Below are positions 1 through 64,000 of a stretch of DNA of 64,000 bases, one piece after another. The notes under the pieces are model-generated. The model did not search any database. It was not told where the DNA came from and saw only the letters and a list, made by a program, of their open reading frames with translations. The DNA is taken from assembly GCF_001695835.1 (NCBI RefSeq), contig NZ_MBSO01000001.1:1-64000 (forward strand). The letters are read 5' to 3'. The translations under genes and the position numbers were made by a program. The stretch comes from Ensifer sp. LC11 (GTDB lineage Bacteria > Pseudomonadota > Alphaproteobacteria > Rhizobiales > Rhizobiaceae). Each line of letters opens with the position of its first letter. Positions within the stretch are counted from its first letter, which is position 1.

Positions 1-31
1 GGATAAATCCCATGGGGATCTACCGCGATGG

Positions 32-108
<77 letters not shown>

Positions 109-112
109 AATC

Positions 113-151
113 AAAAAAAGCCCGCCAGGACAAAATCCGGCGGGCTTTTTT
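113..151 (+). terminator. Rho-independent terminator of tRNA-fMet
   Basis: GCCCGCC (120-126) pairs with GGCGGGC (139-145); the stem can extend through AGGA/TCC with one bulge. It is preceded by an A-run and followed by six T residues, four bases after the CCA end of the tRNA. Confidence 0.9.
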
Positions 152-397
152 GCGTTCCAGGCATGGCCCTGCCGTTCTCACCTCACTGCCGACCGCCGAT
201 GCCGAGCGGCGTGAGGCGAGGGCGGCCGTCGCGGGACACAAACCGCGACCGGGAGGTCGAATGCTGCAGCGTTACCGCTTTATTAATGAATACAATCGAT
301 AGTTGCTTATTCCACAGATTCCCGTGAAAGCATGAGGCTGCGCGCACACGAATAGGGCAGGGGGCGCAGGAGTGCCGCGTGCCACGAAGGATCAGAT

Positions 398-1123
398 ATG
401 ACGACAATTTCGCCGACGACGAACGCCGTACTTCAAATCCTCCGGCGGACGGTTGAATCGGATCAGGAGCCTGGCGCCGCCAACTCTACGGACGGCCTTA
501 TCAAGGCAGCCAACGGCATTTCGACCGAGCCGGGGAGGGCGACGACACAAGCCGCCGACGCTATCAACAACACCCTGCTCGATATGAAGGCGCGGGCGGA
601 CGGTTATGTCGGGATGGCGCTTGAATTTGTGAATTCCGATCGCTTCAAGTCGAGCGATCCGGATGCCAAGGAGACGTTGAAGGCCCTGCTCAACGAGAAT
701 GGTGACATATTTGCCGCTCGCATCGAAGCCGAACTCCAAAACAAGCCGGGTTTGAAACTGGAAGAAGCGATCGCCACCGCGCTAACCGCCACAGTGCGAA
801 GCAATCGCAGCCGTTTTGCCGAAACGGAGATCGTTCTCGGTTATGACCTGAAGCACCAGGCAAACCAGATTCACTACATCGCCGATGCTGATGGGCATAG
901 CTCGGGTGGGTACCTAGCGCAGGCTGCGGGTGAGGCCAGCGAAGGTCTCATGGAAGCGCGAAAATGGCATATGAACGCAAAGGACGGCGAGCTGCAGGAT
1001 GCCACCGCGGCGGTGGAAGCCGCCGATCGCAGATATCGGAACGTTTACAGCTTGCTACAGGACTGGAACACGATGTGGGCGAAGAAATTCGGCTGGAAGG
1101 ACGAACCTGCTGAGGCGCGATAG
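398..1123 (+). CDS. Hypothetical protein, 241 aa
   Basis: I do not recognise this protein. The start is supported by GAAGGA about eight bases upstream of the ATG. It has no signal peptide or membrane segment. It is alanine-rich, mostly helical in composition, and ends in a charged tail. The N-terminus is Ser/Thr-rich and polar (residues 1-50), followed by an amphipathic helical region with many A/E/K/R residues. It stands alone: the tRNA terminator lies upstream and the convergent TetR gene downstream, so it is probably monocistronic. No function is proposed; a lineage-restricted rhizobial protein is the likeliest outcome. Confidence 0.7.
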   Translation: MTTISPTTNAVLQILRRTVESDQEPGAANSTDGLIKAANGISTEPGRATTQAADAINNTLLDMKARADGYVGMALEFVNSDRFKSSDPDAKETLKALLNENGDIFAARIEAELQNKPGLKLEEAIATALTATVRSNRSRFAETEIVLGYDLKHQANQIHYIADADGHSSGGYLAQAAGEASEGLMEARKWHMNAKDGELQDATAAVEAADRRYRNVYSLLQDWNTMWAKKFGWKDEPAEAR

Positions 1124-1276
1124 GCAGTGGCGCCAAACGTACGGCCGCCCCGATGTCGATAGCGATGTTCGTGCAATTGGCGCAGCGTCGCCTATCGCAG
1201 GATAGTTCAACTACGCCGAAGCGCGCCGGTTGGGGACGTCGCCGACAAAACTCGCCGCTTCAAGAGATCGGATATT

Positions 1277-1903
1277 TCACTGTCTCGACGAAACAGTGAA
1301 ATGGTCTTGCGCCTTCTCGTTTGTCTTGGGCTCCGGTAGTGGCGCCGCTTCGTTATTCTGATCCGTGGCGGTCAGCCAGGCGCGCGTCTCGTTGAGTATC
1401 TCGTCCGACAGCTGCGGGTCATCCGTCATCCGCGACAGGATGAGTGCGCCGATCATGGCCGCCGAATTGCCGATCGCAGCGCGACGCCTCTCATCATCAT
1501 CCAAACCAGGTGCAATTTTCGCAAGGCGGAGGAATTGGCGCTCGAGGAAGGCGGTCATTTCCGCACGTGCAGCTCGTGGTTGGCGGCTCATCTCCGACCC
1601 CAGGGCAGCCAGCGGACAGCCATGTCCGAAATCGTCACGGTGCTCCGGCGAGAGGTAACGTCTAGCGACGGTTGCAAGGTCGGCGGGCTGTGGCTCGGCG
1701 TTTCCCCGAAGTTCCGCAAGGGTTTGCGCGATCAGATCATCCTTGGATTCGAAGTAGCCATAGAACCCGCCATGCGTCAGCCCGGCTGATTTCATGACGT
1801 CGGTGACCGTGACGGCGTCAAAGCCGCGTTCGCGAAACAGCCGCCCTGCGGCTTCCAGGATGGTTCTCTTGTTTTCCTCGACCTGCTGTCGGCTCACGCG
1901 CAT
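1277..1903 (-). CDS. TetR/AcrR-family repressor
   Basis: A 208-aa regulator with an N-terminal TetR helix-turn-helix (about residues 9-55; AGLTHGGFYGYFESKDDL is the typical recognition-helix region) and a divergent C-terminal ligand domain. A GTG lies three bases upstream, but the ATG at 1903 has the better spacing from AGGAGG. It is divergent from the SDR gene at 1998, and the 94-bp gap holds two matching inverted repeats, so it probably represses both itself and the SDR. The ligand is unknown; many members of this class sense quinones, aldehydes or other electrophiles. Confidence 0.9.
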   Translation of the reverse strand: MRVSRQQVEENKRTILEAAGRLFRERGFDAVTVTDVMKSAGLTHGGFYGYFESKDDLIAQTLAELRGNAEPQPADLATVARRYLSPEHRDDFGHGCPLAALGSEMSRQPRAARAEMTAFLERQFLRLAKIAPGLDDDERRRAAIGNSAAMIGALILSRMTDDPQLSDEILNETRAWLTATDQNNEAAPLPEPKTNEKAQDHFTVSSRQ

Positions 1904-1932
1904 CACCGCCTCCTGAAAATATGTTTGACATT

Positions 1933-1954
1933 ATACATGATACCCATCATATAT
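1933..1954. promoter_or_regulatory. Candidate TetR operator 1
   Basis: Inverted repeat ATACATGAT-N4-ATCATATAT with one mismatch between arms, in the divergent TetR/SDR promoter region. A second copy with the same half-site and spacer lies 26 bp away centre to centre. Confidence 0.65.
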
Positions 1955-1958
1955 CAAA

Positions 1959-1980
1959 ATACATGATCGTCATCATGAAT
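1959..1980. promoter_or_regulatory. Candidate TetR operator 2
   Basis: Inverted repeat ATACATGAT-N4-ATCATGAAT, with the same left half-site and spacer length as operator 1. It ends 17 bp before the SDR start codon, where bound repressor would block RNA polymerase or transcript start. Confidence 0.65.
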
Positions 1981-1997
1981 AACTCAGGAGTTTTCCG

Positions 1998-2786
1998 ATG
2001 AGCAAGAAACCCGCAGTCCTTGTAACCGGTGCTTCGACCGGAATTGGCGCTGTCTATGCGGAGCGATTTGCGCGCCGCGGCCACAATCTCGTACTGGTTG
2101 CCCGCAATGCCGAGCGCCTCGACGCTTTGGCGGCGCGCCTGCGCGATGAAACAGGTGTCCATGTAGATGTGGTGCCGGCCGACCTGACGAACGACCAGGA
2201 CCTCGCCAGGATCGAGCAGCGCCTCAGCGAAGATGACCATATCGGTGTGCTGATCAACAATGCCGGCACATCGATCCCGCGCGGCTTTCTTCAGCAGAAG
2301 GGCGAGGATATTTCGAAGCTGATCGCACTGAATGTCACGGCCGTCACCCGGCTGGCGCATGCCGCGGCACCCCGCTTTGCTGAAAGCGGCGAGGGGGCCA
2401 TCATCAATGTCGCTTCCGTCGTCGGGCTCGCGCCGGAAATGGGCGCCACCGTCTACGGCGCGACTAAGGCCTTCGTACTGTTCCTGTCGCAGGGGTTGAA
2501 TGTCGAGCTGGCAGCAAAGGGCGTGTATGTCCAGGCGGTCCTTCCGGCGGCGACTCGCACCGAAATCTGGGATCACGCGGGTGTCGACGTCAATACGATT
2601 GCCGGGGTGATGGAGGTGGGCGACCTCGTTGATGCGGCCCTCGTCGGCTTCGACCGCCGCGAACTGGTGACGATCCCGCCGCTGCCGGACGGCGCACAGT
2701 GGACGAGCTTTGACACCGCGCGCCAGGCGATGCTGCCGAATTTTGCGCAGTCCGAGCCCGCCGATCGCTATCGGTCCGCCGCCTGA
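1998..2786 (+). CDS. Short-chain dehydrogenase/reductase (classical SDR)
   Basis: A 262-aa NAD(P)-dependent oxidoreductase. The Rossmann motif TGASTGIG is at residues 10-17, NNAG is in beta-4, and the catalytic YGATK (YxxxK) follows a conserved serine region. The ATG has AGGAG seven bases upstream. The size and motifs suit an SDR acting on a small carbonyl or hydroxyl substrate, which cannot be named. The divergent TetR gene and its two operators overlap the promoter, suggesting induction by the substrate or a related toxic compound. A perfect stem-loop follows the gene. Confidence 0.92.
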   Translation: MSKKPAVLVTGASTGIGAVYAERFARRGHNLVLVARNAERLDALAARLRDETGVHVDVVPADLTNDQDLARIEQRLSEDDHIGVLINNAGTSIPRGFLQQKGEDISKLIALNVTAVTRLAHAAAPRFAESGEGAIINVASVVGLAPEMGATVYGATKAFVLFLSQGLNVELAAKGVYVQAVLPAATRTEIWDHAGVDVNTIAGVMEVGDLVDAALVGFDRRELVTIPPLPDGAQWTSFDTARQAMLPNFAQSEPADRYRSAA

Positions 2787-2799
2787 CCGGTGGCTTAAG

Positions 2800-2829
2800 G
2801 CGGGAGCCGGTGATCTCATCGGCTCCCGC
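2800..2829 (+). terminator. Stem-loop after the SDR gene
   Basis: A perfect 10-bp stem GCGGGAGCCG/CGGCTCCCGC with a 10-nt loop, 13 bp after the SDR stop. There is no T-run, so it is either a weak terminator or a 3'-end stabilising hairpin. Confidence 0.5.
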
Positions 2830-3043
2830 ATCGCATGAAGCGCCGGGGCCACCCGGCCGCTGCCACGTCCCTTGTTTCGCCTATACATAGTCGCGCGATC
2901 TCGACCGGGCACCTTTGAGGCGTTTGCCAAGCCTCTTCCGGCTGGTAGAGATTGGGGATCAGAGATTCGCAGCTGCCCACAGGTTTGGGCAGCGCTGGAA
3001 GATTCCCCTTCGAAACGACTGCGACAGTGAGGGCGTGACGCCG

Positions 3044-3973
3044 ATGAAAAAGTTCAATCTGGGAACAACCGACCTGTCCGTATCATCCGCCGTTCTCGGC
3101 CTGATGCGGATCGCCGATCTCAGCGATGACGCCATTGCCCGGCTCTACGGCAAGGCGCGGGACGCCGGCATCAACGTGTTCGACCACGCCGACATCTATG
3201 GTGGCGAACTGCACGCCTGCGAGCGTCGCTTCGGCGATGCGCTGCGGCTGAAGCCAACCGAGCGCGCGCAGATCGTTATTCAGAGCAAGTGCGGAATCCG
3301 GCGCGGCTATTTCGACTTCTCCCGCGACCATATCCTGCAGTCCGTCGATCGCTCACTTGCGGCGCTGAAGACCGACTATCTCGATCTTCTGTTGCTGCAT
3401 CGCCCGGATGCCCTGGTGGAACCGGAGGAGGTGGCCGATGCCTTCGACCGTTTGCACGCGGCCGGCAAGGTCAGGCATTTCGGCGTCTCCAACCACACGC
3501 CGCGGCAGATCGATCTCCTGAAGACGGCCGTGCGCCAGCCGCTGGTCGCCAACCAGATCCAGCTCAGCATCGCGCATGCTCCGTCCATTGCCTTTGGCAT
3601 TGCCGCGAACATGGCGGGTCTCGAGCAGTCGATCGATCGTGACGGCGAGGTGGTTGTCTATTCGCGGATCAATCGCATGACGCTACAGGCCTGGTCGCCG
3701 TTCCAGCAGGGCTTCTTCGGCGGCGTCTTCGTCGGCGACGAGACGAATTTTCCCGACCTCAACCGGGTGCTGACTGAACTCTCCGAAAAGTATGCGGTGT
3801 CGCCGTCGGCGGTCGCCTATGCCTGGATCGCGCGGCATCCGGCGAACATCCAGGTGGTCCTGGGAACAACGAGCCCTGAGCGGCTGGCAGACATCGCGCC
3901 CGGTGCGGTTATCACGCTGTCGCGCGAGGACTGGTATCGCCTCTTCACCGCCGCAGGGCATGTGCTGCCCTGA
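3044..3973 (+). CDS. Aldo/keto reductase (YdhF-like)
   Basis: A 309-aa NADPH-dependent aldo/keto reductase with a TIM-barrel pattern. FDHADIYGG carries the catalytic Asp and Tyr, followed by the Lys strand (IQSKCGI), the FGVSNHT motif and the C-terminal cofactor-binding GTTSPERL. I chose the ATG at 3044 (MKKFNLG) because GTGAGGG precedes it and the protein then aligns from its first strand; an upstream in-frame ATG adds 43 residues unlike the family. The gene converges on the next one across a shared terminator. Its substrate is unknown; E. coli YdhF is the nearest architecture I recall. Confidence 0.9.
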   Translation: MKKFNLGTTDLSVSSAVLGLMRIADLSDDAIARLYGKARDAGINVFDHADIYGGELHACERRFGDALRLKPTERAQIVIQSKCGIRRGYFDFSRDHILQSVDRSLAALKTDYLDLLLLHRPDALVEPEEVADAFDRLHAAGKVRHFGVSNHTPRQIDLLKTAVRQPLVANQIQLSIAHAPSIAFGIAANMAGLEQSIDRDGEVVVYSRINRMTLQAWSPFQQGFFGGVFVGDETNFPDLNRVLTELSEKYAVSPSAVAYAWIARHPANIQVVLGTTSPERLADIAPGAVITLSREDWYRLFTAAGHVLP

Positions 3974-3998
3974 CGGACCACTTGAGGAGCCGAATGTG

Positions 3999-4030
3999 AA
4001 AAGGCCCGCTCGGATCTGAGCGGGCCTTTT
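3999..4030. terminator. Bidirectional rho-independent terminator
   Basis: AAAAGGCCCGCTC (3999-4011) pairs perfectly with GAGCGGGCCTTTT (4018-4030), with further T residues after it on the plus strand. It sits between the convergent aldo/keto reductase and DMGDH-like genes and can serve both. Confidence 0.92.
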
Positions 4031-4057
4031 GTTTTTTAAACGTCGCACGTCGGCGTA

Positions 4058-6619
4058 TCAGGTGCGCGGCTTCAGGTTCTCGGGGTCGTAGAGCGGCTTG
4101 TAGCCAACGCCGACGACCTCGACCGGATAGGTCTCGGCGAAATACTCGACGGTGAGCTTGCGGCCGACCTGGCAATGGGACCAGGGCAGATAGGCAAGCG
4201 CGATGTTCTTGCCGATCGTCGGTCCGAAGGCGATCGAAGTGGTGTAGGAGCGGCGGCCGAGTTCGTCGACCAGCACCTTGCCGGTTTCCGGATCCATCAC
4301 CGGCAGGGTGCCGACCGGATAGCGCTTGACGCCATTCTTGTCAGTGTTCTCAGTCAGCACGAGCGTGCAGAGCATGGCGGGCTGGTGCTCGCGTGCCTTG
4401 TATTCAAGGTGCTTGGCCTTGCCGCGGAAGTCGACGTCCTTGACCTTCGGACGGGCAAGGTCGGCCTCAATCAGGTTGTACTGGGTGAGAAGATCGGCGT
4501 TCTGCAGGCGCAGGCTCTTTTCCATGCGGCGCGAGTTGGCATAGGTTTCGACGCCGAAAGCCATGACGCCGGTTGCGCGCAGCGCGTCCCAGACGGCAAG
4601 CCCGTCCTCGTACTTCATGTGCAGTTCCCAGCCCTGCTCGCCAACATAGGAGATGCGGAAGGCGGTGACTTTTTTACCGGCAATCTCGATCGGTTTGATC
4701 GCAGCGAAGGCGAAGTTCTCGATGTCCAGACCGGCCGGGTCGGCAACCACCTTTTTCAGGTTCTCGCGGGCATTCGGTCCCCAGATACCGATGGTGACGA
4801 ACTTTTCCGAAACGTCGGTGATGGTGACGTCGAGGCCCCGATCCTCGGCGACGCGGCGCATGTAGTGGAAGTCGCGCGGGCCGGCGTCGGCGCCGTTCAC
4901 GAGACGGCCGCGGTCGGCCATGCGGAAGACGGTGAAGTCGGCCCGCACCATGCCCTCGTCGTCGAGGAAGTGGGTGTAGATGCCCTTGCCGATGTTGCCG
5001 TCGCCGCCGATCTTGGCGGCGCAAAGCCACTCAAGCAGCTCGACATGGTCAGGGCCTTCGATGTCGACCATGTGGAAGTGCGAGAGGTTGACGATGCCGC
5101 AATCCTCGCTCATCGCCAGATGCTCGGCGTTGGAGACGCGCCAGAAATGGCGGCTGTCCCACTCGTTCTGCCGCACCGGAACGCGATCGCCGTATTTTTC
5201 GAGCAGATGTTCGTTGGCGGCGTAGCCATGGGCGCGCTCCCAGCCGCCGAGCTCCATGAAGTAGCCGCCGAGTTCCTTCTCGCGCTCGTAGAAGGGCGAG
5301 CGCTTGACGTTGCGGCCGCTCGCATAGGGCTCGCGGGTGTGCACGGCGGGGTAGTAGATCTTCTGCGCCGCCTCGAAGCAGCGACCCTCGATGAACTTCT
5401 CCTCGAGCTGGTGCGGGTAGAAGCGGGAATAATCGATCGAGGCATGGTCGATCTCGGTGCGGCCGTCCGTCATCCAGTCGGCGATCAGCTTGCCGTAGCC
5501 GGGGCCGTCCTTCACCCAGATGGCGACGCAGTACCAGAGGCCGCGCACCTTCTGGCTCTCGCCGCAGGAGGGACCACCGGCGGCTGACACCTGCAGCAGG
5601 CCGTTGAAGGAGTGGCTCTCGTTGTAGCCAAGCTCGCCGAGGATCGGCGTCAGTTCCATGGCGCGCTCGAGCGGCTCGATGATCTGCTCCATCTCGAGGT
5701 CGCGCTGTGACGGCGACAGGCGCGCCTCATGCTTTTCAAGGATATTGCGCGGATGGCAGAGGCGGGGATTGGTGGTCTCGTAATAGCCCCACTCGATCTG
5801 GCCGCCTTCGGTGGTCTTCGGGTCACCGGTGTCGCGCATATAGGCCGAGTTGCCCTGGTCACGCAAAAGCGGGAAGCCGATTTCCTTGCCGGTGCCTTCG
5901 AATTCGTTGTACGGGCCGAAGAAGGTGAGCGGATGGTCGACCGGCATGACCGGCAGGTCCTCGCCGACCATTTCGGCGATGAGGCGGCCCCAGATACCGG
6001 CGCAAACGATGACATGATCGGCCATGATCGTGCCGCGATGGGTGACGACGCCCTTGATGCGGCCGTTCTCGACGATGAGCGACTTTGCCGGCGTGTTGCC
6101 GAAGACCTGGAGCTTGCCGGACTTTTCTGCCGCGTCGACGAGCTTGCCGGCAACGGTCTGCGAGCGCGGGATGACGAGGCCGGCGTCCGGATCGAACATG
6201 CCGCCCATCACCTGATCTTCCTCGATCAGCGGGAACATCTTCTTGATTTCAGCCGGCGAGACATAATGCGCGCGGGTGCCGAAGGCTTTTGCCGAGGACA
6301 GCTTGCGCTTGATTTCCTCCATCCAGACATCGTCGCCGGTGCGTGCGACTTCAAGGCCGCCGATGCGGGCGTAGTGGCCCATCTTCTCGAAGAAATCGAT
6401 CGAGTACTGCGTCGTCCAGACCGAGAGATAGTCGTGGCTGGTGGTGTAGCAGAAGTCCGAGGCATGCGCCGTCGAGCCGATATCGGTCGGCACGCCTGAT
6501 TTGTCGATGCCGACGATATCGTCCCAGCCGCGCTCGATCAGGTGATGCGCGATCGAGGCTCCAACGATGCCACCCAGCCCGATGATTACGACCTTCGCCT
6601 TTTGCGGAAACTCTGCCAT
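4058..6619 (-). CDS. DMGDH/sarcosine dehydrogenase-like FAD oxidoreductase fused to a GcvT domain
   Basis: An 853-aa two-part enzyme. Residues 1-380 are a DAO-type FAD oxidoreductase; the following linker resembles FAO_M, and about 480-850 form the folate-binding aminomethyltransferase (GCV_T plus C-terminal barrel) domain. The family oxidatively demethylates N-methylated glycines and passes the one-carbon unit to tetrahydrofolate. His52 in STAHAS lies where dimethylglycine and sarcosine dehydrogenases attach FAD covalently. The nucleotide-binding loop reads IIGLGGIVG, one residue longer than the usual GGGxVG. It is a single gene, with the ROK regulator divergent upstream. The exact substrate (dimethylglycine, sarcosine or another N-methyl amine) is not settled by sequence. 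Confidence 0.88.
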   Translation of the reverse strand: MAEFPQKAKVVIIGLGGIVGASIAHHLIERGWDDIVGIDKSGVPTDIGSTAHASDFCYTTSHDYLSVWTTQYSIDFFEKMGHYARIGGLEVARTGDDVWMEEIKRKLSSAKAFGTRAHYVSPAEIKKMFPLIEEDQVMGGMFDPDAGLVIPRSQTVAGKLVDAAEKSGKLQVFGNTPAKSLIVENGRIKGVVTHRGTIMADHVIVCAGIWGRLIAEMVGEDLPVMPVDHPLTFFGPYNEFEGTGKEIGFPLLRDQGNSAYMRDTGDPKTTEGGQIEWGYYETTNPRLCHPRNILEKHEARLSPSQRDLEMEQIIEPLERAMELTPILGELGYNESHSFNGLLQVSAAGGPSCGESQKVRGLWYCVAIWVKDGPGYGKLIADWMTDGRTEIDHASIDYSRFYPHQLEEKFIEGRCFEAAQKIYYPAVHTREPYASGRNVKRSPFYEREKELGGYFMELGGWERAHGYAANEHLLEKYGDRVPVRQNEWDSRHFWRVSNAEHLAMSEDCGIVNLSHFHMVDIEGPDHVELLEWLCAAKIGGDGNIGKGIYTHFLDDEGMVRADFTVFRMADRGRLVNGADAGPRDFHYMRRVAEDRGLDVTITDVSEKFVTIGIWGPNARENLKKVVADPAGLDIENFAFAAIKPIEIAGKKVTAFRISYVGEQGWELHMKYEDGLAVWDALRATGVMAFGVETYANSRRMEKSLRLQNADLLTQYNLIEADLARPKVKDVDFRGKAKHLEYKAREHQPAMLCTLVLTENTDKNGVKRYPVGTLPVMDPETGKVLVDELGRRSYTTSIAFGPTIGKNIALAYLPWSHCQVGRKLTVEYFAETYPVEVVGVGYKPLYDPENLKPRT

Positions 6620-7000
6620 TGATTGCGACCCTAGTTGGTTTGGAAGCCGGATTTTAGGGCTTGATACATCGCGACTAGAGCCTGTCTACGACATAATCAT
6701 CAAACTGCACGACCAGAGCCGAGCAATCTGTGGATCGCGGGACGAGAGTTGTCGAGACGGTCATGCCACTGATTTCGTGAGAAAAAGCGCCAGTGGGCGC
6801 AAGCGTGATCCTATCTAGCATATCGCAAATCCCGACGCATCCGAATGCGGCATCGCCGCCTCCTGCCGAATGCGGTTGCGGAATATTCCTGTTCCCCGTG
6901 GCAGCGGAGTTCGCCCCGAAAGATAATCCCATCGGGTAAGATTGACAGCGATGTCTGATATTAATAAGTTCGGTAACAGAACGAATTAAAAGAGGTCCCC
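6620..7000. other. Divergent intergenic region with no gene
   Basis: 381 bp between the divergent DMGDH-like and ROK genes. I see no convincing coding frame. A TTGACA (6942-6947) lies upstream of the ROK gene but no well-spaced -10 follows it. A long palindrome at 6961-6989 lies just before the ROK ribosome-binding site AGAGG (6991-6995). The remainder shows nothing I can assign. Confidence 0.6.
6961..6989. promoter_or_regulatory. Candidate ROK-repressor operator
   Basis: A 29-bp palindrome with perfect outer and inner arms: TTAAT-N2-GTTC-N7-GAAC-N2-ATTAA. Its AT-rich ends with TTC/GAA cores are broadly like NagC/Mlc-type ROK operators. It ends 11 bp before the GTG start of the ROK gene, a position suited to autorepression of the operon. 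Confidence 0.5.
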
Positions 7001-8212
7001 GTGAACGACAGCTTGCGCATCTCCCGGAAGTTCTCTCAGCGCTCCGTCATGGAGGCGATCGTCCAGGGTGGGCCGATTTCGCGTGCATCGATTTCCAAGC
7101 AGACTGGTCTTTCCAAGCAGACCATTTCGGAAATCGTTCGCGGTCTCGAGGAGGAGGGCTGGGTTCAGGAGACCGGCCGCACCAGCGGCCATGTTGGACG
7201 CACGGCCGTCACCTACGAACTGGTCTGCCATGCCGCCTTCATCATCGCTGTCGACCTCGGCGGCACGAAGGTGCGCGTGGCGATCACCGATCTCGCATGC
7301 CAGATCTTCGCCGAAGACACGGCGCCGACCGATCCGCGCGGCGGCCGCTTCGTTGTCGAGCAGATCGCCGCCATGGCTTTTGATGCGGCAGATCGGCAGA
7401 AGATCGCCCGCGAGAAGATCCGGCTCGCGGTGGTTGGCGTTCCGGGCGCACCCTGCAGCGAGACCGGCCGCGTGTTGCTCGCGCCGAACATCGCCGGCTT
7501 CGATACGATGGATGTCGTCGGCGCCTTCGAGGAAGTGCTCGGTTTTGGTGCCATGCTTGAAAACGACGTCAATCTCGCGGTTCTCGGTGAGAACTGGCTG
7601 GGGCAGGGGCAGGGCATCGACAATCTCGCCTATGTGGCGCTGGGCACCGGCGTGGGCAGTGGGCTGATGGTCGGCGGCCACCTGGTGCGCGGTGTCAGTA
7701 ATGCGGCCGGCGAAATGGGTTTCCTGCCGCTCGGCGCCGATCCGTTCGAGGCGGAATCGCTGCGCACCGGCGCCTTCGAGCGGGCCGTCGCATCGCACGG
7801 CATGGCGGAGCGCTATGCAGCACTTTCGGGCAAGACCGTTCCGGTGCCCACGATCTTCGCCAACGCGGAAGCCGGCGATGCGGCGGCCCTCACGGTGCTC
7901 GACGAGACCGCGAGGTTTCTCGCGGCCGGCGTTGCGGCGATTGCCGCGATCGCCAACCCGCAGAAAGTCATTCTCGGCGGATCGATCGGGCTGAGGCCGG
8001 AGATGCTAGCGCGGGTGAAAGCCTTCCTGCCGCAGTGTTTTCCCTATCCGGTCAATGTCGAGACGGGCGAGCTCGGTTCGCGCGCCGCGATCATCGGCGC
8101 TGCGGCGATCGGGCTTGGCCAGTTGCACAACACCCTGTTCGGGGTCGATGCGCCTGATGGCCGCATCTCGCTGCCCCGGGCAAACGTCACAGCACTTCGG
8201 GAGGCAATCTGA
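7001..8212 (+). CDS. ROK-family transcriptional regulator
   Basis: A 403-aa protein starting at GTG, with AGAGG five bases upstream. Residues 10-65 form a winged helix (ISRASISKQTGLSKQTISEIV) and about 85-380 a ROK sugar-kinase fold with the phosphate-binding DLGGTKVR and the GTGVGSGL motif. The cysteine-rich zinc motif seen in NagC/Mlc-type proteins is not evident. It overlaps the M20 gene (TGATG) and so heads a seven-gene operon with a CUT2 sugar importer. By analogy with XylR/NagC/FrcR-type ROK repressors it probably senses the imported compound and controls the operon through the palindrome upstream. Confidence 0.92.
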   Translation: MNDSLRISRKFSQRSVMEAIVQGGPISRASISKQTGLSKQTISEIVRGLEEEGWVQETGRTSGHVGRTAVTYELVCHAAFIIAVDLGGTKVRVAITDLACQIFAEDTAPTDPRGGRFVVEQIAAMAFDAADRQKIAREKIRLAVVGVPGAPCSETGRVLLAPNIAGFDTMDVVGAFEEVLGFGAMLENDVNLAVLGENWLGQGQGIDNLAYVALGTGVGSGLMVGGHLVRGVSNAAGEMGFLPLGADPFEAESLRTGAFERAVASHGMAERYAALSGKTVPVPTIFANAEAGDAAALTVLDETARFLAAGVAAIAAIANPQKVILGGSIGLRPEMLARVKAFLPQCFPYPVNVETGELGSRAAIIGAAAIGLGQLHNTLFGVDAPDGRISLPRANVTALREAI

Positions 8213-9471
8213 TGGCGACGAAGGACGGCTTGGTCGAACACTTGCGCTCAGCGCTCGACCGGGAGGCGGCGATCGACCTTTTTCGCGGTGCGATCGGGCG
8301 CGAGAGCATTACCGGCAATGAGGCGAACTTTGTCTCGTTTCTCGCCGAGACAATGCGGCATCCCAACCTGGAAGGGCTGACGACCGCCGAATTTCTGCCG
8401 GGCCGCCCGAATGTCTGGGCCGAGCGCAAAGGTGCTGGTAAAGGCCCGCGGCTGCTGTTCATCGGCCACACGGACACGGTGCATGTCGACGGCTGGCGCG
8501 AGCATTGGGCCGGCACCGAGCGCGAGGATCCCTTCGCCGCACCGATCATCGACGGTGCGGTCTGGGGCCGTGGTTCGGGCGATCTCAAGGCCGGTATCTG
8601 CGCGTCGCTTGCAGCGCTGTCGCTGCTTGACAAGGCCGGTGTCGAGCTTGCCGGCGACGTCAGCTTCGCCTTTGTCGGCGACGAGGAAAGCGGTCAGCCG
8701 GGCACCGGCGTGTCGGCGGGAATCAAGGATCTGGTCGGCCGGATCGAAGCTGGCGAAATCGCGCGGCCCGACTTTGTCGTCTATGTCGAGCCGACGCGGC
8801 TTTCGGTCTATCCGGCGCAGATCGGCTTTTTCATCACCGACATCACGATATCAGGCAAGTCGGCCTATTTCGGTGTACCGGAACTCGGCAAGGATGCGCT
8901 ACGCGCCAGCCACGCGGTGATGTCGGCTCTGTGGAAACACTCCGACGAGATTGCCGCACGCGCCGAACACAAGCTGATCGGCCGCAGTTTCCTGCTGATT
9001 ACGGGCCTTGCCGGCGGCGGCTATATTGCCGTGCCTGAACGCTGCACCCTGTCGCTGATCCGCAAGCTTCTGCCCGGTGACACGCTCGATACGGCAGCGG
9101 CCGAGATCGAAGCGGCGGTTCGCGCGGCGATCACCGACCCGGAGATCACCGTCGAGTTTTCCTATCCGGCGGGACGCGACCACGCGCTTGGCGGTACGGC
9201 TGCCGAGATCGACGAGACGGCAAGGGAAGTCGGCGCGCTATCGGCCTCAATGGCCGAAGCCATGGCCGGACGCGGCGTCATCGAAGGCGCACCCTTCTGG
9301 TCGGAATCGCCGTTCTTCGTCAATCGCCTCGGCATACCCGCCGTCTACTGCGCCCCGGGCGATATCCGCAATTGCCATACCTACGAGGAGCGGGTCGAGG
9401 TCGAGGAATACCTCGCCGGCGTCGTCGGTTTCGCCGCCTTCATGGCGCGCTACTGCGGCGTCATGGGCTGA
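8212..9471 (+). CDS. M20-family metallo-amidohydrolase/peptidase
   Basis: A 419-aa di-zinc hydrolase of the M20 (ArgE/DapE/CPG2) family. Metal and catalytic motifs appear in order: GHTDTVHV, GSGDLKAG, GDEESGQPG, VEPTRLSV and a C-terminal CHTYEERV with the last histidine ligand. The family removes an acyl or aminoacyl group from an amide. There is no signal peptide, so it acts in the cytoplasm. It lies between the ROK gene (one-base overlap) and two binding proteins, implying that the importer's substrate, or an intermediate, carries an amide bond. The substrate is unknown. Confidence 0.9.
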   Translation: MATKDGLVEHLRSALDREAAIDLFRGAIGRESITGNEANFVSFLAETMRHPNLEGLTTAEFLPGRPNVWAERKGAGKGPRLLFIGHTDTVHVDGWREHWAGTEREDPFAAPIIDGAVWGRGSGDLKAGICASLAALSLLDKAGVELAGDVSFAFVGDEESGQPGTGVSAGIKDLVGRIEAGEIARPDFVVYVEPTRLSVYPAQIGFFITDITISGKSAYFGVPELGKDALRASHAVMSALWKHSDEIAARAEHKLIGRSFLLITGLAGGGYIAVPERCTLSLIRKLLPGDTLDTAAAEIEAAVRAAITDPEITVEFSYPAGRDHALGGTAAEIDETAREVGALSASMAEAMAGRGVIEGAPFWSESPFFVNRLGIPAVYCAPGDIRNCHTYEERVEVEEYLAGVVGFAAFMARYCGVMG

Positions 9472-9497
9472 ACTGTTGAACAAGAGGGAGAGAGACA

Positions 9498-10559
9498 ATG
9501 CTTTTGAAGAAATTGATGGCTGCCGCACTCGTCAGCGGTTTCGTGCTTGCCGCAGGTGCCGCTTCCGCCCAAACGGTCGGTCCGTCCGGTGAGAGCGCGA
9601 CGCCGAGCGCCGACGTGGCCCTGACCGACGCCGATATCGGCGCGCTGAAGGGCAAGGGCTACAAGGCGGCGCTGCTGTGGCACACATCGTCGGATTTCAC
9701 CAATGCCGTTTCGGCCGGTGCCAAGGATGAATTCGCCCGTGCCGGCGTCGAGATCGCGGTGACGACGGATGCAGGTTTTGATGCCGCCCGCCAGCGCAGC
9801 GATATCGAAACCGCGCTTGCCGCCAAGCCGAACGTCATTCTGGCGTTGCCGCTTGACCCGGTGACCTCGGCCGAAGCGTTCCGCCAGGCCGTCACCGATG
9901 GCAGCAAGCTGGTGTTTCTCTCCAACCTGCCGAGTGGCTACAAGCAGGGTACCGACTATGCCTCGATCGTCACCGACGATCTCTACCAGATGGGCAAGCA
10001 GGCGGCCGACGCGCTGGCGAAGGCGATCGGCAGCAAAGGTAAGGTCGGTTACATCTTCCATGACGCCAGCTACTACGTGACCAACCAGCGCGACCAGGCC
10101 TTCAAGTCGACCATCGAAAAGGACTATCCGGATATCAAGATCGTTGCCGAGCAGGGCATTTCCGATCCGGCCCGCGCCGAAGAGCTGGCAAGCGCCATGC
10201 TTCTCCAGAACCCTGATCTTGACGGCATCTACGTGACCTGGGCGGAGCCTGCCGATGGCGTGCTTTCGGCTCTTCGTTCAAGCGGCAACACGAAGACCAA
10301 GATCGTCACGCTCGATCTTGCCGAACCGGTGGCGCTCGACATGGTCAAGGGCGGCAACGTCACCGTGCTTGTTGCCGACAAGGCCTATGAACTCGGACGG
10401 GCGATGGCTGCGGCCGGCCTGAAGTCGCTGCTTGGACAAGAGACCCCGGCTTTCGTGGTCGCACCGGCGCTGACTGTCACCAAGGAAAACGTTGCCGAGG
10501 GCTGGAAGCAGTCGCTCAATCGCGATGCACCGCAGTCGGTGCTCGACGCGGCCAAATAA
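9498..10559 (+). CDS. Sugar-type ABC solute-binding protein, first paralogue
   Basis: A 353-aa periplasmic binding protein of the RbsB/Peripla_BP_4 class. A signal peptide (residues 1-24, ending ASA-Q) precedes two alpha/beta lobes. GAGAGAG lies before the ATG. It is plainly paralogous to the next gene; both share long blocks such as KIVTLDL.EP.ALDMVKGGN and DPDLDGIYVTWAEP-type segments. It is followed within 10 bp by a stem-loop. Two tandem binding proteins serving one permease suggest two related ligands or a duplicated high-dose receptor. Confidence 0.9.
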   Translation: MLLKKLMAAALVSGFVLAAGAASAQTVGPSGESATPSADVALTDADIGALKGKGYKAALLWHTSSDFTNAVSAGAKDEFARAGVEIAVTTDAGFDAARQRSDIETALAAKPNVILALPLDPVTSAEAFRQAVTDGSKLVFLSNLPSGYKQGTDYASIVTDDLYQMGKQAADALAKAIGSKGKVGYIFHDASYYVTNQRDQAFKSTIEKDYPDIKIVAEQGISDPARAEELASAMLLQNPDLDGIYVTWAEPADGVLSALRSSGNTKTKIVTLDLAEPVALDMVKGGNVTVLVADKAYELGRAMAAAGLKSLLGQETPAFVVAPALTVTKENVAEGWKQSLNRDAPQSVLDAAK

Positions 10560-10566
10560 CCCGATG

Positions 10567-10596
10567 GCTGCCGGAAGAGAGGACGCTTCCGGCGGC
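10567..10596 (+). other. Intergenic stem-loop after binding-protein gene 1
   Basis: GCTGCCGGAA (10567-10576) pairs with TTCCGGCGGC (10587-10596) with one G-U pair and a 10-nt loop. There is no T-run; it is probably a 3'-protecting or attenuating hairpin inside the operon. Confidence 0.6.
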
Positions 10597-10618
10597 ATCA
10601 TCCTAAAGGGAGGCAGAC

Positions 10619-11683
10619 ATGCACAGGGCAGTGAGACATTTCGCGTTGCTGGCAACGGTCTTTGTCGCGACGTCGGGCTATGCCGCTGACGGCAAGACCA
10701 CCGGTCCGCATGGCGAGGCGCCGACGCCGGCCGGTACATTTGCGCTGACGGCGGCCGAAGAGCAGCAGGTCAAGGACGGCAAGTTTACCGCAGCACTCGT
10801 CTGGCACGAGATGAGCGAGTACACCAACGCGGTCAACAGCGGCGCCCATGACGAGTTCAAGCGGCTCGGCGTAGAGGTGGTCGCACAGACCGATGCCGGT
10901 TTTGATGCCGCGCGACAGAAATCCGATGTCGAGACGGTGCTTGCCAAGAAGCCTTCGATCATCCTGTCGCTGCCGGTCGATCCGGCGACGGCCGCCGTCG
11001 TCTACGATCCGGCTCGCACGGCCGGTGTGAAGCTCGCCTTCGTCGACAATTCTCCGGCCGGCTATGAGCATGGCAAGGACTATGTGACGATCGTCTCCGA
11101 CGATCTTTTCCAGATGGGCAACAAGGCGGCTGTTGCCATGGCGGATGCGCTCGGCGGCAAGGGCAAGCTCGGCTACATCTATCACGATGCCGATTTCTAC
11201 GTGACCAACCAGCGTGACGGCGCCTTCAAGTCGACGATCGAGCAGGATTATCCTGACATGAAGATCGTCGCCGAGGCCGGCATGGCCGATCCGGCCCGCA
11301 GTGAGGAGATCGCTCAAGGCATGATTACCCAGAACCCGGATCTCGACGGCATCTATGTGACCTGGGCGGAACCGGCTCTCAGCGTGCTGTCGACGCTGCG
11401 CGGCGCCGGCAACAGCCACACCAAGATCGTCACGCTCGATCTCAACGAGCCGGCAGCGCTCGACATGGTCAAGGGCGGCAACATTGCAGCCCTGGTCGCC
11501 GACGAAGCCTACAATATCGGCGTTACGGCGGCGCGCGCGGCGGCAGGGTCGCTGGTCGGCAAGACGGCCGAGCCGTTCCTGGTGGTCGACTCGCTTGCGG
11601 TCACCAAGGCCACCGTTGCCGACGGCTGGAAGAAGTCTCTGAACAAAGATGTGCCCGCGACGATCGCGGACGCGATGAAGTGA
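10619..11683 (+). CDS. Sugar-type ABC solute-binding protein, second paralogue
   Basis: A 354-aa periplasmic binding protein with a signal peptide (residues 1-21, ending GYA). GGGAGG lies before the ATG. It is collinear with the preceding gene over its whole length, including GFDAARQ.SD.ET.LA.KP in lobe 1 and YVTNQRD.AFKSTIE.DYPD in lobe 2. The differences cluster in the hinge and ligand-cleft segments (for example SNLPSGYKQGTDY versus VDNSPAGYEHGKDY), which could alter specificity. A RIME-like repeat follows the stop codon by six bases. Confidence 0.9.
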   Translation: MHRAVRHFALLATVFVATSGYAADGKTTGPHGEAPTPAGTFALTAAEEQQVKDGKFTAALVWHEMSEYTNAVNSGAHDEFKRLGVEVVAQTDAGFDAARQKSDVETVLAKKPSIILSLPVDPATAAVVYDPARTAGVKLAFVDNSPAGYEHGKDYVTIVSDDLFQMGNKAAVAMADALGGKGKLGYIYHDADFYVTNQRDGAFKSTIEQDYPDMKIVAEAGMADPARSEEIAQGMITQNPDLDGIYVTWAEPALSVLSTLRGAGNSHTKIVTLDLNEPAALDMVKGGNIAALVADEAYNIGVTAARAAAGSLVGKTAEPFLVVDSLAVTKATVADGWKKSLNKDVPATIADAMK

Positions 11684-11689
11684 TGCCAA

Positions 11690-11789
11690 CTGCATGTGTC
11701 CTTAAAAGTGGATTTGGGGACAAAACACGCAGCTTTTTCAAAGTGCTCCAGCGACCTTTGCGCGTCCAATATGACGCGCGGCGCTGTAG
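11690..11789. repeat. RIME1-like intergenic mosaic element, degenerate copy
   Basis: About 100 bp that aligns with the element at 33440-33542: TGCATG start, TCCTTAAA core, CAAAGTGCT.CAGCGACC.TTGCGCGTC middle and GACGCGCGGCGCTGTAG end. Its first palindrome is decayed, while the second (CAGCG...CGCTGTAG with the inner GCGCGTC/GACGCGC) is intact. Size and the two-palindrome layout match the Rhizobium-specific intergenic mosaic element as I recall it; the name is from memory. It lies between the second binding protein and the permease. Confidence 0.7.
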
Positions 11790-11827
11790 TGCAGGGGGAG
11801 AGTCCCCCTGCCTTCGGAGGAAGAATG

Positions 11828-12805
11828 ATGTCCAGTGCCCATTCCAGTGCGAGCGGCCAGCCGGCAAGCCTCGTCAATCGCCTCAACCTGCAGCAATACG
11901 TCGTCTATCTCGGCTTCCTGGTGATCTTTCTGTTTTTCGCCATCGTGTTGAAGGACAGCGGGTTCCTAACCGTTCGCAACCTTTCGAACATCATGCTGCA
12001 GACCGCACCGGTGACGATCATGGCAATCGGCCTTGTCTTCGTCATGTCGGCCGGCGAGATCGATTTGTCGATCGGATCGACGGTCGCCGTCTCGGCGCTG
12101 GCGGCGGCAGTGACGGTCAACGACTATGGTCTCGGCGCAGGTATCATTGCTGGGATCGGTGCCGGCCTTTTGATCGGACTTTTGAACGGCGTGCTCGTCG
12201 CCTATGTCAAGCTGCCGTCGTTCCTGGTTACGCTGGCGACACTCGGGCTTTTCGCCGGTGTCTCCCGTTCGATGACCAACCTGCGCTCGATCCCTGTGAC
12301 CGACAGCACGTTTACTGGCTTCTTCGGCTCGGGCTCGTTTCTCGGCGTGCCGTCGCTGATCTGGTGGACCGTGGTCGCGGTTGCCTGCGGCCATGTCATC
12401 TATCGGGAAACCCGCTTCGGCGCGCATGTGCTGGCAACCGGCGACAACAGCCGCGCTGCGAGCGTGTCGGGCATCAGCGTGCCGCGCATCCGGCTCGCCG
12501 TTCTGCTGATTAGCGGTGGCCTTGCCGGTCTCGCGGGACTGCTCTACGCCGGCCGCCTGCAGGCGGCCAAATACACGCTCGGCGAGACCGACCTGATGAC
12601 CGTGATCGCCGCCGTCATCGTTGGCGGCACGCTGCTCAACGGTGGCAAGGGTACGATCATCGGCGCGCTCGTCGGCTCGCTGATGATGGGCATGCTCAAC
12701 AACGGCCTGATCCTGATGGGCCTTTCCGTTTCCGACCAGATGATCGTTCGCGGTCTCATCATTCTCGCTGCGGTCGCCGTGTCGCTGCGCGAAAAGTCCC
12801 GCTGA
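11828..12805 (+). CDS. CUT2-type sugar ABC transporter permease (RbsC/FrcC-like)
   Basis: A 325-aa integral membrane protein with about eight to ten hydrophobic segments and the CUT2 signature GEIDLSIGS, followed by GLLNGVLVAYVKLPSFLVTLAT. ATGs at 11825 and 11828 are both possible; the second has the better spacing (7) from GGAGG. It forms the pore of the importer with the binding proteins upstream and the ATPase at 14028. A repeat element separates it from the binding-protein genes, but no new promoter is evident, so it probably belongs to the same transcript. Confidence 0.92.
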   Translation: MSSAHSSASGQPASLVNRLNLQQYVVYLGFLVIFLFFAIVLKDSGFLTVRNLSNIMLQTAPVTIMAIGLVFVMSAGEIDLSIGSTVAVSALAAAVTVNDYGLGAGIIAGIGAGLLIGLLNGVLVAYVKLPSFLVTLATLGLFAGVSRSMTNLRSIPVTDSTFTGFFGSGSFLGVPSLIWWTVVAVACGHVIYRETRFGAHVLATGDNSRAASVSGISVPRIRLAVLLISGGLAGLAGLLYAGRLQAAKYTLGETDLMTVIAAVIVGGTLLNGGKGTIIGALVGSLMMGMLNNGLILMGLSVSDQMIVRGLIILAAVAVSLREKSR

Positions 12806-12816
12806 AGGAGGCTTCC

Positions 12817-14016
12817 ATGTTTCTCGACGTTCTGCGCCGCCGCAACCCGGCATTCATCGAAGCGGCCATCGGCCTGCACCAGCAGGGCAAGATCCCGGCA
12901 AACGCCTATGTTCTGGACCTCGACGCGGTCGAGGCCAATGCTCGCACTCTGAGCGACGAGGCGCGTCGCCTCGGCCTGAAGATCTTTGCGATGACCAAGC
13001 AGGTCGGCCGCTCCAGTTCCTTCTGTGCAGCGGTAAAGCGCGGTGGCATCGACAGGTCCGTCGCTGTCGACATGGCCTGTGCCCGCGCCACCCACAAGGC
13101 CGGACTGAGGCTCGGCCATCTTGGCCACCTGCAGCAGGTCGCGCGCCATGAGGCCGCTGCCGCCGCGAAAGCGTTCCAGCCGGACTACTGGACCGTCTTC
13201 AATGACGAGAAGGCGAGCGAAGCGGCATCCGGTGCGAAAGCCGCCGGCTATCGGCAGGATCTGCTCGCCCGCATCCGTGCCGAAGGCGACACCTTCTACC
13301 GTGGCCACGAGGGCGGGTTCGACGCCGGCGACGTCGCCGCGGTCGCAGACCGGCTCGACGCCCTCGACGGCGGTCGCTTTGCCGGCATCACCACCTTTCC
13401 GGCGCTGCTCTTCGATCATGAAAGCCGCAAGGTGCGGCCGACGCACAATCTCGCAACGCTGTCGAAGGCTGCCGAGGCGCTGGCCAAAGCCGGGCGCAAG
13501 GGGATCGAGGTGAATGCCCCGGGCACGACCTCCAGCGTCATGCTTCCGGCGTTGGCCGAAGCGGGCGCGACGCAGTGCGAGCCGGGCAACGGCCTGCATG
13601 GCACCACGGCACTGCACGTGATGGAGGACCTGCCGGAACTGCCGGCGGTGCTCTATCTCACCGAGGTCTCGCATCTCTCGGGCGGCAAGGCCTATTGCTT
13701 CGGCGGTGGCTTCTACATCGATCCGATCTTTCCGGACTATGACGTCAAGGCGATCGTATCGGCCGAACCGACGACGTCGGCATCGGCGCTCAGAAGTGTC
13801 GAGGTGCCGCCGCCATCGGCGATCGACTATTACGCGATGATCGACCCCAGCGGTGCCGCAGCACCCAAGCCCGGCGACACCGTCGTGTTCGGCTTTCGCG
13901 GTCAGGCCTTCGTCACGCGCGCCTATGTCGTCGGCGTCTCCGGTATCTCCAAGGGCACGCCGAAGGTGGAAACGATCGAAAACGGTTTCGGCGAAACCGC
14001 AGCCTGGCCGGTTTGA
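12817..14016 (+). CDS. YhfX-like alanine-racemase-fold PLP enzyme
   Basis: A 399-aa fold-type III PLP protein. From memory it matches E. coli YhfX almost end to end: MF..L.R.NPA.IEAA at the N-terminus, an AMTKQVGR strand whose Lys should bind PLP, EPGNGLHGT, YC.GGGFY and VFGFR.QAFVTRA near the C-terminus. AAGGAGG precedes the ATG. YhfX has no proven reaction; relatives racemise or deaminate amino acids. Here it lies between a sugar permease and its ATPase, next to an M20 amidohydrolase, so it probably acts on an amino-acid-like part of the imported compound. Confidence 0.82.
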   Translation: MFLDVLRRRNPAFIEAAIGLHQQGKIPANAYVLDLDAVEANARTLSDEARRLGLKIFAMTKQVGRSSSFCAAVKRGGIDRSVAVDMACARATHKAGLRLGHLGHLQQVARHEAAAAAKAFQPDYWTVFNDEKASEAASGAKAAGYRQDLLARIRAEGDTFYRGHEGGFDAGDVAAVADRLDALDGGRFAGITTFPALLFDHESRKVRPTHNLATLSKAAEALAKAGRKGIEVNAPGTTSSVMLPALAEAGATQCEPGNGLHGTTALHVMEDLPELPAVLYLTEVSHLSGGKAYCFGGGFYIDPIFPDYDVKAIVSAEPTTSASALRSVEVPPPSAIDYYAMIDPSGAAAPKPGDTVVFGFRGQAFVTRAYVVGVSGISKGTPKVETIENGFGETAAWPV

Positions 14017-14027
14017 GGGGCGACGTC

Positions 14028-14786
14028 ATGAACGCGAACGTGAGTGCAGCAAACGAGCCGGTCCTGAAGCTGAAGGACATCCGCAAGACCTTTGGCGGCG
14101 TCACCGCCATCGAGAATTTCTCGCTGGACGTCCATCCAGGCGAGATCGTCGCGCTCGTCGGCGACAACGGTGCCGGCAAGTCGACGCTGATCAAGATCAT
14201 CTCCGGCGTCTACACGCCGACCTCGGGCACGATTACCATCGAGAACCAGACGGTGGCGATGTCGAACGCCACCATGGCGCGCGGCCACGGCATCGAGGTC
14301 GTCTACCAGGACCTGGCGCTTGCCGACCAGCAGACGGTCTACATGAACATGTTCCTCGGCCGCGAACCGGTAAACCGGTTCGGCCTGCTCGACCGTCGCC
14401 GGATGATCGCCGAGACCGAGACGCTGGTGAAGGAACTGGATGTTCGCATCCCCTCGGCCCATGCGACGATCCGCGACCTCTCCGGCGGGCAGCGCCAGGG
14501 TGTCGCCATTGCCCGCGCCACCCATTGGGCAAGCAAGCTGATCCTTCTCGACGAGCCGACGGCAGCACTCGGGGTTGCCGAAACCGCCAAGGTCGAGGAG
14601 ATCGTCGAATCCTTGAAGCGCCGCAACATCGGCGTGCTGATCATCAGCCACAGCCTCGACCAGGTGTTCAAGCTTTCGGATCGCATCTGTGTGCTCCGCC
14701 GCGGCAAGCAGATTGGCATCCGGGAGACGGCCAAGACCGACAAGAACGAGATCATTGCGATGATCACCGGGCTTCAGCAACATTGA
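14028..14786 (+). CDS. CUT2-type ABC transporter ATP-binding protein (single domain)
   Basis: A 252-aa ATPase with Walker A GDNGAGKST, signature LSGGQRQG, Walker B LILLDEP and the H-loop ISHSLDQ. It is a single nucleotide-binding domain, like rhizobial FrcA, not the doubled RbsA type. I chose the ATG at 14028 because GAGGGG lies about eight bases upstream; an in-frame TTG at 14013 overlaps the previous stop but lacks a suitable site. It energises the CUT2 permease at 11828 and closes the operon. Confidence 0.92.
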   Translation: MNANVSAANEPVLKLKDIRKTFGGVTAIENFSLDVHPGEIVALVGDNGAGKSTLIKIISGVYTPTSGTITIENQTVAMSNATMARGHGIEVVYQDLALADQQTVYMNMFLGREPVNRFGLLDRRRMIAETETLVKELDVRIPSAHATIRDLSGGQRQGVAIARATHWASKLILLDEPTAALGVAETAKVEEIVESLKRRNIGVLIISHSLDQVFKLSDRICVLRRGKQIGIRETAKTDKNEIIAMITGLQQH

Positions 14787-14808
14787 CGGGCCTTAGCGCC
14801 ATTGATCG

Positions 14809-14840
14809 ACCCCCCTCTGCCCGGCAGGGCAGAGGGGGGT
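14809..14840. terminator. Hairpin between convergent operons
   Basis: A perfect 14-bp stem ACCCCCCTCTGCCC/GGGCAGAGGGGGGT with a 4-nt loop, lying between the convergent CUT2 operon and the oxidase operon. There is no T-run on either side, but the stem is strong and well placed to end both transcripts. Confidence 0.65.
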
Positions 14841-14892
14841 AACTCCAGGAGATACGGGGCTTTAAGCGTGGCGCCGCCGTTGCCACGTCACT

Positions 14893-15267
14893 TTACGGCG
14901 CGGCACCAAAGAAGGCGAGGCGGGTGAAGAGCACGTAGTGCGATTCCGAGACCATGAGGGCTACGAAGACCAGCACCAGCAGCGGCGGCAGCAGGATCGC
15001 GTAGATCAGCGCCAGCCGCTCCCAGGCCATGTGCATGAAGATCGCGACGATGAGCCCTGCCTTCAGCACCATGAAGATCAGGATCAGCGACCACCTGAGA
15101 TAGCCTTGCAACCCGACATAGTCGACGAGATAGGAAAAGGTGCTGAGCACGAAGAGCAGCAGCCACACGACCAGGTAGAGGCCGATCGGGTGTTGCTGGT
15201 GCTCATGCGCCGGCGCCCGTGCTTCCGGCTGCGGTATAGTATGGGTGTGAACAGTCGTTTCTGTCAT
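14893..15267 (-). CDS. Cytochrome c oxidase subunit IV (prokaryotic, CtaF/CyoD-like)
   Basis: A 124-aa small membrane protein with a His/Pro-rich N-terminus (residues 1-28) and three hydrophobic helices. The central helix has the family motif LKAGLIVAIFMHMAWE. I prefer the ATG at 15267 because GAGG lies seven bases upstream; the ATG at 15273 would be almost on the ribosome site. It is the last gene of the oxidase operon, a few bases after coxP, and probably stabilises the enzyme complex. Confidence 0.85.
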   Translation of the reverse strand: MTETTVHTHTIPQPEARAPAHEHQQHPIGLYLVVWLLLFVLSTFSYLVDYVGLQGYLRWSLILIFMVLKAGLIVAIFMHMAWERLALIYAILLPPLLVLVFVALMVSESHYVLFTRLAFFGAAP

Positions 15268-15276
15268 GGCCATGCC

Positions 15277-15999
15277 TCACCACAGATAGAAGAATGCGAA
15301 GATGAAGACCCAGACGAGGTCGACGAAGTGCCAGTAGAGACCGGTGATCTCGACGATCTCGTATTGTCCTCTGCGGCTCGTGAAGAAGCCCCGCCGTTCG
15401 GTATCGAAATCGCCGCGCCAGACCTTGCGGGCGATGATCAAGAGGAAGATGACGCCGATGGTGACGTGGGTGCCGTGGAACCCGGTGATCATGAAGAAGG
15501 TCGAGCCGAATTGCGCCGCACCCCAGGGGTTGCCCCAGGGGCGCACGCCCTCGGTGATCAGCTTTGTCCATTCGAAGGCCTGCATGCCGACGAAAGTGGC
15601 GCCGAAGAGGGCGGTCAGAACCATGAGCAGGGCCGTCTTCTTGCGATCACGTCGGTAACCGAAGTTGACGGCCATGGCCATGGTGCCGCTCGAGGTGATC
15701 AAGACGAAGGTCATGATGGCAATCAGGATCAGCGGCACGTCGGAACCGCCGATATGGAGCGCAAAGACCTCGCTCGGATTGGGCCAGGGCACGGCGGTCG
15801 ACATGCGCGCCGACATGTAGGCGATGAGGAAGCAGCCGAAGACGAAGGTGTCGCTGAGGAGGAAGATCCACATCATCGCCTTGCCCCAGGAGACGTTCTT
15901 GAACGTCCGCTGGTCGGAGGCCCAGTCGGCAGCAAAACCGGCAAGTCCCGCCGGGCGGTGGAGCGGCTCTCTGACATGCGAATGTGTCTCGGCGGACAT
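15277..15999 (-). CDS. coxP: Alternative cytochrome c oxidase subunit III (CoxP-like)
   Basis: A 240-aa protein with about five to six transmembrane helices and heme-copper subunit III motifs (FFMITGFHGTHV, TGLYWHFVDLVWVFIF). The ATG at 15999 has AAGGAGCC upstream; the frame remains open further but that extension is Arg-rich and unlike the family. It is the second of two subunit III-like genes here, as in the Bradyrhizobium coxMNOP operon, where both coxO and coxP encode subunit III homologues. The symbol rests on that gene order and on remembered similarity. Confidence 0.82.
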   Translation of the reverse strand: MSAETHSHVREPLHRPAGLAGFAADWASDQRTFKNVSWGKAMMWIFLLSDTFVFGCFLIAYMSARMSTAVPWPNPSEVFALHIGGSDVPLILIAIMTFVLITSSGTMAMAVNFGYRRDRKKTALLMVLTALFGATFVGMQAFEWTKLITEGVRPWGNPWGAAQFGSTFFMITGFHGTHVTIGVIFLLIIARKVWRGDFDTERRGFFTSRRGQYEIVEITGLYWHFVDLVWVFIFAFFYLW

Positions 16000-16010
16000 G
16001 CCTTGGCTCC

Positions 16011-16715
16011 TTAGGTCAAGAGTTGCCGGCAGAGCTCGACGAAGTCGTTGGCCCAGCCGGAAAAGAGCGCGAAAAGCACCAGCCATACGGCCAGCATGAA
16101 GTGCCAGTAGGTGGCGCAAAGCGTGATCGACAGCACCCCCTTTTCGCCGATCGGGCCGGCGCGGGTTTTCAGGATCACCCGCGTAAGCGCGAACAGGCCA
16201 CCGAGGATGTGCAGGCCATGCATGCCTGTGATCATGTAGAAGAAGCTGTTGGCCGGATTGTCGGCGATGAGAAAGCCGGCATCGGTGAGTTCGCTCCAGG
16301 CAAAGACCTGGCCGGCGAGGAAGGCGAGGCCGGAGGCAAGGGCGGCGATGAGCGCCGTGCGGCTCGTCTCCTCACGATGCTGCTCGGCCGTGACACGGGC
16401 CGCATGAAGCAGCAGACTGCCGAGGCCGAGGATGGCGGTGTTGAGCCAGAGGATTCTCGGCATCGGCGTCGACCACCAGTCGGTGGATGCCATGCGCATG
16501 AAATAGGCGCTGATGAAGAGCGTGAAGAGCGCGCCGACAACCACCAGAAAGACGCCGAGCCCGATTTGCGCCGGCGCGATGACAGGCGGTCCGTGGGGGC
16601 GGGGATCATGGGTGTGGCCGACCTCCAGCCAGGGCTTCGAAAACAGCCGCTGATGCGCCAGCCACCAGCCGGCGATCAGGAGAATGACTGCCAGGAAGAC
16701 CAGGCTAACGCTCAT
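16011..16715 (-). CDS. coxO: Alternative cytochrome c oxidase subunit III-like (CoxO-like)
   Basis: A 234-aa membrane protein with six to seven predicted helices and the subunit III segments FFYMITGMHGLHILGG and CATYWHFMLAVWLVLF. It starts at the ATG at 16715, which overlaps the coxN stop (ATGA), so the two are translationally coupled. The N-terminal helix-cytosol stretch up to about residue 45 is divergent from ordinary subunit III. Two subunit III proteins in one operon is characteristic of the coxMNOP class. The protein does not carry redox centres itself. Confidence 0.82.
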   Translation of the reverse strand: MSVSLVFLAVILLIAGWWLAHQRLFSKPWLEVGHTHDPRPHGPPVIAPAQIGLGVFLVVVGALFTLFISAYFMRMASTDWWSTPMPRILWLNTAILGLGSLLLHAARVTAEQHREETSRTALIAALASGLAFLAGQVFAWSELTDAGFLIADNPANSFFYMITGMHGLHILGGLFALTRVILKTRAGPIGEKGVLSITLCATYWHFMLAVWLVLFALFSGWANDFVELCRQLLT

Positions 16716-18487
16716 GAGGCCTCCTCCGACGCAAGCCCAGCGGACCCTGGCTGGTTCTGCGGAATGAAGTCCTCGGCGGCGCCGGGCACGCTGTAATCGT
16801 AGGCCCAGCGATAGACGACCGGCAGTTCCTTCCAATTGCCGTGGCGCGGCGGGGTTTCCGGCGTCTGCCATTCGAGCGTCGTTGCCCGCCAGGGATTGCC
16901 ACCGGCCTCGCGTCCGTGGCGGATGCTCCAGATGAGGTTGAAGAGAAAGACGACCTGCGCGGCGCCGACGATCAGCGCCATGATGGTGATGAACTCGTTG
17001 AGCGTGTGGGCGGAGGCCGGGACGAAGGCGGCTTCGCCCATTTCGTAGTAGCGGCGCGGCATCCCGATGAGGCCAAGATAGTGCATCGGGAAGAAGATCA
17101 GATAGGCACCGACGAAGGTGACCCAGAAGTGAAGCTGTCCCATTGCCTCATTGAGCATGCGGCCGGTCACCTTCGGGTACCAGTGATAGATGGCGCCGAA
17201 GATGACGAGGATCGGCGCCACGCCCATGACCATGTGGAAATGCGCAACGACGAACATCGTGTCGGAAAGCGGCACGTCGACGACGACATTGCCGAGGAAC
17301 AGGCCGGTCAGTCCGCCATTGACGAAGGTGACGATGAAGGCGAGTGCGAAGAGCATCGGCAGCGTCAGGTGGATGTCGCCGCGCCAGAGCGTCAGCACCC
17401 AGTTATAGACCTTGATCGCCGTCGGCACGGCGATGATCAGCGTGGTCGTCGCGAAGAAGAAGCCGAAATAGGGGTTCATGCCGCTGACATACATGTGGTG
17501 CGCCCAAACGATGAAGGAGAGCGCGCCGATGATGACGATCGCCCAGACCATCATGCGGTAGCCGAAGATGTTCTTGCGGGCATGCGTGCTGATGAGATCG
17601 GACACGATGCCGAAGGCGGGCAGGGCGACGATGTAAACCTCCGGGTGGCCGAAGAACCAGAAGAGGTGCTGGAAGAGGATCGGGCTGCCGCCGCCGTGCT
17701 GCAGTTGCTCGCCCATTTCGACGATCGCCGGCATGAAGAAGCTGGTACCGAGCACGCGGTCAAACAGCATCATGACGCAGGCGACGAAGAGGGCGGGGAA
17801 GGCAAGCAGCGCCATGACCGTGGCTGTGAAGATGCCCCAGACGGTGAGCGGCATGCGCATCAGCGTCATGCCGCGGGTGCGGCCCTGAAGCACTGTCACG
17901 ACATAGTTGAGCCCGCCCATGGTAAAGCCGATGACGAAAAGAATGAGGGACGAGAGCATCAGGATGATGCCCCAGTCCTTGCCGCCGGGTGTGCCCGACA
18001 GCACCGCCTGTGGCGGGTAGAGTGTCCAGCCGGCGCCGGTCGGTCCGCCGGGTGCAAAGAAGCTTGCGACAAGCACGAGCACGGCGAGCAGATAGAGCCA
18101 GTAGCTCAGCATGTTGGCATAGGGGAACACCATGTCGCGCGCGCCGAGCATCAGCGGGATCAGGTAGTTGCCGAAGCCGCCGAGGAACAGCGCGGTCAAG
18201 AGGTAGATCACCATGATCATGCCGTGCATGGTGATGAACTGATAGTAGCGCTCGGCGTCGATGAAGGCGAAGGCGCCGGGAAAACCGAGTTGCAGCCGCA
18301 TCAGCCAGGAGAGCACCAGGGCGACCATGCCGATGGCGATCGCGGTCGAGGCATATTGCACGGCGATGATCTTGGCATCCTGGCTGAAGACGTAGCGCGT
18401 CCACCAGCTATGGGGATGATAAAGCTCGACGTCCTCCACTTCCGCGGGGCCAATCTGTTCGCCCGTGCCATGCCGGATATCGACCAT
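16712..18487 (-). CDS. coxN: Cytochrome c oxidase subunit I (CoxN-like)
   Basis: A 591-aa, 12-helix catalytic subunit of a heme-copper oxidase. CuB/heme motifs are intact: ITMHGMIM, FFGHPEVYI (His, Glu and the cross-linked Tyr), WAHHMYVSG, ATTTLIIAVPTAIK (K-channel Lys) and VAHFHMVMG. The HPEVY glutamate and the D-channel LGARDMVFPYAN place it among A-type enzymes. It reduces O2 to water and pumps protons. The order cytochrome c, II, I, III, III, IV fits the alternative rhizobial coxMNOP oxidase, not the main aa3 operon. Confidence 0.93.
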   Translation of the reverse strand: MVDIRHGTGEQIGPAEVEDVELYHPHSWWTRYVFSQDAKIIAVQYASTAIAIGMVALVLSWLMRLQLGFPGAFAFIDAERYYQFITMHGMIMVIYLLTALFLGGFGNYLIPLMLGARDMVFPYANMLSYWLYLLAVLVLVASFFAPGGPTGAGWTLYPPQAVLSGTPGGKDWGIILMLSSLILFVIGFTMGGLNYVVTVLQGRTRGMTLMRMPLTVWGIFTATVMALLAFPALFVACVMMLFDRVLGTSFFMPAIVEMGEQLQHGGGSPILFQHLFWFFGHPEVYIVALPAFGIVSDLISTHARKNIFGYRMMVWAIVIIGALSFIVWAHHMYVSGMNPYFGFFFATTTLIIAVPTAIKVYNWVLTLWRGDIHLTLPMLFALAFIVTFVNGGLTGLFLGNVVVDVPLSDTMFVVAHFHMVMGVAPILVIFGAIYHWYPKVTGRMLNEAMGQLHFWVTFVGAYLIFFPMHYLGLIGMPRRYYEMGEAAFVPASAHTLNEFITIMALIVGAAQVVFLFNLIWSIRHGREAGGNPWRATTLEWQTPETPPRHGNWKELPVVYRWAYDYSVPGAAEDFIPQNQPGSAGLASEEAS

Positions 18488-18577
18488 ATGCGAGAACCTC
18501 CCAACACCGGATCATTCGATCCAACGCTTTGAACCACGCAATTCCGGACTCTAACGTTGGAATTGCCTTCGCTCACG

Positions 18578-18623
18578 AGCGGGATGCGGGCGGAAAACCG
18601 CGAGCACTTTTCCTCATCCCGCT
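18578..18623. repeat. Short rhizobial palindromic repeat, copy 1
   Basis: An imperfect palindrome with arms AGCGGGATG and CATCCCGCT and the core GCGGGCGGAAAACCG...CACTTTTCCT. Three more copies are in the window (23130, 29289, 43418) and a variant at 42151. It lies between coxM and coxN; the flanking 18539-18566 carries CAATTCC...GGAATTG arms, perhaps a decayed variant of the 42151 type. Confidence 0.8.
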
Positions 18624-18642
18624 TTGGCCGTCGAGGCGCCTC

Positions 18643-19485
18643 CTACTGCGCCGGGGCGGCATTTCCTGCCTGCGCCGTTTCCTTCGTCCCTGCCTTTGCC
18701 TGCAGCTGCGAGAAGGTCTGCTGCTGCGAAAGCCAGGCCTGGTAATCGGCGGCACTGTTGACGATGACGGTGCCGCGCATTTGTGGATGGCCGGTGCCGC
18801 AGAGTTCGGCACAAAGCACCTCGAAAGTGCCTGTGCGGGTCGGTGTCAGCCAGAAATAGGTGACCATGCCCGGCACCATGTCCATCTTGGCGCGGAACTC
18901 CGGCACGTAGAAATCATGCAGCACGTCGACCGAGCGCAAGAGCATCTTGACCGGCTTTCCAACTTCCAGATGCAGCTCGCCGCCTTCGATGACGACGTCG
19001 TCAAGCGCTGCAGCATCGTTGCGGTTGAGGCCGAGCGAGTTCTCCGGGGTGATGTCGCGGGTCTCGGAGGTTCCGAGCTTGCCGTCGGCGCCGGGGAGGC
19101 GGAAGCTCCACAACCATTGCTGGCCGACGACTTCGACCTCTGCCGCCCCGTCAGGCACGGTCACAAATTGGTGCCAGACGAAAAGGCCGGGGGTGAGCAT
19201 GGCGGCGACGCCGAGCGTCGTGCCGCCGGCGAGCCATCCTTCGAGCTTCCTGTTTTCCGGTTCGTAGGCCGCCCGGTTTCCCGGGCGATGCCGAAAACGG
19301 AGGACGCAATAGGCCATGAAAAGCACGACGGCGACGAAGACGACGCCGGTAATCCAGAAGGTGATGATGAGCGTATCGTCTATGTAATTCCAGTTGGACG
19401 CGATCGGCGTCCACCACCATGGGCTCAACAGATGGAACAACACCGACCCGACGGCCACCAAAACCAGAATAACTACCACGGCCAT
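18643..19485 (-). CDS. coxM: Cytochrome c oxidase subunit II (CoxM-like)
   Basis: A 280-aa subunit with two N-terminal membrane helices (about residues 3-22 and 39-61) and a periplasmic cupredoxin domain. CuA ligands are present in SVDVLHDF and CAELCGTGHPQM, so it can accept electrons from cytochrome c. An aromatic VVGQQWLWSF strand matches the electron-entry region. The ATG at 19485 has GAGGAGGG upstream; an earlier in-frame ATG adds 11 residues with no site. The C-terminus is Gln/Ala-rich. A palindromic repeat separates it from coxN. Confidence 0.9.
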   Translation of the reverse strand: MAVVVILVLVAVGSVLFHLLSPWWWTPIASNWNYIDDTLIITFWITGVVFVAVVLFMAYCVLRFRHRPGNRAAYEPENRKLEGWLAGGTTLGVAAMLTPGLFVWHQFVTVPDGAAEVEVVGQQWLWSFRLPGADGKLGTSETRDITPENSLGLNRNDAAALDDVVIEGGELHLEVGKPVKMLLRSVDVLHDFYVPEFRAKMDMVPGMVTYFWLTPTRTGTFEVLCAELCGTGHPQMRGTVIVNSAADYQAWLSQQQTFSQLQAKAGTKETAQAGNAAPAQ

Positions 19486-19544
19486 TTCTGTCCCTCCTCG
19501 CCGTGCGGCTGTGGGCATGAATACGCAATCCGTAGAGCTCTGAC

Positions 19545-19557
19545 TGCAATTATTGCA
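19545..19557. promoter_or_regulatory. Perfect 13-bp palindrome upstream of coxM
   Basis: TGCAAT-T-ATTGCA, 60 bp upstream of the coxM start, in the 137-bp gap between the cytochrome c gene and coxM. It could be an operator for a local coxM promoter; no regulator is encoded next to it. Confidence 0.35.
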
Positions 19558-19622
19558 CGAACGTCAAATAGTCGCAATTCGCCGTCTCACCGCAGGCGGT
19601 GCGTGTTTCTCATCTTTCTCGA

Positions 19623-20009
19623 CTATTGCGAATACTGCTTGAGATAGGCGATGAGATCAGAGATTTGCGTGTCATCCTTCAGTCCCGCAAAGGCCATTTT
19701 CGTGCCTTTTATCTTGGTCCGGGGATTGTGGAGATAGTCGCGCAGATGCGCCTCGTCCCAGACGAGCCCGCCCTTGCCGGCATCGACCATAGCCGAGGAA
19801 TAGCTGAAGTCGGGATGGGTGCCGGCAGTCCGCCCGAACAGGTGGTTGAGCGAGGGCCCGACCTTGTTGGTATCGCTGTCGGCGACATGACAGACGGCGC
19901 ATTTCTTGAAGACGGTGGCTCCGGCTGCGGCGTCGCCCTCCTGTGCGAGGGCTGCGAGCGGACAGAGCGAAGTTGTCGAAAAGGCAAGGGCAACAACAAG
20001 AATTCGCAT
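19623..20009 (-). CDS. Class I c-type cytochrome
   Basis: A 128-aa exported cytochrome with a signal peptide (cleavage near LAALAQ, residue 22) and one heme site CAVCH. A late Met in TKMAF is the likely sixth ligand, and the fold ends in the usual C-terminal helix (ISDLIAYLKQY). It is the mitochondrial/cytochrome c550 type and lies immediately upstream of coxM in the same direction, so it is the probable electron donor to this oxidase. Gene order suggests co-transcription, though the 137-bp gap may hold a second promoter. Confidence 0.92.
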   Translation of the reverse strand: MRILVVALAFSTTSLCPLAALAQEGDAAAGATVFKKCAVCHVADSDTNKVGPSLNHLFGRTAGTHPDFSYSSAMVDAGKGGLVWDEAHLRDYLHNPRTKIKGTKMAFAGLKDDTQISDLIAYLKQYSQ

Positions 20010-20212
20010 GACACTTCCTCAAAATCGCCGGGCGCAGGCAAGGAAGGCTATCGTCGGTTTGTCGTCTTGGCGGTACTTGCTTCTCTTATTTGGCGCCACG
20101 GGCGGTTGATACTTGCGACAGGACGACGGTACGCCTCGCCTTGCGGAAGTCAACCGCCGCCGCCGGCAGGTCGCCGGCTGCGCCCAAATTTGGCCATTGC
20201 CGGTGCCGGCGA

Positions 20213-21280
<1,068 letters not shown>

Positions 21281-21291
21281 GAGAGCAATCC

Positions 21292-22125
21292 TCAGCCTTT
21301 GACCGCGCCGGCCGTGAGGCCCTGGACGAGGTAGCGTTGAATGAGCAGGAAGAAGAGGCAGGCGGGGATGAGCGCAAGCACGCCGGCCGCCATCATCTGC
21401 CCGAAGTCGACGGAGAACTTCGACACGAAGGACAGCAATCCGACGGGGAAGGTCGCCTGGTCGTTGCCGGAGATCAGCATCAGCGAGAACAGGAGTTCGC
21501 TCCAGGCGGCGGTGAAGACGAAGCCGAGTGTGGCGGCAATGCCGGGCAGCGTCAGCGGCAGGATAATCTGCCGGAAGGCGACGAACTGCGTTGCGCCGTC
21601 GATCATCGCGGCTTCTTCGAGATCCTTCGGAATGCCGTCGAAGAAGGACTGCATCAGGAAGGTGGCAAAGGGCACGTTGAAGGCGGTGTAGACGATGACG
21701 AGGCCGGTCAGGCTGTTGGTCAGGCCGAGCGGCGACAGGATCTTGAAGATCGGCGCGACCAGCATCACCAGCGGGAACATCTGCGTCAAAAGCATCAGCG
21801 CCACCAGCCAGTATTTGCCCCGGAAATTGAAGCGCGACAGCGCGTAGCCGGAGAGCGAGGCGAGGACGGTGACGATGACGGCGGTTGAGCCGGAGACGAT
21901 CAGGCTGTTCTTGAAGAACACCGGAAAGGCACTGTGGCGCAGCACGAAGTCGAAATGTTCGAGGCTGGCGCGCGACGGCCACATTCGAATGCCTTCGGAG
22001 TAGAGCAGGTCGTTGGGGGTGACTGCGACCTTCAGGAGCCAATAGAGCGGGAAGAGCGCAAAAGCGATATAGGCGAGGATGGCCAGCCGGTGCGCGATGG
22101 TGAGGAGATGGGGTTTGGCGCGCAT
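21292..22125 (-). CDS. CUT1 sugar ABC transporter permease, MalG type
   Basis: A 277-aa inner-membrane protein with six predicted helices and the EAA loop EEAAMIDGATQFVAFRQIILPL, the ATPase contact site. I chose the ATG at 22125 because AAGGA precedes it and the start then lies just past the stop of the partner permease; an upstream ATG would overlap that gene. It pairs with the MalF-type permease at 22131-23066. Confidence 0.92.
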   Translation of the reverse strand: MRAKPHLLTIAHRLAILAYIAFALFPLYWLLKVAVTPNDLLYSEGIRMWPSRASLEHFDFVLRHSAFPVFFKNSLIVSGSTAVIVTVLASLSGYALSRFNFRGKYWLVALMLLTQMFPLVMLVAPIFKILSPLGLTNSLTGLVIVYTAFNVPFATFLMQSFFDGIPKDLEEAAMIDGATQFVAFRQIILPLTLPGIAATLGFVFTAAWSELLFSLMLISGNDQATFPVGLLSFVSKFSVDFGQMMAAGVLALIPACLFFLLIQRYLVQGLTAGAVKG

Positions 22126-22130
22126 CGGTC

Positions 22131-23066
22131 TCAATCCTTGCTCAGCAGCCATTGGCGCAGGATGACGATCAGCATCGAATAGGCGAGCAGCAGTGCCAGA
22201 AGCACCAGCGCGATCGCCGAGGCGTAACCGAAGTCCAGCCGCTTGAAGGCCTGGGTGAAGATGTAGCTGGCGACGATCTGGGTGCGGTCGGCCGGCCCGC
22301 CATTGGTCATGACAATGATCAGGTCGGCGAAGTTCGAGATCCAGACGGTGCGCAGCAGGATGGTGATGGCGATGGTCGGCGCGAGGAAGGGCAGCGTTAT
22401 CGACAGGAAGCGCTGCACCGGGCCGGCGCCGTCGATGCTGGCGGCCTCATAGAGGTCGCGCGGGATCGCCTGGAGGGCGGCGAGAAGCGTGATCGCAAAG
22501 AAGGGAATGCCCCACCAGACATTGGCGATGATCGGGCCCCACATGGCGAGCTGCGGATTAGACAGAATGTTGTTCGGCTCGCTCATGAGGCCGAGCGCAT
22601 AGAACCAGTGCGGCAAAGGACCGACCACCGGATTGAACAGCCAGGCCCAGTTGAGGCCGGCAAGGAAGCTCGGCACCGCCCAGGGCAGGAAGACAAGGGC
22701 CTGGGCAAGACCGCGGCCGTAGAAAGGCTTGTCGAGCAGCAGCGCCAGGATCAGGCCGAAGACGAACTGGAAGAAGACCGAGGCGCCGGTCCACCAGAGC
22801 GTGTTGCGCAGCGCCCGGTAGAAGGCCTGGTCCTCGGCAAGCGCGCGGAAATGATCGAGGCCGATATAGGCGCCGGAAAACGGGTTCAAGAGCTGGATAT
22901 CGCGGAAGGCGTAGGAAACGCCCAAGACCAGCGGCACCAGCATGACGGTGACGATCAGGATCAGCGCCGGCGCGCTATAGAGATAGGGTGCGGCGCCATC
23001 GGCGATGCGCTTCTTCAGCGGCGTCCTGCTTGCCGGCAGGCCGCTTTGGCGGGCGACATGGGCCAT
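22131..23066 (-). CDS. CUT1 sugar ABC transporter permease, MalF type
   Basis: A 311-aa inner-membrane protein with six predicted helices and an EAA loop (YEAASIDGAGPVQRFLSITLPFL). The positively charged N-terminus (SRTPLKKR) is cytoplasmic. It is separated from the binding-protein gene by 149 bp that contain a palindromic repeat, and from the second permease by five bases. No sugar specificity can be read from the sequence. Confidence 0.92.
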   Translation of the reverse strand: MAHVARQSGLPASRTPLKKRIADGAAPYLYSAPALILIVTVMLVPLVLGVSYAFRDIQLLNPFSGAYIGLDHFRALAEDQAFYRALRNTLWWTGASVFFQFVFGLILALLLDKPFYGRGLAQALVFLPWAVPSFLAGLNWAWLFNPVVGPLPHWFYALGLMSEPNNILSNPQLAMWGPIIANVWWGIPFFAITLLAALQAIPRDLYEAASIDGAGPVQRFLSITLPFLAPTIAITILLRTVWISNFADLIIVMTNGGPADRTQIVASYIFTQAFKRLDFGYASAIALVLLALLLAYSMLIVILRQWLLSKD

Positions 23067-23129
23067 CGATCGATATTTCCCCTGTGCGGCCGCCGGTTTT
23101 TTCGACGTGCCTCGTTTTCGCTAAGTCGG

Positions 23130-23169
23130 AGCGGGATGCGGACGGAGACCGCGCACACGTCATTCCGCT
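23130..23169. repeat. Short rhizobial palindromic repeat, copy 2
   Basis: AGCGGGATGCGGACGGAGACCG start and CATTCCGCT end, with the core shortened relative to the copies at 18578 and 43418. It lies between the binding-protein and first permease genes of the CUT1 operon and can form a stem in the mRNA. Confidence 0.72.
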
Positions 23170-23215
23170 CAAGATCATGACGGCCGGCGACGGCGGACCG
23201 CCGCCGGCCGAAGGC

Positions 23216-24478
23216 TTACTTCTTGCTGGCCAAGAACTTCTGCTGCGCCTTTGTGAGGTAGTCGGCCCACTGGTTGGCGAGCTCTTCCGGCGTGATGTCG
23301 CCGAGCAGGGCTTCCTGGGTCGTCTTGATGGCGAGCGAATCCTTGAAGAAGGCGAATTCTTCGAGGTAGGTCGGCATGACCGTCAACACGACGTCCTTGT
23401 CGGCAAGTTCGTCGAACCAGCCCTTGAACTGCGGGCTCGCATAGAAGGGGTCCTTCTCGGCGGACTTGTGCACCGGCAGGGCGCCTGTGCGCTTGTTCCA
23501 CTCGATGTTGCCTTCGGGACCTTCAAGGGTCTCGATCAGCTTCCAGGAGAGATCCTTGTTCTCGCTCTTCGAAAGCATCGACCAGCCGGCAAAGCCGATG
23601 GTGGTAAACGCCTTGCCGCTCGGGCCCTTCGGCATGGTGGTGACGCCGAAATCCTCAGACTTCATGCGCTCGGCAATGGCGATCAGCGCGTCCGGATCCT
23701 GGTCAAGGAAGGCGCAGGTGCCGCTGTAGAAACCGGCGACGATTTCGTTGAAGCCCCAGTTGACACTGTCCTTCGGCGCCAGCCCCTTCTTGTAGAGGTC
23801 GATCACCCAGGTGAGACCCTTGACCCAGCCTTCGCTGTTCATGGTCGAGGTGCCGTCCTCGTTGAAGAAGGTGTTGCTGCCGGCCATGGTTGCGCCGAAC
23901 ATCACCCAACCGTTGAGACCACCCGGGCCGCCACGCAAGCAGTAGCCGGATTTGCCCGGAAGCTTGGAAACTGCTTCGGACGCCTTGACGAAATCGTCCA
24001 TGGTCTTCGGCGGCTCGCTGACGCCGGCTTCCGACAGAAGCTTCTTGTTGTAGAACATGGCGCGCAGATAGAAGCCGTAGGGCAGCATATAGGCGGTGTC
24101 GTTGACGTCGCGGCCGAGTTCGAGCGCGCGCTCGGTGAGGCCGCCGGTGTGTTCCCACTTGGCGAGATAGGGCTCGAGGCTCTCGAGCATGCCGTTGTTG
24201 GCATAGAGCGACAGCCAAGTGTCGGGCATTTCCATCACATCAGGCAGTTCGCCGGCCGAAACCATAGTCGCGAACTTCTGGAATGCTTCGCCCCAGGGCA
24301 GCGAGATGATCTCGACCGTGGTGCCGGGGTTGGCGGCTTCAAACTTGGCGACGATCGACTTCAGCGTCTCGGTGCGCTCGGGGCTGGTGATGACCTCGAC
24401 GAGTTTCAGCTTGGTGTCGGCGAGTGCGCTTCCGGCCATCAGGCTGGCGAGAAGCGTGGCAGTGATCAGTTTCTTCAT
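23216..24478 (-). CDS. CUT1 sugar ABC transporter solute-binding protein
   Basis: A 420-aa extracytoplasmic binding protein of the MalE/UgpB class (SBP family 1) with a signal peptide (residues 1-20, ending SALA-D). The first lobe motif FEAANPGTTVEI and the aromatic cleft region MEMPDTWLSLYANNG are typical. AAGAGGGAAC lies upstream. It heads the transporter part of the operon, 68 bp after the PLP lyase gene. The substrate is not readable; co-occurrence with a sulfur-amino-acid-type lyase hints at a compound with a thioether or amino-acid part, but this is inference. Confidence 0.9.
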   Translation of the reverse strand: MKKLITATLLASLMAGSALADTKLKLVEVITSPERTETLKSIVAKFEAANPGTTVEIISLPWGEAFQKFATMVSAGELPDVMEMPDTWLSLYANNGMLESLEPYLAKWEHTGGLTERALELGRDVNDTAYMLPYGFYLRAMFYNKKLLSEAGVSEPPKTMDDFVKASEAVSKLPGKSGYCLRGGPGGLNGWVMFGATMAGSNTFFNEDGTSTMNSEGWVKGLTWVIDLYKKGLAPKDSVNWGFNEIVAGFYSGTCAFLDQDPDALIAIAERMKSEDFGVTTMPKGPSGKAFTTIGFAGWSMLSKSENKDLSWKLIETLEGPEGNIEWNKRTGALPVHKSAEKDPFYASPQFKGWFDELADKDVVLTVMPTYLEEFAFFKDSLAIKTTQEALLGDITPEELANQWADYLTKAQQKFLASKK

Positions 24479-24546
24479 TTTATGTTCCCTCTTTTCTTCG
24501 TTGGTTTTGGTTCAAAGTGGGAGAGCGGGATCTTGTCCCGCTCCTG

Positions 24547-25719
24547 TCAGCCAGTCGAAGCGACGGCGAGCGCCGCTTCGAGATCGCTCCAGAGGGCCTC
24601 CGTTCCCTCCAGGCCGACATGGAGCCGTACCGACCGCGGCGAGATGCCGAAGGCGGCCGCGGAATTGGGCTGGGCTTTCTGCGACAGCACGACTTCGCCC
24701 GGCACGATGAGGCTTTCATGTCCGCCCCAGGAAACGCCGAGCTTGAAGAGTTCGAGATGATCCGCGAAGCGCCTGACGTCGACGCCTTCGCGGAAGATGA
24801 AGGAGAAGAGACCCGAGGTACCGGAAAGACCGGGCGGCAGCGTGTTGCCGAGGCCGGGGTGGCAGACGGTCTCGACCAGCGGATGCGCCTGCAGCCGCCG
24901 CGCGACTTCAAGCGCCGAGCGCTCGTGCGACTTCATACGGATCGGCAGCGTGCGCAGGCCGCGGATCAGGAGCCAGGCGTCGAAGGGCGAGAGCTTGCCG
25001 CCGAGATAGGGATAGGCTTCGGAGCGGATGCGGCCGATCAGTTCCTTTGAACCGGTGACGACGCCGGCGACGACGTCCGAGTGGCCGCCGAGATACTTCG
25101 AGGCCGAATGAATGACGAGGTCGACGCCAAGCGAGATCGGCTGCTGGAAGATCGGGCTCGCCCAGCTGTTGTCGATCGCGGTGATGATGCCCTGGTCCTT
25201 GGCAAGGCGGGCAAGCGACGCAACGTCGTGGGTGTCCATGACCCAGCTCGTCGGGCTTTCCATGTAGAACAGCTTGGCGCCGGGAAGGGCCTTGGCGACG
25301 GCTTCCTCGTCGCGGCCGTCGACATAGGTCACCTCGATCTTCATGCGCTTCAGGTGGGTGCCGAACAGGCGGAAGGCATCGGGATAGACATGGTTGACGG
25401 CGACGATCCGGTCGCCCGGTTCGACGAAGGACAAAACGGTCGACGAGATCGCCGACATGCCGCTGGCGAACCCGATCGCGTCCTCGCCGCCTTCGAGCTT
25501 CGCCAGCATTTCCTCGAACATGCGCACCGTCGGGTTGAGGCCGCGGGTATAGATCGGCCGCACACGCTCGCCCCGATAGGAGGCGACCATGTCGTCATAG
25601 TCCTTGAAGGTGAAGAGCGAGGTCTGCACGATCGGCGGCACGACAGCATCGAAGGCATGGCCCTCGTCATGCGCGACGATCAGCGAGGCATGGTCGAACG
25701 GATCGAGGCCGTTGGTCAT
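24547..25719 (-). CDS. Cys/Met-metabolism PLP enzyme (cystathionine lyase/synthase type)
   Basis: A 390-aa fold-type I PLP enzyme of the trans-sulfuration family. IYTRGLNPTV is the substrate/PLP loop, FASGMSAIS binds the phosphate, and HSASKYLGGHSDVVAG carries the Schiff-base Lys. Members include cystathionine beta- and gamma-lyases, cystathionine gamma-synthase and homologues of unknown role; the sequence does not decide. Its ATG overlaps the stop of the GntR regulator gene (ATGA), and the importer genes follow, so it appears to be the catabolic enzyme of this regulon. Confidence 0.85.
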   Translation of the reverse strand: MTNGLDPFDHASLIVAHDEGHAFDAVVPPIVQTSLFTFKDYDDMVASYRGERVRPIYTRGLNPTVRMFEEMLAKLEGGEDAIGFASGMSAISSTVLSFVEPGDRIVAVNHVYPDAFRLFGTHLKRMKIEVTYVDGRDEEAVAKALPGAKLFYMESPTSWVMDTHDVASLARLAKDQGIITAIDNSWASPIFQQPISLGVDLVIHSASKYLGGHSDVVAGVVTGSKELIGRIRSEAYPYLGGKLSPFDAWLLIRGLRTLPIRMKSHERSALEVARRLQAHPLVETVCHPGLGNTLPPGLSGTSGLFSFIFREGVDVRRFADHLELFKLGVSWGGHESLIVPGEVVLSQKAQPNSAAAFGISPRSVRLHVGLEGTEALWSDLEAALAVASTG

Positions 25720-26432
25720 TTGGACATTTCCTTGATGTCTTCCTCGACGATCGCGAGGATTTTCAGCGTTTCTTCGCGCGCGGTGTCAGGATCCTGAGCC
25801 GCGATCGCATTGAAGAGGGTGCGGTGGAAGGGGAAGGAGCGGCGGGCGAAATCCGACCGGTCGAAAGGCTCCTCCCAGAAGCGCTCGAAGGCTTCGCGCA
25901 TCTGTTCGAGAAGCTGGCGGAAGAGCGGATTGTGCGTGGCGTCGTAGATCGCCAGGTGAAAGGCGAGGTCTTCCGGGCCGGACGTGCCCTTGGCGATATG
26001 CACCCGCTCCATCTCGTTGAGCTTGATTTCGATGATCTTCAGGTCTTCCTCGGTGCGGCGGCGGGCCGCGACCATGTTCGCCTCGACCTCGATACCGCGG
26101 CGCACTTCGAGCGTCATCAACAGCACGTCACGTAGATGCGCGGCGTCAAGCGTGAGCGGCATATGGACGGTGGCGCCCGAAATGGTGCGCAGCAGATAGG
26201 TGCCGCTTCCCTTGCGCGCCTCGACGACACCGAGCGCCTGGAAGTGGCGGATGACCTCGCGGATGGTGGAGCGGCCGACGGCGAGTGCCGTCATCAGCTC
26301 GCGCTCGGCCGGCAGGCGTTCGCCGGGCTTCAGGCCCGATTGCTCGATAAAGTCAGCCAACGCGGCAATGACCTGCTGGGCCCGGTCGGCCGGGGGCAGT
26401 GGCATCAGCGCCGCTCTTGCCGGTTCACTCAT
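25716..26432 (-). CDS. GntR-family regulator, FadR/FCD subfamily
   Basis: A 238-aa regulator: winged helix at about residues 15-80 (LKPGERLPAERELMTALAVGRSTIREVIRHFQALGVVEARKG is spread across this region) and an all-helical FCD ligand domain with the metal/ligand-binding histidine pattern (FHLAIYDATHN). The ATG at 26432 has GGAGGGAG six to eight bases upstream; the open frame extends 78 codons further without a site. It overlaps the lyase gene, so it is co-transcribed with the lyase and probably also the CUT1 importer, which it likely controls. Confidence 0.9.
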   Translation of the reverse strand: MSEPARAALMPLPPADRAQQVIAALADFIEQSGLKPGERLPAERELMTALAVGRSTIREVIRHFQALGVVEARKGSGTYLLRTISGATVHMPLTLDAAHLRDVLLMTLEVRRGIEVEANMVAARRRTEEDLKIIEIKLNEMERVHIAKGTSGPEDLAFHLAIYDATHNPLFRQLLEQMREAFERFWEEPFDRSDFARRSFPFHRTLFNAIAAQDPDTAREETLKILAIVEEDIKEMSK

Positions 26433-26577
26433 TCGGCTCCCTCCTCGGAGGCCAAATTGGTCTGACATCTGAGCACTATGATTAAGGCGGCGGAGGCCGT
26501 CAAGCAGGAACTGATAGACGTGGACGGCCATTGACCTCGCGCGCTTCAGGCGTAGACAGAAGGCAAGGAGCTTGAAG

Positions 26578-26823
26578 ATGTTGAAATCGAGATATTGGGT
26601 TGCCGTCGCCGCCGCGTTCCTTGCCGTGATGGCAATCGCGGGCGACGCGGAAGCGCAGATGCGCACCAGAAAGGGCGAGTATTACGAAGGGGTCCAGCGC
26701 AAGCCCTATGGTCACTACTGGATCTGGCCGCCGGCCGAACAGCAACCCGTCTATAAGCCGCGTCCGGGCAAGAAGGGCGCGGGCGGCGAGACGCCGAAGC
26801 CGCGCAAACGGTTGAGCTACTAG
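26578..26823 (+). CDS. Small exported basic protein, 81 aa
   Basis: A short protein with a clear signal peptide (MLKSRYWVAVAAAFLAVMAIAGDAEAQ, cleaved near residue 23-24) and a mature part of about 55 residues rich in Lys, Pro, Gly and Tyr (KGEYYEGV, GHYWIWPP, KPRPGKKGAGGETPKPRKR). AAGGAG lies seven bases before the ATG; a TTG two codons upstream is too close to it. The high charge suggests a periplasmic or surface protein that binds polyanions, but no family is recognised. It is divergent from the GntR gene and followed by a terminator-like stem. Confidence 0.7.
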   Translation: MLKSRYWVAVAAAFLAVMAIAGDAEAQMRTRKGEYYEGVQRKPYGHYWIWPPAEQQPVYKPRPGKKGAGGETPKPRKRLSY

Positions 26824-26844
26824 GCGGGCGATAGCGCAAGAAGA

Positions 26845-26866
26845 GGCGGCGTCCGAGGGCGCCGCC
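26845..26866 (+). terminator. Stem-loop after the small exported protein
   Basis: GGCGGCG/CGCCGCC, 7-bp perfect stem with an 8-nt loop, 22 bp after the stop codon. There is no T-run. Confidence 0.5.
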
Positions 26867-26917
26867 AGACAGGTAACAAGGCCTGGAGATGGCTTTCTGG
26901 CGAGACGGACATCCAAT

Positions 26918-27040
26918 TTTCCGTCATCCTCGCCCTTGTGGCGGGGATCCAGCGACCCGACGTCTGTCGGGTCAAAAGAGTTTTCAGCCCAAGGACTGGG
27001 GCTGTCTGGATCCCTGTGACAAGCACAGGGATGACGGAAA
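26918..27040. repeat. 123-bp compound inverted repeat (GTCATCC type)
   Basis: Outer perfect 12-bp arms TTTCCGTCATCC (26918-26929) and GGATGACGGAAA (27029-27040). Inside are GGGGATCCAG facing CTGGATCCC, and a central GACCCGAC-N4-GTCGGGTC (26954-26973). This looks like a dispersed element of the ATCC.CGGG type seen in many alphaproteobacterial intergenic regions; a related copy is at 54676-54754. No coding potential. Confidence 0.75.
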
Positions 27041-27049
27041 TGTCGGCGC

Positions 27050-27069
27050 GCGGCGCCCGAAGGCGCCGC
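27050..27069 (-). terminator. Hairpin downstream of the M24 peptidase gene
   Basis: GCGGCGCC/GGCGCCGC, perfect 8-bp stem; read on the minus strand the loop is the stable tetraloop TTCG. It lies eight bases beyond the peptidase stop codon. No T-run is present on the minus strand. Confidence 0.5.
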
Positions 27070-27076
27070 TATTTTG

Positions 27077-28180
27077 TCAGACCTTGGCGACGTGAACGTC
27101 GCGGGGGAGCGAAGAGAGAACCTCCGGCCCGTCCTCGCGCAGGATGACGATATCTTCGAGCCGGATGCCGAAGCGGCCGGGCAAATAGATGCCGGGCTCG
27201 ATCGAGAAAACCATGCCTTCTTCCAGCACGGTTTCGGAGGTCGCGGTGATGTAGGGCGGCTCATGGCCGTCGATGCCCATGCCGTGGCCGGTGCGGTGGA
27301 CGAAGTATTCGCCATAGCCGGCATCCGCAATCACCTTGCGGGCCGCATCGTCCACATCCTTGGCGAGCACGCCCGGACGAGCTGCCTTGAGCGCGGCCTG
27401 GACGGCCCGCTCGACGATCGTGTGGATCTGGCCGTAGCCCTCGGGCGCTCGCCCGACGATCGCCATGCGGGTGATATCGCTCGGGAAGCGCTGCTTGCGG
27501 CCGCCGATATCGATGACGACGGCATCACCTTCCTCGATCACCCGTTCGCTCGCCGAATGATGCGGGAAGGCGCCGTTGCCGCCGGCCCCGACGATCCAGA
27601 AGGCGGGTGCGGCATCCTCCGAGGCGAAGTGTGTGCGGATTTCGGCGGCCAGTTCCTTTTCGGTCATGCCCGGCCGAATCTTGGAAAACGCCGTCTGCAT
27701 GGCGCGGTCGGCTATGCCGGCGTTCATTTTCAGCAGCGCGTATTCGCCCTTGTCCTTGCGCATGCGCAAGGCACCGAGCGTTGCCGGGGTGAATTCGCGG
27801 GCGGTATCCTCGGGCAGTGCATCGATCAAAAGCAATGCGAAATCGGCGCGCATGGTTTCGTCCAGAACGACGCGACCGGGCTTTTCGGCGCCGACATCGG
27901 CAAGGGCTGCCGTCAGGGCGTCGGCCGGGCCAACGTCATCAGCCCAGTTGTGGAAGGCGATGTCGGTGTGCTCGCGCGTGCCTTCGGCGTTGAGCGCCGG
28001 CATCAGGAAGGCTTCCTTTTCCGGGCCGATCAGGAGCAGGCAGGGGCGCTCGTCCGGATGCGGGTGATAGCCGATCAGCCAGTCCATGTGTGATCCGGGC
28101 GCCAGCGCGACGAGGCCGACTTTGCTTTCGGCCATCTTGCGGCGGAGCGCTGCAAAACGGCTCTTGGTGAGTTCCTTCAT
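27077..28180 (-). CDS. M24-family metallopeptidase (Xaa-Pro dipeptidase-like)
   Basis: A 367-aa protein with a creatinase-like N-terminal domain (about 1-140) and a pita-bread catalytic domain. The five metal ligands fit: VVIDIGG and FPSDITRM (two Asp), TGHGMGIDGHE (His), FSIEPGIY and RLEDIVIL (two Glu). I chose the ATG at 28180 (MKELTKSRF); the earlier in-frame start adds a non-family segment. The fold is shared by prolidases, aminopeptidase P, creatinase and ectoine hydrolase, so the scissile bond is not certain. A GntR-type palindrome lies 290 bp upstream. Confidence 0.88.
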   Translation of the reverse strand: MKELTKSRFAALRRKMAESKVGLVALAPGSHMDWLIGYHPHPDERPCLLLIGPEKEAFLMPALNAEGTREHTDIAFHNWADDVGPADALTAALADVGAEKPGRVVLDETMRADFALLLIDALPEDTAREFTPATLGALRMRKDKGEYALLKMNAGIADRAMQTAFSKIRPGMTEKELAAEIRTHFASEDAAPAFWIVGAGGNGAFPHHSASERVIEEGDAVVIDIGGRKQRFPSDITRMAIVGRAPEGYGQIHTIVERAVQAALKAARPGVLAKDVDDAARKVIADAGYGEYFVHRTGHGMGIDGHEPPYITATSETVLEEGMVFSIEPGIYLPGRFGIRLEDIVILREDGPEVLSSLPRDVHVAKV

Positions 28181-28513
28181 GGGGATTCCAGTTCTGGCTT
28201 GAGGACATGAGATGCGCTCGCCGTTCACGCGACTGTGGCGCTCATCGGCGGACGGAATTGGGGCGCGGCGGTTCGGCGCGATGTGGCGTTTACGGGGAAT
28301 GCCTGGGGCCGGTGCAGGTGCTGCCCCGGAGTGTAGCTCTTTGGCTCTTCAAGCGGACTCCTCCCCCTCGAATGCACGAACATAGGCCGGGAAGGCTGGC
28401 TGCTTCCCGTTGCTATGCATCTGTATTTGCTCGACTTTGGTGCCGAGCCTGAGCGTTGTCAATACGGAATTTTAGTCACACTAAAATTTATGAAGCCCGT
28501 GGTTGTCGTTGGC
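28181..28513. other. Intergenic region with no gene
   Basis: 333 bp between the GntR/FCD gene and the M24 peptidase gene. I see no plausible coding frame. The only structured element is the perfect palindrome at 28469-28487. A long upstream leader for the peptidase gene is possible. Confidence 0.55.
28469..28487. promoter_or_regulatory. Candidate GntR/FCD operator
   Basis: A perfect 19-bp palindrome ATTTTAGT-CAC-ACTAAAAT. Its centre TAGTCACACTA fits the FadR-subfamily consensus TNGTNNNACNA exactly. It lies between the FCD regulator gene and the M24 peptidase gene, so it could control the peptidase promoter. Because it follows the regulator's stop codon by 26 bp, a weak AT-rich terminator is the alternative. 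Confidence 0.6.
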
Positions 28514-29164
28514 TCAGGCGGCCAATCGAAGGAGGCGTGCGACGGCCTGTTGGTCGAAGCCGCCGATGCCTTCTCTGATGTCGGCGGCGATCGCGTCGGC
28601 AACGGCCTCTTCGTCGCGTCGCCTCAGCGCCTCGATCGCCTCGCGATGCCGGTCCACGACATAGAGTTCGGTCACATGTTCCATGGCGATGCCGAGGATG
28701 GGGCCGAGCTGCAGCCAGACGCTCTCGATCAGCGGCATGGCGACCGGATCGGGATTGGCGGTGTAGATCATGCGATGGAACGCCTGGTTGGCGATCAGCG
28801 CCGCCACCTTGTCTCCCCCACGGATTTCCGTCTCGATGCTGTCATCAACCGCTGCGATCTGTTGGATCTGGCGCTCGGAAAGATGGGCGACAGCCCGGCG
28901 TGCGGCGTGGCTTTCGAGTGCGATGCGCAGTGAGATCAACTCCTCGAAGCGAGCGGGTGTGATGTGCGGCACGACGATGCGGCGGTTCTCAAGGAATTGC
29001 AGCGCGCCGATGGAGGTGAGCTGGCGCAGCGCCTCGCGCACTGGCGTCGGGCTGCTTTCGAGCGCTTCGGCAAGGCCGCGAATGGTGACGGAGGTGCCGG
29101 GGCGGAAGGCGCCGACCATGATCGCCTGGCGCAGCCGATTGAAGGCGTAATCGTGCGTGGTCAT
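28514..29164 (-). CDS. GntR-family regulator, FCD subfamily
   Basis: A 216-aa regulator with a winged helix at residues 5-65 (AEALESSPTPVREALRQL recognition region) and an FCD ligand domain (about 75-205) containing FHRMIYTANPDP and HREAIEAL, which supply the usual His metal ligands. The ATG at 29164 (MTTHDYAF) fits the family start; the open frame continues upstream without a site. It is divergent from the PuuA-like gene, and both the downstream TNGTNNNACNA palindrome and the GTGATCAC palindrome at 29404 are candidate targets. The likely ligand is a small carboxylate or amine. Confidence 0.9.
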   Translation of the reverse strand: MTTHDYAFNRLRQAIMVGAFRPGTSVTIRGLAEALESSPTPVREALRQLTSIGALQFLENRRIVVPHITPARFEELISLRIALESHAARRAVAHLSERQIQQIAAVDDSIETEIRGGDKVAALIANQAFHRMIYTANPDPVAMPLIESVWLQLGPILGIAMEHVTELYVVDRHREAIEALRRRDEEAVADAIAADIREGIGGFDQQAVARLLRLAA

Positions 29165-29288
29165 GCCGTCGGGCCTTGCAAGTGGCGGCAAAACTAGGGG
29201 TCTCAAGTGCGCCTTTCCTTCTGGCCAGCTAGCGATGGCCTTGGCTTGGTTCGATCCGAAGTCATCGCAATCGTTACTCATACTTGCG

Positions 29289-29333
29289 AGCGGAATGCGG
29301 GCGGAACCCGCATACACTTTTCCGCACCCCGCT
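29289..29333. repeat. Short rhizobial palindromic repeat, copy 3
   Basis: AGCGGAATGCGGGCGGAACCCG start, CACTTTTCCG core and CACCCCGCT end. Diverged from copies 1 and 4 at a few bases. It lies in the divergent region between the GntR and PuuA-like genes. Confidence 0.75.
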
Positions 29334-29403
29334 CTACCTCAAACGCCTGATAGCATCGTTCATGCTTGACTCCAATTCCTGAATTATGTCAACTTTCAGA
29401 AAA

Positions 29404-29413
29404 TGTGATCACA
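29404..29413. promoter_or_regulatory. GTGATCAC palindrome upstream of the PuuA-like gene
   Basis: Perfect 10-bp palindrome TGTGATCACA flanked by A-runs, 17 bp before the ATG of the glutamine-synthetase-like gene. The position would allow repression by the divergent FCD regulator or by another factor. Confidence 0.45.
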
Positions 29414-29429
29414 AAAAGAGATTTGCGAT

Positions 29430-30797
29430 ATGTCGCTCGACGCGGAAGATCCCAGCGCATTCAAGGCATGGCTCGAGCAGAACGGGCCGATCGAAAGCAT
29501 CCAGGCGGTGGTCTGTGACCTCAACGGCATCATGCGCGGCAAACGCGTGCCGGTGGAGCAGGCGGCCAAAGTGCTCGGCGGCGGCATCCGCATGCCGCTC
29601 TCGATCGTCGGCGTCGATGTATGGGGTGAGGACATCATCAACAGCGAGCACGTGTTTGCGAGCGGCGACCGTGATGGCATCTGCGGCGTCACCGGGCGCG
29701 GCGCGCTGCCGGTCAACTGGACCTCGCGGCCGAGCGCATTGGTGCCGCTGTGGCTGCAGCTCGAAGACGGCAAGCCGTTTCTGGCCGATCCGCGCCAGGC
29801 CCTGGCGGCGGTCGTGCGGGAATATCAGGAGCTTGGCCTTCGGCCCGTCGTCGCCACCGAGCTGGAATTCTACCTGATCGATCCGGAGCCCGACAGCGCG
29901 GTGCCGCCGATCTCGCCCTATACCGGCAAGCGGCTCGATTCCGACGCGATCCTGTCGATCGACGAGCTCGACGATTTCGGCGAGTTCTTCTCCGACGTCT
30001 ACAAGGAATGTGCCCGGCAGAACGTGCCGGCGGATGCGGCGATCGCCGAAAACGGCATCGGCCAGTTCGAGATCAACCTGCTGCACACCGACGACCCGCT
30101 GAAGGCGGCCGACGACGCCATCTTCTTCAAGCGCATCGTCAAGGGTGTGGCGCGCAAGCATGGGCTTGCAGCAACCTTCATGGCCAAGCCCTATGGAACG
30201 CGCTCGGGCAATGGTCTGCATATCCATTTCAGCCTGCTCGACGAGGAGGGCAACAATGTCTTCAACGACGGCAGCGACGAAGGCTCGCCGATCCTGAAGA
30301 ATGCCGTTGCCGGTCTCTTGCGCGGCATGGCCGAGACGACGCTGCTGTTTGCGCCGCATTTCAATTCCTACCGGCGGCTGAGGCCCGACACCCATGCGCC
30401 GACAGCCGTCTGCTGGGGCTATGAGAACCGCACCTCGGCAATCCGTATTCCCGGCGGCAATCCCAATGCGCGCCGCATCGAACATCGCGTCGCCGGCGCG
30501 GATGCCAACCCCTATCTCGTCATCGCCGCGATCCTCGGTGCCGCACTCGTCGGTATCCGCAACAAGTGGAAGCCACCGGCGCCGGTTTCGGGTCGCGCCT
30601 ATGCAGCGGAGAAATTGCCCAAAATTCCCTCGGAATGGGGGCAGGCGGTCGATAGCTTCGAGGCAGGACCGATTGCCGCCGAAATCTTCGACCCCGTGCT
30701 GCGCTCGATGCTGATCGCCTGCAAGCGCCAGGAGATCGCAGGCTTTGCCGAGCAGGTCACGGACTACGAATTCAGCGCCTATCTGGAAATCGTCTGA
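29430..30797 (+). CDS. puuA: Gamma-glutamylpolyamine synthetase-like (glutamine synthetase family, PuuA-like)
   Basis: A 455-aa glutamine-synthetase-fold ligase. ELEFYLID, GQFEINLLH and NGLHIHFSL carry the metal and ATP-site residues, and YENRTSAIRIPGG the substrate/phosphate region. It lacks the adenylylation-loop features I expect of GlnA and is directly followed by a PuuB-like amine oxidase with a one-base overlap, which is the arrangement of the gamma-glutamylated putrescine pathway. That context favours gamma-glutamylation of putrescine or another amine, but other glutamate-amine ligases (spermidine, ethanolamine) are possible. Confidence 0.82.
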   Translation: MSLDAEDPSAFKAWLEQNGPIESIQAVVCDLNGIMRGKRVPVEQAAKVLGGGIRMPLSIVGVDVWGEDIINSEHVFASGDRDGICGVTGRGALPVNWTSRPSALVPLWLQLEDGKPFLADPRQALAAVVREYQELGLRPVVATELEFYLIDPEPDSAVPPISPYTGKRLDSDAILSIDELDDFGEFFSDVYKECARQNVPADAAIAENGIGQFEINLLHTDDPLKAADDAIFFKRIVKGVARKHGLAATFMAKPYGTRSGNGLHIHFSLLDEEGNNVFNDGSDEGSPILKNAVAGLLRGMAETTLLFAPHFNSYRRLRPDTHAPTAVCWGYENRTSAIRIPGGNPNARRIEHRVAGADANPYLVIAAILGAALVGIRNKWKPPAPVSGRAYAAEKLPKIPSEWGQAVDSFEAGPIAAEIFDPVLRSMLIACKRQEIAGFAEQVTDYEFSAYLEIV

Positions 30798-32107
30798 TGC
30801 TCACGAAACAGAAATCCTATGCCGGTGACGGCAGCTATCCGACCAGCTACTACGCCGCCTCCCGCAACATCATCCGCACGCCGGTCCGGCTTCAGGGCCG
30901 GGTCGAGACCGACGTCTGCGTCGTCGGTGCCGGATACTCCGGCCTGTCGACGGCGATCCACCTTGCCGAAAAAGGCTACAAGGTCGTGGTCATCGAGGGT
31001 GCGCAGGTCGGCTGGGGCGCTTCGGGACGCAATGGTGGCCAGGTCGTCAACGGTCTCAATGCCAGTCTCGCAACGATCCAGCGCCGCTATGGCGAGGATG
31101 CCGCGCGCTTCATCGGCGGGCTGGTGCAGGAGGGCGGCAAGATCATCCGCCGTCTCGTCAGCCAGTATCAGATCGAGTGCGACCTGAAGCCGGGCAACAT
31201 TTACGCCGCCTACACGCCGGCGCATATGAAGGAACTCGAAGCCAAGCAGGCGCTCTGGCGCAAATACGGCATGGATGACCACCAGCTTCTCGACCGTGAC
31301 GCGCTCATGAAGCTCGTCAAGTCGGATGCCTATTGCGGCGGCATGCTCGACGCGACAGGCGGGCACATGCATCCGCTCAATCTCGTGCTCGGCGAGGCGC
31401 GCGCCCTCGAAAGCATCGGCGGCACGATCTACGAACAGTCGCCGGTGACGCGCGTCGACCATGAGGCGGCGCGGCCGACCGTCTATACCGAAGGCGGCGA
31501 AGTTTCGGCGCGCATCGTCGTGCTCTGCGGCAATGCCTATCTCGGCGACGCGGTGCCCAAGCTCGTCTCGCGGGTCATGCCGGTCTCGACGCAGATGATC
31601 ACAACGGCGCCGCTCGGCGAGGAGCTCGCCCATTCGCTGATCCCGAGCGACATGTGCGTCGAGGACGTGCGCTATATCCTCGACTATTTCCGGCTCTCTG
31701 CCGACAAGCGGATGATCTTCGGCGGCGGCACCGTCTATGGCGGCACCGATCCGGCCGATGTCGTCGCCAAGCTGAAGCCCAATCTCGAAAAGGTGTTCCC
31801 TGAGCTCAAGGGCGTGAAGATCGATTATGCCTGGAGCGGCAACTTCGCGCTCTCCTTCACCCGTGTGCCGCAGATGGGGCGGATCGGCTCCAACACCTAT
31901 TTCGCTCACGGCTACAGCGGCCACGGCGTTACCGGCTCGCACCTCTTCGGCCGCACGCTTGCCGAAGCGATCGATGGCGATACGACGCGCTACGACGTCT
32001 TCGAGAAGCTGCCCTGGTATCCTTTCCCCGGCGGGCGCATGTTCCGCGCCCAATATTCGACGATCGGCTCCTGGTGGTACCAGTTCAAGGATGCGGTCGG
32101 TCTATAG
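30797..32107 (+). CDS. puuB: FAD-dependent amine oxidase (PuuB-like, DAO family)
   Basis: A 436-aa flavoprotein with VVGAGYSGLS (residues 42-51) as the dinucleotide site, the GASGRNGGQV FAD loop and a C-terminal SGHGVTGSHLFGR FAD-closing segment typical of PuuB/glycine-oxidase-like proteins. Its ATG overlaps the PuuA-like stop (TGATG), so the two are translationally coupled. In the Puu pathway it oxidises gamma-glutamylputrescine to the aldehyde with H2O2 release. A true aldehyde dehydrogenase occurs at 39646 in a separate operon. Confidence 0.85.
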   Translation: MLTKQKSYAGDGSYPTSYYAASRNIIRTPVRLQGRVETDVCVVGAGYSGLSTAIHLAEKGYKVVVIEGAQVGWGASGRNGGQVVNGLNASLATIQRRYGEDAARFIGGLVQEGGKIIRRLVSQYQIECDLKPGNIYAAYTPAHMKELEAKQALWRKYGMDDHQLLDRDALMKLVKSDAYCGGMLDATGGHMHPLNLVLGEARALESIGGTIYEQSPVTRVDHEAARPTVYTEGGEVSARIVVLCGNAYLGDAVPKLVSRVMPVSTQMITTAPLGEELAHSLIPSDMCVEDVRYILDYFRLSADKRMIFGGGTVYGGTDPADVVAKLKPNLEKVFPELKGVKIDYAWSGNFALSFTRVPQMGRIGSNTYFAHGYSGHGVTGSHLFGRTLAEAIDGDTTRYDVFEKLPWYPFPGGRMFRAQYSTIGSWWYQFKDAVGL

Positions 32108-32406
32108 GGTCGGGCGACCTGCTGTTTTGAGGCGCCCCTACGTCAAAGGGGGCACTTCTCGCCGGCATTCTGTTTGGTCGATTTCCCGCTGAGCGCAATT
32201 CCGCCGCGTCTGCTGATGCGCTAGTATTAGTCCATTGTGGCATCAGCTCGCCCGTTCGAGCGGGCCTGTTGCATCTCTGGCATCCGGTTGCCGCCATAGG
32301 GCGAGCCCGTTGTGTGCCGACGGATACCAAGGAGCGCCCGCGGGTTTCTGCGGGCGAACAAGCTAGGGGCTGGTGGCTCCTGATCGATGTCCTGGGAGGC
32401 CCCGAG
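32108..32406. other. Intergenic region with no gene
   Basis: About 300 bp between the PuuB-like and transglutaminase-like genes. An imperfect GCCCCT/AGGGGGC stem at 32134-32153 may end the puuAB transcript, and GCCCG-N6-CGGGC lies at 32250-32265. No convincing coding frame is seen. Confidence 0.5.
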
Positions 32407-33321
32407 ATGTTCGTGCGCTTTGGCTATGAAATCGGCATTCGCTGTCCGCAGCCAACTCCGATGATGACCTATCTCTCGCCTGTGTCGGAGCTGCGCCCAG
32501 CCCTTCGCCGCGAGCACGGGCCGGTCTCTTTGCCGATCGTGAAGATGGAAGAGATTACCGATCCGCACGGCAACACCTGCTTCCGGATGACCGTGCCCGA
32601 AGGTGACTTCAAGCTCTCCTATGATGCGGTGATCGAAGCTGATGGCCGGCTCGACGCCTCTGATCCGCTGGCCGATGCGGTGCCGGTCGAGAATCTGCCG
32701 GCGGCCTGGCTGCCGTATCTCGCGGCGAGCCGCTATTGTGAGACCGACCGGCTCGGCGCACTCGCCTGGCGGCTGTTTGGTGATACGATTCCCGGCTGGC
32801 CGCGGGTCCAGGCGATTTGCGATTATGTGCACGAACGTCTGGTCTTCAGTTACGGCTATGCGCAGACGATGCGCACCGCGCTCGAGGCGCATGAGGATCG
32901 TGTCGGGGTCAGCCGCGACTACGCCCATCTGGCGATCACCTTCTGTCGCTGCATGAACATGCCGGCGCGCTATGTGAACGGCTACATGGCCGATATCCCG
33001 AAGAGCGATGATCCGGCGCCGATGGATTTCAACGCCTGGTTCGAGGTCTTCCTCGGCGACCGTTGGCACACCTTCGACGCCAAGACCAACCAGCGGCGGG
33101 CAGGGCGGATCGCAGTTGCCCGTGGCCGTGACGCGGCCGACATTCCGCTGATCCAGACCTTCGGCAAACACGAACTGACGGGCTTCACCGTCTGGACCTG
33201 TGTCGAGACGGACAGCGCGCTCACACGTTCGCATCGCGGCTCCGACGTCTCGCTGCTGACCCCCTGGTTCAGCGAAACCTGGTCGAAGCATTTGCAGGAA
33301 CGCGACCGCAATCGGCATTGA
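32407..33321 (+). CDS. Transglutaminase-like protein with substituted nucleophile
   Basis: A 304-aa protein with a transglutaminase-core domain at about residues 130-235. The ATG at 32407 has GGGAGG seven bases upstream. The stretch GVSRDYAHLAITFCRCMNMPARYVNGY matches the catalytic segment, but the usual Cys of GVCRD is Ser169 (codon AGC at 32911). The following HAW-type position reads DFNAWFEVF, with Asn209 where many members have His, and the Asp region is FDAKTN. As written it should not perform the thiol chemistry. It may be a binding protein or use a different mechanism. The neighbouring Puu-type genes make a link to polyamines attractive but unproven. Confidence 0.75.
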   Translation: MFVRFGYEIGIRCPQPTPMMTYLSPVSELRPALRREHGPVSLPIVKMEEITDPHGNTCFRMTVPEGDFKLSYDAVIEADGRLDASDPLADAVPVENLPAAWLPYLAASRYCETDRLGALAWRLFGDTIPGWPRVQAICDYVHERLVFSYGYAQTMRTALEAHEDRVGVSRDYAHLAITFCRCMNMPARYVNGYMADIPKSDDPAPMDFNAWFEVFLGDRWHTFDAKTNQRRAGRIAVARGRDAADIPLIQTFGKHELTGFTVWTCVETDSALTRSHRGSDVSLLTPWFSETWSKHLQERDRNRH

Positions 33322-33439
33322 CCGCCGTTTGCAAGCCTGAACCGATTTTTTACGGTCAGCGCCATTTCAGGAAAATAATATCTATAAACTCAATCGAGAA
33401 TATAGGAGAACAAGAGAGAAGGCGGGCAATGGTCCGCTA

Positions 33440-33542
33440 CTGCATGTTTCCTTTAATCGGTCCGATTAAAGGACAAAAACATGCAGCAATTCAAAGTGCT
33501 ACAGCGACCATTGCGCGTCTGAAAAGACGCGCGGCGCTGTAG
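33440..33542. repeat. RIME1-like intergenic mosaic element, intact copy
   Basis: 103 bp with two large palindromes. The first spans 33441-33485 with outer TGCATGTTT/AAACATGCA-type arms and an inner TCCTTTAATCGG/CCGATTAAAGGA. The second spans 33500-33542 with CTACAGCG/CGCTGTAG outside and GCGCGTCT-GAAA-AGACGCGC inside. A degenerate copy is at 11690. Size and layout match the Rhizobium-specific intergenic mosaic element as I recall it. Confidence 0.8.
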
Positions 33543-33561
33543 TGAGCGACGGAGAGACGCG

Positions 33562-33711
33562 ATGAACGCTTCGAGGCCGATGGTCCAGTCCCGATACGCG
33601 CTTTATGCAACTGCACCCCAGCGCCGGTCCCCTGTTCATCTGGTCCCGCACGCGATCGCCATCGTTGCGGCATTCTCCTTCGTTAGCGCTATCGTCGTTG
33701 GCGTCCTCTAA
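33562..33711 (+). CDS. Small membrane protein, 49 aa
   Basis: A short frame with a good ribosome site (GGAGAG at 33551-33556, five bases before the ATG). The N-terminal half is basic and polar (RPMVQSRYALYATAPQRRS), and the C-terminus is one hydrophobic helix (AIAIVAAFSFVSAIVVGVL) ending at the stop, so a tail-anchored inner-membrane topology is likely. It begins 20 bp after the RIME-like element and converges on the NTF2-like gene. No family is recognised. The clean ribosome site and hydrophobic tail favour a real gene. Confidence 0.6.
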   Translation: MNASRPMVQSRYALYATAPQRRSPVHLVPHAIAIVAAFSFVSAIVVGVL

Positions 33712-33724
33712 GCTTCTCTCGCTG

Positions 33725-34117
33725 TCAACTATGACGCGACAGGTGCTCGTGCACCGCCATCCATTCCCCTGACGATGCCCGCCGGAAAACGATCGTTTCC
33801 CGTTCGTCTGCGGTCGTCGGCTCGCCGTTGAGCTCCAGTTCGGTCTCGACCCGGTGGGTGAAAACCGCGACATCGCCCACCGCCTGCACATGCCGTTCGC
33901 TTGACCGGCAGGCGCGCACGCGAAAACCATCCCGTTCCTCCCACAGCGACCATTCCGCCTCGTAGGCCGCGCGGCTCAGAAGGGGCCGGTCGAGCGTGTG
34001 GAAGATGAAGGTGGCATCGGGCGCGAAGGCCGAAAAGTAAGACGTGCGGTCGTGCTGAGCGAAAGCGGCAACCAGCCGGTCTGCCGCCGCAAGCACCGAC
34101 AGTTCGAGATCCTGCAT
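33725..34117 (-). CDS. NTF2/SnoaL-like domain protein
   Basis: A 130-aa cone-fold protein of the NTF2-like superfamily: an N-terminal helix with LVAAFAQHDRTSYFSAFAPDATFIFH, then a beta-sheet ending in WMAVHEHLS. AAGGAAA lies upstream of the ATG at 34117. Members include steroid-isomerase-like enzymes and ligand-binding proteins; no catalytic pair can be assigned here. It lies 58 bp downstream of the TetR gene in the same direction and may share its transcript. Confidence 0.8.
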   Translation of the reverse strand: MQDLELSVLAAADRLVAAFAQHDRTSYFSAFAPDATFIFHTLDRPLLSRAAYEAEWSLWEERDGFRVRACRSSERHVQAVGDVAVFTHRVETELELNGEPTTADERETIVFRRASSGEWMAVHEHLSRHS

Positions 34118-34174
34118 CGTGTTTCCTTTTGATTTTGCCGAAGCGAGCGTCACGCCGGGCATTTTTCCTGATGA

Positions 34175-34792
34175 TCAGCGCGCCGAGATCAATGTCGCGA
34201 GCGGACGGTTCTGGCGCGAAACGCGGGCCTTCAGATCATCGAGCGTCATTGGCTCGCGCTTGGCGAACTCGGTGAACATCATGTTGAGATTGTTGAAGAA
34301 CATTTCGCCGACGGCCTCGGCGTCGATGTCGAGTGCGACGACGCCCTTGGCCTTCAGCTTGAGGATCAGGGTCGAGATCTGATCACAGAGCCGGCGGTCG
34401 AGTTCGGTGTAGCGTTTGCTGAACGGGCTCTCCGGCTGCTGGATGGCGATCGCCATGGCGGTGCGCCACATCTCCTTGCTGAGATAGTAGAGCGAGTGGT
34501 CGTAATACTCGCCGATCAGCGCATCTAACGCGCCCATGACGGAGGCGGGGGGATTGTCGACGATCGTCCGGCCGGCGGCGAGCACTTCCTCTACTTCCAT
34601 CGACACTGTGGCAAGCAGGATGTCGCCCTTGTTTTCATAGTAGTTGTAGAAGGTCCCGACCGAGATCTCGGCGCGCTCGGCAATGTCTTCGATGCGCGCG
34701 CTGTCATAGCCGACCTCGCGAAAGAGCGCGGCGGCGGCGTCGAGAATACGCCGGTTCCGATCGGCCTTTTGCCGTGCGCGCAGTCCCGTCAT
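34175..34792 (-). CDS. TetR/AcrR-family regulator of the polyamine-type importer
   Basis: A 205-aa regulator with a TetR DNA-binding domain at residues 12-58 (IEDIAERAEISVGTFYNYYENKGDIL). The C-terminal helical domain is divergent. It is transcribed away from the importer operon that starts at 34908, and the 115-bp gap contains two TGAA-N4-TTCA sites. It therefore probably represses both units until a substrate of the importer, or an aldehyde made from it, is present. Confidence 0.9.
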   Translation of the reverse strand: MTGLRARQKADRNRRILDAAAALFREVGYDSARIEDIAERAEISVGTFYNYYENKGDILLATVSMEVEEVLAAGRTIVDNPPASVMGALDALIGEYYDHSLYYLSKEMWRTAMAIAIQQPESPFSKRYTELDRRLCDQISTLILKLKAKGVVALDIDAEAVGEMFFNNLNMMFTEFAKREPMTLDDLKARVSRQNRPLATLISAR

Positions 34793-34811
34793 CTGATGTT
34801 TCCCCGAATTA

Positions 34812-34823
34812 TGAATTGGTTCA
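34812..34823. promoter_or_regulatory. Candidate TetR operator, site 1
   Basis: TGAA-TTGG-TTCA, 20 bp from the TetR start codon. The same half-sites and spacer recur at 34846. Confidence 0.5.
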
Positions 34824-34845
34824 AAATTGAGATTGACTTAAAAAA

Positions 34846-34857
34846 TGAATTCATTCA
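34846..34857. promoter_or_regulatory. Candidate TetR operator, site 2
   Basis: TGAA-TTCA-TTCA, lying within a perfect 12-bp palindrome AATGAATTCATT shifted by two bases (34844-34855). It is 50 bp before the binding-protein start codon, 34 bp centre to centre from site 1. Confidence 0.5.
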
Positions 34858-34907
34858 ATCTTTTTTTGAAGGCGCCGGAACGAGCGTCAAAACAAGAGGG
34901 CAACAGC

Positions 34908-36005
34908 ATGATGCAGTCAGTTCGTGACGGTGCGCGCCTGCGCCGTTTTTTCTCCTCCACTGCGACAATCGCGATCGCGGCGCTATCGACGGTCGCAGCG
35001 CCCGCGCCGGTCCTTGCCCAGGAAGAGCTCAATGCGCTCGTCTGGTGCGACCATACCGACCCGGCGCTTCTGGAGCCGTTCGAGAAGGCCAACGACGTCA
35101 AGGTCAACGTCAAGGTCTATGAGGGCACCGGGGCAGGGCTCTCGATCCTCGATCAATCGCAGCCGGGCGACTGGGACGTGCTCGTCATCGACGGCGTCGA
35201 CGTGCACCGCGCCATCGATCTCGATCTCTTGGCCGAAATGCCTGATAGTGCGCTGCCGACCGCCGACATCTTCCCCGAAGTGCGGATGGAGGCGAACAAC
35301 ACCAAGGACGGCAAGACCTACGCCGTCACCGAAAAGTTCGGCTACAACACGATCTCCTACGACAAGACCAAGGTCGATCCGAAGGACATGCAGGACCTGT
35401 CGGTCATCTGGTCGGACAAATACAAGGGCCGCATCGCGCTCTACGACTACTACCTGCCGATGATCGGTCTCGTCGGGCTCGGGCTCGGCAAGAAGACCTC
35501 CGAGCTTTCCGAGGCGGACATGCCGGCGATCAAGGAAAAACTCGCGGCCATGCGTGCGGCCTCCAAGCAGGTGAGCGACGTCGTCTCCTCGCAGACGGCT
35601 CTGGCGACCGGCGAAGTCGACATTCTCGTCGGCGGCGGCGAGTGGATCACCGCGGTTCTCTCCGCCGACAAGCCGAGCCTCGACTGGACCATTCCCGAGC
35701 AGGGTGCCGTGCGCTGGGCGCAATCGATCGGCGTCATGAAGGATTCGACCAAGCAGGATCTGGCGCTGAAATTCGTCCAGTACATCCTGAGCCCCGAGGG
35801 CCAGGCGCGGCTTGCGACGTCCTCCTGCTACTGGGCGATGCCGGCCAATGCCAAGGCGGGCGAGCACCTGAACGATCAGCAGAAGGCGGCGCTGCGCTTC
35901 GACCAACAGGCCGAATACCTGAAGAAGACCCAGCTCTATCCGATCCCGTCGACCGAACTGGATCAGCAGTTCCAGGACGCCTGGACGGAGATGCTGCAGC
36001 AGTAA
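34908..36005 (+). CDS. Polyamine-type ABC solute-binding protein (PotD/PotF class)
   Basis: A 365-aa periplasmic protein with a long signal peptide (about residues 1-38, ending APVLAQ). The mature part begins with LNALVWCDHTD, and YAVTEKFGYNTISYDKTKV and YWAMPANAKA are typical of SBP family 8 proteins that bind putrescine, spermidine or similar amines. AAGAGGG precedes the ATG at 34908; an earlier ATG lies inside the operator region. It begins the operon of SBP, two permeases, ATPase, hydrolase and aldehyde dehydrogenase. Two stem-loops follow it. Confidence 0.9.
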   Translation: MMQSVRDGARLRRFFSSTATIAIAALSTVAAPAPVLAQEELNALVWCDHTDPALLEPFEKANDVKVNVKVYEGTGAGLSILDQSQPGDWDVLVIDGVDVHRAIDLDLLAEMPDSALPTADIFPEVRMEANNTKDGKTYAVTEKFGYNTISYDKTKVDPKDMQDLSVIWSDKYKGRIALYDYYLPMIGLVGLGLGKKTSELSEADMPAIKEKLAAMRAASKQVSDVVSSQTALATGEVDILVGGGEWITAVLSADKPSLDWTIPEQGAVRWAQSIGVMKDSTKQDLALKFVQYILSPEGQARLATSSCYWAMPANAKAGEHLNDQQKAALRFDQQAEYLKKTQLYPIPSTELDQQFQDAWTEMLQQ

Positions 36006-36012
36006 CGATAAA

Positions 36013-36072
36013 GGCGGGCGCGATCCGCATCGTGCTCGCCTGATCACCTGGCGTGCCGCCTTGGCGGCGCGC
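36013..36072 (+). other. Two tandem stem-loops after the binding-protein gene
   Basis: First hairpin GGCGGGCGCGAT/ATCGTGCTCGCC (36013-36040, two mismatches, CCGC loop). Second hairpin GCGTGCCGCC/GGCGGCGCGC (36051-36072, one G-U pair). Neither has a T-run; both lie between the binding-protein and permease genes. Confidence 0.6.
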
Positions 36073-36114
36073 GAGGGCAATCCATGCCCGCAACCCTTGA
36101 GCCCCTGGATAGCC

Positions 36115-36999
36115 ATGGCAGACGCCGGAACCTTGACATCAGCGACAGCGCTCGAAGACGCGGACCGCCGCAAGGCCTGGGGCTTCGTTGCTCCGGCGTT
36201 GCTTTGGACCGTCGCTTTCTTCGTCGTGCCCTTCGCCCTAATGGCGGCGATGAGCCTCTGGAAGCGGGAAGGGCGCGATCTCGTCCGTGTCTGGAATTTC
36301 GACAACTATGTGCGCTTCTTCTCCGAAAACGCACTGTTCCAGGGGCTGGTCAATTCGCTCGAAATCACCGTCATCGTCACGGTGATTTCGGTGCTGCTTG
36401 CCTATCCGCTCGCCTGGATCATCGCCGAGCGCGTGCCGAAGCGGCTGCAGCGGATGGCGCTGATCCTGGCCATCCTGCCGTTCTGGACGTCTTACGTCGT
36501 GCGTTCCTATTCCTGGCTGCTGGTGCTGTCGAAGAACGGCGTGATCAACCAGCTGTTCATGAACATCGGCCTGATCTCCGAGCCGCTGGAGCTGGCGAGC
36601 ACCCGCACCGCAACGGTGATCGGTTTCGTGCATTTCTTCGTCATGCTTCTGACGCTGACGATCTACTCCAACCTGATTCAGCTGTCGCCCAACTACCGCC
36701 GCGCGGCGGCCGACCTCGGCGCCAACGCCTTCCAGACCTTCTGGCACGTGGTGCTGCCGCTGACGTTGCCAGGCATCATGACAGGCGCCTTCCTCACTTT
36801 CGTTCTCTGCATCGGCGATTACGTCACGCCGCAGATCCTCGGCGGCAACAACGAACTGGTGCTGCCGCAGATCATCATGTTGCAGCTCGGACGGAGGGCG
36901 GATTTCCCGATGGCGGCGGCGCTGTCGATCGTCTTGATGCTCGCCGTCACCATCGCCTATCTGGCCTGCGCCCGCTGGCTGAAGATTGAGAGGGCCTGA
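36115..36999 (+). CDS. Polyamine-type ABC permease (PotB/PotH class)
   Basis: A 294-aa inner-membrane protein with six helices and the EAA loop RRAAADLGANAFQTFWHVVLPL. The ATG at 36115 is the best family start, although only a weak TGGA precedes it. FWTSYVVRSYSWLLVLSKNGVIN is the usual long periplasmic and helix region in PotB/PotH proteins. It pairs with the permease at 37002. Confidence 0.92.
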   Translation: MADAGTLTSATALEDADRRKAWGFVAPALLWTVAFFVVPFALMAAMSLWKREGRDLVRVWNFDNYVRFFSENALFQGLVNSLEITVIVTVISVLLAYPLAWIIAERVPKRLQRMALILAILPFWTSYVVRSYSWLLVLSKNGVINQLFMNIGLISEPLELASTRTATVIGFVHFFVMLLTLTIYSNLIQLSPNYRRAAADLGANAFQTFWHVVLPLTLPGIMTGAFLTFVLCIGDYVTPQILGGNNELVLPQIIMLQLGRRADFPMAAALSIVLMLAVTIAYLACARWLKIERA

Positions 37000-37001
37000 C
37001 G

Positions 37002-37793
37002 ATGCTGCGTCAGATTTCCGCAAACGTGCTCTCCTGGACCTATCTCGTCCTCGTCTACGCCTTCATCTTCCTGCCGGTCGCCGTGCTGGTCCTCTTCTCC
37101 TTCCAGGACGGGCGCCTGCCGGTGCCGCCGTTCAACGGCTTCTCGCTGCAATGGTACGGGGCGGTTTTCGCCGACCGCAAGCTGATGGCCGCACTCGGCA
37201 ACTCGATGGTCGTGGCGCTCGTCTCCTCGGTCATCTCCGTGCTGCTCGGTTTTCTCGCGGCCTATGCATTGGCGCGCTACAAGCTGCCGGGCTCGGCGCT
37301 GCAGAGGGGGCTGTTGATCGCGCCGATGACGGTCAGCTACCTGATCATTGCGCTTGGCCTCTTGTCGCTGATGAATGCACTGCATGTCCCGCTGTCGCTG
37401 ATGACGGTCGGCATCGGCCATGTTGTGATCAACCTGCCGCTCTGCTTTGCTATCATCTATGCCTCGATGGGCGACCATCACATCAACATTGAGCGGGCGG
37501 CGCGCGATCTCGGTGCCAACGATTTCAAGCTGATGGCGCTGGTGACGGCGCCGATGCTGATGCCGTCGATCCTTGCCGCCTTCTTCCTCTCGGTTACCTT
37601 CAGCTGGGACGAGTTCATCATCGCCTTCCTGCTGTCGCGCTTCGACGTGACGCTGCCGGTGGAGATCTGGAGCATGCTGCGCTCCGGCCTCAACCCCAAG
37701 ACGAATGCCATCGGCTCGCTGGTGTTTCTCGCCTCGGTGGCCGTGCTTCTCATCCTTGAGCTTTCCCTGTTCGGAAGGACGAAAAAACAATGA
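37002..37793 (+). CDS. Polyamine-type ABC permease (PotC/PotI class)
   Basis: A 263-aa six-helix permease with the EAA loop ERAARDLGANDFKLMALVTAPML and the FSWDEFIIAF motif common to PotC/PotI. It starts two bases after the previous stop and overlaps the ATPase gene (ATGA), so assembly of the transporter is coupled in translation. Confidence 0.92.
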   Translation: MLRQISANVLSWTYLVLVYAFIFLPVAVLVLFSFQDGRLPVPPFNGFSLQWYGAVFADRKLMAALGNSMVVALVSSVISVLLGFLAAYALARYKLPGSALQRGLLIAPMTVSYLIIALGLLSLMNALHVPLSLMTVGIGHVVINLPLCFAIIYASMGDHHINIERAARDLGANDFKLMALVTAPMLMPSILAAFFLSVTFSWDEFIIAFLLSRFDVTLPVEIWSMLRSGLNPKTNAIGSLVFLASVAVLLILELSLFGRTKKQ

Positions 37794-38890
37794 CCGCATC
37801 CGTCACGATCGAAAACGTCAGCAAGATCTTCGGTGCCTTTACGGCATTGGACAACGTCTCCCTCGATATCCGCGCTGGCGAGTTCATCGTGCTGCTCGGG
37901 CCGTCGGGCTGCGGCAAGACCACGCTGCTCTCGATCCTTGGCGGCTTCCAGTCGCCAAGCGCCGGCCGGGTGACGATTGCAGGGCAGGACATGACCTATG
38001 TGGCGCCGGCCAAGCGCCCGACGACGACGATGTTTCAGGACTACGCGCTGTTTCCGCATATGCGCCTCGTCGACAATGTCGGCTTTGGGCTCAGGATGCG
38101 CGGCCTTGCCAAGGCCGAGCGCGATGAAAAGGCACTGGGTTTCCTTGATCTGGTCGGGCTGAAGGCCTCGGCCGGCAAGCGGCCGCATGAGCTTTCCGGT
38201 GGCCAGCGCCAGCGCGTGGCGCTTGCCCGTGCGCTCGCCGTCGATCCGGATGTGTTGCTTCTCGACGAACCGCTCGGCGCGCTCGACCTGAAGCTCCGGC
38301 GCCAGATGCAGGACGAGTTGAAGGCGATCCAGAAGCGGGTCGGCACCACCTTCGTGCATGTCACCCACGACCAGGAGGAGGCGATGGCAATCGCCGACCG
38401 CATCGTGGTGATGAACCAGGGACGGATCGAGGATTTCGGCCCGCCGTCCGAGATCTACATGCGGCCGCGCTCGCTGTTTTCGGCGGGCTTCATGGGCGAG
38501 GTCAATTTCGTTTCCGGTCGGGTCGCAGCGGCGGATGCAAGTTCCGCCCGGGTGGAAACCCCGCTCGGCAGCCTGGCGCTCCCGACCGGTAACTTCACGG
38601 CGTCGGCGCCGAAGGCGGGCGACCGCATCACGCTCACCATTCGGCCGGAACATTTCCGCTCCGACGACAAAGCGGAGGGGCCGACGGTAGCGCTCGGCGA
38701 GGCGCGGGTCGTCGGCAGTGCCTTCTTCGGCACGCACTATCGCTGCCATCTCGAGCCCTGCGCCACGGATACGAGGGCGTTGGTGGCACATCTGCCGCAA
38801 TCGGCAAGCGTGCGCGAGGGCGAGATCGTGCCACTTGCGGTGCGTGCCAGCGACGTCGTAGCCTTGCCCGCGACAGGCGGACATGCGTAG
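37790..38890 (+). CDS. Polyamine-type ABC transporter ATPase (PotA/PotG class)
   Basis: A 366-aa ATPase: Walker A GPSGCGKTT, Q-loop FQDYALFPHM, signature LSGGQRQR, Walker B LLLDEPLGALD, H-loop VTHDQEEAM, then a C-terminal TOBE domain (about residues 275-360). It overlaps the permease upstream and the metallo-beta-lactamase-fold gene downstream. The DEPLGALDLKLR sequence is characteristic of the PotA/PotG group. Confidence 0.93.
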   Translation: MTASVTIENVSKIFGAFTALDNVSLDIRAGEFIVLLGPSGCGKTTLLSILGGFQSPSAGRVTIAGQDMTYVAPAKRPTTTMFQDYALFPHMRLVDNVGFGLRMRGLAKAERDEKALGFLDLVGLKASAGKRPHELSGGQRQRVALARALAVDPDVLLLDEPLGALDLKLRRQMQDELKAIQKRVGTTFVHVTHDQEEAMAIADRIVVMNQGRIEDFGPPSEIYMRPRSLFSAGFMGEVNFVSGRVAAADASSARVETPLGSLALPTGNFTASAPKAGDRITLTIRPEHFRSDDKAEGPTVALGEARVVGSAFFGTHYRCHLEPCATDTRALVAHLPQSASVREGEIVPLAVRASDVVALPATGGHA

Positions 38891-39629
38891 CATCATGCAG
38901 AGAATTGCTCCCAAGGACTGGTATCGGGTGAGGCGGCTCGACGACGACGTCACCGCCATCGACGAGCCCTATATCCAGGAGTTCTATCGCTGCAATATCT
39001 GGCATGTGCGCGGCCGCGACCGCGACATGCTGGTCGATAGCGGCATGGGCGTGGTGTCGCTCCGGCAATGGGTGCCGCTTGTTACCGAGCGTGCTTTGGA
39101 TGCTGTCGCCAGCCACACCCATTTCGACCATATCGGCTGCCATCACGAGTTCGAGTGCCGCTGCGTGCATTCGGCCGAAGCGGAGCTGCTGGCGCATCCG
39201 ACGCGCAAGAACACGCTCGCCGACCCTTACGTCGCTGACGAGATCTTCGACGCGTTGCCGCCCGAGCCCTATGCGTCCACCACCTATGCGGTGAAGGCGG
39301 CGCCGGCGACGCGGCTGCTCGAAGACGGCGACCACATCGATCTCGGCGACCGGGTTTTCGAGGTGATCCACACGCCGGGCCATTCGCCCGGCGGCATCGC
39401 GCTCTTTGAAACGAAAACCGGCATCATGTTCTCCGGCGACATCCTCTATGACGGGCCGCTGATCGAAGACACCTATCATTCCAATGCCGACGACTACCTG
39501 GCGTCGATGGAACGGCTGCTGACGATACCCGTGCGTATCGTTCACGGCGGACATTTTCCGAGCTTTTCGGGTGAGCGTTACCGCACGCTGATCCGCAATT
39601 GGCTCGCGGAAAAACAAGAGACAAACTGA
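38883..39629 (+). CDS. Metallo-beta-lactamase-fold hydrolase
   Basis: A 248-aa MBL-superfamily protein. The dinuclear site is SHTHFDHIG (HxHxDH), with HTPGHSPGG, FSGDILYDG and a late VHGGHFPSF histidine. The ATG at 38883 overlaps the ATPase gene; a second ATG at 38895 is possible. The fold hydrolyses thioesters, lactones or other esters. Its place between a polyamine importer and an aldehyde dehydrogenase suggests it acts on an intermediate of the imported compound, for example a lactone, lactam or thioester; this is inference. Confidence 0.88.
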   Translation: MRSIMQRIAPKDWYRVRRLDDDVTAIDEPYIQEFYRCNIWHVRGRDRDMLVDSGMGVVSLRQWVPLVTERALDAVASHTHFDHIGCHHEFECRCVHSAEAELLAHPTRKNTLADPYVADEIFDALPPEPYASTTYAVKAAPATRLLEDGDHIDLGDRVFEVIHTPGHSPGGIALFETKTGIMFSGDILYDGPLIEDTYHSNADDYLASMERLLTIPVRIVHGGHFPSFSGERYRTLIRNWLAEKQETN

Positions 39630-39645
39630 CGGGAAGGAGGAGCGA

Positions 39646-41079
39646 ATGCTCGACAAACGCAAGTTCTACATCAACGGCGCCTGGGTGGATCCCATCGTCG
39701 CCAACGACCTCGAAGTGCTGAACCCGGCGACCGAAAAGCCGGTTGCCGTCATCTCGATGGGCACGGCCGAGGATATCGATCGGGCCGTGGCCGCCGCCAA
39801 GAAGGCCTTCGTCACCTATAGCCAGACCAGCGTCGAAGAACGCCTGGCACTGCTGGAAAAGCTGCTCGCCGTCTACAAGCGCCGCTACGAGGAGATGGTC
39901 GACACCATCACCATGGAACTCGGCGCGCCGAAGACCATGACCCGCGAGCAGCAGGCCGATGTTGGCGTCGGCCATCTCCAGGGCTTCATCGACGCGCTGA
40001 AGCGGCTGAAGAGCCGCGACAGGCTGCCGAACGGCGACTTGATCCTGCGCGAGCCGATCGGCGTCTGCGGCCTGATCACGCCCTGGAACTGGCCGATCAA
40101 CCAGATCGCGCTGAAGGTAGTGCCGGCGCTCGCGACCGGTTCGACCTGCGTGCTGAAACCGAGCGAGTTCACGCCGCTCAACGCCATGCTCTATGCCGAG
40201 ATGATCCATGAGGCGGGCTTCCCGGCTGGTGTCTTCAACCTCGTCAACGGCGACGGCATCAATGCGGGTGCCGCCCTTTCCAAGCACCACGACATCGACA
40301 TGATGTCGTTCACCGGTTCGACGCGTGCCGGCATCGCCGTCAGCAAGGATGCGGCCGAGACCGTCAAGCGCGTGACGCTGGAGCTCGGCGGCAAATCGCC
40401 GAACATCGTCTTTGCCGATGCCGATCTCGAAGATCGCGTCACTGGCAGCGTGCTCGAATGCTTCAACAATTCCGGCCAGTCCTGCGACGCGCCGACCCGC
40501 ATGCTGGTGGAGCGCAGCGTCTATGACCAGGTGGTCGAGATCGCCAAGCGTGTTGGCCGCGAGGCGAAGGTCGGTGACCCGACCCAGGAAGGCGGCCACA
40601 TCGGCCCGCTCGTCAGCCACGTCCAGTTCGGCCGGGTGCAGGCGCTGATTGAGGCGGGCATTGCCGAAGGCGCACGTCTTCTCGTCGGCGGTGCCGGCAA
40701 GCCCGAGGGTTTCGAGACCGGCTACTTCGTCAAGCCGACGATCTTTGCCGACGTCAACAACGACATGCGCATCGCCCGCGAGGAGGTCTTCGGTCCGGTG
40801 CTTGCGATCATTCCCTTCGACACCGAAGAGGAAGCGATCGCGGTTGCCAACGACACCAACTACGGCCTTGCCGCCTATGTCCAGACCGGCGACCCGAAGC
40901 GCGCCGAGCGCGTCGCGTCGCGTCTTCGCGCCGGCATGGTGCACATCAACGGCGGACCACACCGCTATGGCAGCCCGTTCGGCGGCTACAAGCAGTCGGG
41001 CAATGGCCGCGAGGGCGGCATCTTCGGCCTGGAAGACTTCCTCGAAGTGAAGACCGTGCACGTTCCGGACGCTGCCTGA
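39646..41079 (+). CDS. NAD(P)-dependent aldehyde dehydrogenase
   Basis: A 477-aa ALDH. PWNWPINQIA and FTGSTRAG mark the cofactor site, VTLELGGKSPNIV carries the catalytic Glu, and NNSGQSCDAPTR carries the catalytic Cys. GGAAGGAGG lies before the ATG. It is the last gene of the TetR-controlled importer operon, with a terminator after it. In this setting it probably oxidises an amino aldehyde made from the imported amine; the amine itself cannot be named. The PuuB-like enzyme at 30797 would make a suitable aldehyde. Confidence 0.9.
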   Translation: MLDKRKFYINGAWVDPIVANDLEVLNPATEKPVAVISMGTAEDIDRAVAAAKKAFVTYSQTSVEERLALLEKLLAVYKRRYEEMVDTITMELGAPKTMTREQQADVGVGHLQGFIDALKRLKSRDRLPNGDLILREPIGVCGLITPWNWPINQIALKVVPALATGSTCVLKPSEFTPLNAMLYAEMIHEAGFPAGVFNLVNGDGINAGAALSKHHDIDMMSFTGSTRAGIAVSKDAAETVKRVTLELGGKSPNIVFADADLEDRVTGSVLECFNNSGQSCDAPTRMLVERSVYDQVVEIAKRVGREAKVGDPTQEGGHIGPLVSHVQFGRVQALIEAGIAEGARLLVGGAGKPEGFETGYFVKPTIFADVNNDMRIAREEVFGPVLAIIPFDTEEEAIAVANDTNYGLAAYVQTGDPKRAERVASRLRAGMVHINGGPHRYGSPFGGYKQSGNGREGGIFGLEDFLEVKTVHVPDAA

Positions 41080-41104
41080 TCAGCGGAGCGCAGTCCTGAA
41101 CATT

Positions 41105-41143
41105 GAAACGGCTGTCGCACCCGGCGACGGCCGTTTTTCTTTC
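41105..41143 (+). terminator. Rho-independent terminator after the aldehyde dehydrogenase
   Basis: AAACGGCTGTCGC pairs with GCGACGGCCGTTT (one G-U/mismatch), followed by a T-rich tract (TTTTTCTTTCT). It ends the importer operon and shows that the start of the DMT gene must lie further downstream. Confidence 0.88.
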
Positions 41144-41243
41144 TGCTTCCGGAGTACAAGGGACTGTCACCGGTCGCGCGCATCTGATAGCTGCGAAGCA
41201 CTCGGGCCTCCCGCCTCAGACCAATGCTCCCCGGACACCTCCC

Positions 41244-42131
41244 GTGACCCACGCATCTCATTCCCAAGCCCATCATCGCGTTGCCATGGCTGCGCTTCTC
41301 ATCGGTGGCGCTGCGATTGGCGGTTCGCCGATTTTCGTGCGGCTGTCGGAGGTGGGGCCGATGGCGACCGCCTTCTGGCGCGTGGCGCTGGCGCTGATCC
41401 CGCTGCTCGCCTGGTCGTGGTTTCGCGGCGAGGGTGCCAACGACCGGCGGCCGCAAAAGCTCTCGGAATATGCGCTCCTTGTCCTGCCCGGTGTGTTCCT
41501 GGCGATTGATCTCGCCGCCTGGCACTATGCGCTGACCAAGACGTCGGTCGCAAATGCCACGCTGCTTGCCAACCTCGCGCCTGTCTTTGTGACGCTCGCG
41601 GGCTGGCTTTTGTTCCGGGCACGGATCAGCGCCATCTTCGTCATCGGTCTCGTGACGGCAGTGACCGGTGTGGTGACACTCAAGGGCGGCCCGATGGCGC
41701 TCGGAGAGGGCAATCTCGTCGGCGATGGCATCGCCGTCGTCGCCGCGATGTTCTATGCCGGCTATATCCTGGCAATCGGTCGGCTGCGCACCCTCTTCAG
41801 CACCGTGCGCATCATGATCTGGAGCACCGCTTCGGCGGCGATCTGCATGCTGCCGATGGTGGCGCTCTTCGAGCAGACCCTGCTGCCGGCGACCGCCTTC
41901 GGCTGGGCGATGCTGTTCGGGCTTGCCTTCGTCAGCCATGCCGGCGGGCAGGTGGCGATCACCTATGCGCTCGCCTATCTGCCGCCCGCGTTTTCCTCGC
42001 TGACCCTGCTGCTGCAGCCGGTGGTCGCGGCGATCCTCGCCTGGATCCTGTTGGCCGAGCCTGTTGGCCTGATGCAGGCGATCGGCGGGGCGATCGTTCT
42101 TGTCGGCATCCTGATCGCGCGGCGCGGATAA
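41244..42131 (+). CDS. DMT-superfamily transporter (EamA family)
   Basis: A 295-aa protein with ten predicted membrane helices in two EamA repeats, starting GGSPIFVRLSEVGPMATAFWRV and ending AILAWILLAEPVGLMQAIGGAIVLVG. Such proteins export amino acids or small metabolites. The frame is open from 41103, but that ATG lies inside the preceding terminator, so I use the GTG at 41244 (VTHASHS). Its ribosome site is poor and the start remains uncertain. The gene is isolated and converges on the aminotransferase gene. Confidence 0.85.
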   Translation: MTHASHSQAHHRVAMAALLIGGAAIGGSPIFVRLSEVGPMATAFWRVALALIPLLAWSWFRGEGANDRRPQKLSEYALLVLPGVFLAIDLAAWHYALTKTSVANATLLANLAPVFVTLAGWLLFRARISAIFVIGLVTAVTGVVTLKGGPMALGEGNLVGDGIAVVAAMFYAGYILAIGRLRTLFSTVRIMIWSTASAAICMLPMVALFEQTLLPATAFGWAMLFGLAFVSHAGGQVAITYALAYLPPAFSSLTLLLQPVVAAILAWILLAEPVGLMQAIGGAIVLVGILIARRG

Positions 42132-42150
42132 CGCCGCGCGCTTTCCTCAG

Positions 42151-42196
42151 AGCAATTCCAGGAAAAGTGTGAAGCGGTTTTCCGTCCGGAATTGCG
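42151..42196. repeat. Short palindromic repeat, AGCAATTCC variant
   Basis: Arms AGCAATTCC and GGAATTGCG around the core GGAAAAGTGTGAAGCGGTTTTCCG, the reverse complement of the core shared by the AGCGGGATG-armed copies. It is a common Rhizobiales intergenic palindrome as I recall it. It lies between the convergent DMT and aminotransferase genes and may act as a terminator. Confidence 0.8.
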
Positions 42197-42209
42197 TCAT
42201 TTCAAAGTC

Positions 42210-43388
42210 TTAAAGACCCGGCGGCGTAAAATTCGCCAGCCGCTCTTCGAGCTTGCGGATCGTCTCGGCATCCGCATTGGCGAAGGCAAAGCGCAGGTAG
42301 TTCTCCTGGCCCTCGCCGAAATAGTCGCCCGGCAGGCAGACGACGCCGGCGAGCTTTGCCAGTTTCTCGGCGATGAACTGCGAGTCGATATCGGGGAAGG
42401 GGTGGCGGACATAGGCGAAATAGGCGCCGACCGCTTGCAGCTTCCACTTCGGCAGCCGGCTCATCACGTCGCGCAGCGCATCGGCGCGCGCGGCGATTTC
42501 GGCGCGGTTGGCCTGACGCCAGTCGGCAAGCGCCGGAATGGCCCTGGCGACGGCGGCTTGAGCGGAACGCGGCGCGCAGATCTGCAGGTTGTCCATGATC
42601 TTGGTCACCTGCTTGATGACAGCAGGGCCGGCGGTGATGGCGCCGAGGCGGTGGCCGGGAATGCAGAAGGATTTTGAGAAGCTGTAGAGGCCGATGAAGC
42701 TCTCCTGCCAGCCTTCGGTTGCCAGAAGGCCGTGCGGGGCGACGGAAGCGTCGGGCAGGAAGTCGCGATAGGTCTCGTCGAGGATCAGCCAGGCGCCGTT
42801 GGCGCGGCAGGCTTCGTGGATGCGGGAAAGCAGCTCCGGCGGATAGACGGCACCGGTCGGGTTGTTGGGCGAAACGAGCGCCAGCGCCCGGATGCCGGGG
42901 CGAAGGGCGGCCGCAATCGCGTCGACCTCTGGCAGGAAGCCGGCGCCGGCATCGCAGGGCACCAGCTCGACATTGATGCCAAGCATCGACAGCGTCGTTT
43001 CCTGGTTGAAGTAATAGGGGTTGGTCATCAGGATCGTATCGCCGGCACCGGCAATCGCCATCGCCGTGCAGATGAAGGCCTGGTTGCAGCCCGAAGTGAT
43101 GTGGATGTTGTCGGCCGTGACCGTCGCGCGATAGAGTTCGGCGACGTGAGCCGCATAGGCGTCGCGCAGCACCGCTTCACCCTCGATTGCGCCATAGCCG
43201 GTATAGGCGGTGGAGGCGGCGGCCTCGCCGAGCCAGGCGAGCATATCCGGATGCGCGGGATAGCCGGGCACGGCCTGCGACAGGTCGATCAGCGGGCCAG
43301 GGGAGCCGTCGTAGGACTTTGCCCACGCCAGCACCGAAGGGACGGGCGGCGGCGAGAGCTTTTCGACGAGCGGGTTGAAATGCGGCAT
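42210..43388 (-). CDS. Class I/II PLP-dependent aminotransferase
   Basis: A 392-aa fold-type I aminotransferase: YGAIEGEAVLRDAYA, SGCNQAF, SPNNPTGAVYP, ILDETYRDF and SFSKSFCIPGHRLG, where the Lys binds PLP. The ATG at 43388 has AGGAA upstream. The frame runs on to 43457, but those 23 residues are encoded by a palindromic repeat and are not part of the protein. It lies downstream of the LysR gene in the same direction. The substrate is unknown; an arginine- or diamine-related amino donor would fit the neighbourhood. Confidence 0.9.
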   Translation of the reverse strand: MPHFNPLVEKLSPPPVPSVLAWAKSYDGSPGPLIDLSQAVPGYPAHPDMLAWLGEAAASTAYTGYGAIEGEAVLRDAYAAHVAELYRATVTADNIHITSGCNQAFICTAMAIAGAGDTILMTNPYYFNQETTLSMLGINVELVPCDAGAGFLPEVDAIAAALRPGIRALALVSPNNPTGAVYPPELLSRIHEACRANGAWLILDETYRDFLPDASVAPHGLLATEGWQESFIGLYSFSKSFCIPGHRLGAITAGPAVIKQVTKIMDNLQICAPRSAQAAVARAIPALADWRQANRAEIAARADALRDVMSRLPKWKLQAVGAYFAYVRHPFPDIDSQFIAEKLAKLAGVVCLPGDYFGEGQENYLRFAFANADAETIRKLEERLANFTPPGL

Positions 43389-43417
43389 GGCGGGTGTTCC
43401 TGCGTTAGATAGTTTCA

Positions 43418-43463
43418 AGCGGGATGCGGGCGGAAAACCGTATACACTTTTCCTCATCCCGCT
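43418..43463. repeat. Short rhizobial palindromic repeat, copy 4
   Basis: AGCGGGATG/CATCCCGCT arms with core GCGGGCGGAAAACCGTATACACTTTTCCT, nearly identical to copy 1 at 18578. It lies between the LysR stop and the aminotransferase start and creates a false in-frame N-terminal extension of the latter. Confidence 0.82.
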
Positions 43464-44510
43464 TTAGGCCTTGGCTTTACGTTTCTGCGGACGATCGGGG
43501 CGGCGGGCGCGGCTCGGCGCCGAGACCGGCTGAAAGCTGTCCTTGCCCGATTTACGATCTGTTGCCTCCAATTTCGAGGCCCGACTGCGAATAATCGTGC
43601 GCGCCGAAGTCTGCAGTTCCGGCATCGGGTCGCTTTCGAGCGTCGCGAACATCCAGTCGATGAAAATGCGCACGATGGGTGCCGCCAGCACCTCGTTGCG
43701 GCAGGCGACGAAGAAGGCGTCGTTGGCAGGCACGGTCAGGTCGAAGGGGGCGATCAGCTCGCCGCGCGCGATCAGGCTGCCGGCGGTAATGGTGTCGCCA
43801 AGGGCCACACCCTGGTTGTGCAGCGCGGCTTCGGTCGAGAGCCGCGCGTCGCTCATGAAATGCTGCCGCCCGCGCTGCAGGTCGCTGGCATCTGCTGCCG
43901 CCAGCCAGGTGTTCCACTCGCGGCCGTCGTCGCCATGCAGCATCACGTGGTCGCGCAGGTCCCGCACCGAACGCAGCGGCCGCATGTTGACGAGCGTCGG
44001 GCTCACGACCGGAAAGAGTTCCAGTCGGCTCCAGAGCTTCGCCCAGGCGCCCGACCAATTGCCGTCGCCATAGATCAGGCAGACGTCGACGTCGGGCGAA
44101 TGCAGATAGGCCTCGTCGTTGGAGGCGATCAGCGTCAGGCGTACGTCCGGATACTGTTCGGTGAAGAGATGCAACCGCGGGATCAGCCAGAAGGAGAGCA
44201 GCGCCGGTACGCAGGTGATCCGCAGTTCGCCGCTTGTCGTTGGCCGCGTCATGGCTGCCGTTGCCGCGGCGATTTCGGCAAAGGCATGGGTGACGGCCGG
44301 AAGCAGCAGCGCGCCCTGCGGCGTCAGTTTCAGCCGCTTGCCGCCGCGTTCGAACAGGGCCGCCTTGACCGAGAGTTCGAGCGCCCGGATCTGGTGGCTG
44401 ATGGCCCCATGCGTAACGTTGAGTTCGCGTGCTGCGGCGGAAACGGAGCCCCGACGCGCCGTCGCTTCGAAGGCGCGCAAGGGGTTCAAGGGTGGCAGGC
44501 GGCTGGACAA
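43464..44510 (-). CDS. LysR-family regulator (GcvA-like)
   Basis: A 348-aa regulator with an N-terminal winged helix (LNPLRAFEATARRGSVSAAARELNVTHGAISHQI spans residues 8-42) and a LysR substrate domain. The C-terminus is 40 residues longer than usual and very basic (RSRASKLEATDRKSGKD ... RARRPDRPQKRKAKA), which is unusual. It is divergent from the ureohydrolase gene at 44733, so it probably activates that operon in response to an arginine- or polyamine-related inducer. Confidence 0.9.
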   Translation of the reverse strand: MSSRLPPLNPLRAFEATARRGSVSAAARELNVTHGAISHQIRALELSVKAALFERGGKRLKLTPQGALLLPAVTHAFAEIAAATAAMTRPTTSGELRITCVPALLSFWLIPRLHLFTEQYPDVRLTLIASNDEAYLHSPDVDVCLIYGDGNWSGAWAKLWSRLELFPVVSPTLVNMRPLRSVRDLRDHVMLHGDDGREWNTWLAAADASDLQRGRQHFMSDARLSTEAALHNQGVALGDTITAGSLIARGELIAPFDLTVPANDAFFVACRNEVLAAPIVRIFIDWMFATLESDPMPELQTSARTIIRSRASKLEATDRKSGKDSFQPVSAPSRARRPDRPQKRKAKA

Positions 44511-44732
44511 ATCGAGGTTCCGGCGGTTGCTGTCATGTGAATTTTTCTCACACGAAACGCTATAACAATGTCAATTGATTTTCTAGGGGAATTGCCGCCT
44601 AATATTCGTCAACAAAGGCGAAAGCGCCTGGGGAACATGATCGCGCCGGACGAACCGGCCCCATCCGCAGACAGATATCTGTGGCGCTTCTCAGCGCATG
44701 CCCCGGGCTATGGATGACGGAGGACTGAACCG

Positions 44733-45794
44733 ATGGCCTGGAACGACAACAAGCTTGCCGAACTGAAGGCGAAATACGGCGAGAGCCATGGCGGCGAACT
44801 GTTCGATCCGACCTTCCGCAAGGTTGCCGACAAGATCTTCAACAAGAGCGGCACGCGGCTTGCGCCCTATTCCGGCATCCCGACCTTCCTGACCGCGCCG
44901 CACATGCCGGTTGATGCGGAAAATCCGGATTTCGGTAATCTGCAGGTGGCGATCGTCGGCATTCCCATGGACCTCGGCGTCACCAACCGCCCCGGCTCGC
45001 GCTTCGGACCGCGGGCGCTGCGTTCGATCGAGCGCATCGGTCCTTACAACCACGTGCTCGGCTGCACGCCGGTGCAGGAGCTGCGTGTCGCCGATATCGG
45101 CGACGTGCCGTTCCAGAGCCGCTACCGGCTGGAGCTTAGCCATGAGGATATCGAGAGGCGCATCAACCAGGTCGTCGACGCCGGCGTGCTTCCGCTCTCG
45201 GTTGGCGGCGACCACTCGATCACCCATCCGATCCTGAAGGCGGTTGGCAAGAAGCGCCCGGTCGGCATGATCCACATCGACGCCCATTGCGACACCGGCG
45301 GCGCCTACGATCTCACCAAGTTCCACCATGGCGGTCCGTTCCGAAACGCCGTGCTCGACGGCGTGCTCGACCCCACCCGCGTGGTGCAGATCGGCATTCG
45401 CGGCTCGGCCGAATATCTCTGGGAGTTCTCCTACGAGTCCGGCATGACCGTCATCCATGCGGAAGAAGTCACGGGCCTCGGCATTCCCGCGATCATCGAG
45501 AAGGCGAAGAAGATCGTCGGCGACGGCCCGACCTATCTCTCCTTCGACATCGACAGCCTCGATCCGTCCTTCGCGCCGGGCACCGGCACGCCGGAAGTGG
45601 GTGGCCTCACGACCCGCGAAGTGCTGGAACTGATCCGCGGCCTCAAGGGTATCAACCTCGTCGGTGGCGATGTCGTCGAAGTGGCGCCGCAATACGATTC
45701 GACCACGAACACGGCCCACGCCGGCGCCCAGGTGCTCTTCGAGATCCTGAGCCTCATGGTCTTCAGCCCGGCGATATCAGGCAAGTCCGCCTGA
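44733..45794 (+). CDS. Agmatinase/guanidinobutyrase-type ureohydrolase
   Basis: A 353-aa di-manganese hydrolase of the arginase superfamily. GGDHSITHP, HIDAHCDTGG and SFDIDSLDP carry the metal ligands. It removes urea from a guanidino group. The DAHCDT variant and the length resemble guanidinobutyrase and guanidinopropionase as much as agmatinase, so products could be putrescine, GABA or beta-alanine. GGAGG lies before the ATG. It is divergent from LysR and followed by import genes, so it acts on an imported guanidino compound. Confidence 0.88.
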   Translation: MAWNDNKLAELKAKYGESHGGELFDPTFRKVADKIFNKSGTRLAPYSGIPTFLTAPHMPVDAENPDFGNLQVAIVGIPMDLGVTNRPGSRFGPRALRSIERIGPYNHVLGCTPVQELRVADIGDVPFQSRYRLELSHEDIERRINQVVDAGVLPLSVGGDHSITHPILKAVGKKRPVGMIHIDAHCDTGGAYDLTKFHHGGPFRNAVLDGVLDPTRVVQIGIRGSAEYLWEFSYESGMTVIHAEEVTGLGIPAIIEKAKKIVGDGPTYLSFDIDSLDPSFAPGTGTPEVGGLTTREVLELIRGLKGINLVGGDVVEVAPQYDSTTNTAHAGAQVLFEILSLMVFSPAISGKSA

Positions 45795-45810
45795 CGGCGA
45801 GACAAAGTTT

Positions 45811-45841
45811 GTCGGCTGCCGGACCGGAAACGGCGGCCGAC
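45811..45841 (+). other. Intergenic stem-loop before the binding-protein gene
   Basis: GTCGGCTGCCG/CGGCGGCCGAC with one G-U pair and a 9-nt loop, in the 91-bp gap between the ureohydrolase and binding-protein genes. No T-run; it may protect the downstream mRNA 5' end or reduce read-through. Confidence 0.5.
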
Positions 45842-45885
45842 CATCAGACACCACAATCACAAAGCTTCCGGGTAGGGGAATTCCA

Positions 45886-46680
45886 ATGACGATCCATTCG
45901 AAACTGAAGACTGCGTTTGCCGCTGCCCTGATGCTGGGGGCCGCCGCCGGCATCGCCAAGGCCGATGCACTCGCCGACATCAAGTCCGCCGGCCAGATCA
46001 ATGTCGGCATCTTCTCCGACTTCCCGCCGTTCTCCTCGGCCAGCGCCGACATGAGCATCAAGGGTTATGACGTCGACGTGGCCCAGCAGATTGCCGACGA
46101 TCTCGGCGTCAAGCTCAACCTCGTCAGCGTCACCGGCCAGAACCGCATTCCCTATCTCAACGACAAGCGCGTCGACATCCTGATGAGCGTCGGCTTCTCC
46201 AAGGAACGCGCCGAGGTCATCGACTTCGCCGCGGCTTACGCGCCTTACTACATCGCCGTCATCGGCCCGGCCGAACTGAAGGTCGCCGGCAAGGAAGACC
46301 TCGCGGAGAAGACCATCGCCGTCAACCGCGGCACGCTGGAAGACACCTCGCTCACCGAGGCGGCCCCGGCCAATGCCGACATCCAGCGCTTCGACAACTA
46401 CAATGCGGTGATCCAGGCCTTCATCTCCGGCCAGACCCAGCTGATGGTCGTCGGCAATGACGTCGGCGCCCAGGTGCTGGCCCGCCAGGAAGCGCTGAAG
46501 CCGGAGCAGAAGTTCCAGCTCCTGACCTCGCCCTCCCATATCGGCCTCAACAAGAACGAAGAGGGTCTGAAGAAGGCGGTCGACGACGTGGTCGCCAAGA
46601 TGCTCGCCGACGGCAAGCTGAACGCAAGCTCCGAAGCCTGGCTGAAGACGCCGCTCAACCCCGAGAACCTCAAGGACTAA
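45886..46680 (+). CDS. Amino-acid-type ABC solute-binding protein (SBP family 3)
   Basis: A 264-aa periplasmic protein with a signal peptide (about residues 1-26, ending IAKA-D). The mature domain has the family motif VGIFSDFPPFSS and KGYDVDVAQQIADDLGV, then KRVDILMSVGFSKERAEVIDF, as in lysine/arginine/ornithine, histidine and glutamine binding proteins. It belongs to the ureohydrolase operon, so a guanidino or basic amino acid ligand is likely. A stem-loop follows 16 bp after its stop. Confidence 0.92.
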   Translation: MTIHSKLKTAFAAALMLGAAAGIAKADALADIKSAGQINVGIFSDFPPFSSASADMSIKGYDVDVAQQIADDLGVKLNLVSVTGQNRIPYLNDKRVDILMSVGFSKERAEVIDFAAAYAPYYIAVIGPAELKVAGKEDLAEKTIAVNRGTLEDTSLTEAAPANADIQRFDNYNAVIQAFISGQTQLMVVGNDVGAQVLARQEALKPEQKFQLLTSPSHIGLNKNEEGLKKAVDDVVAKMLADGKLNASSEAWLKTPLNPENLKD

Positions 46681-46695
46681 CCGAACTTGGTCGAC

Positions 46696-46716
46696 GCGGG
46701 GAGCAACGCTCCCCGC
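46696..46716 (+). other. Intergenic stem-loop after the binding-protein gene
   Basis: GCGGGGAG/CTCCCCGC, perfect 8-bp stem, 5-nt loop, between the binding-protein and first permease genes. No T-run. Confidence 0.65.
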
Positions 46717-46743
46717 TGTGCCCTTGAGGAGAAGGTGGCGACG

Positions 46744-47412
46744 ATGGGCTACGGCCTCAGCTTCGGTTGGCTAAAGGACGCCGCGGGCGCAATCGCCCAT
46801 GGCGCGGCCATGACCGTGTTCCTGATCGCCTGCACCACGGTGCTGGGCATTCTGATCAGCATTCTTTTTGCCGCCGCCCGCCGCAGCCGTTACACGATGC
46901 TGCGCAAGGCGGTGGCCGTCTATGTCGAGGTTGTCAGGAACACGCCGTTTCTGGTGCAGCTGTTCTTCATCTACTTCGGCCTGCCGAGCCTGGGCATCCG
47001 GCTCGACCCGATCGTCGCGGCGATCGTCGCAATGACGCTCAACATGGCGGCCTATACGACCGAGATCGTCGGCGCCGGGCTTGATGCCGTGCCGAAGGGG
47101 CAGAGCGAAGCGGCGTTTGCGCTCGGGCTTAAATCCCGGCAGGTTTTCGTCAAGATCATCCTGCCGCAGGCGCTGAAGGTGATCTTTCCCGCGCTCACCA
47201 GCCAGGTGATCATCATGATGCTGGAATCGGCCGTCGTCTCGCAGATCGCGGTGCGCGAACTGGCGCATGAGGCGGACCTCTTGCAGGCGCGGACCTTCCG
47301 CTCGTTCGAGACCTATTTCGTCGTCACGCTGATCTATCTCGGCCTGTCAATGGCCGTCCGGCGGCTCTTCGTCGCCGGTGGCAGACGTGTGCTTGGAGCG
47401 GGCGTGTCATGA
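46744..47412 (+). CDS. Amino-acid-type ABC permease (HisQ/GlnP class)
   Basis: A 222-aa inner-membrane protein with about five helices and the polar amino acid motif YVEVVRNTPFLVQLFFIYFGLP, plus the EAA loop QSEAAFALGLKSRQVFVKIILPQ. The ATG at 46744 follows AAGGTGG; an upstream TTG lies in the stem-loop. It overlaps the next permease gene (ATGA). Confidence 0.92.
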   Translation: MGYGLSFGWLKDAAGAIAHGAAMTVFLIACTTVLGILISILFAAARRSRYTMLRKAVAVYVEVVRNTPFLVQLFFIYFGLPSLGIRLDPIVAAIVAMTLNMAAYTTEIVGAGLDAVPKGQSEAAFALGLKSRQVFVKIILPQALKVIFPALTSQVIIMMLESAVVSQIAVRELAHEADLLQARTFRSFETYFVVTLIYLGLSMAVRRLFVAGGRRVLGAGVS

Positions 47413-48056
47413 TCGAATTCACCCTCTGGGATATCCTGCGCAACCTGATCTTCGCTACCCGCTGGACGGTGCTTCTGTCTGCAGTTGCCTTCGCCGGCGG
47501 TGCCGCGGTCGGGCTCACCATCCTTTCGGCCCGCATCTCCGAGCGCCCGCGGCTGCGCCGCTTCGGCTCCGGCTACATCGCGCTCTTCCAGGGCACGCCG
47601 CTCCTGATGCAGCTGTTCCTGATGTTCTTCGGCCTGCCGATGCTCGGCTTCCGCATCGAGCCCTGGACGGCAGCCGCGCTCGGGCTCACCTTTTACGCCA
47701 GCGCCTATCTCGCCGAGATCTGGCGCGGCGGGGTGGAAGCACTGCCGCGCGGCCAATGGGATGCCGGCGCAAGCCTCGGGCTTCACCGCATTCAAGAGCT
47801 GCGCCTCGTCATCCTGCCCCAGGCCTTCGCCATCACCCGGCCGGCGGCCGTCGGCTTCCTCGTGCAGCTGATCAAGAGCACGGCGCTGACCTCGATCATC
47901 GGCTTCGAAGAGCTTCTCAGAACTGCCAATGCGATCAATAATGCAACCTTCGAACCTTTCACGGTCTATGGGCTGGTCGCTGTGATCTTCTTCGTGCTGT
48001 GTTATCCGCTGACGCAATATGCGCGCATGCTCGAGCGGAGGGCGCCGGCGCAATAG
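47409..48056 (+). CDS. Amino-acid-type ABC permease (HisM/GlnP class)
   Basis: A 215-aa permease with FQGTPLLMQLFLMFFGLP and the EAA loop QWDAGASLGLHRIQELRLVILPQ. It overlaps the partner permease. No HisP/GlnQ-type ATPase gene follows; the next genes encode a second binding protein and a PotA-type ATPase. The amino-acid-type transporter is therefore incomplete locally. Confidence 0.92.
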   Translation: MIEFTLWDILRNLIFATRWTVLLSAVAFAGGAAVGLTILSARISERPRLRRFGSGYIALFQGTPLLMQLFLMFFGLPMLGFRIEPWTAAALGLTFYASAYLAEIWRGGVEALPRGQWDAGASLGLHRIQELRLVILPQAFAITRPAAVGFLVQLIKSTALTSIIGFEELLRTANAINNATFEPFTVYGLVAVIFFVLCYPLTQYARMLERRAPAQ

Positions 48057-48164
48057 GCCACGGATTTTGGGGCGCATGCTGATCGCGCTGCGGACTGAAA
48101 ACATGTAAGGAATCAAATACAACAGGGAACGAGGCGGGCAACGCCGAAACAAAGGAGAACGAGA

Positions 48165-49244
48165 ATGATCACCACTCCCATCAAGCGCCGGACGCTGCTC
48201 GGCGCCGGTCTCGCCGGCGCCTCCATGCTGGCGATGCCGTCGATCCTGCGCGCGCAGGACAAGTCGCTGAAGGTCGGCGTCTACGGCGGCTACTTCAAGG
48301 ATTCGTTCGACAAGAACATCTTCCCGGAATTCACCAAGGCGACGGGCATCGCGATCGAATCGATCGCCGAACCAACAGGTGAAGCCTGGCTCGTCCAGCT
48401 CGAACAGGCCGCCCGCGCTGGCCAGGCACCCGCCGACGTTTCGATGATGTCGCAGGTGGCGATGCTGAAAGGCCAGTCGACCGATCTCTGGACGCCGATC
48501 GATACCGCAAAGATCAAGAACGCCTCGAACCTGCTCGATCGCTTCGTCAACAAATATCCTGACGGACGCATCGCCGGCATCGGTGCCGTCTCCTGGTACA
48601 TCACGCTTGTGACCAACACCGACGTCTACAAGGAAGCGCCGACCTCCTGGACCGCCTTCTGGGATCCGGCGAACGCCGATAAGCTCGGTCTTCTGGCGCT
48701 CGTCTCGAATTCGTTCCTGCTCGAAGTGACGGCCAAAACCTTCATGGGCGGCACCAATGCGCTCGACACGGAAGAGGGTCTGCTGAAGGCGTTCGAGAAG
48801 CTTGCCGAAGTCAAGCCGAACGTTCGCCTGTGGTACCGCGACGAGGCTCAGTTCGAGCAGTCGCTGAAGTCGGGCGAAATCCCGATGGGCCAGTACTATC
48901 ACGACGTGACCGGTCTTGCAGCCGCCGACGGCCATCCGGTGCGTTCGACCTTCCCGAAGGAAGGCGGCATCCAGGATTCCGGTTGCTGGGCGCTGTCGCG
49001 CGCTTCCCAAAAGTCGGAAGAGGCCCATATCTTCATCGACTATATGTGCCAGCCCTCGATCCAGGCGACTCTGTCGCGCAAGGTCGGAACGTCGCCGACC
49101 GTGAAGCGCGAGGTTACCGACCTCACCGATAAGGAATTCGCAGCCGTTTCGTCCGACATTGAGCCGATCGTTCCGCGCTACGATCTCTACCAGACCAAGT
49201 CGGATTGGTTGAACCAGAAGTGGACCGAGCTGATCGTCGGCTGA
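48165..49244 (+). CDS. Polyamine-type ABC solute-binding protein with Tat-like signal
   Basis: A 359-aa SBP family 8 protein. The N-terminus KRRTLLGAGLAGASMLAMPSILRAQ is a twin-arginine-type signal, so it may be exported folded. The mature domain has VGVYGGYFKDSF, ISWYITLVTNTDVY-like and TSWTAFWDPANADKLG segments typical of polyamine/organic amine binding proteins. AAAGGAGAACG lies before the ATG. It is the first gene of a second ABC importer in the operon and is followed 10 bp later by a stem-loop. Confidence 0.9.
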   Translation: MITTPIKRRTLLGAGLAGASMLAMPSILRAQDKSLKVGVYGGYFKDSFDKNIFPEFTKATGIAIESIAEPTGEAWLVQLEQAARAGQAPADVSMMSQVAMLKGQSTDLWTPIDTAKIKNASNLLDRFVNKYPDGRIAGIGAVSWYITLVTNTDVYKEAPTSWTAFWDPANADKLGLLALVSNSFLLEVTAKTFMGGTNALDTEEGLLKAFEKLAEVKPNVRLWYRDEAQFEQSLKSGEIPMGQYYHDVTGLAAADGHPVRSTFPKEGGIQDSGCWALSRASQKSEEAHIFIDYMCQPSIQATLSRKVGTSPTVKREVTDLTDKEFAAVSSDIEPIVPRYDLYQTKSDWLNQKWTELIVG

Positions 49245-49253
49245 TCCTGCCTG

Positions 49254-49272
49254 CTCCCCGACGACCGGGGAG
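49254..49272 (+). other. Intergenic stem-loop after the binding-protein gene
   Basis: CTCCCCG/CGGGGAG, perfect 7-bp stem, 5-nt loop; further CCTCCC/GGAGGG pairing is possible downstream to 49345. It separates the binding-protein gene from the ATPase gene. Confidence 0.6.
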
Positions 49273-49364
49273 GGCCACAAGCGTAACGACGGGGAGGGGC
49301 TTGCTGCTGCTCCCCGCCTGAAACCCTCCCATGAGGCGGAGGGGACCATCCCCGCGGAGAAACA

Positions 49365-50402
49365 ATGTCCGGTCTTGCCCTTCAAAACGTCGTCAAGGAA
49401 TTCGGAGCCTTCAGGGCCGTCAACAATGTCGACCTGACAGTGCCGCACGGCACGTTCGTCTGCATGCTCGGACCGTCCGGCTGCGGCAAGACCACGCTTC
49501 TTCGGATGATCGCCGGGCTCGACCTGCCGACCGGCGGCGCGATCCGGCTCGACGGCGAGGACATCACCCGGGTTCCGACGCACAAGCGCAACCTCGGCAT
49601 GGTGTTCCAGTCGCTGGCGCTGTTTCCGCATCTGACCGTCGGCGAGAACATCGCCTATCCCTTGCGCATCCGCGGTGCGGCAAAAGAAGACCAGAAGAAG
49701 CGCGTCGACGAACTCCTGTCGATGATCCATCTCTCCGGCTATGCCGATCGGCCGGTTGCCAAGCTCTCCGGCGGCCAGCGCCAGCGCGTGGCGATCGCCC
49801 GGGCGTTGTCGATCTCTCCGAAACTCTTCCTGCTTGACGAACCGCTGTCGGCGCTCGACGCCAAGCTGCGCGAGGCGATGCAGGTGGAACTGCGCCAGTT
49901 GCAGCAGAAGCTCGGCATCACCACCATCGTTGTTACCCACGACCAGCGCGAAGCGATGACCATGGCCGACACCGTCGTCGTCATGAGCGGCGGCGAGATC
50001 CGCCAAGCCGCCTCGCCGATCGAAATCTATCGCCGTCCGGCCGACAGCTTCGTTGCCGACTTCATCGGCCAGACGAACCTGCTCGACGTCCAGGCCGACA
50101 GCGCCGGCCGTGCCGAAGTGCTCGGCTACGTGGTGCCGGGCCTTGCCCTGCCGGCCGGGTCCAACAAGGGCACATTGTCGGTCCGCCCGGAGGACGTGCA
50201 TCTGACGGCACCCGGCGCCGGCGCGCTCACCGGCAAGGTCACCTTCGTGCGCGATCTCGGCGGCACGATCGAGACCTTCGTCGATATCGCCGGCCGCCAG
50301 ATCGTTGCCGTTTCCACGCCGCGTGCCCGGCCCGATGTTTCGGTCGGCCAGGAGGTCGGCATCGCGCTCACCCCCGATGTCTGCGTGGTGCTGAAGAAAT
50401 GA
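49365..50402 (+). CDS. ABC transporter ATPase with TOBE domain (PotA/FbpC class)
   Basis: A 345-aa ATPase with Walker A GPSGCGKTT, Q-loop FQSLALFPHL, signature LSGGQRQR, Walker B FLLDEPLSALDA, H-loop VTHDQREAM and a C-terminal TOBE region (about 270-340). It overlaps the permease gene that follows. As the only ATPase in the 45.9-52 kb operon it may energise the polyamine-type permeases and possibly also the amino-acid-type ones, though the latter would be unusual. Confidence 0.93.
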   Translation: MSGLALQNVVKEFGAFRAVNNVDLTVPHGTFVCMLGPSGCGKTTLLRMIAGLDLPTGGAIRLDGEDITRVPTHKRNLGMVFQSLALFPHLTVGENIAYPLRIRGAAKEDQKKRVDELLSMIHLSGYADRPVAKLSGGQRQRVAIARALSISPKLFLLDEPLSALDAKLREAMQVELRQLQQKLGITTIVVTHDQREAMTMADTVVVMSGGEIRQAASPIEIYRRPADSFVADFIGQTNLLDVQADSAGRAEVLGYVVPGLALPAGSNKGTLSVRPEDVHLTAPGAGALTGKVTFVRDLGGTIETFVDIAGRQIVAVSTPRARPDVSVGQEVGIALTPDVCVVLKK

Positions 50403-51253
50403 GACGCGAACCGCCCCAGACCCTTGGCGACTACGCCCCACTTCTCTTTCCGGCGGCGATGCTGACGATCTTCTTCGTCGTGCCCTTCGGCACGATGATC
50501 GCCGTCAGCTTCTTCCAGCGACAGCAGGGCGGTTTCTACACGCCGGCCTTCGTCTTCGACAATTACGCCCGCTTCCTCTCGGCCTTCTTCGGTGGGGTAC
50601 TCGGTTTTTCGTTGATGCTCGCCATCATCGTAGCGATCTGCTGCGTCGTGCTCGCCTTGCCCTTCACCTACATGCTGACGCGCATGGCGCGGAAGGTGCA
50701 GGTGGTCTGGCTGGTCGCGCTGCTTTCGATCCTGTCGCTCTCGGAAGTCATCATCGGTTTTGCTTGGTCGACGCTGTTTTCGCGCACCGCTGGGATCACC
50801 AACATTCTCGTCGCGCTCGGCATCATGGCCGAGGCCAAGGCTTTGACGCCGAGCTTCGGCGCGGTGCTGACGGGCATGGTCTACCAGGCCTTCCCCTATA
50901 CCGTCCTGGTGCTTTTCCCGGCGCTCGTGCGCCTCGATCCGACGCTGACGGAGGCAGCCCGCACGCTCGGCGCCTCGCCGCTCAAAGCCTTCTTCACCGT
51001 GGTGGTGCCGGCGCTTCGAAACACCATCACCGCCACTTTGATCATGGTCTTCATCTTCGCGCTCGGCTCCTACCTCCTGCCGCAGCTTCTCGGCCGGCCG
51101 CAGCACTGGACGCTGTCGGTGCTGATCACCGACCAGGCGATCTACCAGTCGAACATGCCGTTCGCAGCCGCCATGGCCGTCTTCCTCGTGCTGGTGACGC
51201 TCGGCCTCGTGGCGCTCACCGTGATTGCCGGACGCAAGGGAGAAGCGGCATGA
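50399..51253 (+). CDS. Polyamine-type ABC permease (PotB class)
   Basis: A 284-aa six-helix permease with EAARTLGASPLKAFFTVVVPAL as its EAA loop and the PotB-like N-terminal VVPFGTMIAVSF. Start and stop overlap the neighbouring genes by four bases each (ATGA), a tightly coupled arrangement. Confidence 0.92.
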   Translation: MRREPPQTLGDYAPLLFPAAMLTIFFVVPFGTMIAVSFFQRQQGGFYTPAFVFDNYARFLSAFFGGVLGFSLMLAIIVAICCVVLALPFTYMLTRMARKVQVVWLVALLSILSLSEVIIGFAWSTLFSRTAGITNILVALGIMAEAKALTPSFGAVLTGMVYQAFPYTVLVLFPALVRLDPTLTEAARTLGASPLKAFFTVVVPALRNTITATLIMVFIFALGSYLLPQLLGRPQHWTLSVLITDQAIYQSNMPFAAAMAVFLVLVTLGLVALTVIAGRKGEAA

Positions 51254-52050
51254 CCTCGATCTTCCGCAAGGCCTATTTCTTCGTCATCGGCCTGTTCCTG
51301 TCGCTGCCGCTGATCGTCGTTGCCGGCGTCTCGGTCAACCAGAAGCAGACGCTCGCCTTTCCGCCGCAGGGCTTTTCCCTCTCCTGGTACGGCGAGATCT
51401 TCTTCAATCCGGAATGGCGCAACGCTCTTTTCGCCTCGGTGACACTGGCCGTGCTTTCGGCAGCGCTTGCGGTGGCGATCGCGCTGCCGCTCTCCTGGTT
51501 CCTTTGGCGCCGCATCGCGCCTTGGGCGAACATCTTCCAGCTGCTCGGCGTCGCACCGTTCACGCTGCCGCCCGTCATCACTGCGCTCGGCATGCTCACC
51601 TTCTGGGCGACGGTCGGCTTCTACGGCCAGCCCTGGACGGCGGTGGTCAGCCACGCGATCTTCTTCGTGACGCTGCCGCTGGTGACGCTGTCGCTCGGCT
51701 TCACCTCGATCGACCGTTCCCTTGTTGAGGCGGCCTCGACGATGGGGGCCGACGAGCGCACGATCTTCCGCACGGTCGTGCTGCCGCTGATCCTGCCCTA
51801 TATCGTTTCCGGCTATGCCTTCGCCTTCGTGCTGTCGCTCAACGAGTACATCGTCGCCTACATGACGGTCGGCTTCACGGTGGAAACGCTGCCGATCAAG
51901 ATCTTCAACGCGCTGCGCTACGGCTACACGCCGACCATGGCGTCTGTGACGGTGCTTTTCGTCACGACGGCCGCGGTGATCTTCGGTCTCGTCGCCCGCT
52001 TCGGCGACCTGCCGAAACTGCTTGGCGCCATGTCGTCGGATGGAAAATGA
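51250..52050 (+). CDS. Polyamine-type ABC permease (PotC class)
   Basis: A 266-aa permease, six helices, EAA loop EAASTMGADERTIFRTVVLPLI and a FAFVLSLNEYIVAYM segment. The ATG at 51250 overlaps the previous stop and the gene overlaps the amidase gene downstream, so ATPase, both permeases and the amidase form one coupled block. Confidence 0.92.
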   Translation: MTSIFRKAYFFVIGLFLSLPLIVVAGVSVNQKQTLAFPPQGFSLSWYGEIFFNPEWRNALFASVTLAVLSAALAVAIALPLSWFLWRRIAPWANIFQLLGVAPFTLPPVITALGMLTFWATVGFYGQPWTAVVSHAIFFVTLPLVTLSLGFTSIDRSLVEAASTMGADERTIFRTVVLPLILPYIVSGYAFAFVLSLNEYIVAYMTVGFTVETLPIKIFNALRYGYTPTMASVTVLFVTTAAVIFGLVARFGDLPKLLGAMSSDGK

Positions 52051-52826
52051 TGAAACTCGCCGCCCTCCAGATGCAATCGGTGGCGGGTGACGTCGCCGCC
52101 AATCTCGACCGGATCGCCCGCGCCGCCAAGGAGGCTGCGGCCGAAGGTGCGACGTTGCTGATGACGCCTGAACTCGGCATCACTGGCTATGGCGCCGGCG
52201 ATGCGCTGACGGCACTCGCCGAGGCGCCTGATGGTGTGATCGTTCAGCGCCTCAAGGCGATTTCGTCTGAGACCGGTATCGCGCTCATCGCCGGTTTTGC
52301 CGAGCGTGACGGCAAGGACGTTTACAACAGCGCCGTCTATGTCGACGGCGCGGCGACGCCGGTCGTTTACCGCAAGTCCCACCTCTATGGTGACTACGAG
52401 CGGGCGATCTTCCGGGCGCCGGAGCCGTCGACTCGGCTCTTCGTGCATCGCGGCGTCACCTGCGGCATGCTGATCTGCTACGACGTCGAATTTCCGGAAA
52501 ATGTGCGACGGCTGGCGCTGGCCGGTGCCGAGGCCGTGCTGGTTCCGACGGCGCTGCCAGCCGGCTGGTCCGGCGATTTCATCGCCGAGCACATGATCCA
52601 GACACGGGCCTTCGAGAACCAGGTGTTCGTCGCCTATATCAATCATTGCGGCTCGGATCCGCTGTTTTCCTTCGCCGGTCTCTCGCGTGTCGCGGCACCG
52701 GACGGACAGGTGCTCGCCAAGGCCGGTACGGCACAGGAAACCGTGCTGCTCGTCGACATCGACCCGCAGACCTATGCCATCTCCCGCCTTGAAAACACCT
52801 ATCTTGGCGACCTCAATCGGCGCTGA
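52047..52826 (+). CDS. Nitrilase-superfamily amidase (carbon-nitrogen hydrolase)
   Basis: A 259-aa C-N hydrolase. The catalytic triad is Glu42 (TPELGITGYG), Lys110 (YRKSHLYG) and Cys144 (LICYDVEFPE). It overlaps the last permease gene. Family members hydrolyse amides, nitriles or N-carbamoyl compounds; related polyamine enzymes include N-carbamoylputrescine amidase. With the ureohydrolase at the start of the operon, candidate substrates are a guanidino- or carbamoyl-substituted butyramide or putrescine derivative. The cytoplasmic location is clear from the lack of a signal. Confidence 0.88.
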   Translation: MMKLAALQMQSVAGDVAANLDRIARAAKEAAAEGATLLMTPELGITGYGAGDALTALAEAPDGVIVQRLKAISSETGIALIAGFAERDGKDVYNSAVYVDGAATPVVYRKSHLYGDYERAIFRAPEPSTRLFVHRGVTCGMLICYDVEFPENVRRLALAGAEAVLVPTALPAGWSGDFIAEHMIQTRAFENQVFVAYINHCGSDPLFSFAGLSRVAAPDGQVLAKAGTAQETVLLVDIDPQTYAISRLENTYLGDLNRR

Positions 52827-52994
52827 GTGTGTGCTGTCCTTTGATGCCGACAGGGCTCAAGGACGATCCCAAGAAAAAAGCCACGCGCAATTGTTCTCAT
52901 GACGGGAACGTTCCGTTCCTGATTGGTATACTGTCGGAAACGATACGGCATCCCATATGGTGCTCAACAGAAATGCCACGCATTGGAGGCAATC

Positions 52995-53948
52995 ATGAGC
53001 TTGCAACTGACTGGGATCCACCACCTGACTGCGATTACGGCCAACGCGCCGGAGAACCTGCGCTTCTACACAAAGGTTCTGGGGCTGCGGCTGGTCAAGA
53101 AGACCGTCAATCAGGACGATACCACCGCCTATCACCTCTTCTATGCCGACGGGCGCGCAACGCCGGGAACGGACCTCACCTTCTTCGATTGGCCGGTCGG
53201 GCCCGAGGGGCGCGGCACGCACAGCATTTCGCGCACCGGCCTGAGGGTCGCCAGTGCCGACAGTGTGCGCTGGTGGAAGAGTCGTTTCGATGAGCTGAAG
53301 GTGACGGCTGGCGAAGTCTCCGAAATCGACGGGCGCGTGTCGCTCGATTTCGAGGACGGGGAGGGTCAGCGCTTCCGGTTGATCGATGACGGTGGGCTTG
53401 CCCCCTCGCATCCCTGGGAAAGAAGCCCGGTCGCGGCCGAGCACCAGATCAAGGGCCTCGGCCCGATCACCATCAGCGTGCCCGACATTACCAACACCCA
53501 GCTGGTTCTGACCCATGTGATGAACATGAGCGAGGCCAGGACCTATCCGTCGCCGGATGGTGTGGGCGAGGTCCATGTCTTCACCATGGGCGAAGGCGGA
53601 CCTGCGGCAGAACTGCATGTCGCGGTCCAGCCGGGACTGCCGATGGCCCGCCAGGGTGCCGGCGCCGTGCATCACGTCGCCTTCCGCGCGCCCGACAATG
53701 CGGCACTGACGGAGTGGACGGAGCGGCTCAATGGCTTCCGTCTGCCGTCGAGCGGCGAGGTCGAGCGCTACTACTTCCGTTCACTCTATTTCCGCGAGCC
53801 GAATGGCGTGCTGTTCGAGATCGCCACCGACGGTCCCGGTTTTGCGGTCGACGAGCCGATGGAGACGCTGGGCGAAAGCCTGTCGCTGCCGCCATTCCTG
53901 GAGCCGAAGCGGGCCCAGATCGAGGCACGACTGAAGCCGTTGGAGTAG
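52995..53948 (+). CDS. mhqO: Ring-cleaving dioxygenase of the VOC superfamily (MhqO-like)
   Basis: A 317-aa two-module VOC protein. [35 protein letters not shown] opens module 1 (residues 8-42), and AVHHVAFRA and [11 protein letters not shown] close module 2, giving the His/His/Glu iron site. GGAGG lies before the ATG at 52995. Relatives cleave hydroquinone-type aromatics or aid quinone resistance. It starts a locus with an FMN reductase and a dioxygenase-hydrolase fusion, all suited to quinone detoxification. Confidence 0.85.
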
Positions 53949-53957
53949 CTGCGCAAA

Positions 53958-53988
53958 GAAGCCGGGGGATTTCCCCGGCTTCCTTGTT
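53958..53988 (+). terminator. Terminator after the mhqO-like gene
   Basis: GAAGCCGGGG/CCCCGGCTTC, perfect 10-bp stem with a 5-nt loop, followed by CTTGTTCT, ten bases after the stop codon. Confidence 0.8.
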
Positions 53989-54104
53989 CTCGTCTCACTG
54001 ATCCTGTTGAAGATTGGTGTGGACCCCGTGATGATGGGCCAAGCGTTTCACATTCGAAGCCGGCGCACCGAGCGACGCTGCAAGACTGAAAAGGATCAGA
54101 GCCA

Positions 54105-54665
54105 ATGACACGAATCCTCGGCATATCCGGCAGTCTGCGCAAGGCCTCTTTCAACACCGGCCTGATGCGGGCGGCGGCTGAAAATGCGCCTGACGGCGTG
54201 GAATTCGAGACTGCGACCTTGCACGGCATCCCACTTTACGACGGGGACCTCGAAGCCGAGAAGGGCATTCCCGAAGCGGTGATGGCGCTCAAACACAAAA
54301 TTATCGCCGCCGATGGCGTCATCCTGTTTACGCCGGAGTACAACAATTCCGTCCCCGGCGTGTTCAAGAACGCGATCGACTGGCTGAGCCGACCGCCGGC
54401 CGATATCGCCAAGGTGTTTCGCGGCCGGCCCTTCGCGCTTGCCGGGGCTTCGCCCGGCAATTTCGGTACCATCCTCAGCCAGAACGCCTGGCTGCCGGTG
54501 ATGCGCACGCTCGGCGCCGAACTCTGGTCGGGCAAGCGGCTGATGTTGCCGAGGGCCGAGACGCTTTTCGATGCCGCGGGGACGCTGACGGATACAGACG
54601 CCCGCGACCGGCTGACGGCTTTCGTCAAGGCGTTCGCGGATTTTGCCGGGGCCGGGAATACCTGA
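54105..54665 (+). CDS. NADPH-dependent FMN reductase (flavodoxin-like quinone reductase)
   Basis: A 186-aa flavodoxin-fold reductase. GISGSLRKASFNT is the FMN phosphate loop, and TPEYNNSVPGVFKNAIDWLSR and the GASPGNFGT loop complete the flavin site. Such enzymes reduce quinones, azo compounds or chromate with NADPH. It lies between two VOC dioxygenase genes, in keeping with a quinone/hydroquinone detoxification set. Confidence 0.9.
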   Translation: MTRILGISGSLRKASFNTGLMRAAAENAPDGVEFETATLHGIPLYDGDLEAEKGIPEAVMALKHKIIAADGVILFTPEYNNSVPGVFKNAIDWLSRPPADIAKVFRGRPFALAGASPGNFGTILSQNAWLPVMRTLGAELWSGKRLMLPRAETLFDAAGTLTDTDARDRLTAFVKAFADFAGAGNT

Positions 54666-54675
54666 ATACTCCCCT

Positions 54676-54754
54676 CATCATCCTGACCCGAGGATCCACA
54701 ATGCCGCACCGGCCTTGGGAATGGATGCTCGGGTCAAGCCCGAGCATGACGGAC
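54676..54754. repeat. GTCATCC-type inverted repeat, second copy
   Basis: TCATCCTGACCCGAGGATCC facing GGATGCTCGGGTCAAGCCCGAGCATGAC, with the inner hairpin GCTCGGG-N5-CCCGAGC (54727-54745). Related in sequence and inverted layout to the element at 26918-27040. It lies in the gap between two convergent genes. Confidence 0.72.
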
Positions 54755-54786
54755 AGGGAGAGCGCCCGAAAGTCGGAGGAGGGGCG

Positions 54787-54809
54787 GGTCTCTGAGGGCC
54801 TCAGAGACC
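54787..54809. terminator. Palindrome overlapping the 3' end of the dioxygenase-hydrolase gene
   Basis: GGTCTCTGAGG-G-CCTCAGAGACC, a perfect 11-bp arm repeat with a one-base centre. It contains the stop codon of the minus-strand fusion gene and may terminate the convergent transcripts. Confidence 0.45.
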
Positions 54810-56357
54810 TTTCTCCTTGAGCCACTCTTGCATGGCTGCAATATCCGGTGAGCCAATCTCATGGCCCATGTCCAGTTCGACTGTCGACAGATCCGCGCCG
54901 GTCCGGGAAAGCTCCGCCTTCAGGCGAGGCGCGAATTCTCCGTAGCTGTCATGCTCGCCCGTGAGCAGCAGGACGTTCGTGCCCGAGAGATCCGGCGGCG
55001 GCACGTCGTCGAGAACGAGCATCGAGCGCATCAGCACGACGTTGCGGAGGAGCCCGGGATGCAGAAGCATCAGTGCCACGAGCAGGTTGGCGCCGTTGGA
55101 ATAGCCGATGAAAACCGTCTTCTCGAGATTTATGCGGTAGCCGTCCCTGGCCCCTTCGACGAAGGCGGCGAAGGCTTCGGCCTCGGATCGCACGTCCTTC
55201 TGGTCGAAGGTCGTCGGCGAATAGCGCCGGAACCAGCGCGGTTGGCCTTCCTCGTTCGACCGGCCACGAATGCCGACGAGTGTTGCCTGCCGGTCGACCT
55301 GGTGTGCGAGGTGGAGAAGCTGCGTCTCGTTGGCGCCGCTGCCGTGCAGCAGCATGAAGGTGCGGTCATCAAGCTGCTCCGGATGATAGAACCGGTGCAC
55401 GAAGGGCAGGTCGCGTTCGGTCAGCCGTGGCTCGCCCGGTAGCGCGAACTGCGGCATGGCGAGCAGCATTTCCTCCCTCGCGGCGCTGAAATGCGCGGGA
55501 ACGAAGAGCTCGGTGCCAAGCGTTTCCTTCGGCTCGTCGAGGGCAAAGCCGGGGCCGTCGCTGGCGAGTTCATAGAGCGAGCCGCCGGGCTCGCGCACAT
55601 AGAGCGAATAGAAATATTTGCGGTCATGCGCGTTGATCTCGCCAGCCTGATCGCGCTGCAAGTCTGCGCGCGCCGTGTCTACTGCGGCCCGATCCGGAGC
55701 TCGGAAGGCGATATGGTCGATCGTTCCGGTGCCCGGCGCCGAGGTCCAGAAGCCGGTTGCATTGCGCACGTCGATGATGTCACCGGAGGCGGAGGTCAGT
55801 CGCTGGATCGTGTCGGTTGCGCCAGTTTCCGTGTAGCCGAAATGCGCCTTCAGGAAGTGAACGGACTGCTCGGGCTTCTCGGTGAGGATCGTGGCGCCGC
55901 GCAGGCGTCGGATCGCATCTTCTTCGGGGATGTCGCGGGTGCTCCAGGGCGCCGCCGCTGCAAGCGCCTCGGTGCCGACGAGCTTGACGATGACGCCGTC
56001 CGGATCCTTGAGGCGCAGCACCGGTTCACCGAATTCCTGCGCCGGGCCGGAGATGGCGACGTTGAACTGGAGCGCGCGGGTCAGCCAGAAGCCGATGCTC
56101 TCAGGCCGGATGGCGAAGGCGATCTCGCTTGGCTGGCTATGACCAACCCGGCCGCGGCCGCCGTCTTCCCACATCAGGAAGGTGACGAGCGATCCGGGCG
56201 AACCCTCGGCGTCACCGTAAAAGAGGTGCAACTGGTTGGCATCCTCGTAGCCACCCGTCCGTTTGACGAGGCGCAAGCCCAGGAAGCCGACATAGAAATC
56301 GACATTTGCCTGGACCTTGCGGGCAATCAGGGTGATGTGGTGGATGCCGCTCGTCAT
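54801..56357 (-). CDS. Fusion of VOC ring-cleaving dioxygenase and alpha/beta-hydrolase (MhqO-MhqD type)
   Basis: A 518-aa two-part protein. Residues 1-310 are a complete MhqO-like dioxygenase (IHHITLIARKVQANVDFYVGFLGLRLVKRTGG start, SLYELASDGPGFALDEP end). Residues about 320-518 are a carboxylesterase/phospholipase-type hydrolase with Ser420 in GYSNGANL, Asp470 in GEHDSYG and His499 in DMGHEIG. In Bacillus mhqO and mhqD are separate genes of one quinone-induced operon; here both activities are in one chain. A likely role is ring cleavage followed by ester or enol-lactone hydrolysis. Confidence 0.88.
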   Translation of the reverse strand: MTSGIHHITLIARKVQANVDFYVGFLGLRLVKRTGGYEDANQLHLFYGDAEGSPGSLVTFLMWEDGGRGRVGHSQPSEIAFAIRPESIGFWLTRALQFNVAISGPAQEFGEPVLRLKDPDGVIVKLVGTEALAAAAPWSTRDIPEEDAIRRLRGATILTEKPEQSVHFLKAHFGYTETGATDTIQRLTSASGDIIDVRNATGFWTSAPGTGTIDHIAFRAPDRAAVDTARADLQRDQAGEINAHDRKYFYSLYVREPGGSLYELASDGPGFALDEPKETLGTELFVPAHFSAAREEMLLAMPQFALPGEPRLTERDLPFVHRFYHPEQLDDRTFMLLHGSGANETQLLHLAHQVDRQATLVGIRGRSNEEGQPRWFRRYSPTTFDQKDVRSEAEAFAAFVEGARDGYRINLEKTVFIGYSNGANLLVALMLLHPGLLRNVVLMRSMLVLDDVPPPDLSGTNVLLLTGEHDSYGEFAPRLKAELSRTGADLSTVELDMGHEIGSPDIAAMQEWLKEKGL

Positions 56358-56403
56358 TGTCAGTCCCTCATTGGTACGTGCTCACAAAACACGAGACGAA
56401 GCG

Positions 56404-56422
56404 ACGGCGCCAGAAGCGCCGT
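56404..56422 (-). other. Intergenic stem-loop between the SDR and fusion genes
   Basis: ACGGCGC/GCGCCGT, perfect 7-bp stem, 5-nt loop, in the 91-bp gap between the SDR stop and the fusion start, both on the minus strand. No T-run. Confidence 0.45.
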
Positions 56423-56448
56423 GGGAACGCTGTGTTTACGCGGGAAGA

Positions 56449-57306
56449 TCAGTCGCGATCCTTTTCCAGGAACGCCTTGAACGCGTCCGCATATTTCGGA
56501 TGCCAGCGCGATAACGGCGGCCGGTTCTCGACGATGTCACCGGCGGCCCAGAGGATACGCCGCTCGTCGGTGGCGCGGGGCACGTCGTTGTCCGGGCAGA
56601 GGATGTAGAAATCGCCGCGCGCCAGGCTTTCCATCATGAAGTCGACGGTCTGTTCCGACGTCCACGCACCTGCGGGCTTTTCGGTCCGGCCACCGGCCGT
56701 CAGCCCGGTATAGACGAAACCGGGGATGAGGAGATGGGCGTGGACCTGGCTGCCGGCCGTGTTGCGCAACTCGTGTTCCAGCGCTTCGGTGAACACCTTC
56801 ACGCCCGCCTTCGAGACATTATAGGCCGGGTCGCCCGGCGGCGTGGTGATGCCCTGTTTCGAGCCGGTGTTGATGATGACGGCCGGCTTGCCATGGGCGA
56901 TCATGCGCGTTGCGAAGACGCGCGAACCGTTGATGACGCCCCAGAGATTGACCCCGAGCGTCGCCTCCCAGGCTGCCAGGGGGCCGAGTATCGCGCTACC
57001 CGGCTGGATGCCGGCATTGTTCATGAGAACATGCACATCGCCCATGCGTTGATGCACCCCGCGTTCGAGCGCTTCGATGTCTTCGAGGCGGGAGATATCG
57101 GTCGGAATCGCCACGATATGCTGCGCCCGCCCTGGCGACAGGGCCGCAACTTCGGCGGCCGCCTTCTCCAGCCGTTCGCCTGCGAGATCGGCGAGTACGA
57201 CACGCATGCCGAGCGAGGCGAAGTGGCGGGCGGCGGCCAGGCCGATGCCGGAGGCGGCACCGGTGACGACAGCCAGGTTGTTGGGGGCGAAGGCAGGATG
57301 GGACAT
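56449..57306 (-). CDS. Short-chain dehydrogenase/reductase
   Basis: A 285-aa classical SDR: TGAASGIG (residues 15-22), NNAGIQPG, and YNVSKAG with the catalytic YxxxK. The ATG at 57306 has AGGAG upstream; the frame stays open for 126 more codons over the Crp/Fnr gene, which is shadow. It lies upstream of the dioxygenase-hydrolase fusion in the same direction. The substrate is unknown. Confidence 0.9.
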   Translation of the reverse strand: MSHPAFAPNNLAVVTGAASGIGLAAARHFASLGMRVVLADLAGERLEKAAAEVAALSPGRAQHIVAIPTDISRLEDIEALERGVHQRMGDVHVLMNNAGIQPGSAILGPLAAWEATLGVNLWGVINGSRVFATRMIAHGKPAVIINTGSKQGITTPPGDPAYNVSKAGVKVFTEALEHELRNTAGSQVHAHLLIPGFVYTGLTAGGRTEKPAGAWTSEQTVDFMMESLARGDFYILCPDNDVPRATDERRILWAAGDIVENRPPLSRWHPKYADAFKAFLEKDRD

Positions 57307-57387
57307 GACGGAACTCCTGTGGCGGGATCGCGTGCAACAGATAGGGCGCAAGCGGCCGCCTGTCCATTGCCACTGCGACCATGGCCC

Positions 57388-57411
57388 CTTGAAAACGCGT
57401 GTGTTTTCAAG
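57388..57411. promoter_or_regulatory. Palindrome in the divergent SDR/Crp-Fnr promoter region
   Basis: CTTGAAAAC-N6-GTTTTCAAG, perfect 9-bp arms, with further flanking GACCAT (57377-57382) and ATGGTC (57412-57417). It lies about midway between the divergent genes and could be an operator for the Crp/Fnr regulator or a shared repressor. Confidence 0.5.
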
Positions 57412-57493
57412 ATGGTCCCTTGTTCCTCGAAGTGTCGGCGCTACTTGCAGCTTGGGACTTGAGCACGACCGATAGGATCCTGCGGACGGTACG

Positions 57494-58249
57494 ATGAGCG
57501 ATACAGCGACCCGCAACGAAAAGCGCACCCCATGCGAAAAATGTCCTTTGCGCAAGCTCGACCATTTTCGCGCGTTCACGAACGAGGAACTTGCTTTCGT
57601 ATCGCAATTCAAGACCGGCGAACTTGCGGTCGATAGCGGAGCGACCATCCTGGTCGAAGGCGCGCACAGCGCCCACCTCTTCACGGTGCTTTCCGGCTGG
57701 GGCTTTCGCTACAAGATGCTCGACGACGGTCGCCGCCAGATCCTGAATTACGTCATGCCGGGCGATCTGATCGGCCTGCAGGGCAGCCTGATGGGGGAGA
57801 TGCAGCATTCGATCGAAGCACTGTCGCCCGTAACACTCTGCGTTTTCGAACGCGGCAAGCTCAGCCGGCTGTTTGCCAGCTATCCCGAGCTCGCCTACGA
57901 TCTCACCTGGATCGCGGCGCGCGAGGAACGCATTCTGGATGAGAACCTTCTGAGCATCGGTCGCCGGTCGGCTCTGGAGCGGGCTGCCTATCTCCTCGCC
58001 TTTCTCTACCAGAGAGCCGAGGTGCTCGATCTCTTCGGCAGCAGCCGCGTCGCCATTCCGGTCACCCAGCAGCATGTGGCGGATACGCTCGGCCTTTCGA
58101 TCGTCCATACCAACAAGACGCTGAAAAAGCTTGCCGAGCGCGGCCTGATCCGCTGGGCCGACAAAGGCTGTAACGTGCGTGATATCGATGGCCTGCTTGC
58201 GGTCTCGGGCTGGGAGGGGCTGCACGAGCCGAAGCGGCCGCTCATCTGA
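57494..58249 (+). CDS. Crp/Fnr-family transcriptional regulator
   Basis: A 251-aa regulator: a cyclic-nucleotide-like sensor barrel (about residues 30-140) and a C-terminal winged helix (TQQHVADTLGLSIVHTNKTLKKLAERGLI recognises DNA). The N-terminus has CEKCPLRK with two Cys, but the four-Cys pattern of oxygen-sensing FNR is not complete, so an iron-sulfur role is doubtful. It is divergent from the SDR gene with a long palindrome between them. The effector is unknown. Confidence 0.9.
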   Translation: MSDTATRNEKRTPCEKCPLRKLDHFRAFTNEELAFVSQFKTGELAVDSGATILVEGAHSAHLFTVLSGWGFRYKMLDDGRRQILNYVMPGDLIGLQGSLMGEMQHSIEALSPVTLCVFERGKLSRLFASYPELAYDLTWIAAREERILDENLLSIGRRSALERAAYLLAFLYQRAEVLDLFGSSRVAIPVTQQHVADTLGLSIVHTNKTLKKLAERGLIRWADKGCNVRDIDGLLAVSGWEGLHEPKRPLI

Positions 58250-58311
58250 AATTGCGGTTCATGCTTCCTGACCGATGCGGCGCAACTGCCGCATCGGTGC
58301 CTCGTCGTTGC

Positions 58312-58464
58312 TCAGGCCGCAACGATAGCCTGCAGCATCCACAGCGCTTTTTCGTGGAAATCGAGGCGGTCGGTCAGCATGTCTGTCGTGACGAGGTCGC
58401 CATTGTCATCGGCCTTGGTGCCGGCGTCGCGCATGCGGCGTGCAGCCGCTTCGCTGCCGGTGGA
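58312..58464 (-). pseudogene. dps: Remnant of a dps gene (3' end only)
   Basis: About 50 codons in frame to a stop encode a helical tail (SEAAARRMRDAGTKADDNG, then DLVTTDMLTDRLDFHEKALWMLQAIVA) that matches the C-terminus of Dps DNA-binding ferritin-like proteins as I recall them. The ferroxidase helices and the start are missing; the frame upstream is unlike Dps, and the region where the rest should lie is occupied by the response-regulator gene. So the gene is truncated and not functional. Confidence 0.7.
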
Positions 58465-58600
58465 CGGTTGTTCCGATCGCCCGGGTCGTGTGGCACATGT
58501 CTTTTTTAAATGCCAGTGCGGGGGAGGAGACTTAAGCTCTGCGCATTGGCGCGAGGCGACCTCAGCGGAGCTGTCGTGTGCGAAAGATGGAGTGCAGCGC

Positions 58601-58981
58601 ATGGCCGAACTACCGCAGCCCGTCCGGACCGTCCTCGTTCTTGAGGATAACTTCATCATCGCCATGGACGTCGAGGAAATCCTGGCTTCGCTCGGAATCT
58701 CAAACGTTACGATCGCGACGAATGCGAACCAGGCGATGGAACTTCTGACCCTGCAGCCGTTCGATTTCGCGATCCTCGATGTCAGTCTCGGCGATCACAC
58801 GAGCTTCGGCGTCGCTGACGCCATGCTCGCCCGCGGCATGCCCTTCGGCTTCACTAGTGGCTACGGAGATTCAGAGCTTTTCCCGCCGTCTCTCAGGCAT
58901 ATTCCACGGATCGACAAACCCTTCAGCGAAAAATCAATCAGCCAGTTGATCGCCGCCGGAACGCATAAAGGCGATGCCTGA
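58601..58981 (+). CDS. Stand-alone response-regulator receiver protein
   Basis: A 126-aa CheY-like domain with no output domain. The acidic pair (LEDN), phospho-acceptor Asp in FDFAILDVSLGD, switch Ser/Thr in FTSGYGD and Lys in IDKPF are all present. GGAG lies about eight bases before the ATG. Such single domains pass phosphate between kinases or bind protein partners. No histidine kinase is nearby, so its partner is unknown. It replaces what would have been the 5' part of the dps gene. Confidence 0.85.
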   Translation: MAELPQPVRTVLVLEDNFIIAMDVEEILASLGISNVTIATNANQAMELLTLQPFDFAILDVSLGDHTSFGVADAMLARGMPFGFTSGYGDSELFPPSLRHIPRIDKPFSEKSISQLIAAGTHKGDA

Positions 58982-59010
58982 GCATCGTTTCCGCGGCCAG
59001 GGGGAAGCGA

Positions 59011-59808
59011 TCAAGGCTTGCCGCGCGAGACGAACCAGGGATTGGCGAAGTCGCTGTCGTCTTTCTGGTTCCGCTTGCCGTAGACGAGCGGCATGCCATC
59101 CATCGTCAGGGTTTCACCGCCGGCGGCCCGCAGAATGGCGTCGCCGGCGGCCGTGTCCCACTCCATCGTGCGGCTGAAGCGCGGATAGACGTCGGCAAGC
59201 CCTTCGGCGAGGAGGCAGAACTTGAGTGACGAGCCGACCGTCCGGTAGTCGTCGATGCCGTGTTCGGCGAGATAGGCGGTTGTCTCGGCGCTGTTGTGCC
59301 AACGGCTGGCCAGCCCCACCACGCGATCGCCGCAACTGCGGCAACCGATCACCGTTTTAGCCGTGGGACGAAAGTCATCATCGATGACAGCCTTCACTGC
59401 CTTGCCGTGGTTTGCCGCATAGAGGATGCCGAGCGCTGGCGCATAGACGACACCCGCGACCGGCGCTCCATTTTCGATCAGCGCGATATTGACGGTAAAG
59501 TCGTCATTCCGGCTGATGAATTCCTTGGTGCCATCCAGCGGGTCGACCAGGAAGAAGGATCTGCCGGAGGTATCGGGCACGAAGCCGGCGGCGACAGCTT
59601 CTTCGGCGACAACCGGAATATTCGGAAACGCACGGGCGAGGTCCGCAAGAATGATGCGCTCGGCGGTCGCATCGGCATCGGTGACCGGGGAACAGTCGGG
59701 CTTGTAGGTGACCTCCGGCCCGGCATTGTAGACGTCGAGAATGGCGCGACCCGCGGCAATCGCCGATTGTTGCAGAATTTCCAGCATCGCCTCGTTTTCC
59801 AGTTCCAT
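59011..59808 (-). CDS. cysQ: 3'(2'),5'-bisphosphate nucleotidase CysQ
   Basis: A 265-aa inositol-monophosphatase-superfamily enzyme. AEEAV, LVDPLDGTKEFI (metal and phosphate binding) and EWDTAAGDAIL are present. It converts PAP to AMP, relieving inhibition of sulfate assimilation. The ATG at 59808 (MELENEAML) fits the family length; an earlier in-frame start adds 20 residues. It is divergent from soxB and adjacent to no sulfate gene here. Confidence 0.9.
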   Translation of the reverse strand: MELENEAMLEILQQSAIAAGRAILDVYNAGPEVTYKPDCSPVTDADATAERIILADLARAFPNIPVVAEEAVAAGFVPDTSGRSFFLVDPLDGTKEFISRNDDFTVNIALIENGAPVAGVVYAPALGILYAANHGKAVKAVIDDDFRPTAKTVIGCRSCGDRVVGLASRWHNSAETTAYLAEHGIDDYRTVGSSLKFCLLAEGLADVYPRFSRTMEWDTAAGDAILRAAGGETLTMDGMPLVYGKRNQKDDSDFANPWFVSRGKP

Positions 59809-60006
59809 CACCCCAGCCCTTAGCACATCGGGGACAAGAAAATACCCGTGCTTTTCCCGTGGCTCCATTGTCTTGGATGCAAGTTGTCGGGCAACGACGC
59901 GCGCGACATGGCCGATGGAGGTTTTTTGCGCCTGCGCGAGGCTTCAGTCTTGGCTTCCGCGCTGCGGCTGTGCAAATGTGCCGACGCAACTGAACTGGAT
60001 GCCTTC

Positions 60007-61257
60007 ATGCGTTATTCCGCATTCTCGATCGTCAGGAACGCCCTTTCCGGAAATCTGAACTGGAAGCCGCACTGGCGCCAGCCCCAGCCGAAATCCCACT
60101 ATGACGTGATCATCATCGGCGGCGGTGGCCACGGGCTTTCGACGGCCTATTACCTTGCCAAGGAATTCGGCGTGAAGAACGTCGCCGTGCTGGAGAAGGG
60201 CTATCTGGGCTCGGGGAACGTCGGCCGCAACACGACGATCGTGCGCTCCAACTATATGCTGCCCGGCAACGAACCCTTCTACGAATTCTCGATGAAGCTC
60301 TGGGAAGGGCTGGAACAGGATCTCAACTACAATGTGATGCTCTCGCAGCGCGGCGTCATCATGCTTTACCACAGTGATGCCCAGCGCGACGCCTATGTCC
60401 GGCGCGGCAATGCAATGTGGATGGAAGGTGTGGCGGCCGAGCTCATCGAGCGCGAACAGCTGAAGAAGATGATCCCCTTCCTCAATTACGATCACGCCCG
60501 CTATCCGATCCTTGGCGGCCTGTTGCAGCGGCGCGCCGGTACGGCGAGACATGACGCCGTTGCCTGGGGCTATGCGCGCGGTGCCGACCGGCATGGTGTC
60601 GACATCATTGAGCATTGCGAAGTGACCGGCATCCGTCGGGAAAACGGCCGGGTTACCGGTGTCGAAACGACCAAGGGCTTCATCGGCTGCGGCAAGCTGG
60701 CGCTGGCGGCGGCCGGCAATTCCTCGCGTGTCGGTGAGATGGCCGATCTCAAGCTGCCACTCGAAAGCCATGTGCTGCAGGCCTTCGTCACCGAGGGGCT
60801 GAAGCCCTGCATTGATCACGTGATCGTCTATGGCGGCGGCCACTTCTATATTTCGCAGTCGGACAAGGGCGGCTTGGTTTTCGGGGCCGAAATCGACGGC
60901 TACGCCTCCTATGCCCAGCGCGGCAATCTTGCCACCGCCGAGCATGTGATGGAGGAGGGGGTGGCGATGATCCCCGGCCTGTCGCGGGTGCGGGTCCTGC
61001 GCGCCTGGGGCGGCGTCATGGATATGAGCATGGACGGCTCGCCGATCATCGACCGCACCTCGATCGACAATCTCTACCTGAACTGCGGCTGGTGTTACGG
61101 CGGCTTCAAGGCGACGCCGGCCTCGGGCTACTGTTTTGCGCACCTGATCGCCAAGAACGACACGCACCCGGTGGCGCACGCTCTGAGGCTCGACCGCTTT
61201 GCCCGCGGTTACGCCGTCGACGAGGCTGGCGCAGGCCCGCAGCCCAACCTTCACTGA
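60007..61257 (+). CDS. soxB: Sarcosine oxidase beta subunit
   Basis: A 416-aa flavoprotein subunit of heterotetrameric sarcosine oxidase, which oxidises sarcosine to glycine. IIIGGGGHGLSTAYY (residues 35-49) binds FAD. His182 in TARHDAVAWG is at the position where known beta subunits attach FMN, by my recollection of the family. The start MRYSAFS matches the usual N-terminus; the frame extends 53 codons upstream with no family match. It is followed by soxD and soxA in one operon. Confidence 0.93.
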   Translation: MRYSAFSIVRNALSGNLNWKPHWRQPQPKSHYDVIIIGGGGHGLSTAYYLAKEFGVKNVAVLEKGYLGSGNVGRNTTIVRSNYMLPGNEPFYEFSMKLWEGLEQDLNYNVMLSQRGVIMLYHSDAQRDAYVRRGNAMWMEGVAAELIEREQLKKMIPFLNYDHARYPILGGLLQRRAGTARHDAVAWGYARGADRHGVDIIEHCEVTGIRRENGRVTGVETTKGFIGCGKLALAAAGNSSRVGEMADLKLPLESHVLQAFVTEGLKPCIDHVIVYGGGHFYISQSDKGGLVFGAEIDGYASYAQRGNLATAEHVMEEGVAMIPGLSRVRVLRAWGGVMDMSMDGSPIIDRTSIDNLYLNCGWCYGGFKATPASGYCFAHLIAKNDTHPVAHALRLDRFARGYAVDEAGAGPQPNLH

Positions 61258-61330
61258 CAACAGGTGGCCGCAGCGCTGGCCCGCATGGAATGAACAGGAA
61301 GCCGACCGCGGCTTCAGGACACGGAAAACG

Positions 61331-61609
61331 ATGGCAAGCCTGATTACCTGCCCGCATTGCGGGGTGCGACCGAAGGAAGAGTTCGCGATCCGCGGCGACG
61401 CTTCGTGCGTTCGTCCGGAGCCGCTCGATTCCGATGAGGCCTGGCACGACTATGTCTATGTCCGTGCCAACCCGCGCGGCCGTGCCGTTGAACACTGGCA
61501 TCACATTGCCGGCTGTCGCCGCTTTCTGGTGGTCGAGCGCGACACCGCCACCCACGAGGTCTATTCCGTCGCCGATGCCGCCGAATTTGCTCGGAGGGCT
61601 GAGAGATGA
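61331..61609 (+). CDS. soxD: Sarcosine oxidase delta subunit
   Basis: A 92-aa small subunit with the zinc-binding CPHCG (residues 7-11), a DYVYVRANPRG strand and EHWHHIAGCRRF, which supplies the further Cys/His ligands. The family delta subunit stabilises the alpha subunit. The ATG at 61331 starts the conserved MASLITCPHC. It overlaps soxA by ATGA, so the two are coupled. Confidence 0.93.
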   Translation: MASLITCPHCGVRPKEEFAIRGDASCVRPEPLDSDEAWHDYVYVRANPRGRAVEHWHHIAGCRRFLVVERDTATHEVYSVADAAEFARRAER

Positions 61610-64000
61610 CCGGCTATCGCCTTTCCTCCGGCGGTCTCGTCGATCGCAGCAAGTCGCTGAGCTTCACGTTCGACGGCCGGCCCCTGCGAGGTTTTGCCGG
61701 CGACACGCTGGCATCGGCGCTCCTTGCCAACGATCAGCTTCTGGTGGGTAGAAGTTTCAAGTATCACCGACCGCGCGGCATCGTCAGCGCTGGTCCGTCG
61801 GAGCCTAACGCGCTCGTCACGATCGGTTCCGGCGCGCGCCGCGACCCGAACACCAAGGCGACCGTCGCCGAGCTCTATGGCGGGCTGGCGGCGAAGAGCC
61901 AGAACCGCTGGCCGTCGCTCGGCTTCGATATCGGTGCGGCCAACGGCTTGCTGTCGCCGTTTCTCGGCGCCGGCTTCTACTACAAGACCTTCATGTGGCC
62001 GAAGCAGTTCTGGGAGCGCGTCTATGAGCCCTTCATTCGGCGGGCGGCTGGTCTCGGTCGGGCGGTGCTCGAGCGCGATCCTGAGGCCTATGAAAAATCC
62101 TGGGCGTTCTGCGACCTGCTCGTTATCGGTGGCGGTCCAGCCGGCCTGATGGCGGCGCTGACGGCCGGTCGCGCAGGCCTGCGGGTCATTGTTGCCGACG
62201 AAGACTTCCGGTTCGGCGGCTCGCTGCTTTCGACCAGCGAGACCATTGACGGCGCTGCGGCTTCGATCTTCGCTGACCGCGCCGTCGCGGAACTGCAATC
62301 CCTGCCCAATGTCACGCTGCTTTCGCGCACCACCGTCTTTGGCTGGTATGACGACAATGTCTTCGGCGCGGTCGAGCGGGTGCAAAAGCATGTCGCCGAA
62401 CCCTCGGCGAAACTTGTCAGCGAACGCATCTGGCGCATCGTCGCCAAGCGCGCGCTGCTTGCGACGGGTGCTGAGGAACGGCCGTTGGTCTTCGGCGGCA
62501 ATGATCGCCCCGGCGTGATGATGGCGGGCGCCATGACCACCTATGCCGAACGCTACGGTGTTGCGGCCGGCAAGGCGGTCGCGATCTTCACCAGCGGCAG
62601 CGCCGGTTACCGCGCTGCGCGCGCACTTTCAGCCAAGGGCATCTCGATCGCGGCGATCGTCGATGCCAGGGCCGAAGCCAACGATCAGGCGCCGGATGGC
62701 GTACGCATCATCCGTTCCGCTTCCGTCGTCGACACCAAGGGCAGCAAGCGTCTCAAGGGCATCGTTGTCGAACGTTCCGGCTTCGAGGAACTGATCGCCT
62801 GCGACGCGCTCGGCATGCACGGCGGCTGGAGCCCGGTCGTACATCTGGCCTGCCAGCGTGGGGCAAAGCCGATCTGGTCTGAGGAGCTAAAGGCGTTCGC
62901 CCCGCCCGACGTCGGCGGCGGCTTGCGGCCGGTGGGCTCAGCAAATGGCGTCTATTCGCTCTCCGGATGCTTCGACGATGGTGCGCAGAAGGCCGCGGCG
63001 ATTGCAGCCGAACTCGGCTTCAGCGCCAGCCTGGGCGCGTCTCCTGTTATCGACGGGGAAACGGCATCATCCTTCGCTGCGCTCTGGTATGTGCCGGGCG
63101 CCAAGTCGAAGGCCTTTATCGACCTCCAGAACGACGTGCATGCGAAAGACCTTGGTCTCGCGCTGCGCGAAGGCTTCGGCCATGTGGAGCACGCCAAGCG
63201 CTACACGACCAACGGCATGGCGACTGACCAGGGCAAGCTTTCCAACATCAATGCAGTCGGCATTCTCTCGGGCATGCGCGGCGTCAGCCCGGCTGACGTC
63301 GGTACCACAACCTTCCGGCCTTTCTATACGCCCGTCTCCTTCGGCGCACTTGCAGGGGCGGCGCGCGACGAGCATGCGGTGCCGGCGCGCAAGTCGCCGC
63401 TGCATGGCTGGGCGATCAAAAATGGTGCGACCTTCGTCGAGGCGGGGCTCTGGCATCGCTCCGCCTGGTTCCCGCGCGCGGGCGAGAAGACCTGGCGCGA
63501 AAGCGTCGACCGGGAGGTGCTGAACGTTCGCGCCAATGTCGGACTCTGCGACGTCTCGACGCTCGGCAAGATCGAGGTTTTCGGGCCGGACGCAGCCGAA
63601 TTCCTCAATCGGCTCTACTGCAACCCGGTCCTCAAACTGCCTGTTGGCAAGGCGCGTTATGGCCTGATGCTGCGAGAGGATGGTTTCGTCTTCGATGACG
63701 GCACGGTGAGCCGTCTCGGCGAAGAGCATTTCTTCCTGACGACGACGACGGCGATGGCCGGCGCGGTCATGTCCCACATGGAATACTGCGCCCAGGCGCT
63801 CTGGCCGGATCTTGACGTCCGTTTCACCTCGTCGACGGACCAGTGGGCGCAGATGGCAATCGCTGGGCCGAAGGCGCGGGCGGTGCTGCAACACCTTGTC
63901 GATGATGATATTTCCGACCGCGCGCTCCCGTTTCTTGCTGCCCGGAAGATCGTGCTGAAGACGGGTGTTTCGGCGCGGCTGTTCCGCATATCCTTCTCTG
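61606..64000 (+). CDS. soxA: Sarcosine oxidase alpha subunit (partial, runs off the window)
   Basis: About 798 codons are seen; the gene continues beyond the window. The N-terminus (SFTFDGRPLRGFAGDTLASALLAN, then GRSFKYHRPRGI) is the ferredoxin-like nucleotide-binding part. LVIGGGPAGLMAALTAGRAGL near residue 170 is the NAD-binding domain, and from about 620 the GcvT-like folate-binding domain begins (DVSTLGKIEVFGPDAAEFLNRLY). It uses tetrahydrofolate to take the one-carbon unit from sarcosine. The missing C-terminal part is about 190 residues, judging from family length. Confidence 0.92.
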   Translation, partial: MTGYRLSSGGLVDRSKSLSFTFDGRPLRGFAGDTLASALLANDQLLVGRSFKYHRPRGIVSAGPSEPNALVTIGSGARRDPNTKATVAELYGGLAAKSQNRWPSLGFDIGAANGLLSPFLGAGFYYKTFMWPKQFWERVYEPFIRRAAGLGRAVLERDPEAYEKSWAFCDLLVIGGGPAGLMAALTAGRAGLRVIVADEDFRFGGSLLSTSETIDGAAASIFADRAVAELQSLPNVTLLSRTTVFGWYDDNVFGAVERVQKHVAEPSAKLVSERIWRIVAKRALLATGAEERPLVFGGNDRPGVMMAGAMTTYAERYGVAAGKAVAIFTSGSAGYRAARALSAKGISIAAIVDARAEANDQAPDGVRIIRSASVVDTKGSKRLKGIVVERSGFEELIACDALGMHGGWSPVVHLACQRGAKPIWSEELKAFAPPDVGGGLRPVGSANGVYSLSGCFDDGAQKAAAIAAELGFSASLGASPVIDGETASSFAALWYVPGAKSKAFIDLQNDVHAKDLGLALREGFGHVEHAKRYTTNGMATDQGKLSNINAVGILSGMRGVSPADVGTTTFRPFYTPVSFGALAGAARDEHAVPARKSPLHGWAIKNGATFVEAGLWHRSAWFPRAGEKTWRESVDREVLNVRANVGLCDVSTLGKIEVFGPDAAEFLNRLYCNPVLKLPVGKARYGLMLREDGFVFDDGTVSRLGEEHFFLTTTTAMAGAVMSHMEYCAQALWPDLDVRFTSSTDQWAQMAIAGPKARAVLQHLVDDDISDRALPFLAARKIVLKTGVSARLFRISFS

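Follow-up and report, generated by a model that had tools for sequence, protein, structure and literature searches.

A conserved Ensifer operon with a YhfX-like PLP enzyme may channel an amino sugar into glucosamine-6-phosphate

INTRODUCTION

What compound is handled by an operon that combines a ROK-family protein, an M20 hydrolase, a CUT2 importer with two binding proteins and a YhfX-like PLP enzyme? These genes occupy positions 7,001-14,786 of contig NZ_MBSO01000001.1 of Ensifer sp. LC11 (Rhizobiaceae; assembly GCF_001695835.1), and the window, that is, the whole stretch analyzed, covers positions 1-64,000 of this contig (64,000 nucleotides). A sequence-only reading of the window could match the combination to no described pathway, and a literature search likewise found no paper with this gene combination.

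RESULTS

Gene content and conservation of the operon

All seven reading frames of the tight, same-direction array reported in the sequence-only reading were confirmed on the + strand at the same coordinates, and Pfam returned the same families (ROK, M20, twin binding proteins, CUT2 importer and YhfX-like). The first gene (7001..8212; ROK, 4.7e-45) has a GTG start with AGAGG upstream and encodes a ROK-family regulator with an N-terminal HTH, in which the ATP and catalytic motifs of the kinases are retained; it is followed by an ArgE/DapE-like M20 di-metal amidohydrolase, a proposed N-acyl deacylase (8212..9471; Peptidase_M20, 4e-25). CUT2-type periplasmic binding proteins 1 (9498..10559; Peripla_BP_4, 8.8e-42) and 2 (10619..11683; Peripla_BP_4, 4.2e-37) are tandem paralogues with 59% identity to each other. 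The CUT2 permease (11825..12805, alternative start 11696; BPD_transp_2, 4.1e-41), the YhfX-like fold-type III PLP enzyme (12817..14016; YhfX-like_C, 9.2e-26; Ala_racemase_N, 5.3e-12) and a CUT2 half-size ATPase of 252 aa (14028..14786, alternative TTG start 14013; ABC_tran, 4.8e-33) complete the array.

We compared loci for 80 of the 147 relatives found. In the 79 yhfX loci whose flanks were complete, 76 had the ROK and the M20 gene, and 77 had a binding protein, a permease and an ATPase, which bears out the association of YhfX-like, M20, CUT2 importer and ROK genes that had been put forward for checking. The order ROK-M20-SBP-permease-yhfX-ATPase recurs while the flanking genes vary by lineage, so that the grouping exceeds chance. 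The assumption of one operon serving one pathway is supported. Two binding proteins are encoded in 58, and one in 29, of the 87 related operons that have both an M20 and a permease gene. The seven-gene unit was found across many soil and marine bacteria, and yhfX itself is rare (11/398 genomes in the phylum sample and 4/385 in the class sample); a yhfX search of 369 genomes around one gammaproteobacterium returned the centre genome alone. The sequence-only reading was to be refuted if M20 and YhfX-like genes lay in unrelated contexts; in Alphaproteobacteria they do not, as the 76 of 79 loci with both ROK and M20 show. Outside that setting yhfX also occurs without M20. The copies without M20 are seven yhf-type loci (L142-L147 and L149), a cluster in Embleya, an orphan copy (L141) and L086, where yhfX, the importer and a SIS gene are kept and ROK and M20 were not found.

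Among the flanking genes, the largest non-operon cluster at 30% identity comprised proteins of ~245 residues from 14/80 loci, at varied positions. Downstream genes for trehalose synthesis and for glycosyltransferases, examined in L027, were considered as pathway members and set aside, since their clusters are common to nine loci and look like shared synteny; a dimethylglycine-dehydrogenase-like neighbour (4058-6619) was also set aside, with a close copy in L026 only and weak 28% matches in L093 and L096. Genes of the cytochrome oxidase type lie downstream of the operon.

Predicted promoter and operator

Upstream of the operon, a predicted -35 element TTGACA lies at 6942..6947 on the + strand, and 17 bases downstream of it begins a predicted operator that covers the expected -10 position. 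The operator, obtained by upstream-region comparison, is an imperfect inverted repeat without strand, TWAGTTCG-N9-CGAAYTAA (6965..6989). At least five of the six TTGACA bases were found 15-19 bp before the operator in 73/83 upstream regions, compared with about 2% of shuffles; a generic promoter scan gave no report at 6942..6947. The 24-base operator consensus, derived from the same upstream regions that were later scored against it, was matched with five mismatches or fewer in 66/84 regions, the best of 420 shuffled regions showing 8. With two mismatches or fewer there was a single site in the Ensifer genome, and the reversed pattern gave 7 chance matches. Both predicted elements are thus conserved upstream of the operon.

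The candidate ligand of this operator is the ROK protein, which would act as a repressor on a site spanning the -10 region. Its relatives include kinases and repressors of mixed specificity. Among 85 operon ROK proteins, the kinase motifs DLGG[TA] (ATP), NDVN (catalytic) and GTGxGxG occurred in 83, 84 and 85 proteins, respectively, and both the zinc motif CxCGxxGC and the histidine of GE[LMI]GH in 0/85, an absence that counts against an ordinary sugar kinase.

The M20 and YhfX-like enzymes

In an alignment of 23 M20 proteins, H86, D88, D124, E158, E159, E193 and H389 were invariant; we take these to be the H-x-D, D, EE, E and H ligands of an intact di-metal site. Where the dimer domain begins, Y219 (23/23) replaces the His found in the aligned DapE 7uoi. 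Fold neighbours of the enzyme are DapE and ArgE, and its best family was TIGR01910 (ArgE/DapE family), under threshold at 137.2 bits versus a cut-off of 217.6. Enzymes of this M20 type act on N-acyl amino acids.

The YhfX-like protein exceeded the gathering thresholds of both the PF21279 C-terminal domain (90.7 versus 27 bits) and Ala_racemase_N (PF01168; 46.3 versus 24.1). K61, taken to be the PLP lysine, was invariant among 30 aligned sequences, 28 of which were used for the model. The protein aligned with E. coli YhfX (PDB 4KBX, a crystal structure dating from 2014) across nearly its full length (TM-score 0.91, 37% identity), and the next fold neighbours were D-threonine aldolase, alanine racemase and D-hydroxyaspartate dehydratase. 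Operon-type and yhf-type YhfX proteins are separated by 21 fixed differences, including H164 to Q and H267 to N. Among the titles listed in our literature search, none concerned the function of YhfX or of the yhf operon, in agreement with the earlier statement that YhfX is of unproven function.

Linkage to glucosamine-6-phosphate deaminases

Directly after the ATPase gene, 21 loci carry a gene for a glucosamine-6-phosphate (GlcN-6-P) deaminase, of the SIS/NagB-II type in 19 and of the NagB type in 2, two unrelated families in the same position. NagB-II was the top family of each of the four SIS genes tested (283.6, 274.6, 243.7 and 305.2 bits), all under the NF046059 NagB-II equivalog cut-off of 430 bits, and the PDB relatives of one SIS gene included the GlcN-6-P deaminase 8eol (3.2e-60). 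The NagB genes of L084 and L088 scored 265.3 and 263.7 bits, over the TIGR00502 cut-off of 236.9; one of the two was compared with PDB. Across 91 loci, the downstream neighbour lies on the opposite strand in 58 and in the operon direction in 31, and 21 of these 31 loci have the deaminase match. Most operons are therefore without a deaminase, and the link there depends on genes located elsewhere.

In the order sample, NagB-II was present in 18/18 genomes with yhfX versus 113/379 without (Fisher, 9e-10) and, by genus, in 11/11 with yhfX versus 46/142 overall (p 1.7e-6), a co-occurrence confounded by kinship and genome size. Within the Rhizobiaceae of this sample, NagB-II occurred in 4/4 genomes with yhfX and 15/17 without. 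The Ensifer genome has a NagB-II-like gene in trans (47% identity, at G000:C4), in a separate nag-type locus, so that a second route must serve another substrate.

A second phylum provided a single record: a plasmid of Embleya carries, in one run, a ROK regulator, an APC (amino-acid-type) permease, yhfX (42%), a ROK kinase and a NagB-II-like gene, with no match to M20 in the run. NagB-II was the top family of the last gene, although it scored 175.8 bits against the cut-off of 430, and the ROK kinase likewise is without the zinc motif. At the 21 fixed-difference sites, the Embleya YhfX is of operon type at 11 and of yhf type at 4. A further plasmid search with the Embleya protein as query gave the identical 19 records and nothing more. 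In the alphaproteobacterial operons, no separate kinase gene was seen. Together, the linked NagB-II, NagB, ROK kinase and ROK regulators suggest that an amino sugar is converted into glucosamine-6-phosphate.

DISCUSSION

Proposed pathway

We lean, by a modest measure, towards the reading that the operon channels an amino sugar into GlcN-6-P. The substrate is probably an N-acylated amino sugar or an amino-sugar conjugate, and the unit is probably self-contained and ROK-controlled. Either of the two paralogous binding proteins would hand the compound to the CUT2 importer, and the cytoplasmic M20 enzyme would strip the acyl group to leave a free amine, which YhfX would require for an aldimine. 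YhfX would then turn the compound into glucosamine, either by epimerising an amino sugar at C2 or by a PLP lyase reaction that frees glucosamine. Phosphorylation, perhaps by the ROK protein, would precede a GlcN-6-P deaminase that yields fructose-6-phosphate and ammonia; some species have the deaminase gene within the operon, and in Ensifer it apparently lies at another locus.

Each YhfX reaction, taken singly, has at best a low probability. Epimerisation is the boldest candidate: operon-type YhfX would be an amino-sugar C2 epimerase for an unacylated substrate such as mannosamine, which it would turn into glucosamine; prior deacylation by M20 would be obligatory, and the ROK protein would be both repressor and amino-sugar kinase. 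We consider this full version rather unlikely; if true, it would provide a complete amino-sugar route bypassing the acylated, phosphorylated intermediates of nan and nag. Literature searches found no paper joining PLP, mannosamine, epimerase and GlcN-6-P deaminase; among the titles listed, a broader search gave none on a PLP amino-sugar epimerase, and a search on D-mannosamine catabolism gave none on such a route.

The importer might instead take up N-acetyl-D-glucosaminate (GlcNAc1A, from oxidised chitin), which M20 would deacetylate and YhfX, as a D-glucosaminate dehydratase, convert into 2-keto-3-deoxygluconate, with the deaminase handling accompanying GlcNAc. Glucosaminate is an amino acid, as the substrate preference of ArgE/DapE-type M20 enzymes would favour, the YhfX fold resembles D-amino acid dehydratases and aldolases, and the Embleya permease is of the amino-acid type; a search for 'glucosaminate dehydratase' found no title. 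This would be an analogue of OngB and OngC of marine Gammaproteobacteria, where, in the parts of the report available to us, a deacetylase is followed by a PLP-enzyme-like deaminase (PMC9537276). The route described there, however, ends at KDG-6-P and not at GlcN-6-P, whereas the enzyme that recurs with the present operon is a GlcN-6-P deaminase, and OngB is described as a D-aminoacylase-like barrel (PMC12017989) and not an M20 enzyme, for which another deacylase could substitute; on these grounds we regard a glucosaminate pathway as improbable.

The sequence-only reading had proposed import of a sugar-like or amino-acid-bearing compound, cleavage of an amide by M20 and racemisation or other modification of an amino acid by YhfX; we weighed it as uptake of a sugar-like compound or N-acyl amino acid, with racemisation by YhfX of the amino acid that M20 frees. 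Its combination of importer, amide hydrolase and PLP enzyme is retained, and the alanine-racemase type of the YhfX fold, the ArgE/DapE type of the M20 fold and the near-universal M20-yhfX pairing in Alphaproteobacteria all agree with it. Racemisation leaves the deaminases unexplained, as well as the Embleya cluster, in which yhfX has genes for a ROK kinase and a NagB-II-like protein as neighbours and M20 is absent; since the linked deaminases, ROK kinase and ROK regulators favour an amino sugar, racemisation is given up as the main reading and appears doubtful to us.

As a special case of the amino-sugar reading, a glucosamine-amino acid conjugate could be split at its amide by M20, or an O-glucosaminyl amino acid could undergo beta-elimination by YhfX, with the glucosamine half passing to GlcN-6-P. 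Such a substrate agrees with the deaminase, with the amino-acid-type permease found in Embleya and with the resemblance between YhfX and a D-serine deaminase fold, but nothing in our data favours it over epimerisation, we know of no abundant conjugate of this kind, and its probability seems small. Finally, the deaminase could be a chance neighbour of a plain sugar operon, as the frequent opposite-strand neighbours would allow, but this seems improbable given the equal offset in 21 loci, the two unrelated families, the joint rise of SIS and YhfX identities (Spearman 0.88, 19 loci, pairs not independent), a quick tree that requires at least eight label changes, and the Embleya cluster as a separate case.

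The preferred amino-sugar reading would link one YhfX branch to glucosamine-6-phosphate metabolism through gene linkage in two phyla and give the YhfX family a first testable role, with a few candidate substrates named and a promoter and operator predicted. If it is right, amino sugars would be used via a free amine and PLP chemistry in rhizobia and in marine Alphaproteobacteria, which encounter debris of chitin, cell walls and glycans.

Comparison with known systems

The operon shares Peripla_BP_4, BPD_transp_2 and half-size ATPase components with CUT2 monosaccharide importers of the ribose and rhizopine type, and differs in that its importer genes scored under the cut-off of every sugar-importer equivalog among the matches listed, so that no substrate could be assigned; for binding protein 1 the best PDB match was the sugar-binding protein 2ioy (71 bits), which gave no assignable ligand. 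With the E. coli yhf operon it has YhfX in common, at the identity and TM-score given above. The yhf-type loci L145 and L149, compared gene by gene, contain YhfT, DUF2620 (YhfU), a YhfW-like metalloenzyme, YhfZ and a phosphotriesterase-like protein and, unlike the Ensifer operon, neither M20 nor a CUT2 importer; YhfT, YhfU, YhfW and YhfZ, present in L145, were not among the seven operon genes in Pfam.

The ong cluster of Pseudoalteromonas prydzensis resembles the proposed route in acyl removal followed by a PLP-enzyme-like deaminase and in a dedicated repressor, and differs, as far as the accessible parts of its reports describe it, in a deacetylase of another fold, an SSS transporter, KDG as product and a series of steps that does not include a GlcN-6-P deaminase (PMC9537276, PMC12017989). 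The D-aminoacylase fold of OngB was not found in the operon, where Pfam identifies the hydrolase as M20. The classical nag pathway (kinase, NagA, and NagB or NagB-II) shares its last step, the GlcN-6-P deaminase, with the operon variants, and ROK-type proteins occur in both; NagA is missing from the operon, in which deacylation would fall to M20, probably before phosphorylation.

Gene order and conservation of the yhfX cassette

All seven genes of the operon, encoding a ROK protein, an M20 amidohydrolase, two binding proteins, a CUT2 permease, the YhfX-like PLP enzyme and an ATPase, were found on the forward strand at positions 7001–14786, where the sequence-only reading had placed them. The tight or overlapping junctions that it described were also observed: the ROK and M20 genes share a single base (8212), gaps of 26 and 11 bases separate M20 from binding protein 1 and the permease gene from yhfX, respectively, and yhfX either overlaps the ATPase gene (TTG start) or precedes it by 11 bases (ATG start at 14028). 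The ROK gene starts with GTG at 7001, with AGAGG upstream. On the opposite strand, the operon is adjoined by a dimethylglycine/sarcosine dehydrogenase-like gene (4058–6619), a close copy of which was found only at locus L026 among the 80 loci compared (the best 80 of 147 relatives), and is directly followed by cytochrome oxidase-type genes (14893–18487, read from translations). Rfam, applied at its gathering threshold, gave a single match in the window, a tRNA gene (32–105).

The sequence-only reading had proposed a survey of the co-occurrence of these genes. We assembled 95 loci, comprising the best 80 of 147 YhfX relatives from a contig scan, 12 alphaproteobacterial stretches and 3 plasmid loci; 79 of them had full flanks (yhfX preceded by 7 kb or more and followed by 2.2 kb or more), and a partner gene was counted if it showed >40% identity and lay on the same strand as yhfX. 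Within the full-flank loci, yhfX was accompanied by ROK and M20 genes in 76/79 each, and by binding protein, permease and ATPase genes in 77/79 each. Partners were missing from L141 and L148 (Embleya), and ROK and M20 also from L086; the ROK regulator of Embleya is only 31% alike. Because the flanks differ from lineage to lineage, the cassette is the unit. L141 (9442–10650, genome G947) carries an orphan yhfX (55%) without importer, M20 or ROK genes, with neighbours read as clpX and lon. At L086, where gene calls are broken, yhfX, the importer genes and a SIS-family deaminase gene are kept, and neither ROK nor M20 was detected in the 10 kb upstream. The YhfX family is uncommon, occurring in 18/397 genomes of the order sample and 4/385 of the class sample. 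The cassette is also plasmid-borne: yhfX occurs in 19 plasmid records, of which 13 bear alphaproteobacterial names.

A predicted deaminase gene within related operons

A SIS-family gene lies directly 3' of the ATPase gene in 19 alphaproteobacterial loci, and in two others (L084 and L088) an unrelated NagB gene takes its place; all 21 genes start 1.94–2.05 kb from the yhfX start. At the 91 loci inspected, the gene after the ATPase gave a deaminase hit in 21, was on the opposite strand in 58, another co-directional gene within 150 bases in 3 or further away in 7, and the sequence was too short in 2. Deaminase is the sole function beyond the seven genes that is seen repeatedly within the operon, and it is a clue to the substrate. 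In four SIS genes tested against NCBIfam, the best family was NagB-II glucosamine-6-phosphate (GlcN-6-P) deaminase (244–305 bits, under the cut-off of 430), and among the PDB structures related to the L104 gene is the GlcN-6-P deaminase 8eol; both NagB genes scored above the TIGR00502 cut-off. A quick tree built from 102 YhfX proteins required 15 changes of the SIS label, at least 8 of them forced by well-supported branches; the program flagged long branches in this tree, including that of Embleya. SIS identity rises with YhfX identity (Spearman 0.88 across 19 loci, Embleya among them, with pairs that are not independent), which suggests an ancient member that was frequently lost, rather than one repeatedly gained of late.

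NagB-II was also sought elsewhere in the genomes. In the order sample, where the yhfX and NagB-II samples were treated as identical (size and genome identifiers agree), a match (E 1e-45 or better) was present in 18/18 genomes with yhfX versus 113/379 without (Fisher test, P = 9e-10), and by genus in 11/11 versus 46/142 overall (P = 1.7e-6), a co-occurrence confounded by kinship, since in the window's own family 15/17 genomes without yhfX also carry NagB-II. Direct searches of 20 genomes gave NagB-II matches at 1e-54 or better in 19; G947, with its orphan yhfX, gave just one of 33%, lying in a 670-residue frame such as GlmS would produce. NagB proper was matched in 7 of the 20 and above the cut-off in none. 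In the own genome, a NagB-II-like gene (47%, contig C4 of G000) lies apart from the operon in a nag-type locus (L155:6660–12925), whose other genes, read from translated starts, encode a NagA-like protein, a GntR-type regulator, a BadF-type kinase, a MurQ-like protein and a CUT1 importer including its binding protein.

A separate case comes from Embleya sp. NBC_00888 (Actinomycetes), where a ROK-HTH regulator, an APC amino-acid-type permease, yhfX (42% identical), a ROK protein without HTH, by family a sugar kinase, and a SIS gene (NagB-II as top family, 176 bits) form one run on a megaplasmid; no M20 match was found in the 25 kb scanned. At the 21 positions fixed differently between YhfX of this operon type and that of the E. 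coli-like yhf operon, the Embleya protein resembles the operon type at 11 and the yhf type at 4. By gene linkage, this cluster (one record) ties yhfX itself, beyond the operon, to amino-sugar phosphate metabolism.

Two yhf-type loci are also of note. In addition to its phosphotriesterase-related gene, the Cetobacterium somerae yhf operon contains one whose annotation is amidase family, with a weak match in Pfam (L149:6994–8022), and amide hydrolases may accompany yhfX in another guise. At L145 (251–4582), the yhf operon directly follows genes for a CUT1-type ABC transporter, a DeoR regulator and a glycerophosphodiester phosphodiesterase; this context may hint at the substrates of yhf.

Predicted operator

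An imperfect inverted repeat upstream of the ROK gene (TWAGTTCG-N9-CGAAYTAA, 6965–6989) is the predicted operator. With a consensus derived from the same upstream regions as were scored, the best 24-base match had at most 5 mismatches in 66/84 regions, against 8 in the best-scoring of 420 shuffled regions. In the window alone, matches at 3 mismatches are within chance (2 matches reached in 19/100 shuffles), so the evidence is the conservation. A TTGACA-like hexamer (at least 5/6 bases) stands 16–19 bases ahead of the operator in 73/83 regions versus about 2% of shuffles, which would place the operator on top of the –10 region, an arrangement that would suit a repressor; a generic promoter scan did not report this promoter. 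The site is unique in the draft own genome (73 contigs) at up to 2 mismatches, the reversed pattern giving 7 chance matches, which suggests that the ROK protein controls no operon but its own.

Proteins and proposed pathway

The ROK motifs DLGG[TA], NDVN and GTGxGxG were conserved in 83, 84 and 85 of 85 proteins, and the zinc motif and the GE[LMI]GH histidine in none. Unlike these proteins, the HTH-bearing relative 2hoe is without the ATP motif; the operon protein is possibly regulator and kinase at once. In M20 (8212–9471; model pLDDT 92.9, nearest structures DapE and ArgE), seven positions, which we take to be the metal and catalytic residues, are invariant in 23 aligned proteins, as is Tyr219 at the usual dimer-domain His position, which marks a subfamily of its own. 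Binding protein 1 (9498–10559) departs from its relative 2ioy at several alignment positions, presumably ribose-contact sites of RbsB, and its ligand may be other than a plain sugar.

The YhfX model (pLDDT 92.4) is nearest to 4KBX, followed by D-threonine aldolases, alanine racemases, D-threo-3-hydroxyaspartate dehydratase and a putative D-serine deaminase. A sequence-profile comparison gave D-3-hydroxyaspartate and D-threonine aldolases as the next relatives, with weak matches (2e-4 to 1e-3) confined to the N-terminal barrel. Several of these enzymes use amino compounds that have the D configuration and bear a beta-hydroxyl, an arrangement shared by C2 and C3 of glucosamine. PLP chemistry requires a free primary amine. 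The presence of an M20 deacylase ahead of the PLP enzyme, and its absence alongside an amino-acid-type permease, fit a scheme in which a compound would be imported, its acyl group removed by M20, the free amine acted on by YhfX, and the product phosphorylated by a kinase and passed to the deaminase.

The sequence-only reading had envisaged import, amide cleavage and racemisation or other modification of an amino acid. This interpretation is partly supported. One unit of importer, amide hydrolase and PLP enzyme holds; amino acid racemisation is not supported as the main reading, and the linked GlcN-6-P deaminases point to amino-sugar catabolism as the most likely function. The operon thereby offers a handle on YhfX, an orphan enzyme family. 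The sequence-only reading could match the combination to no described pathway; none was found in titles of open-licence papers, and as far as searches show it is previously undescribed. For the YhfX step, C2 epimerisation and a lyase reaction on a conjugate are candidates; by analogy with the ong pathway for oxidised chitin, glucosaminate dehydration would be another if the deaminase serves a different product. In the ong pathway, deacetylation is carried out by a D-aminoacylase-like barrel enzyme, uptake is by an SSS transporter and the product is KDG-6-P (PMC9537276, PMC12017989).
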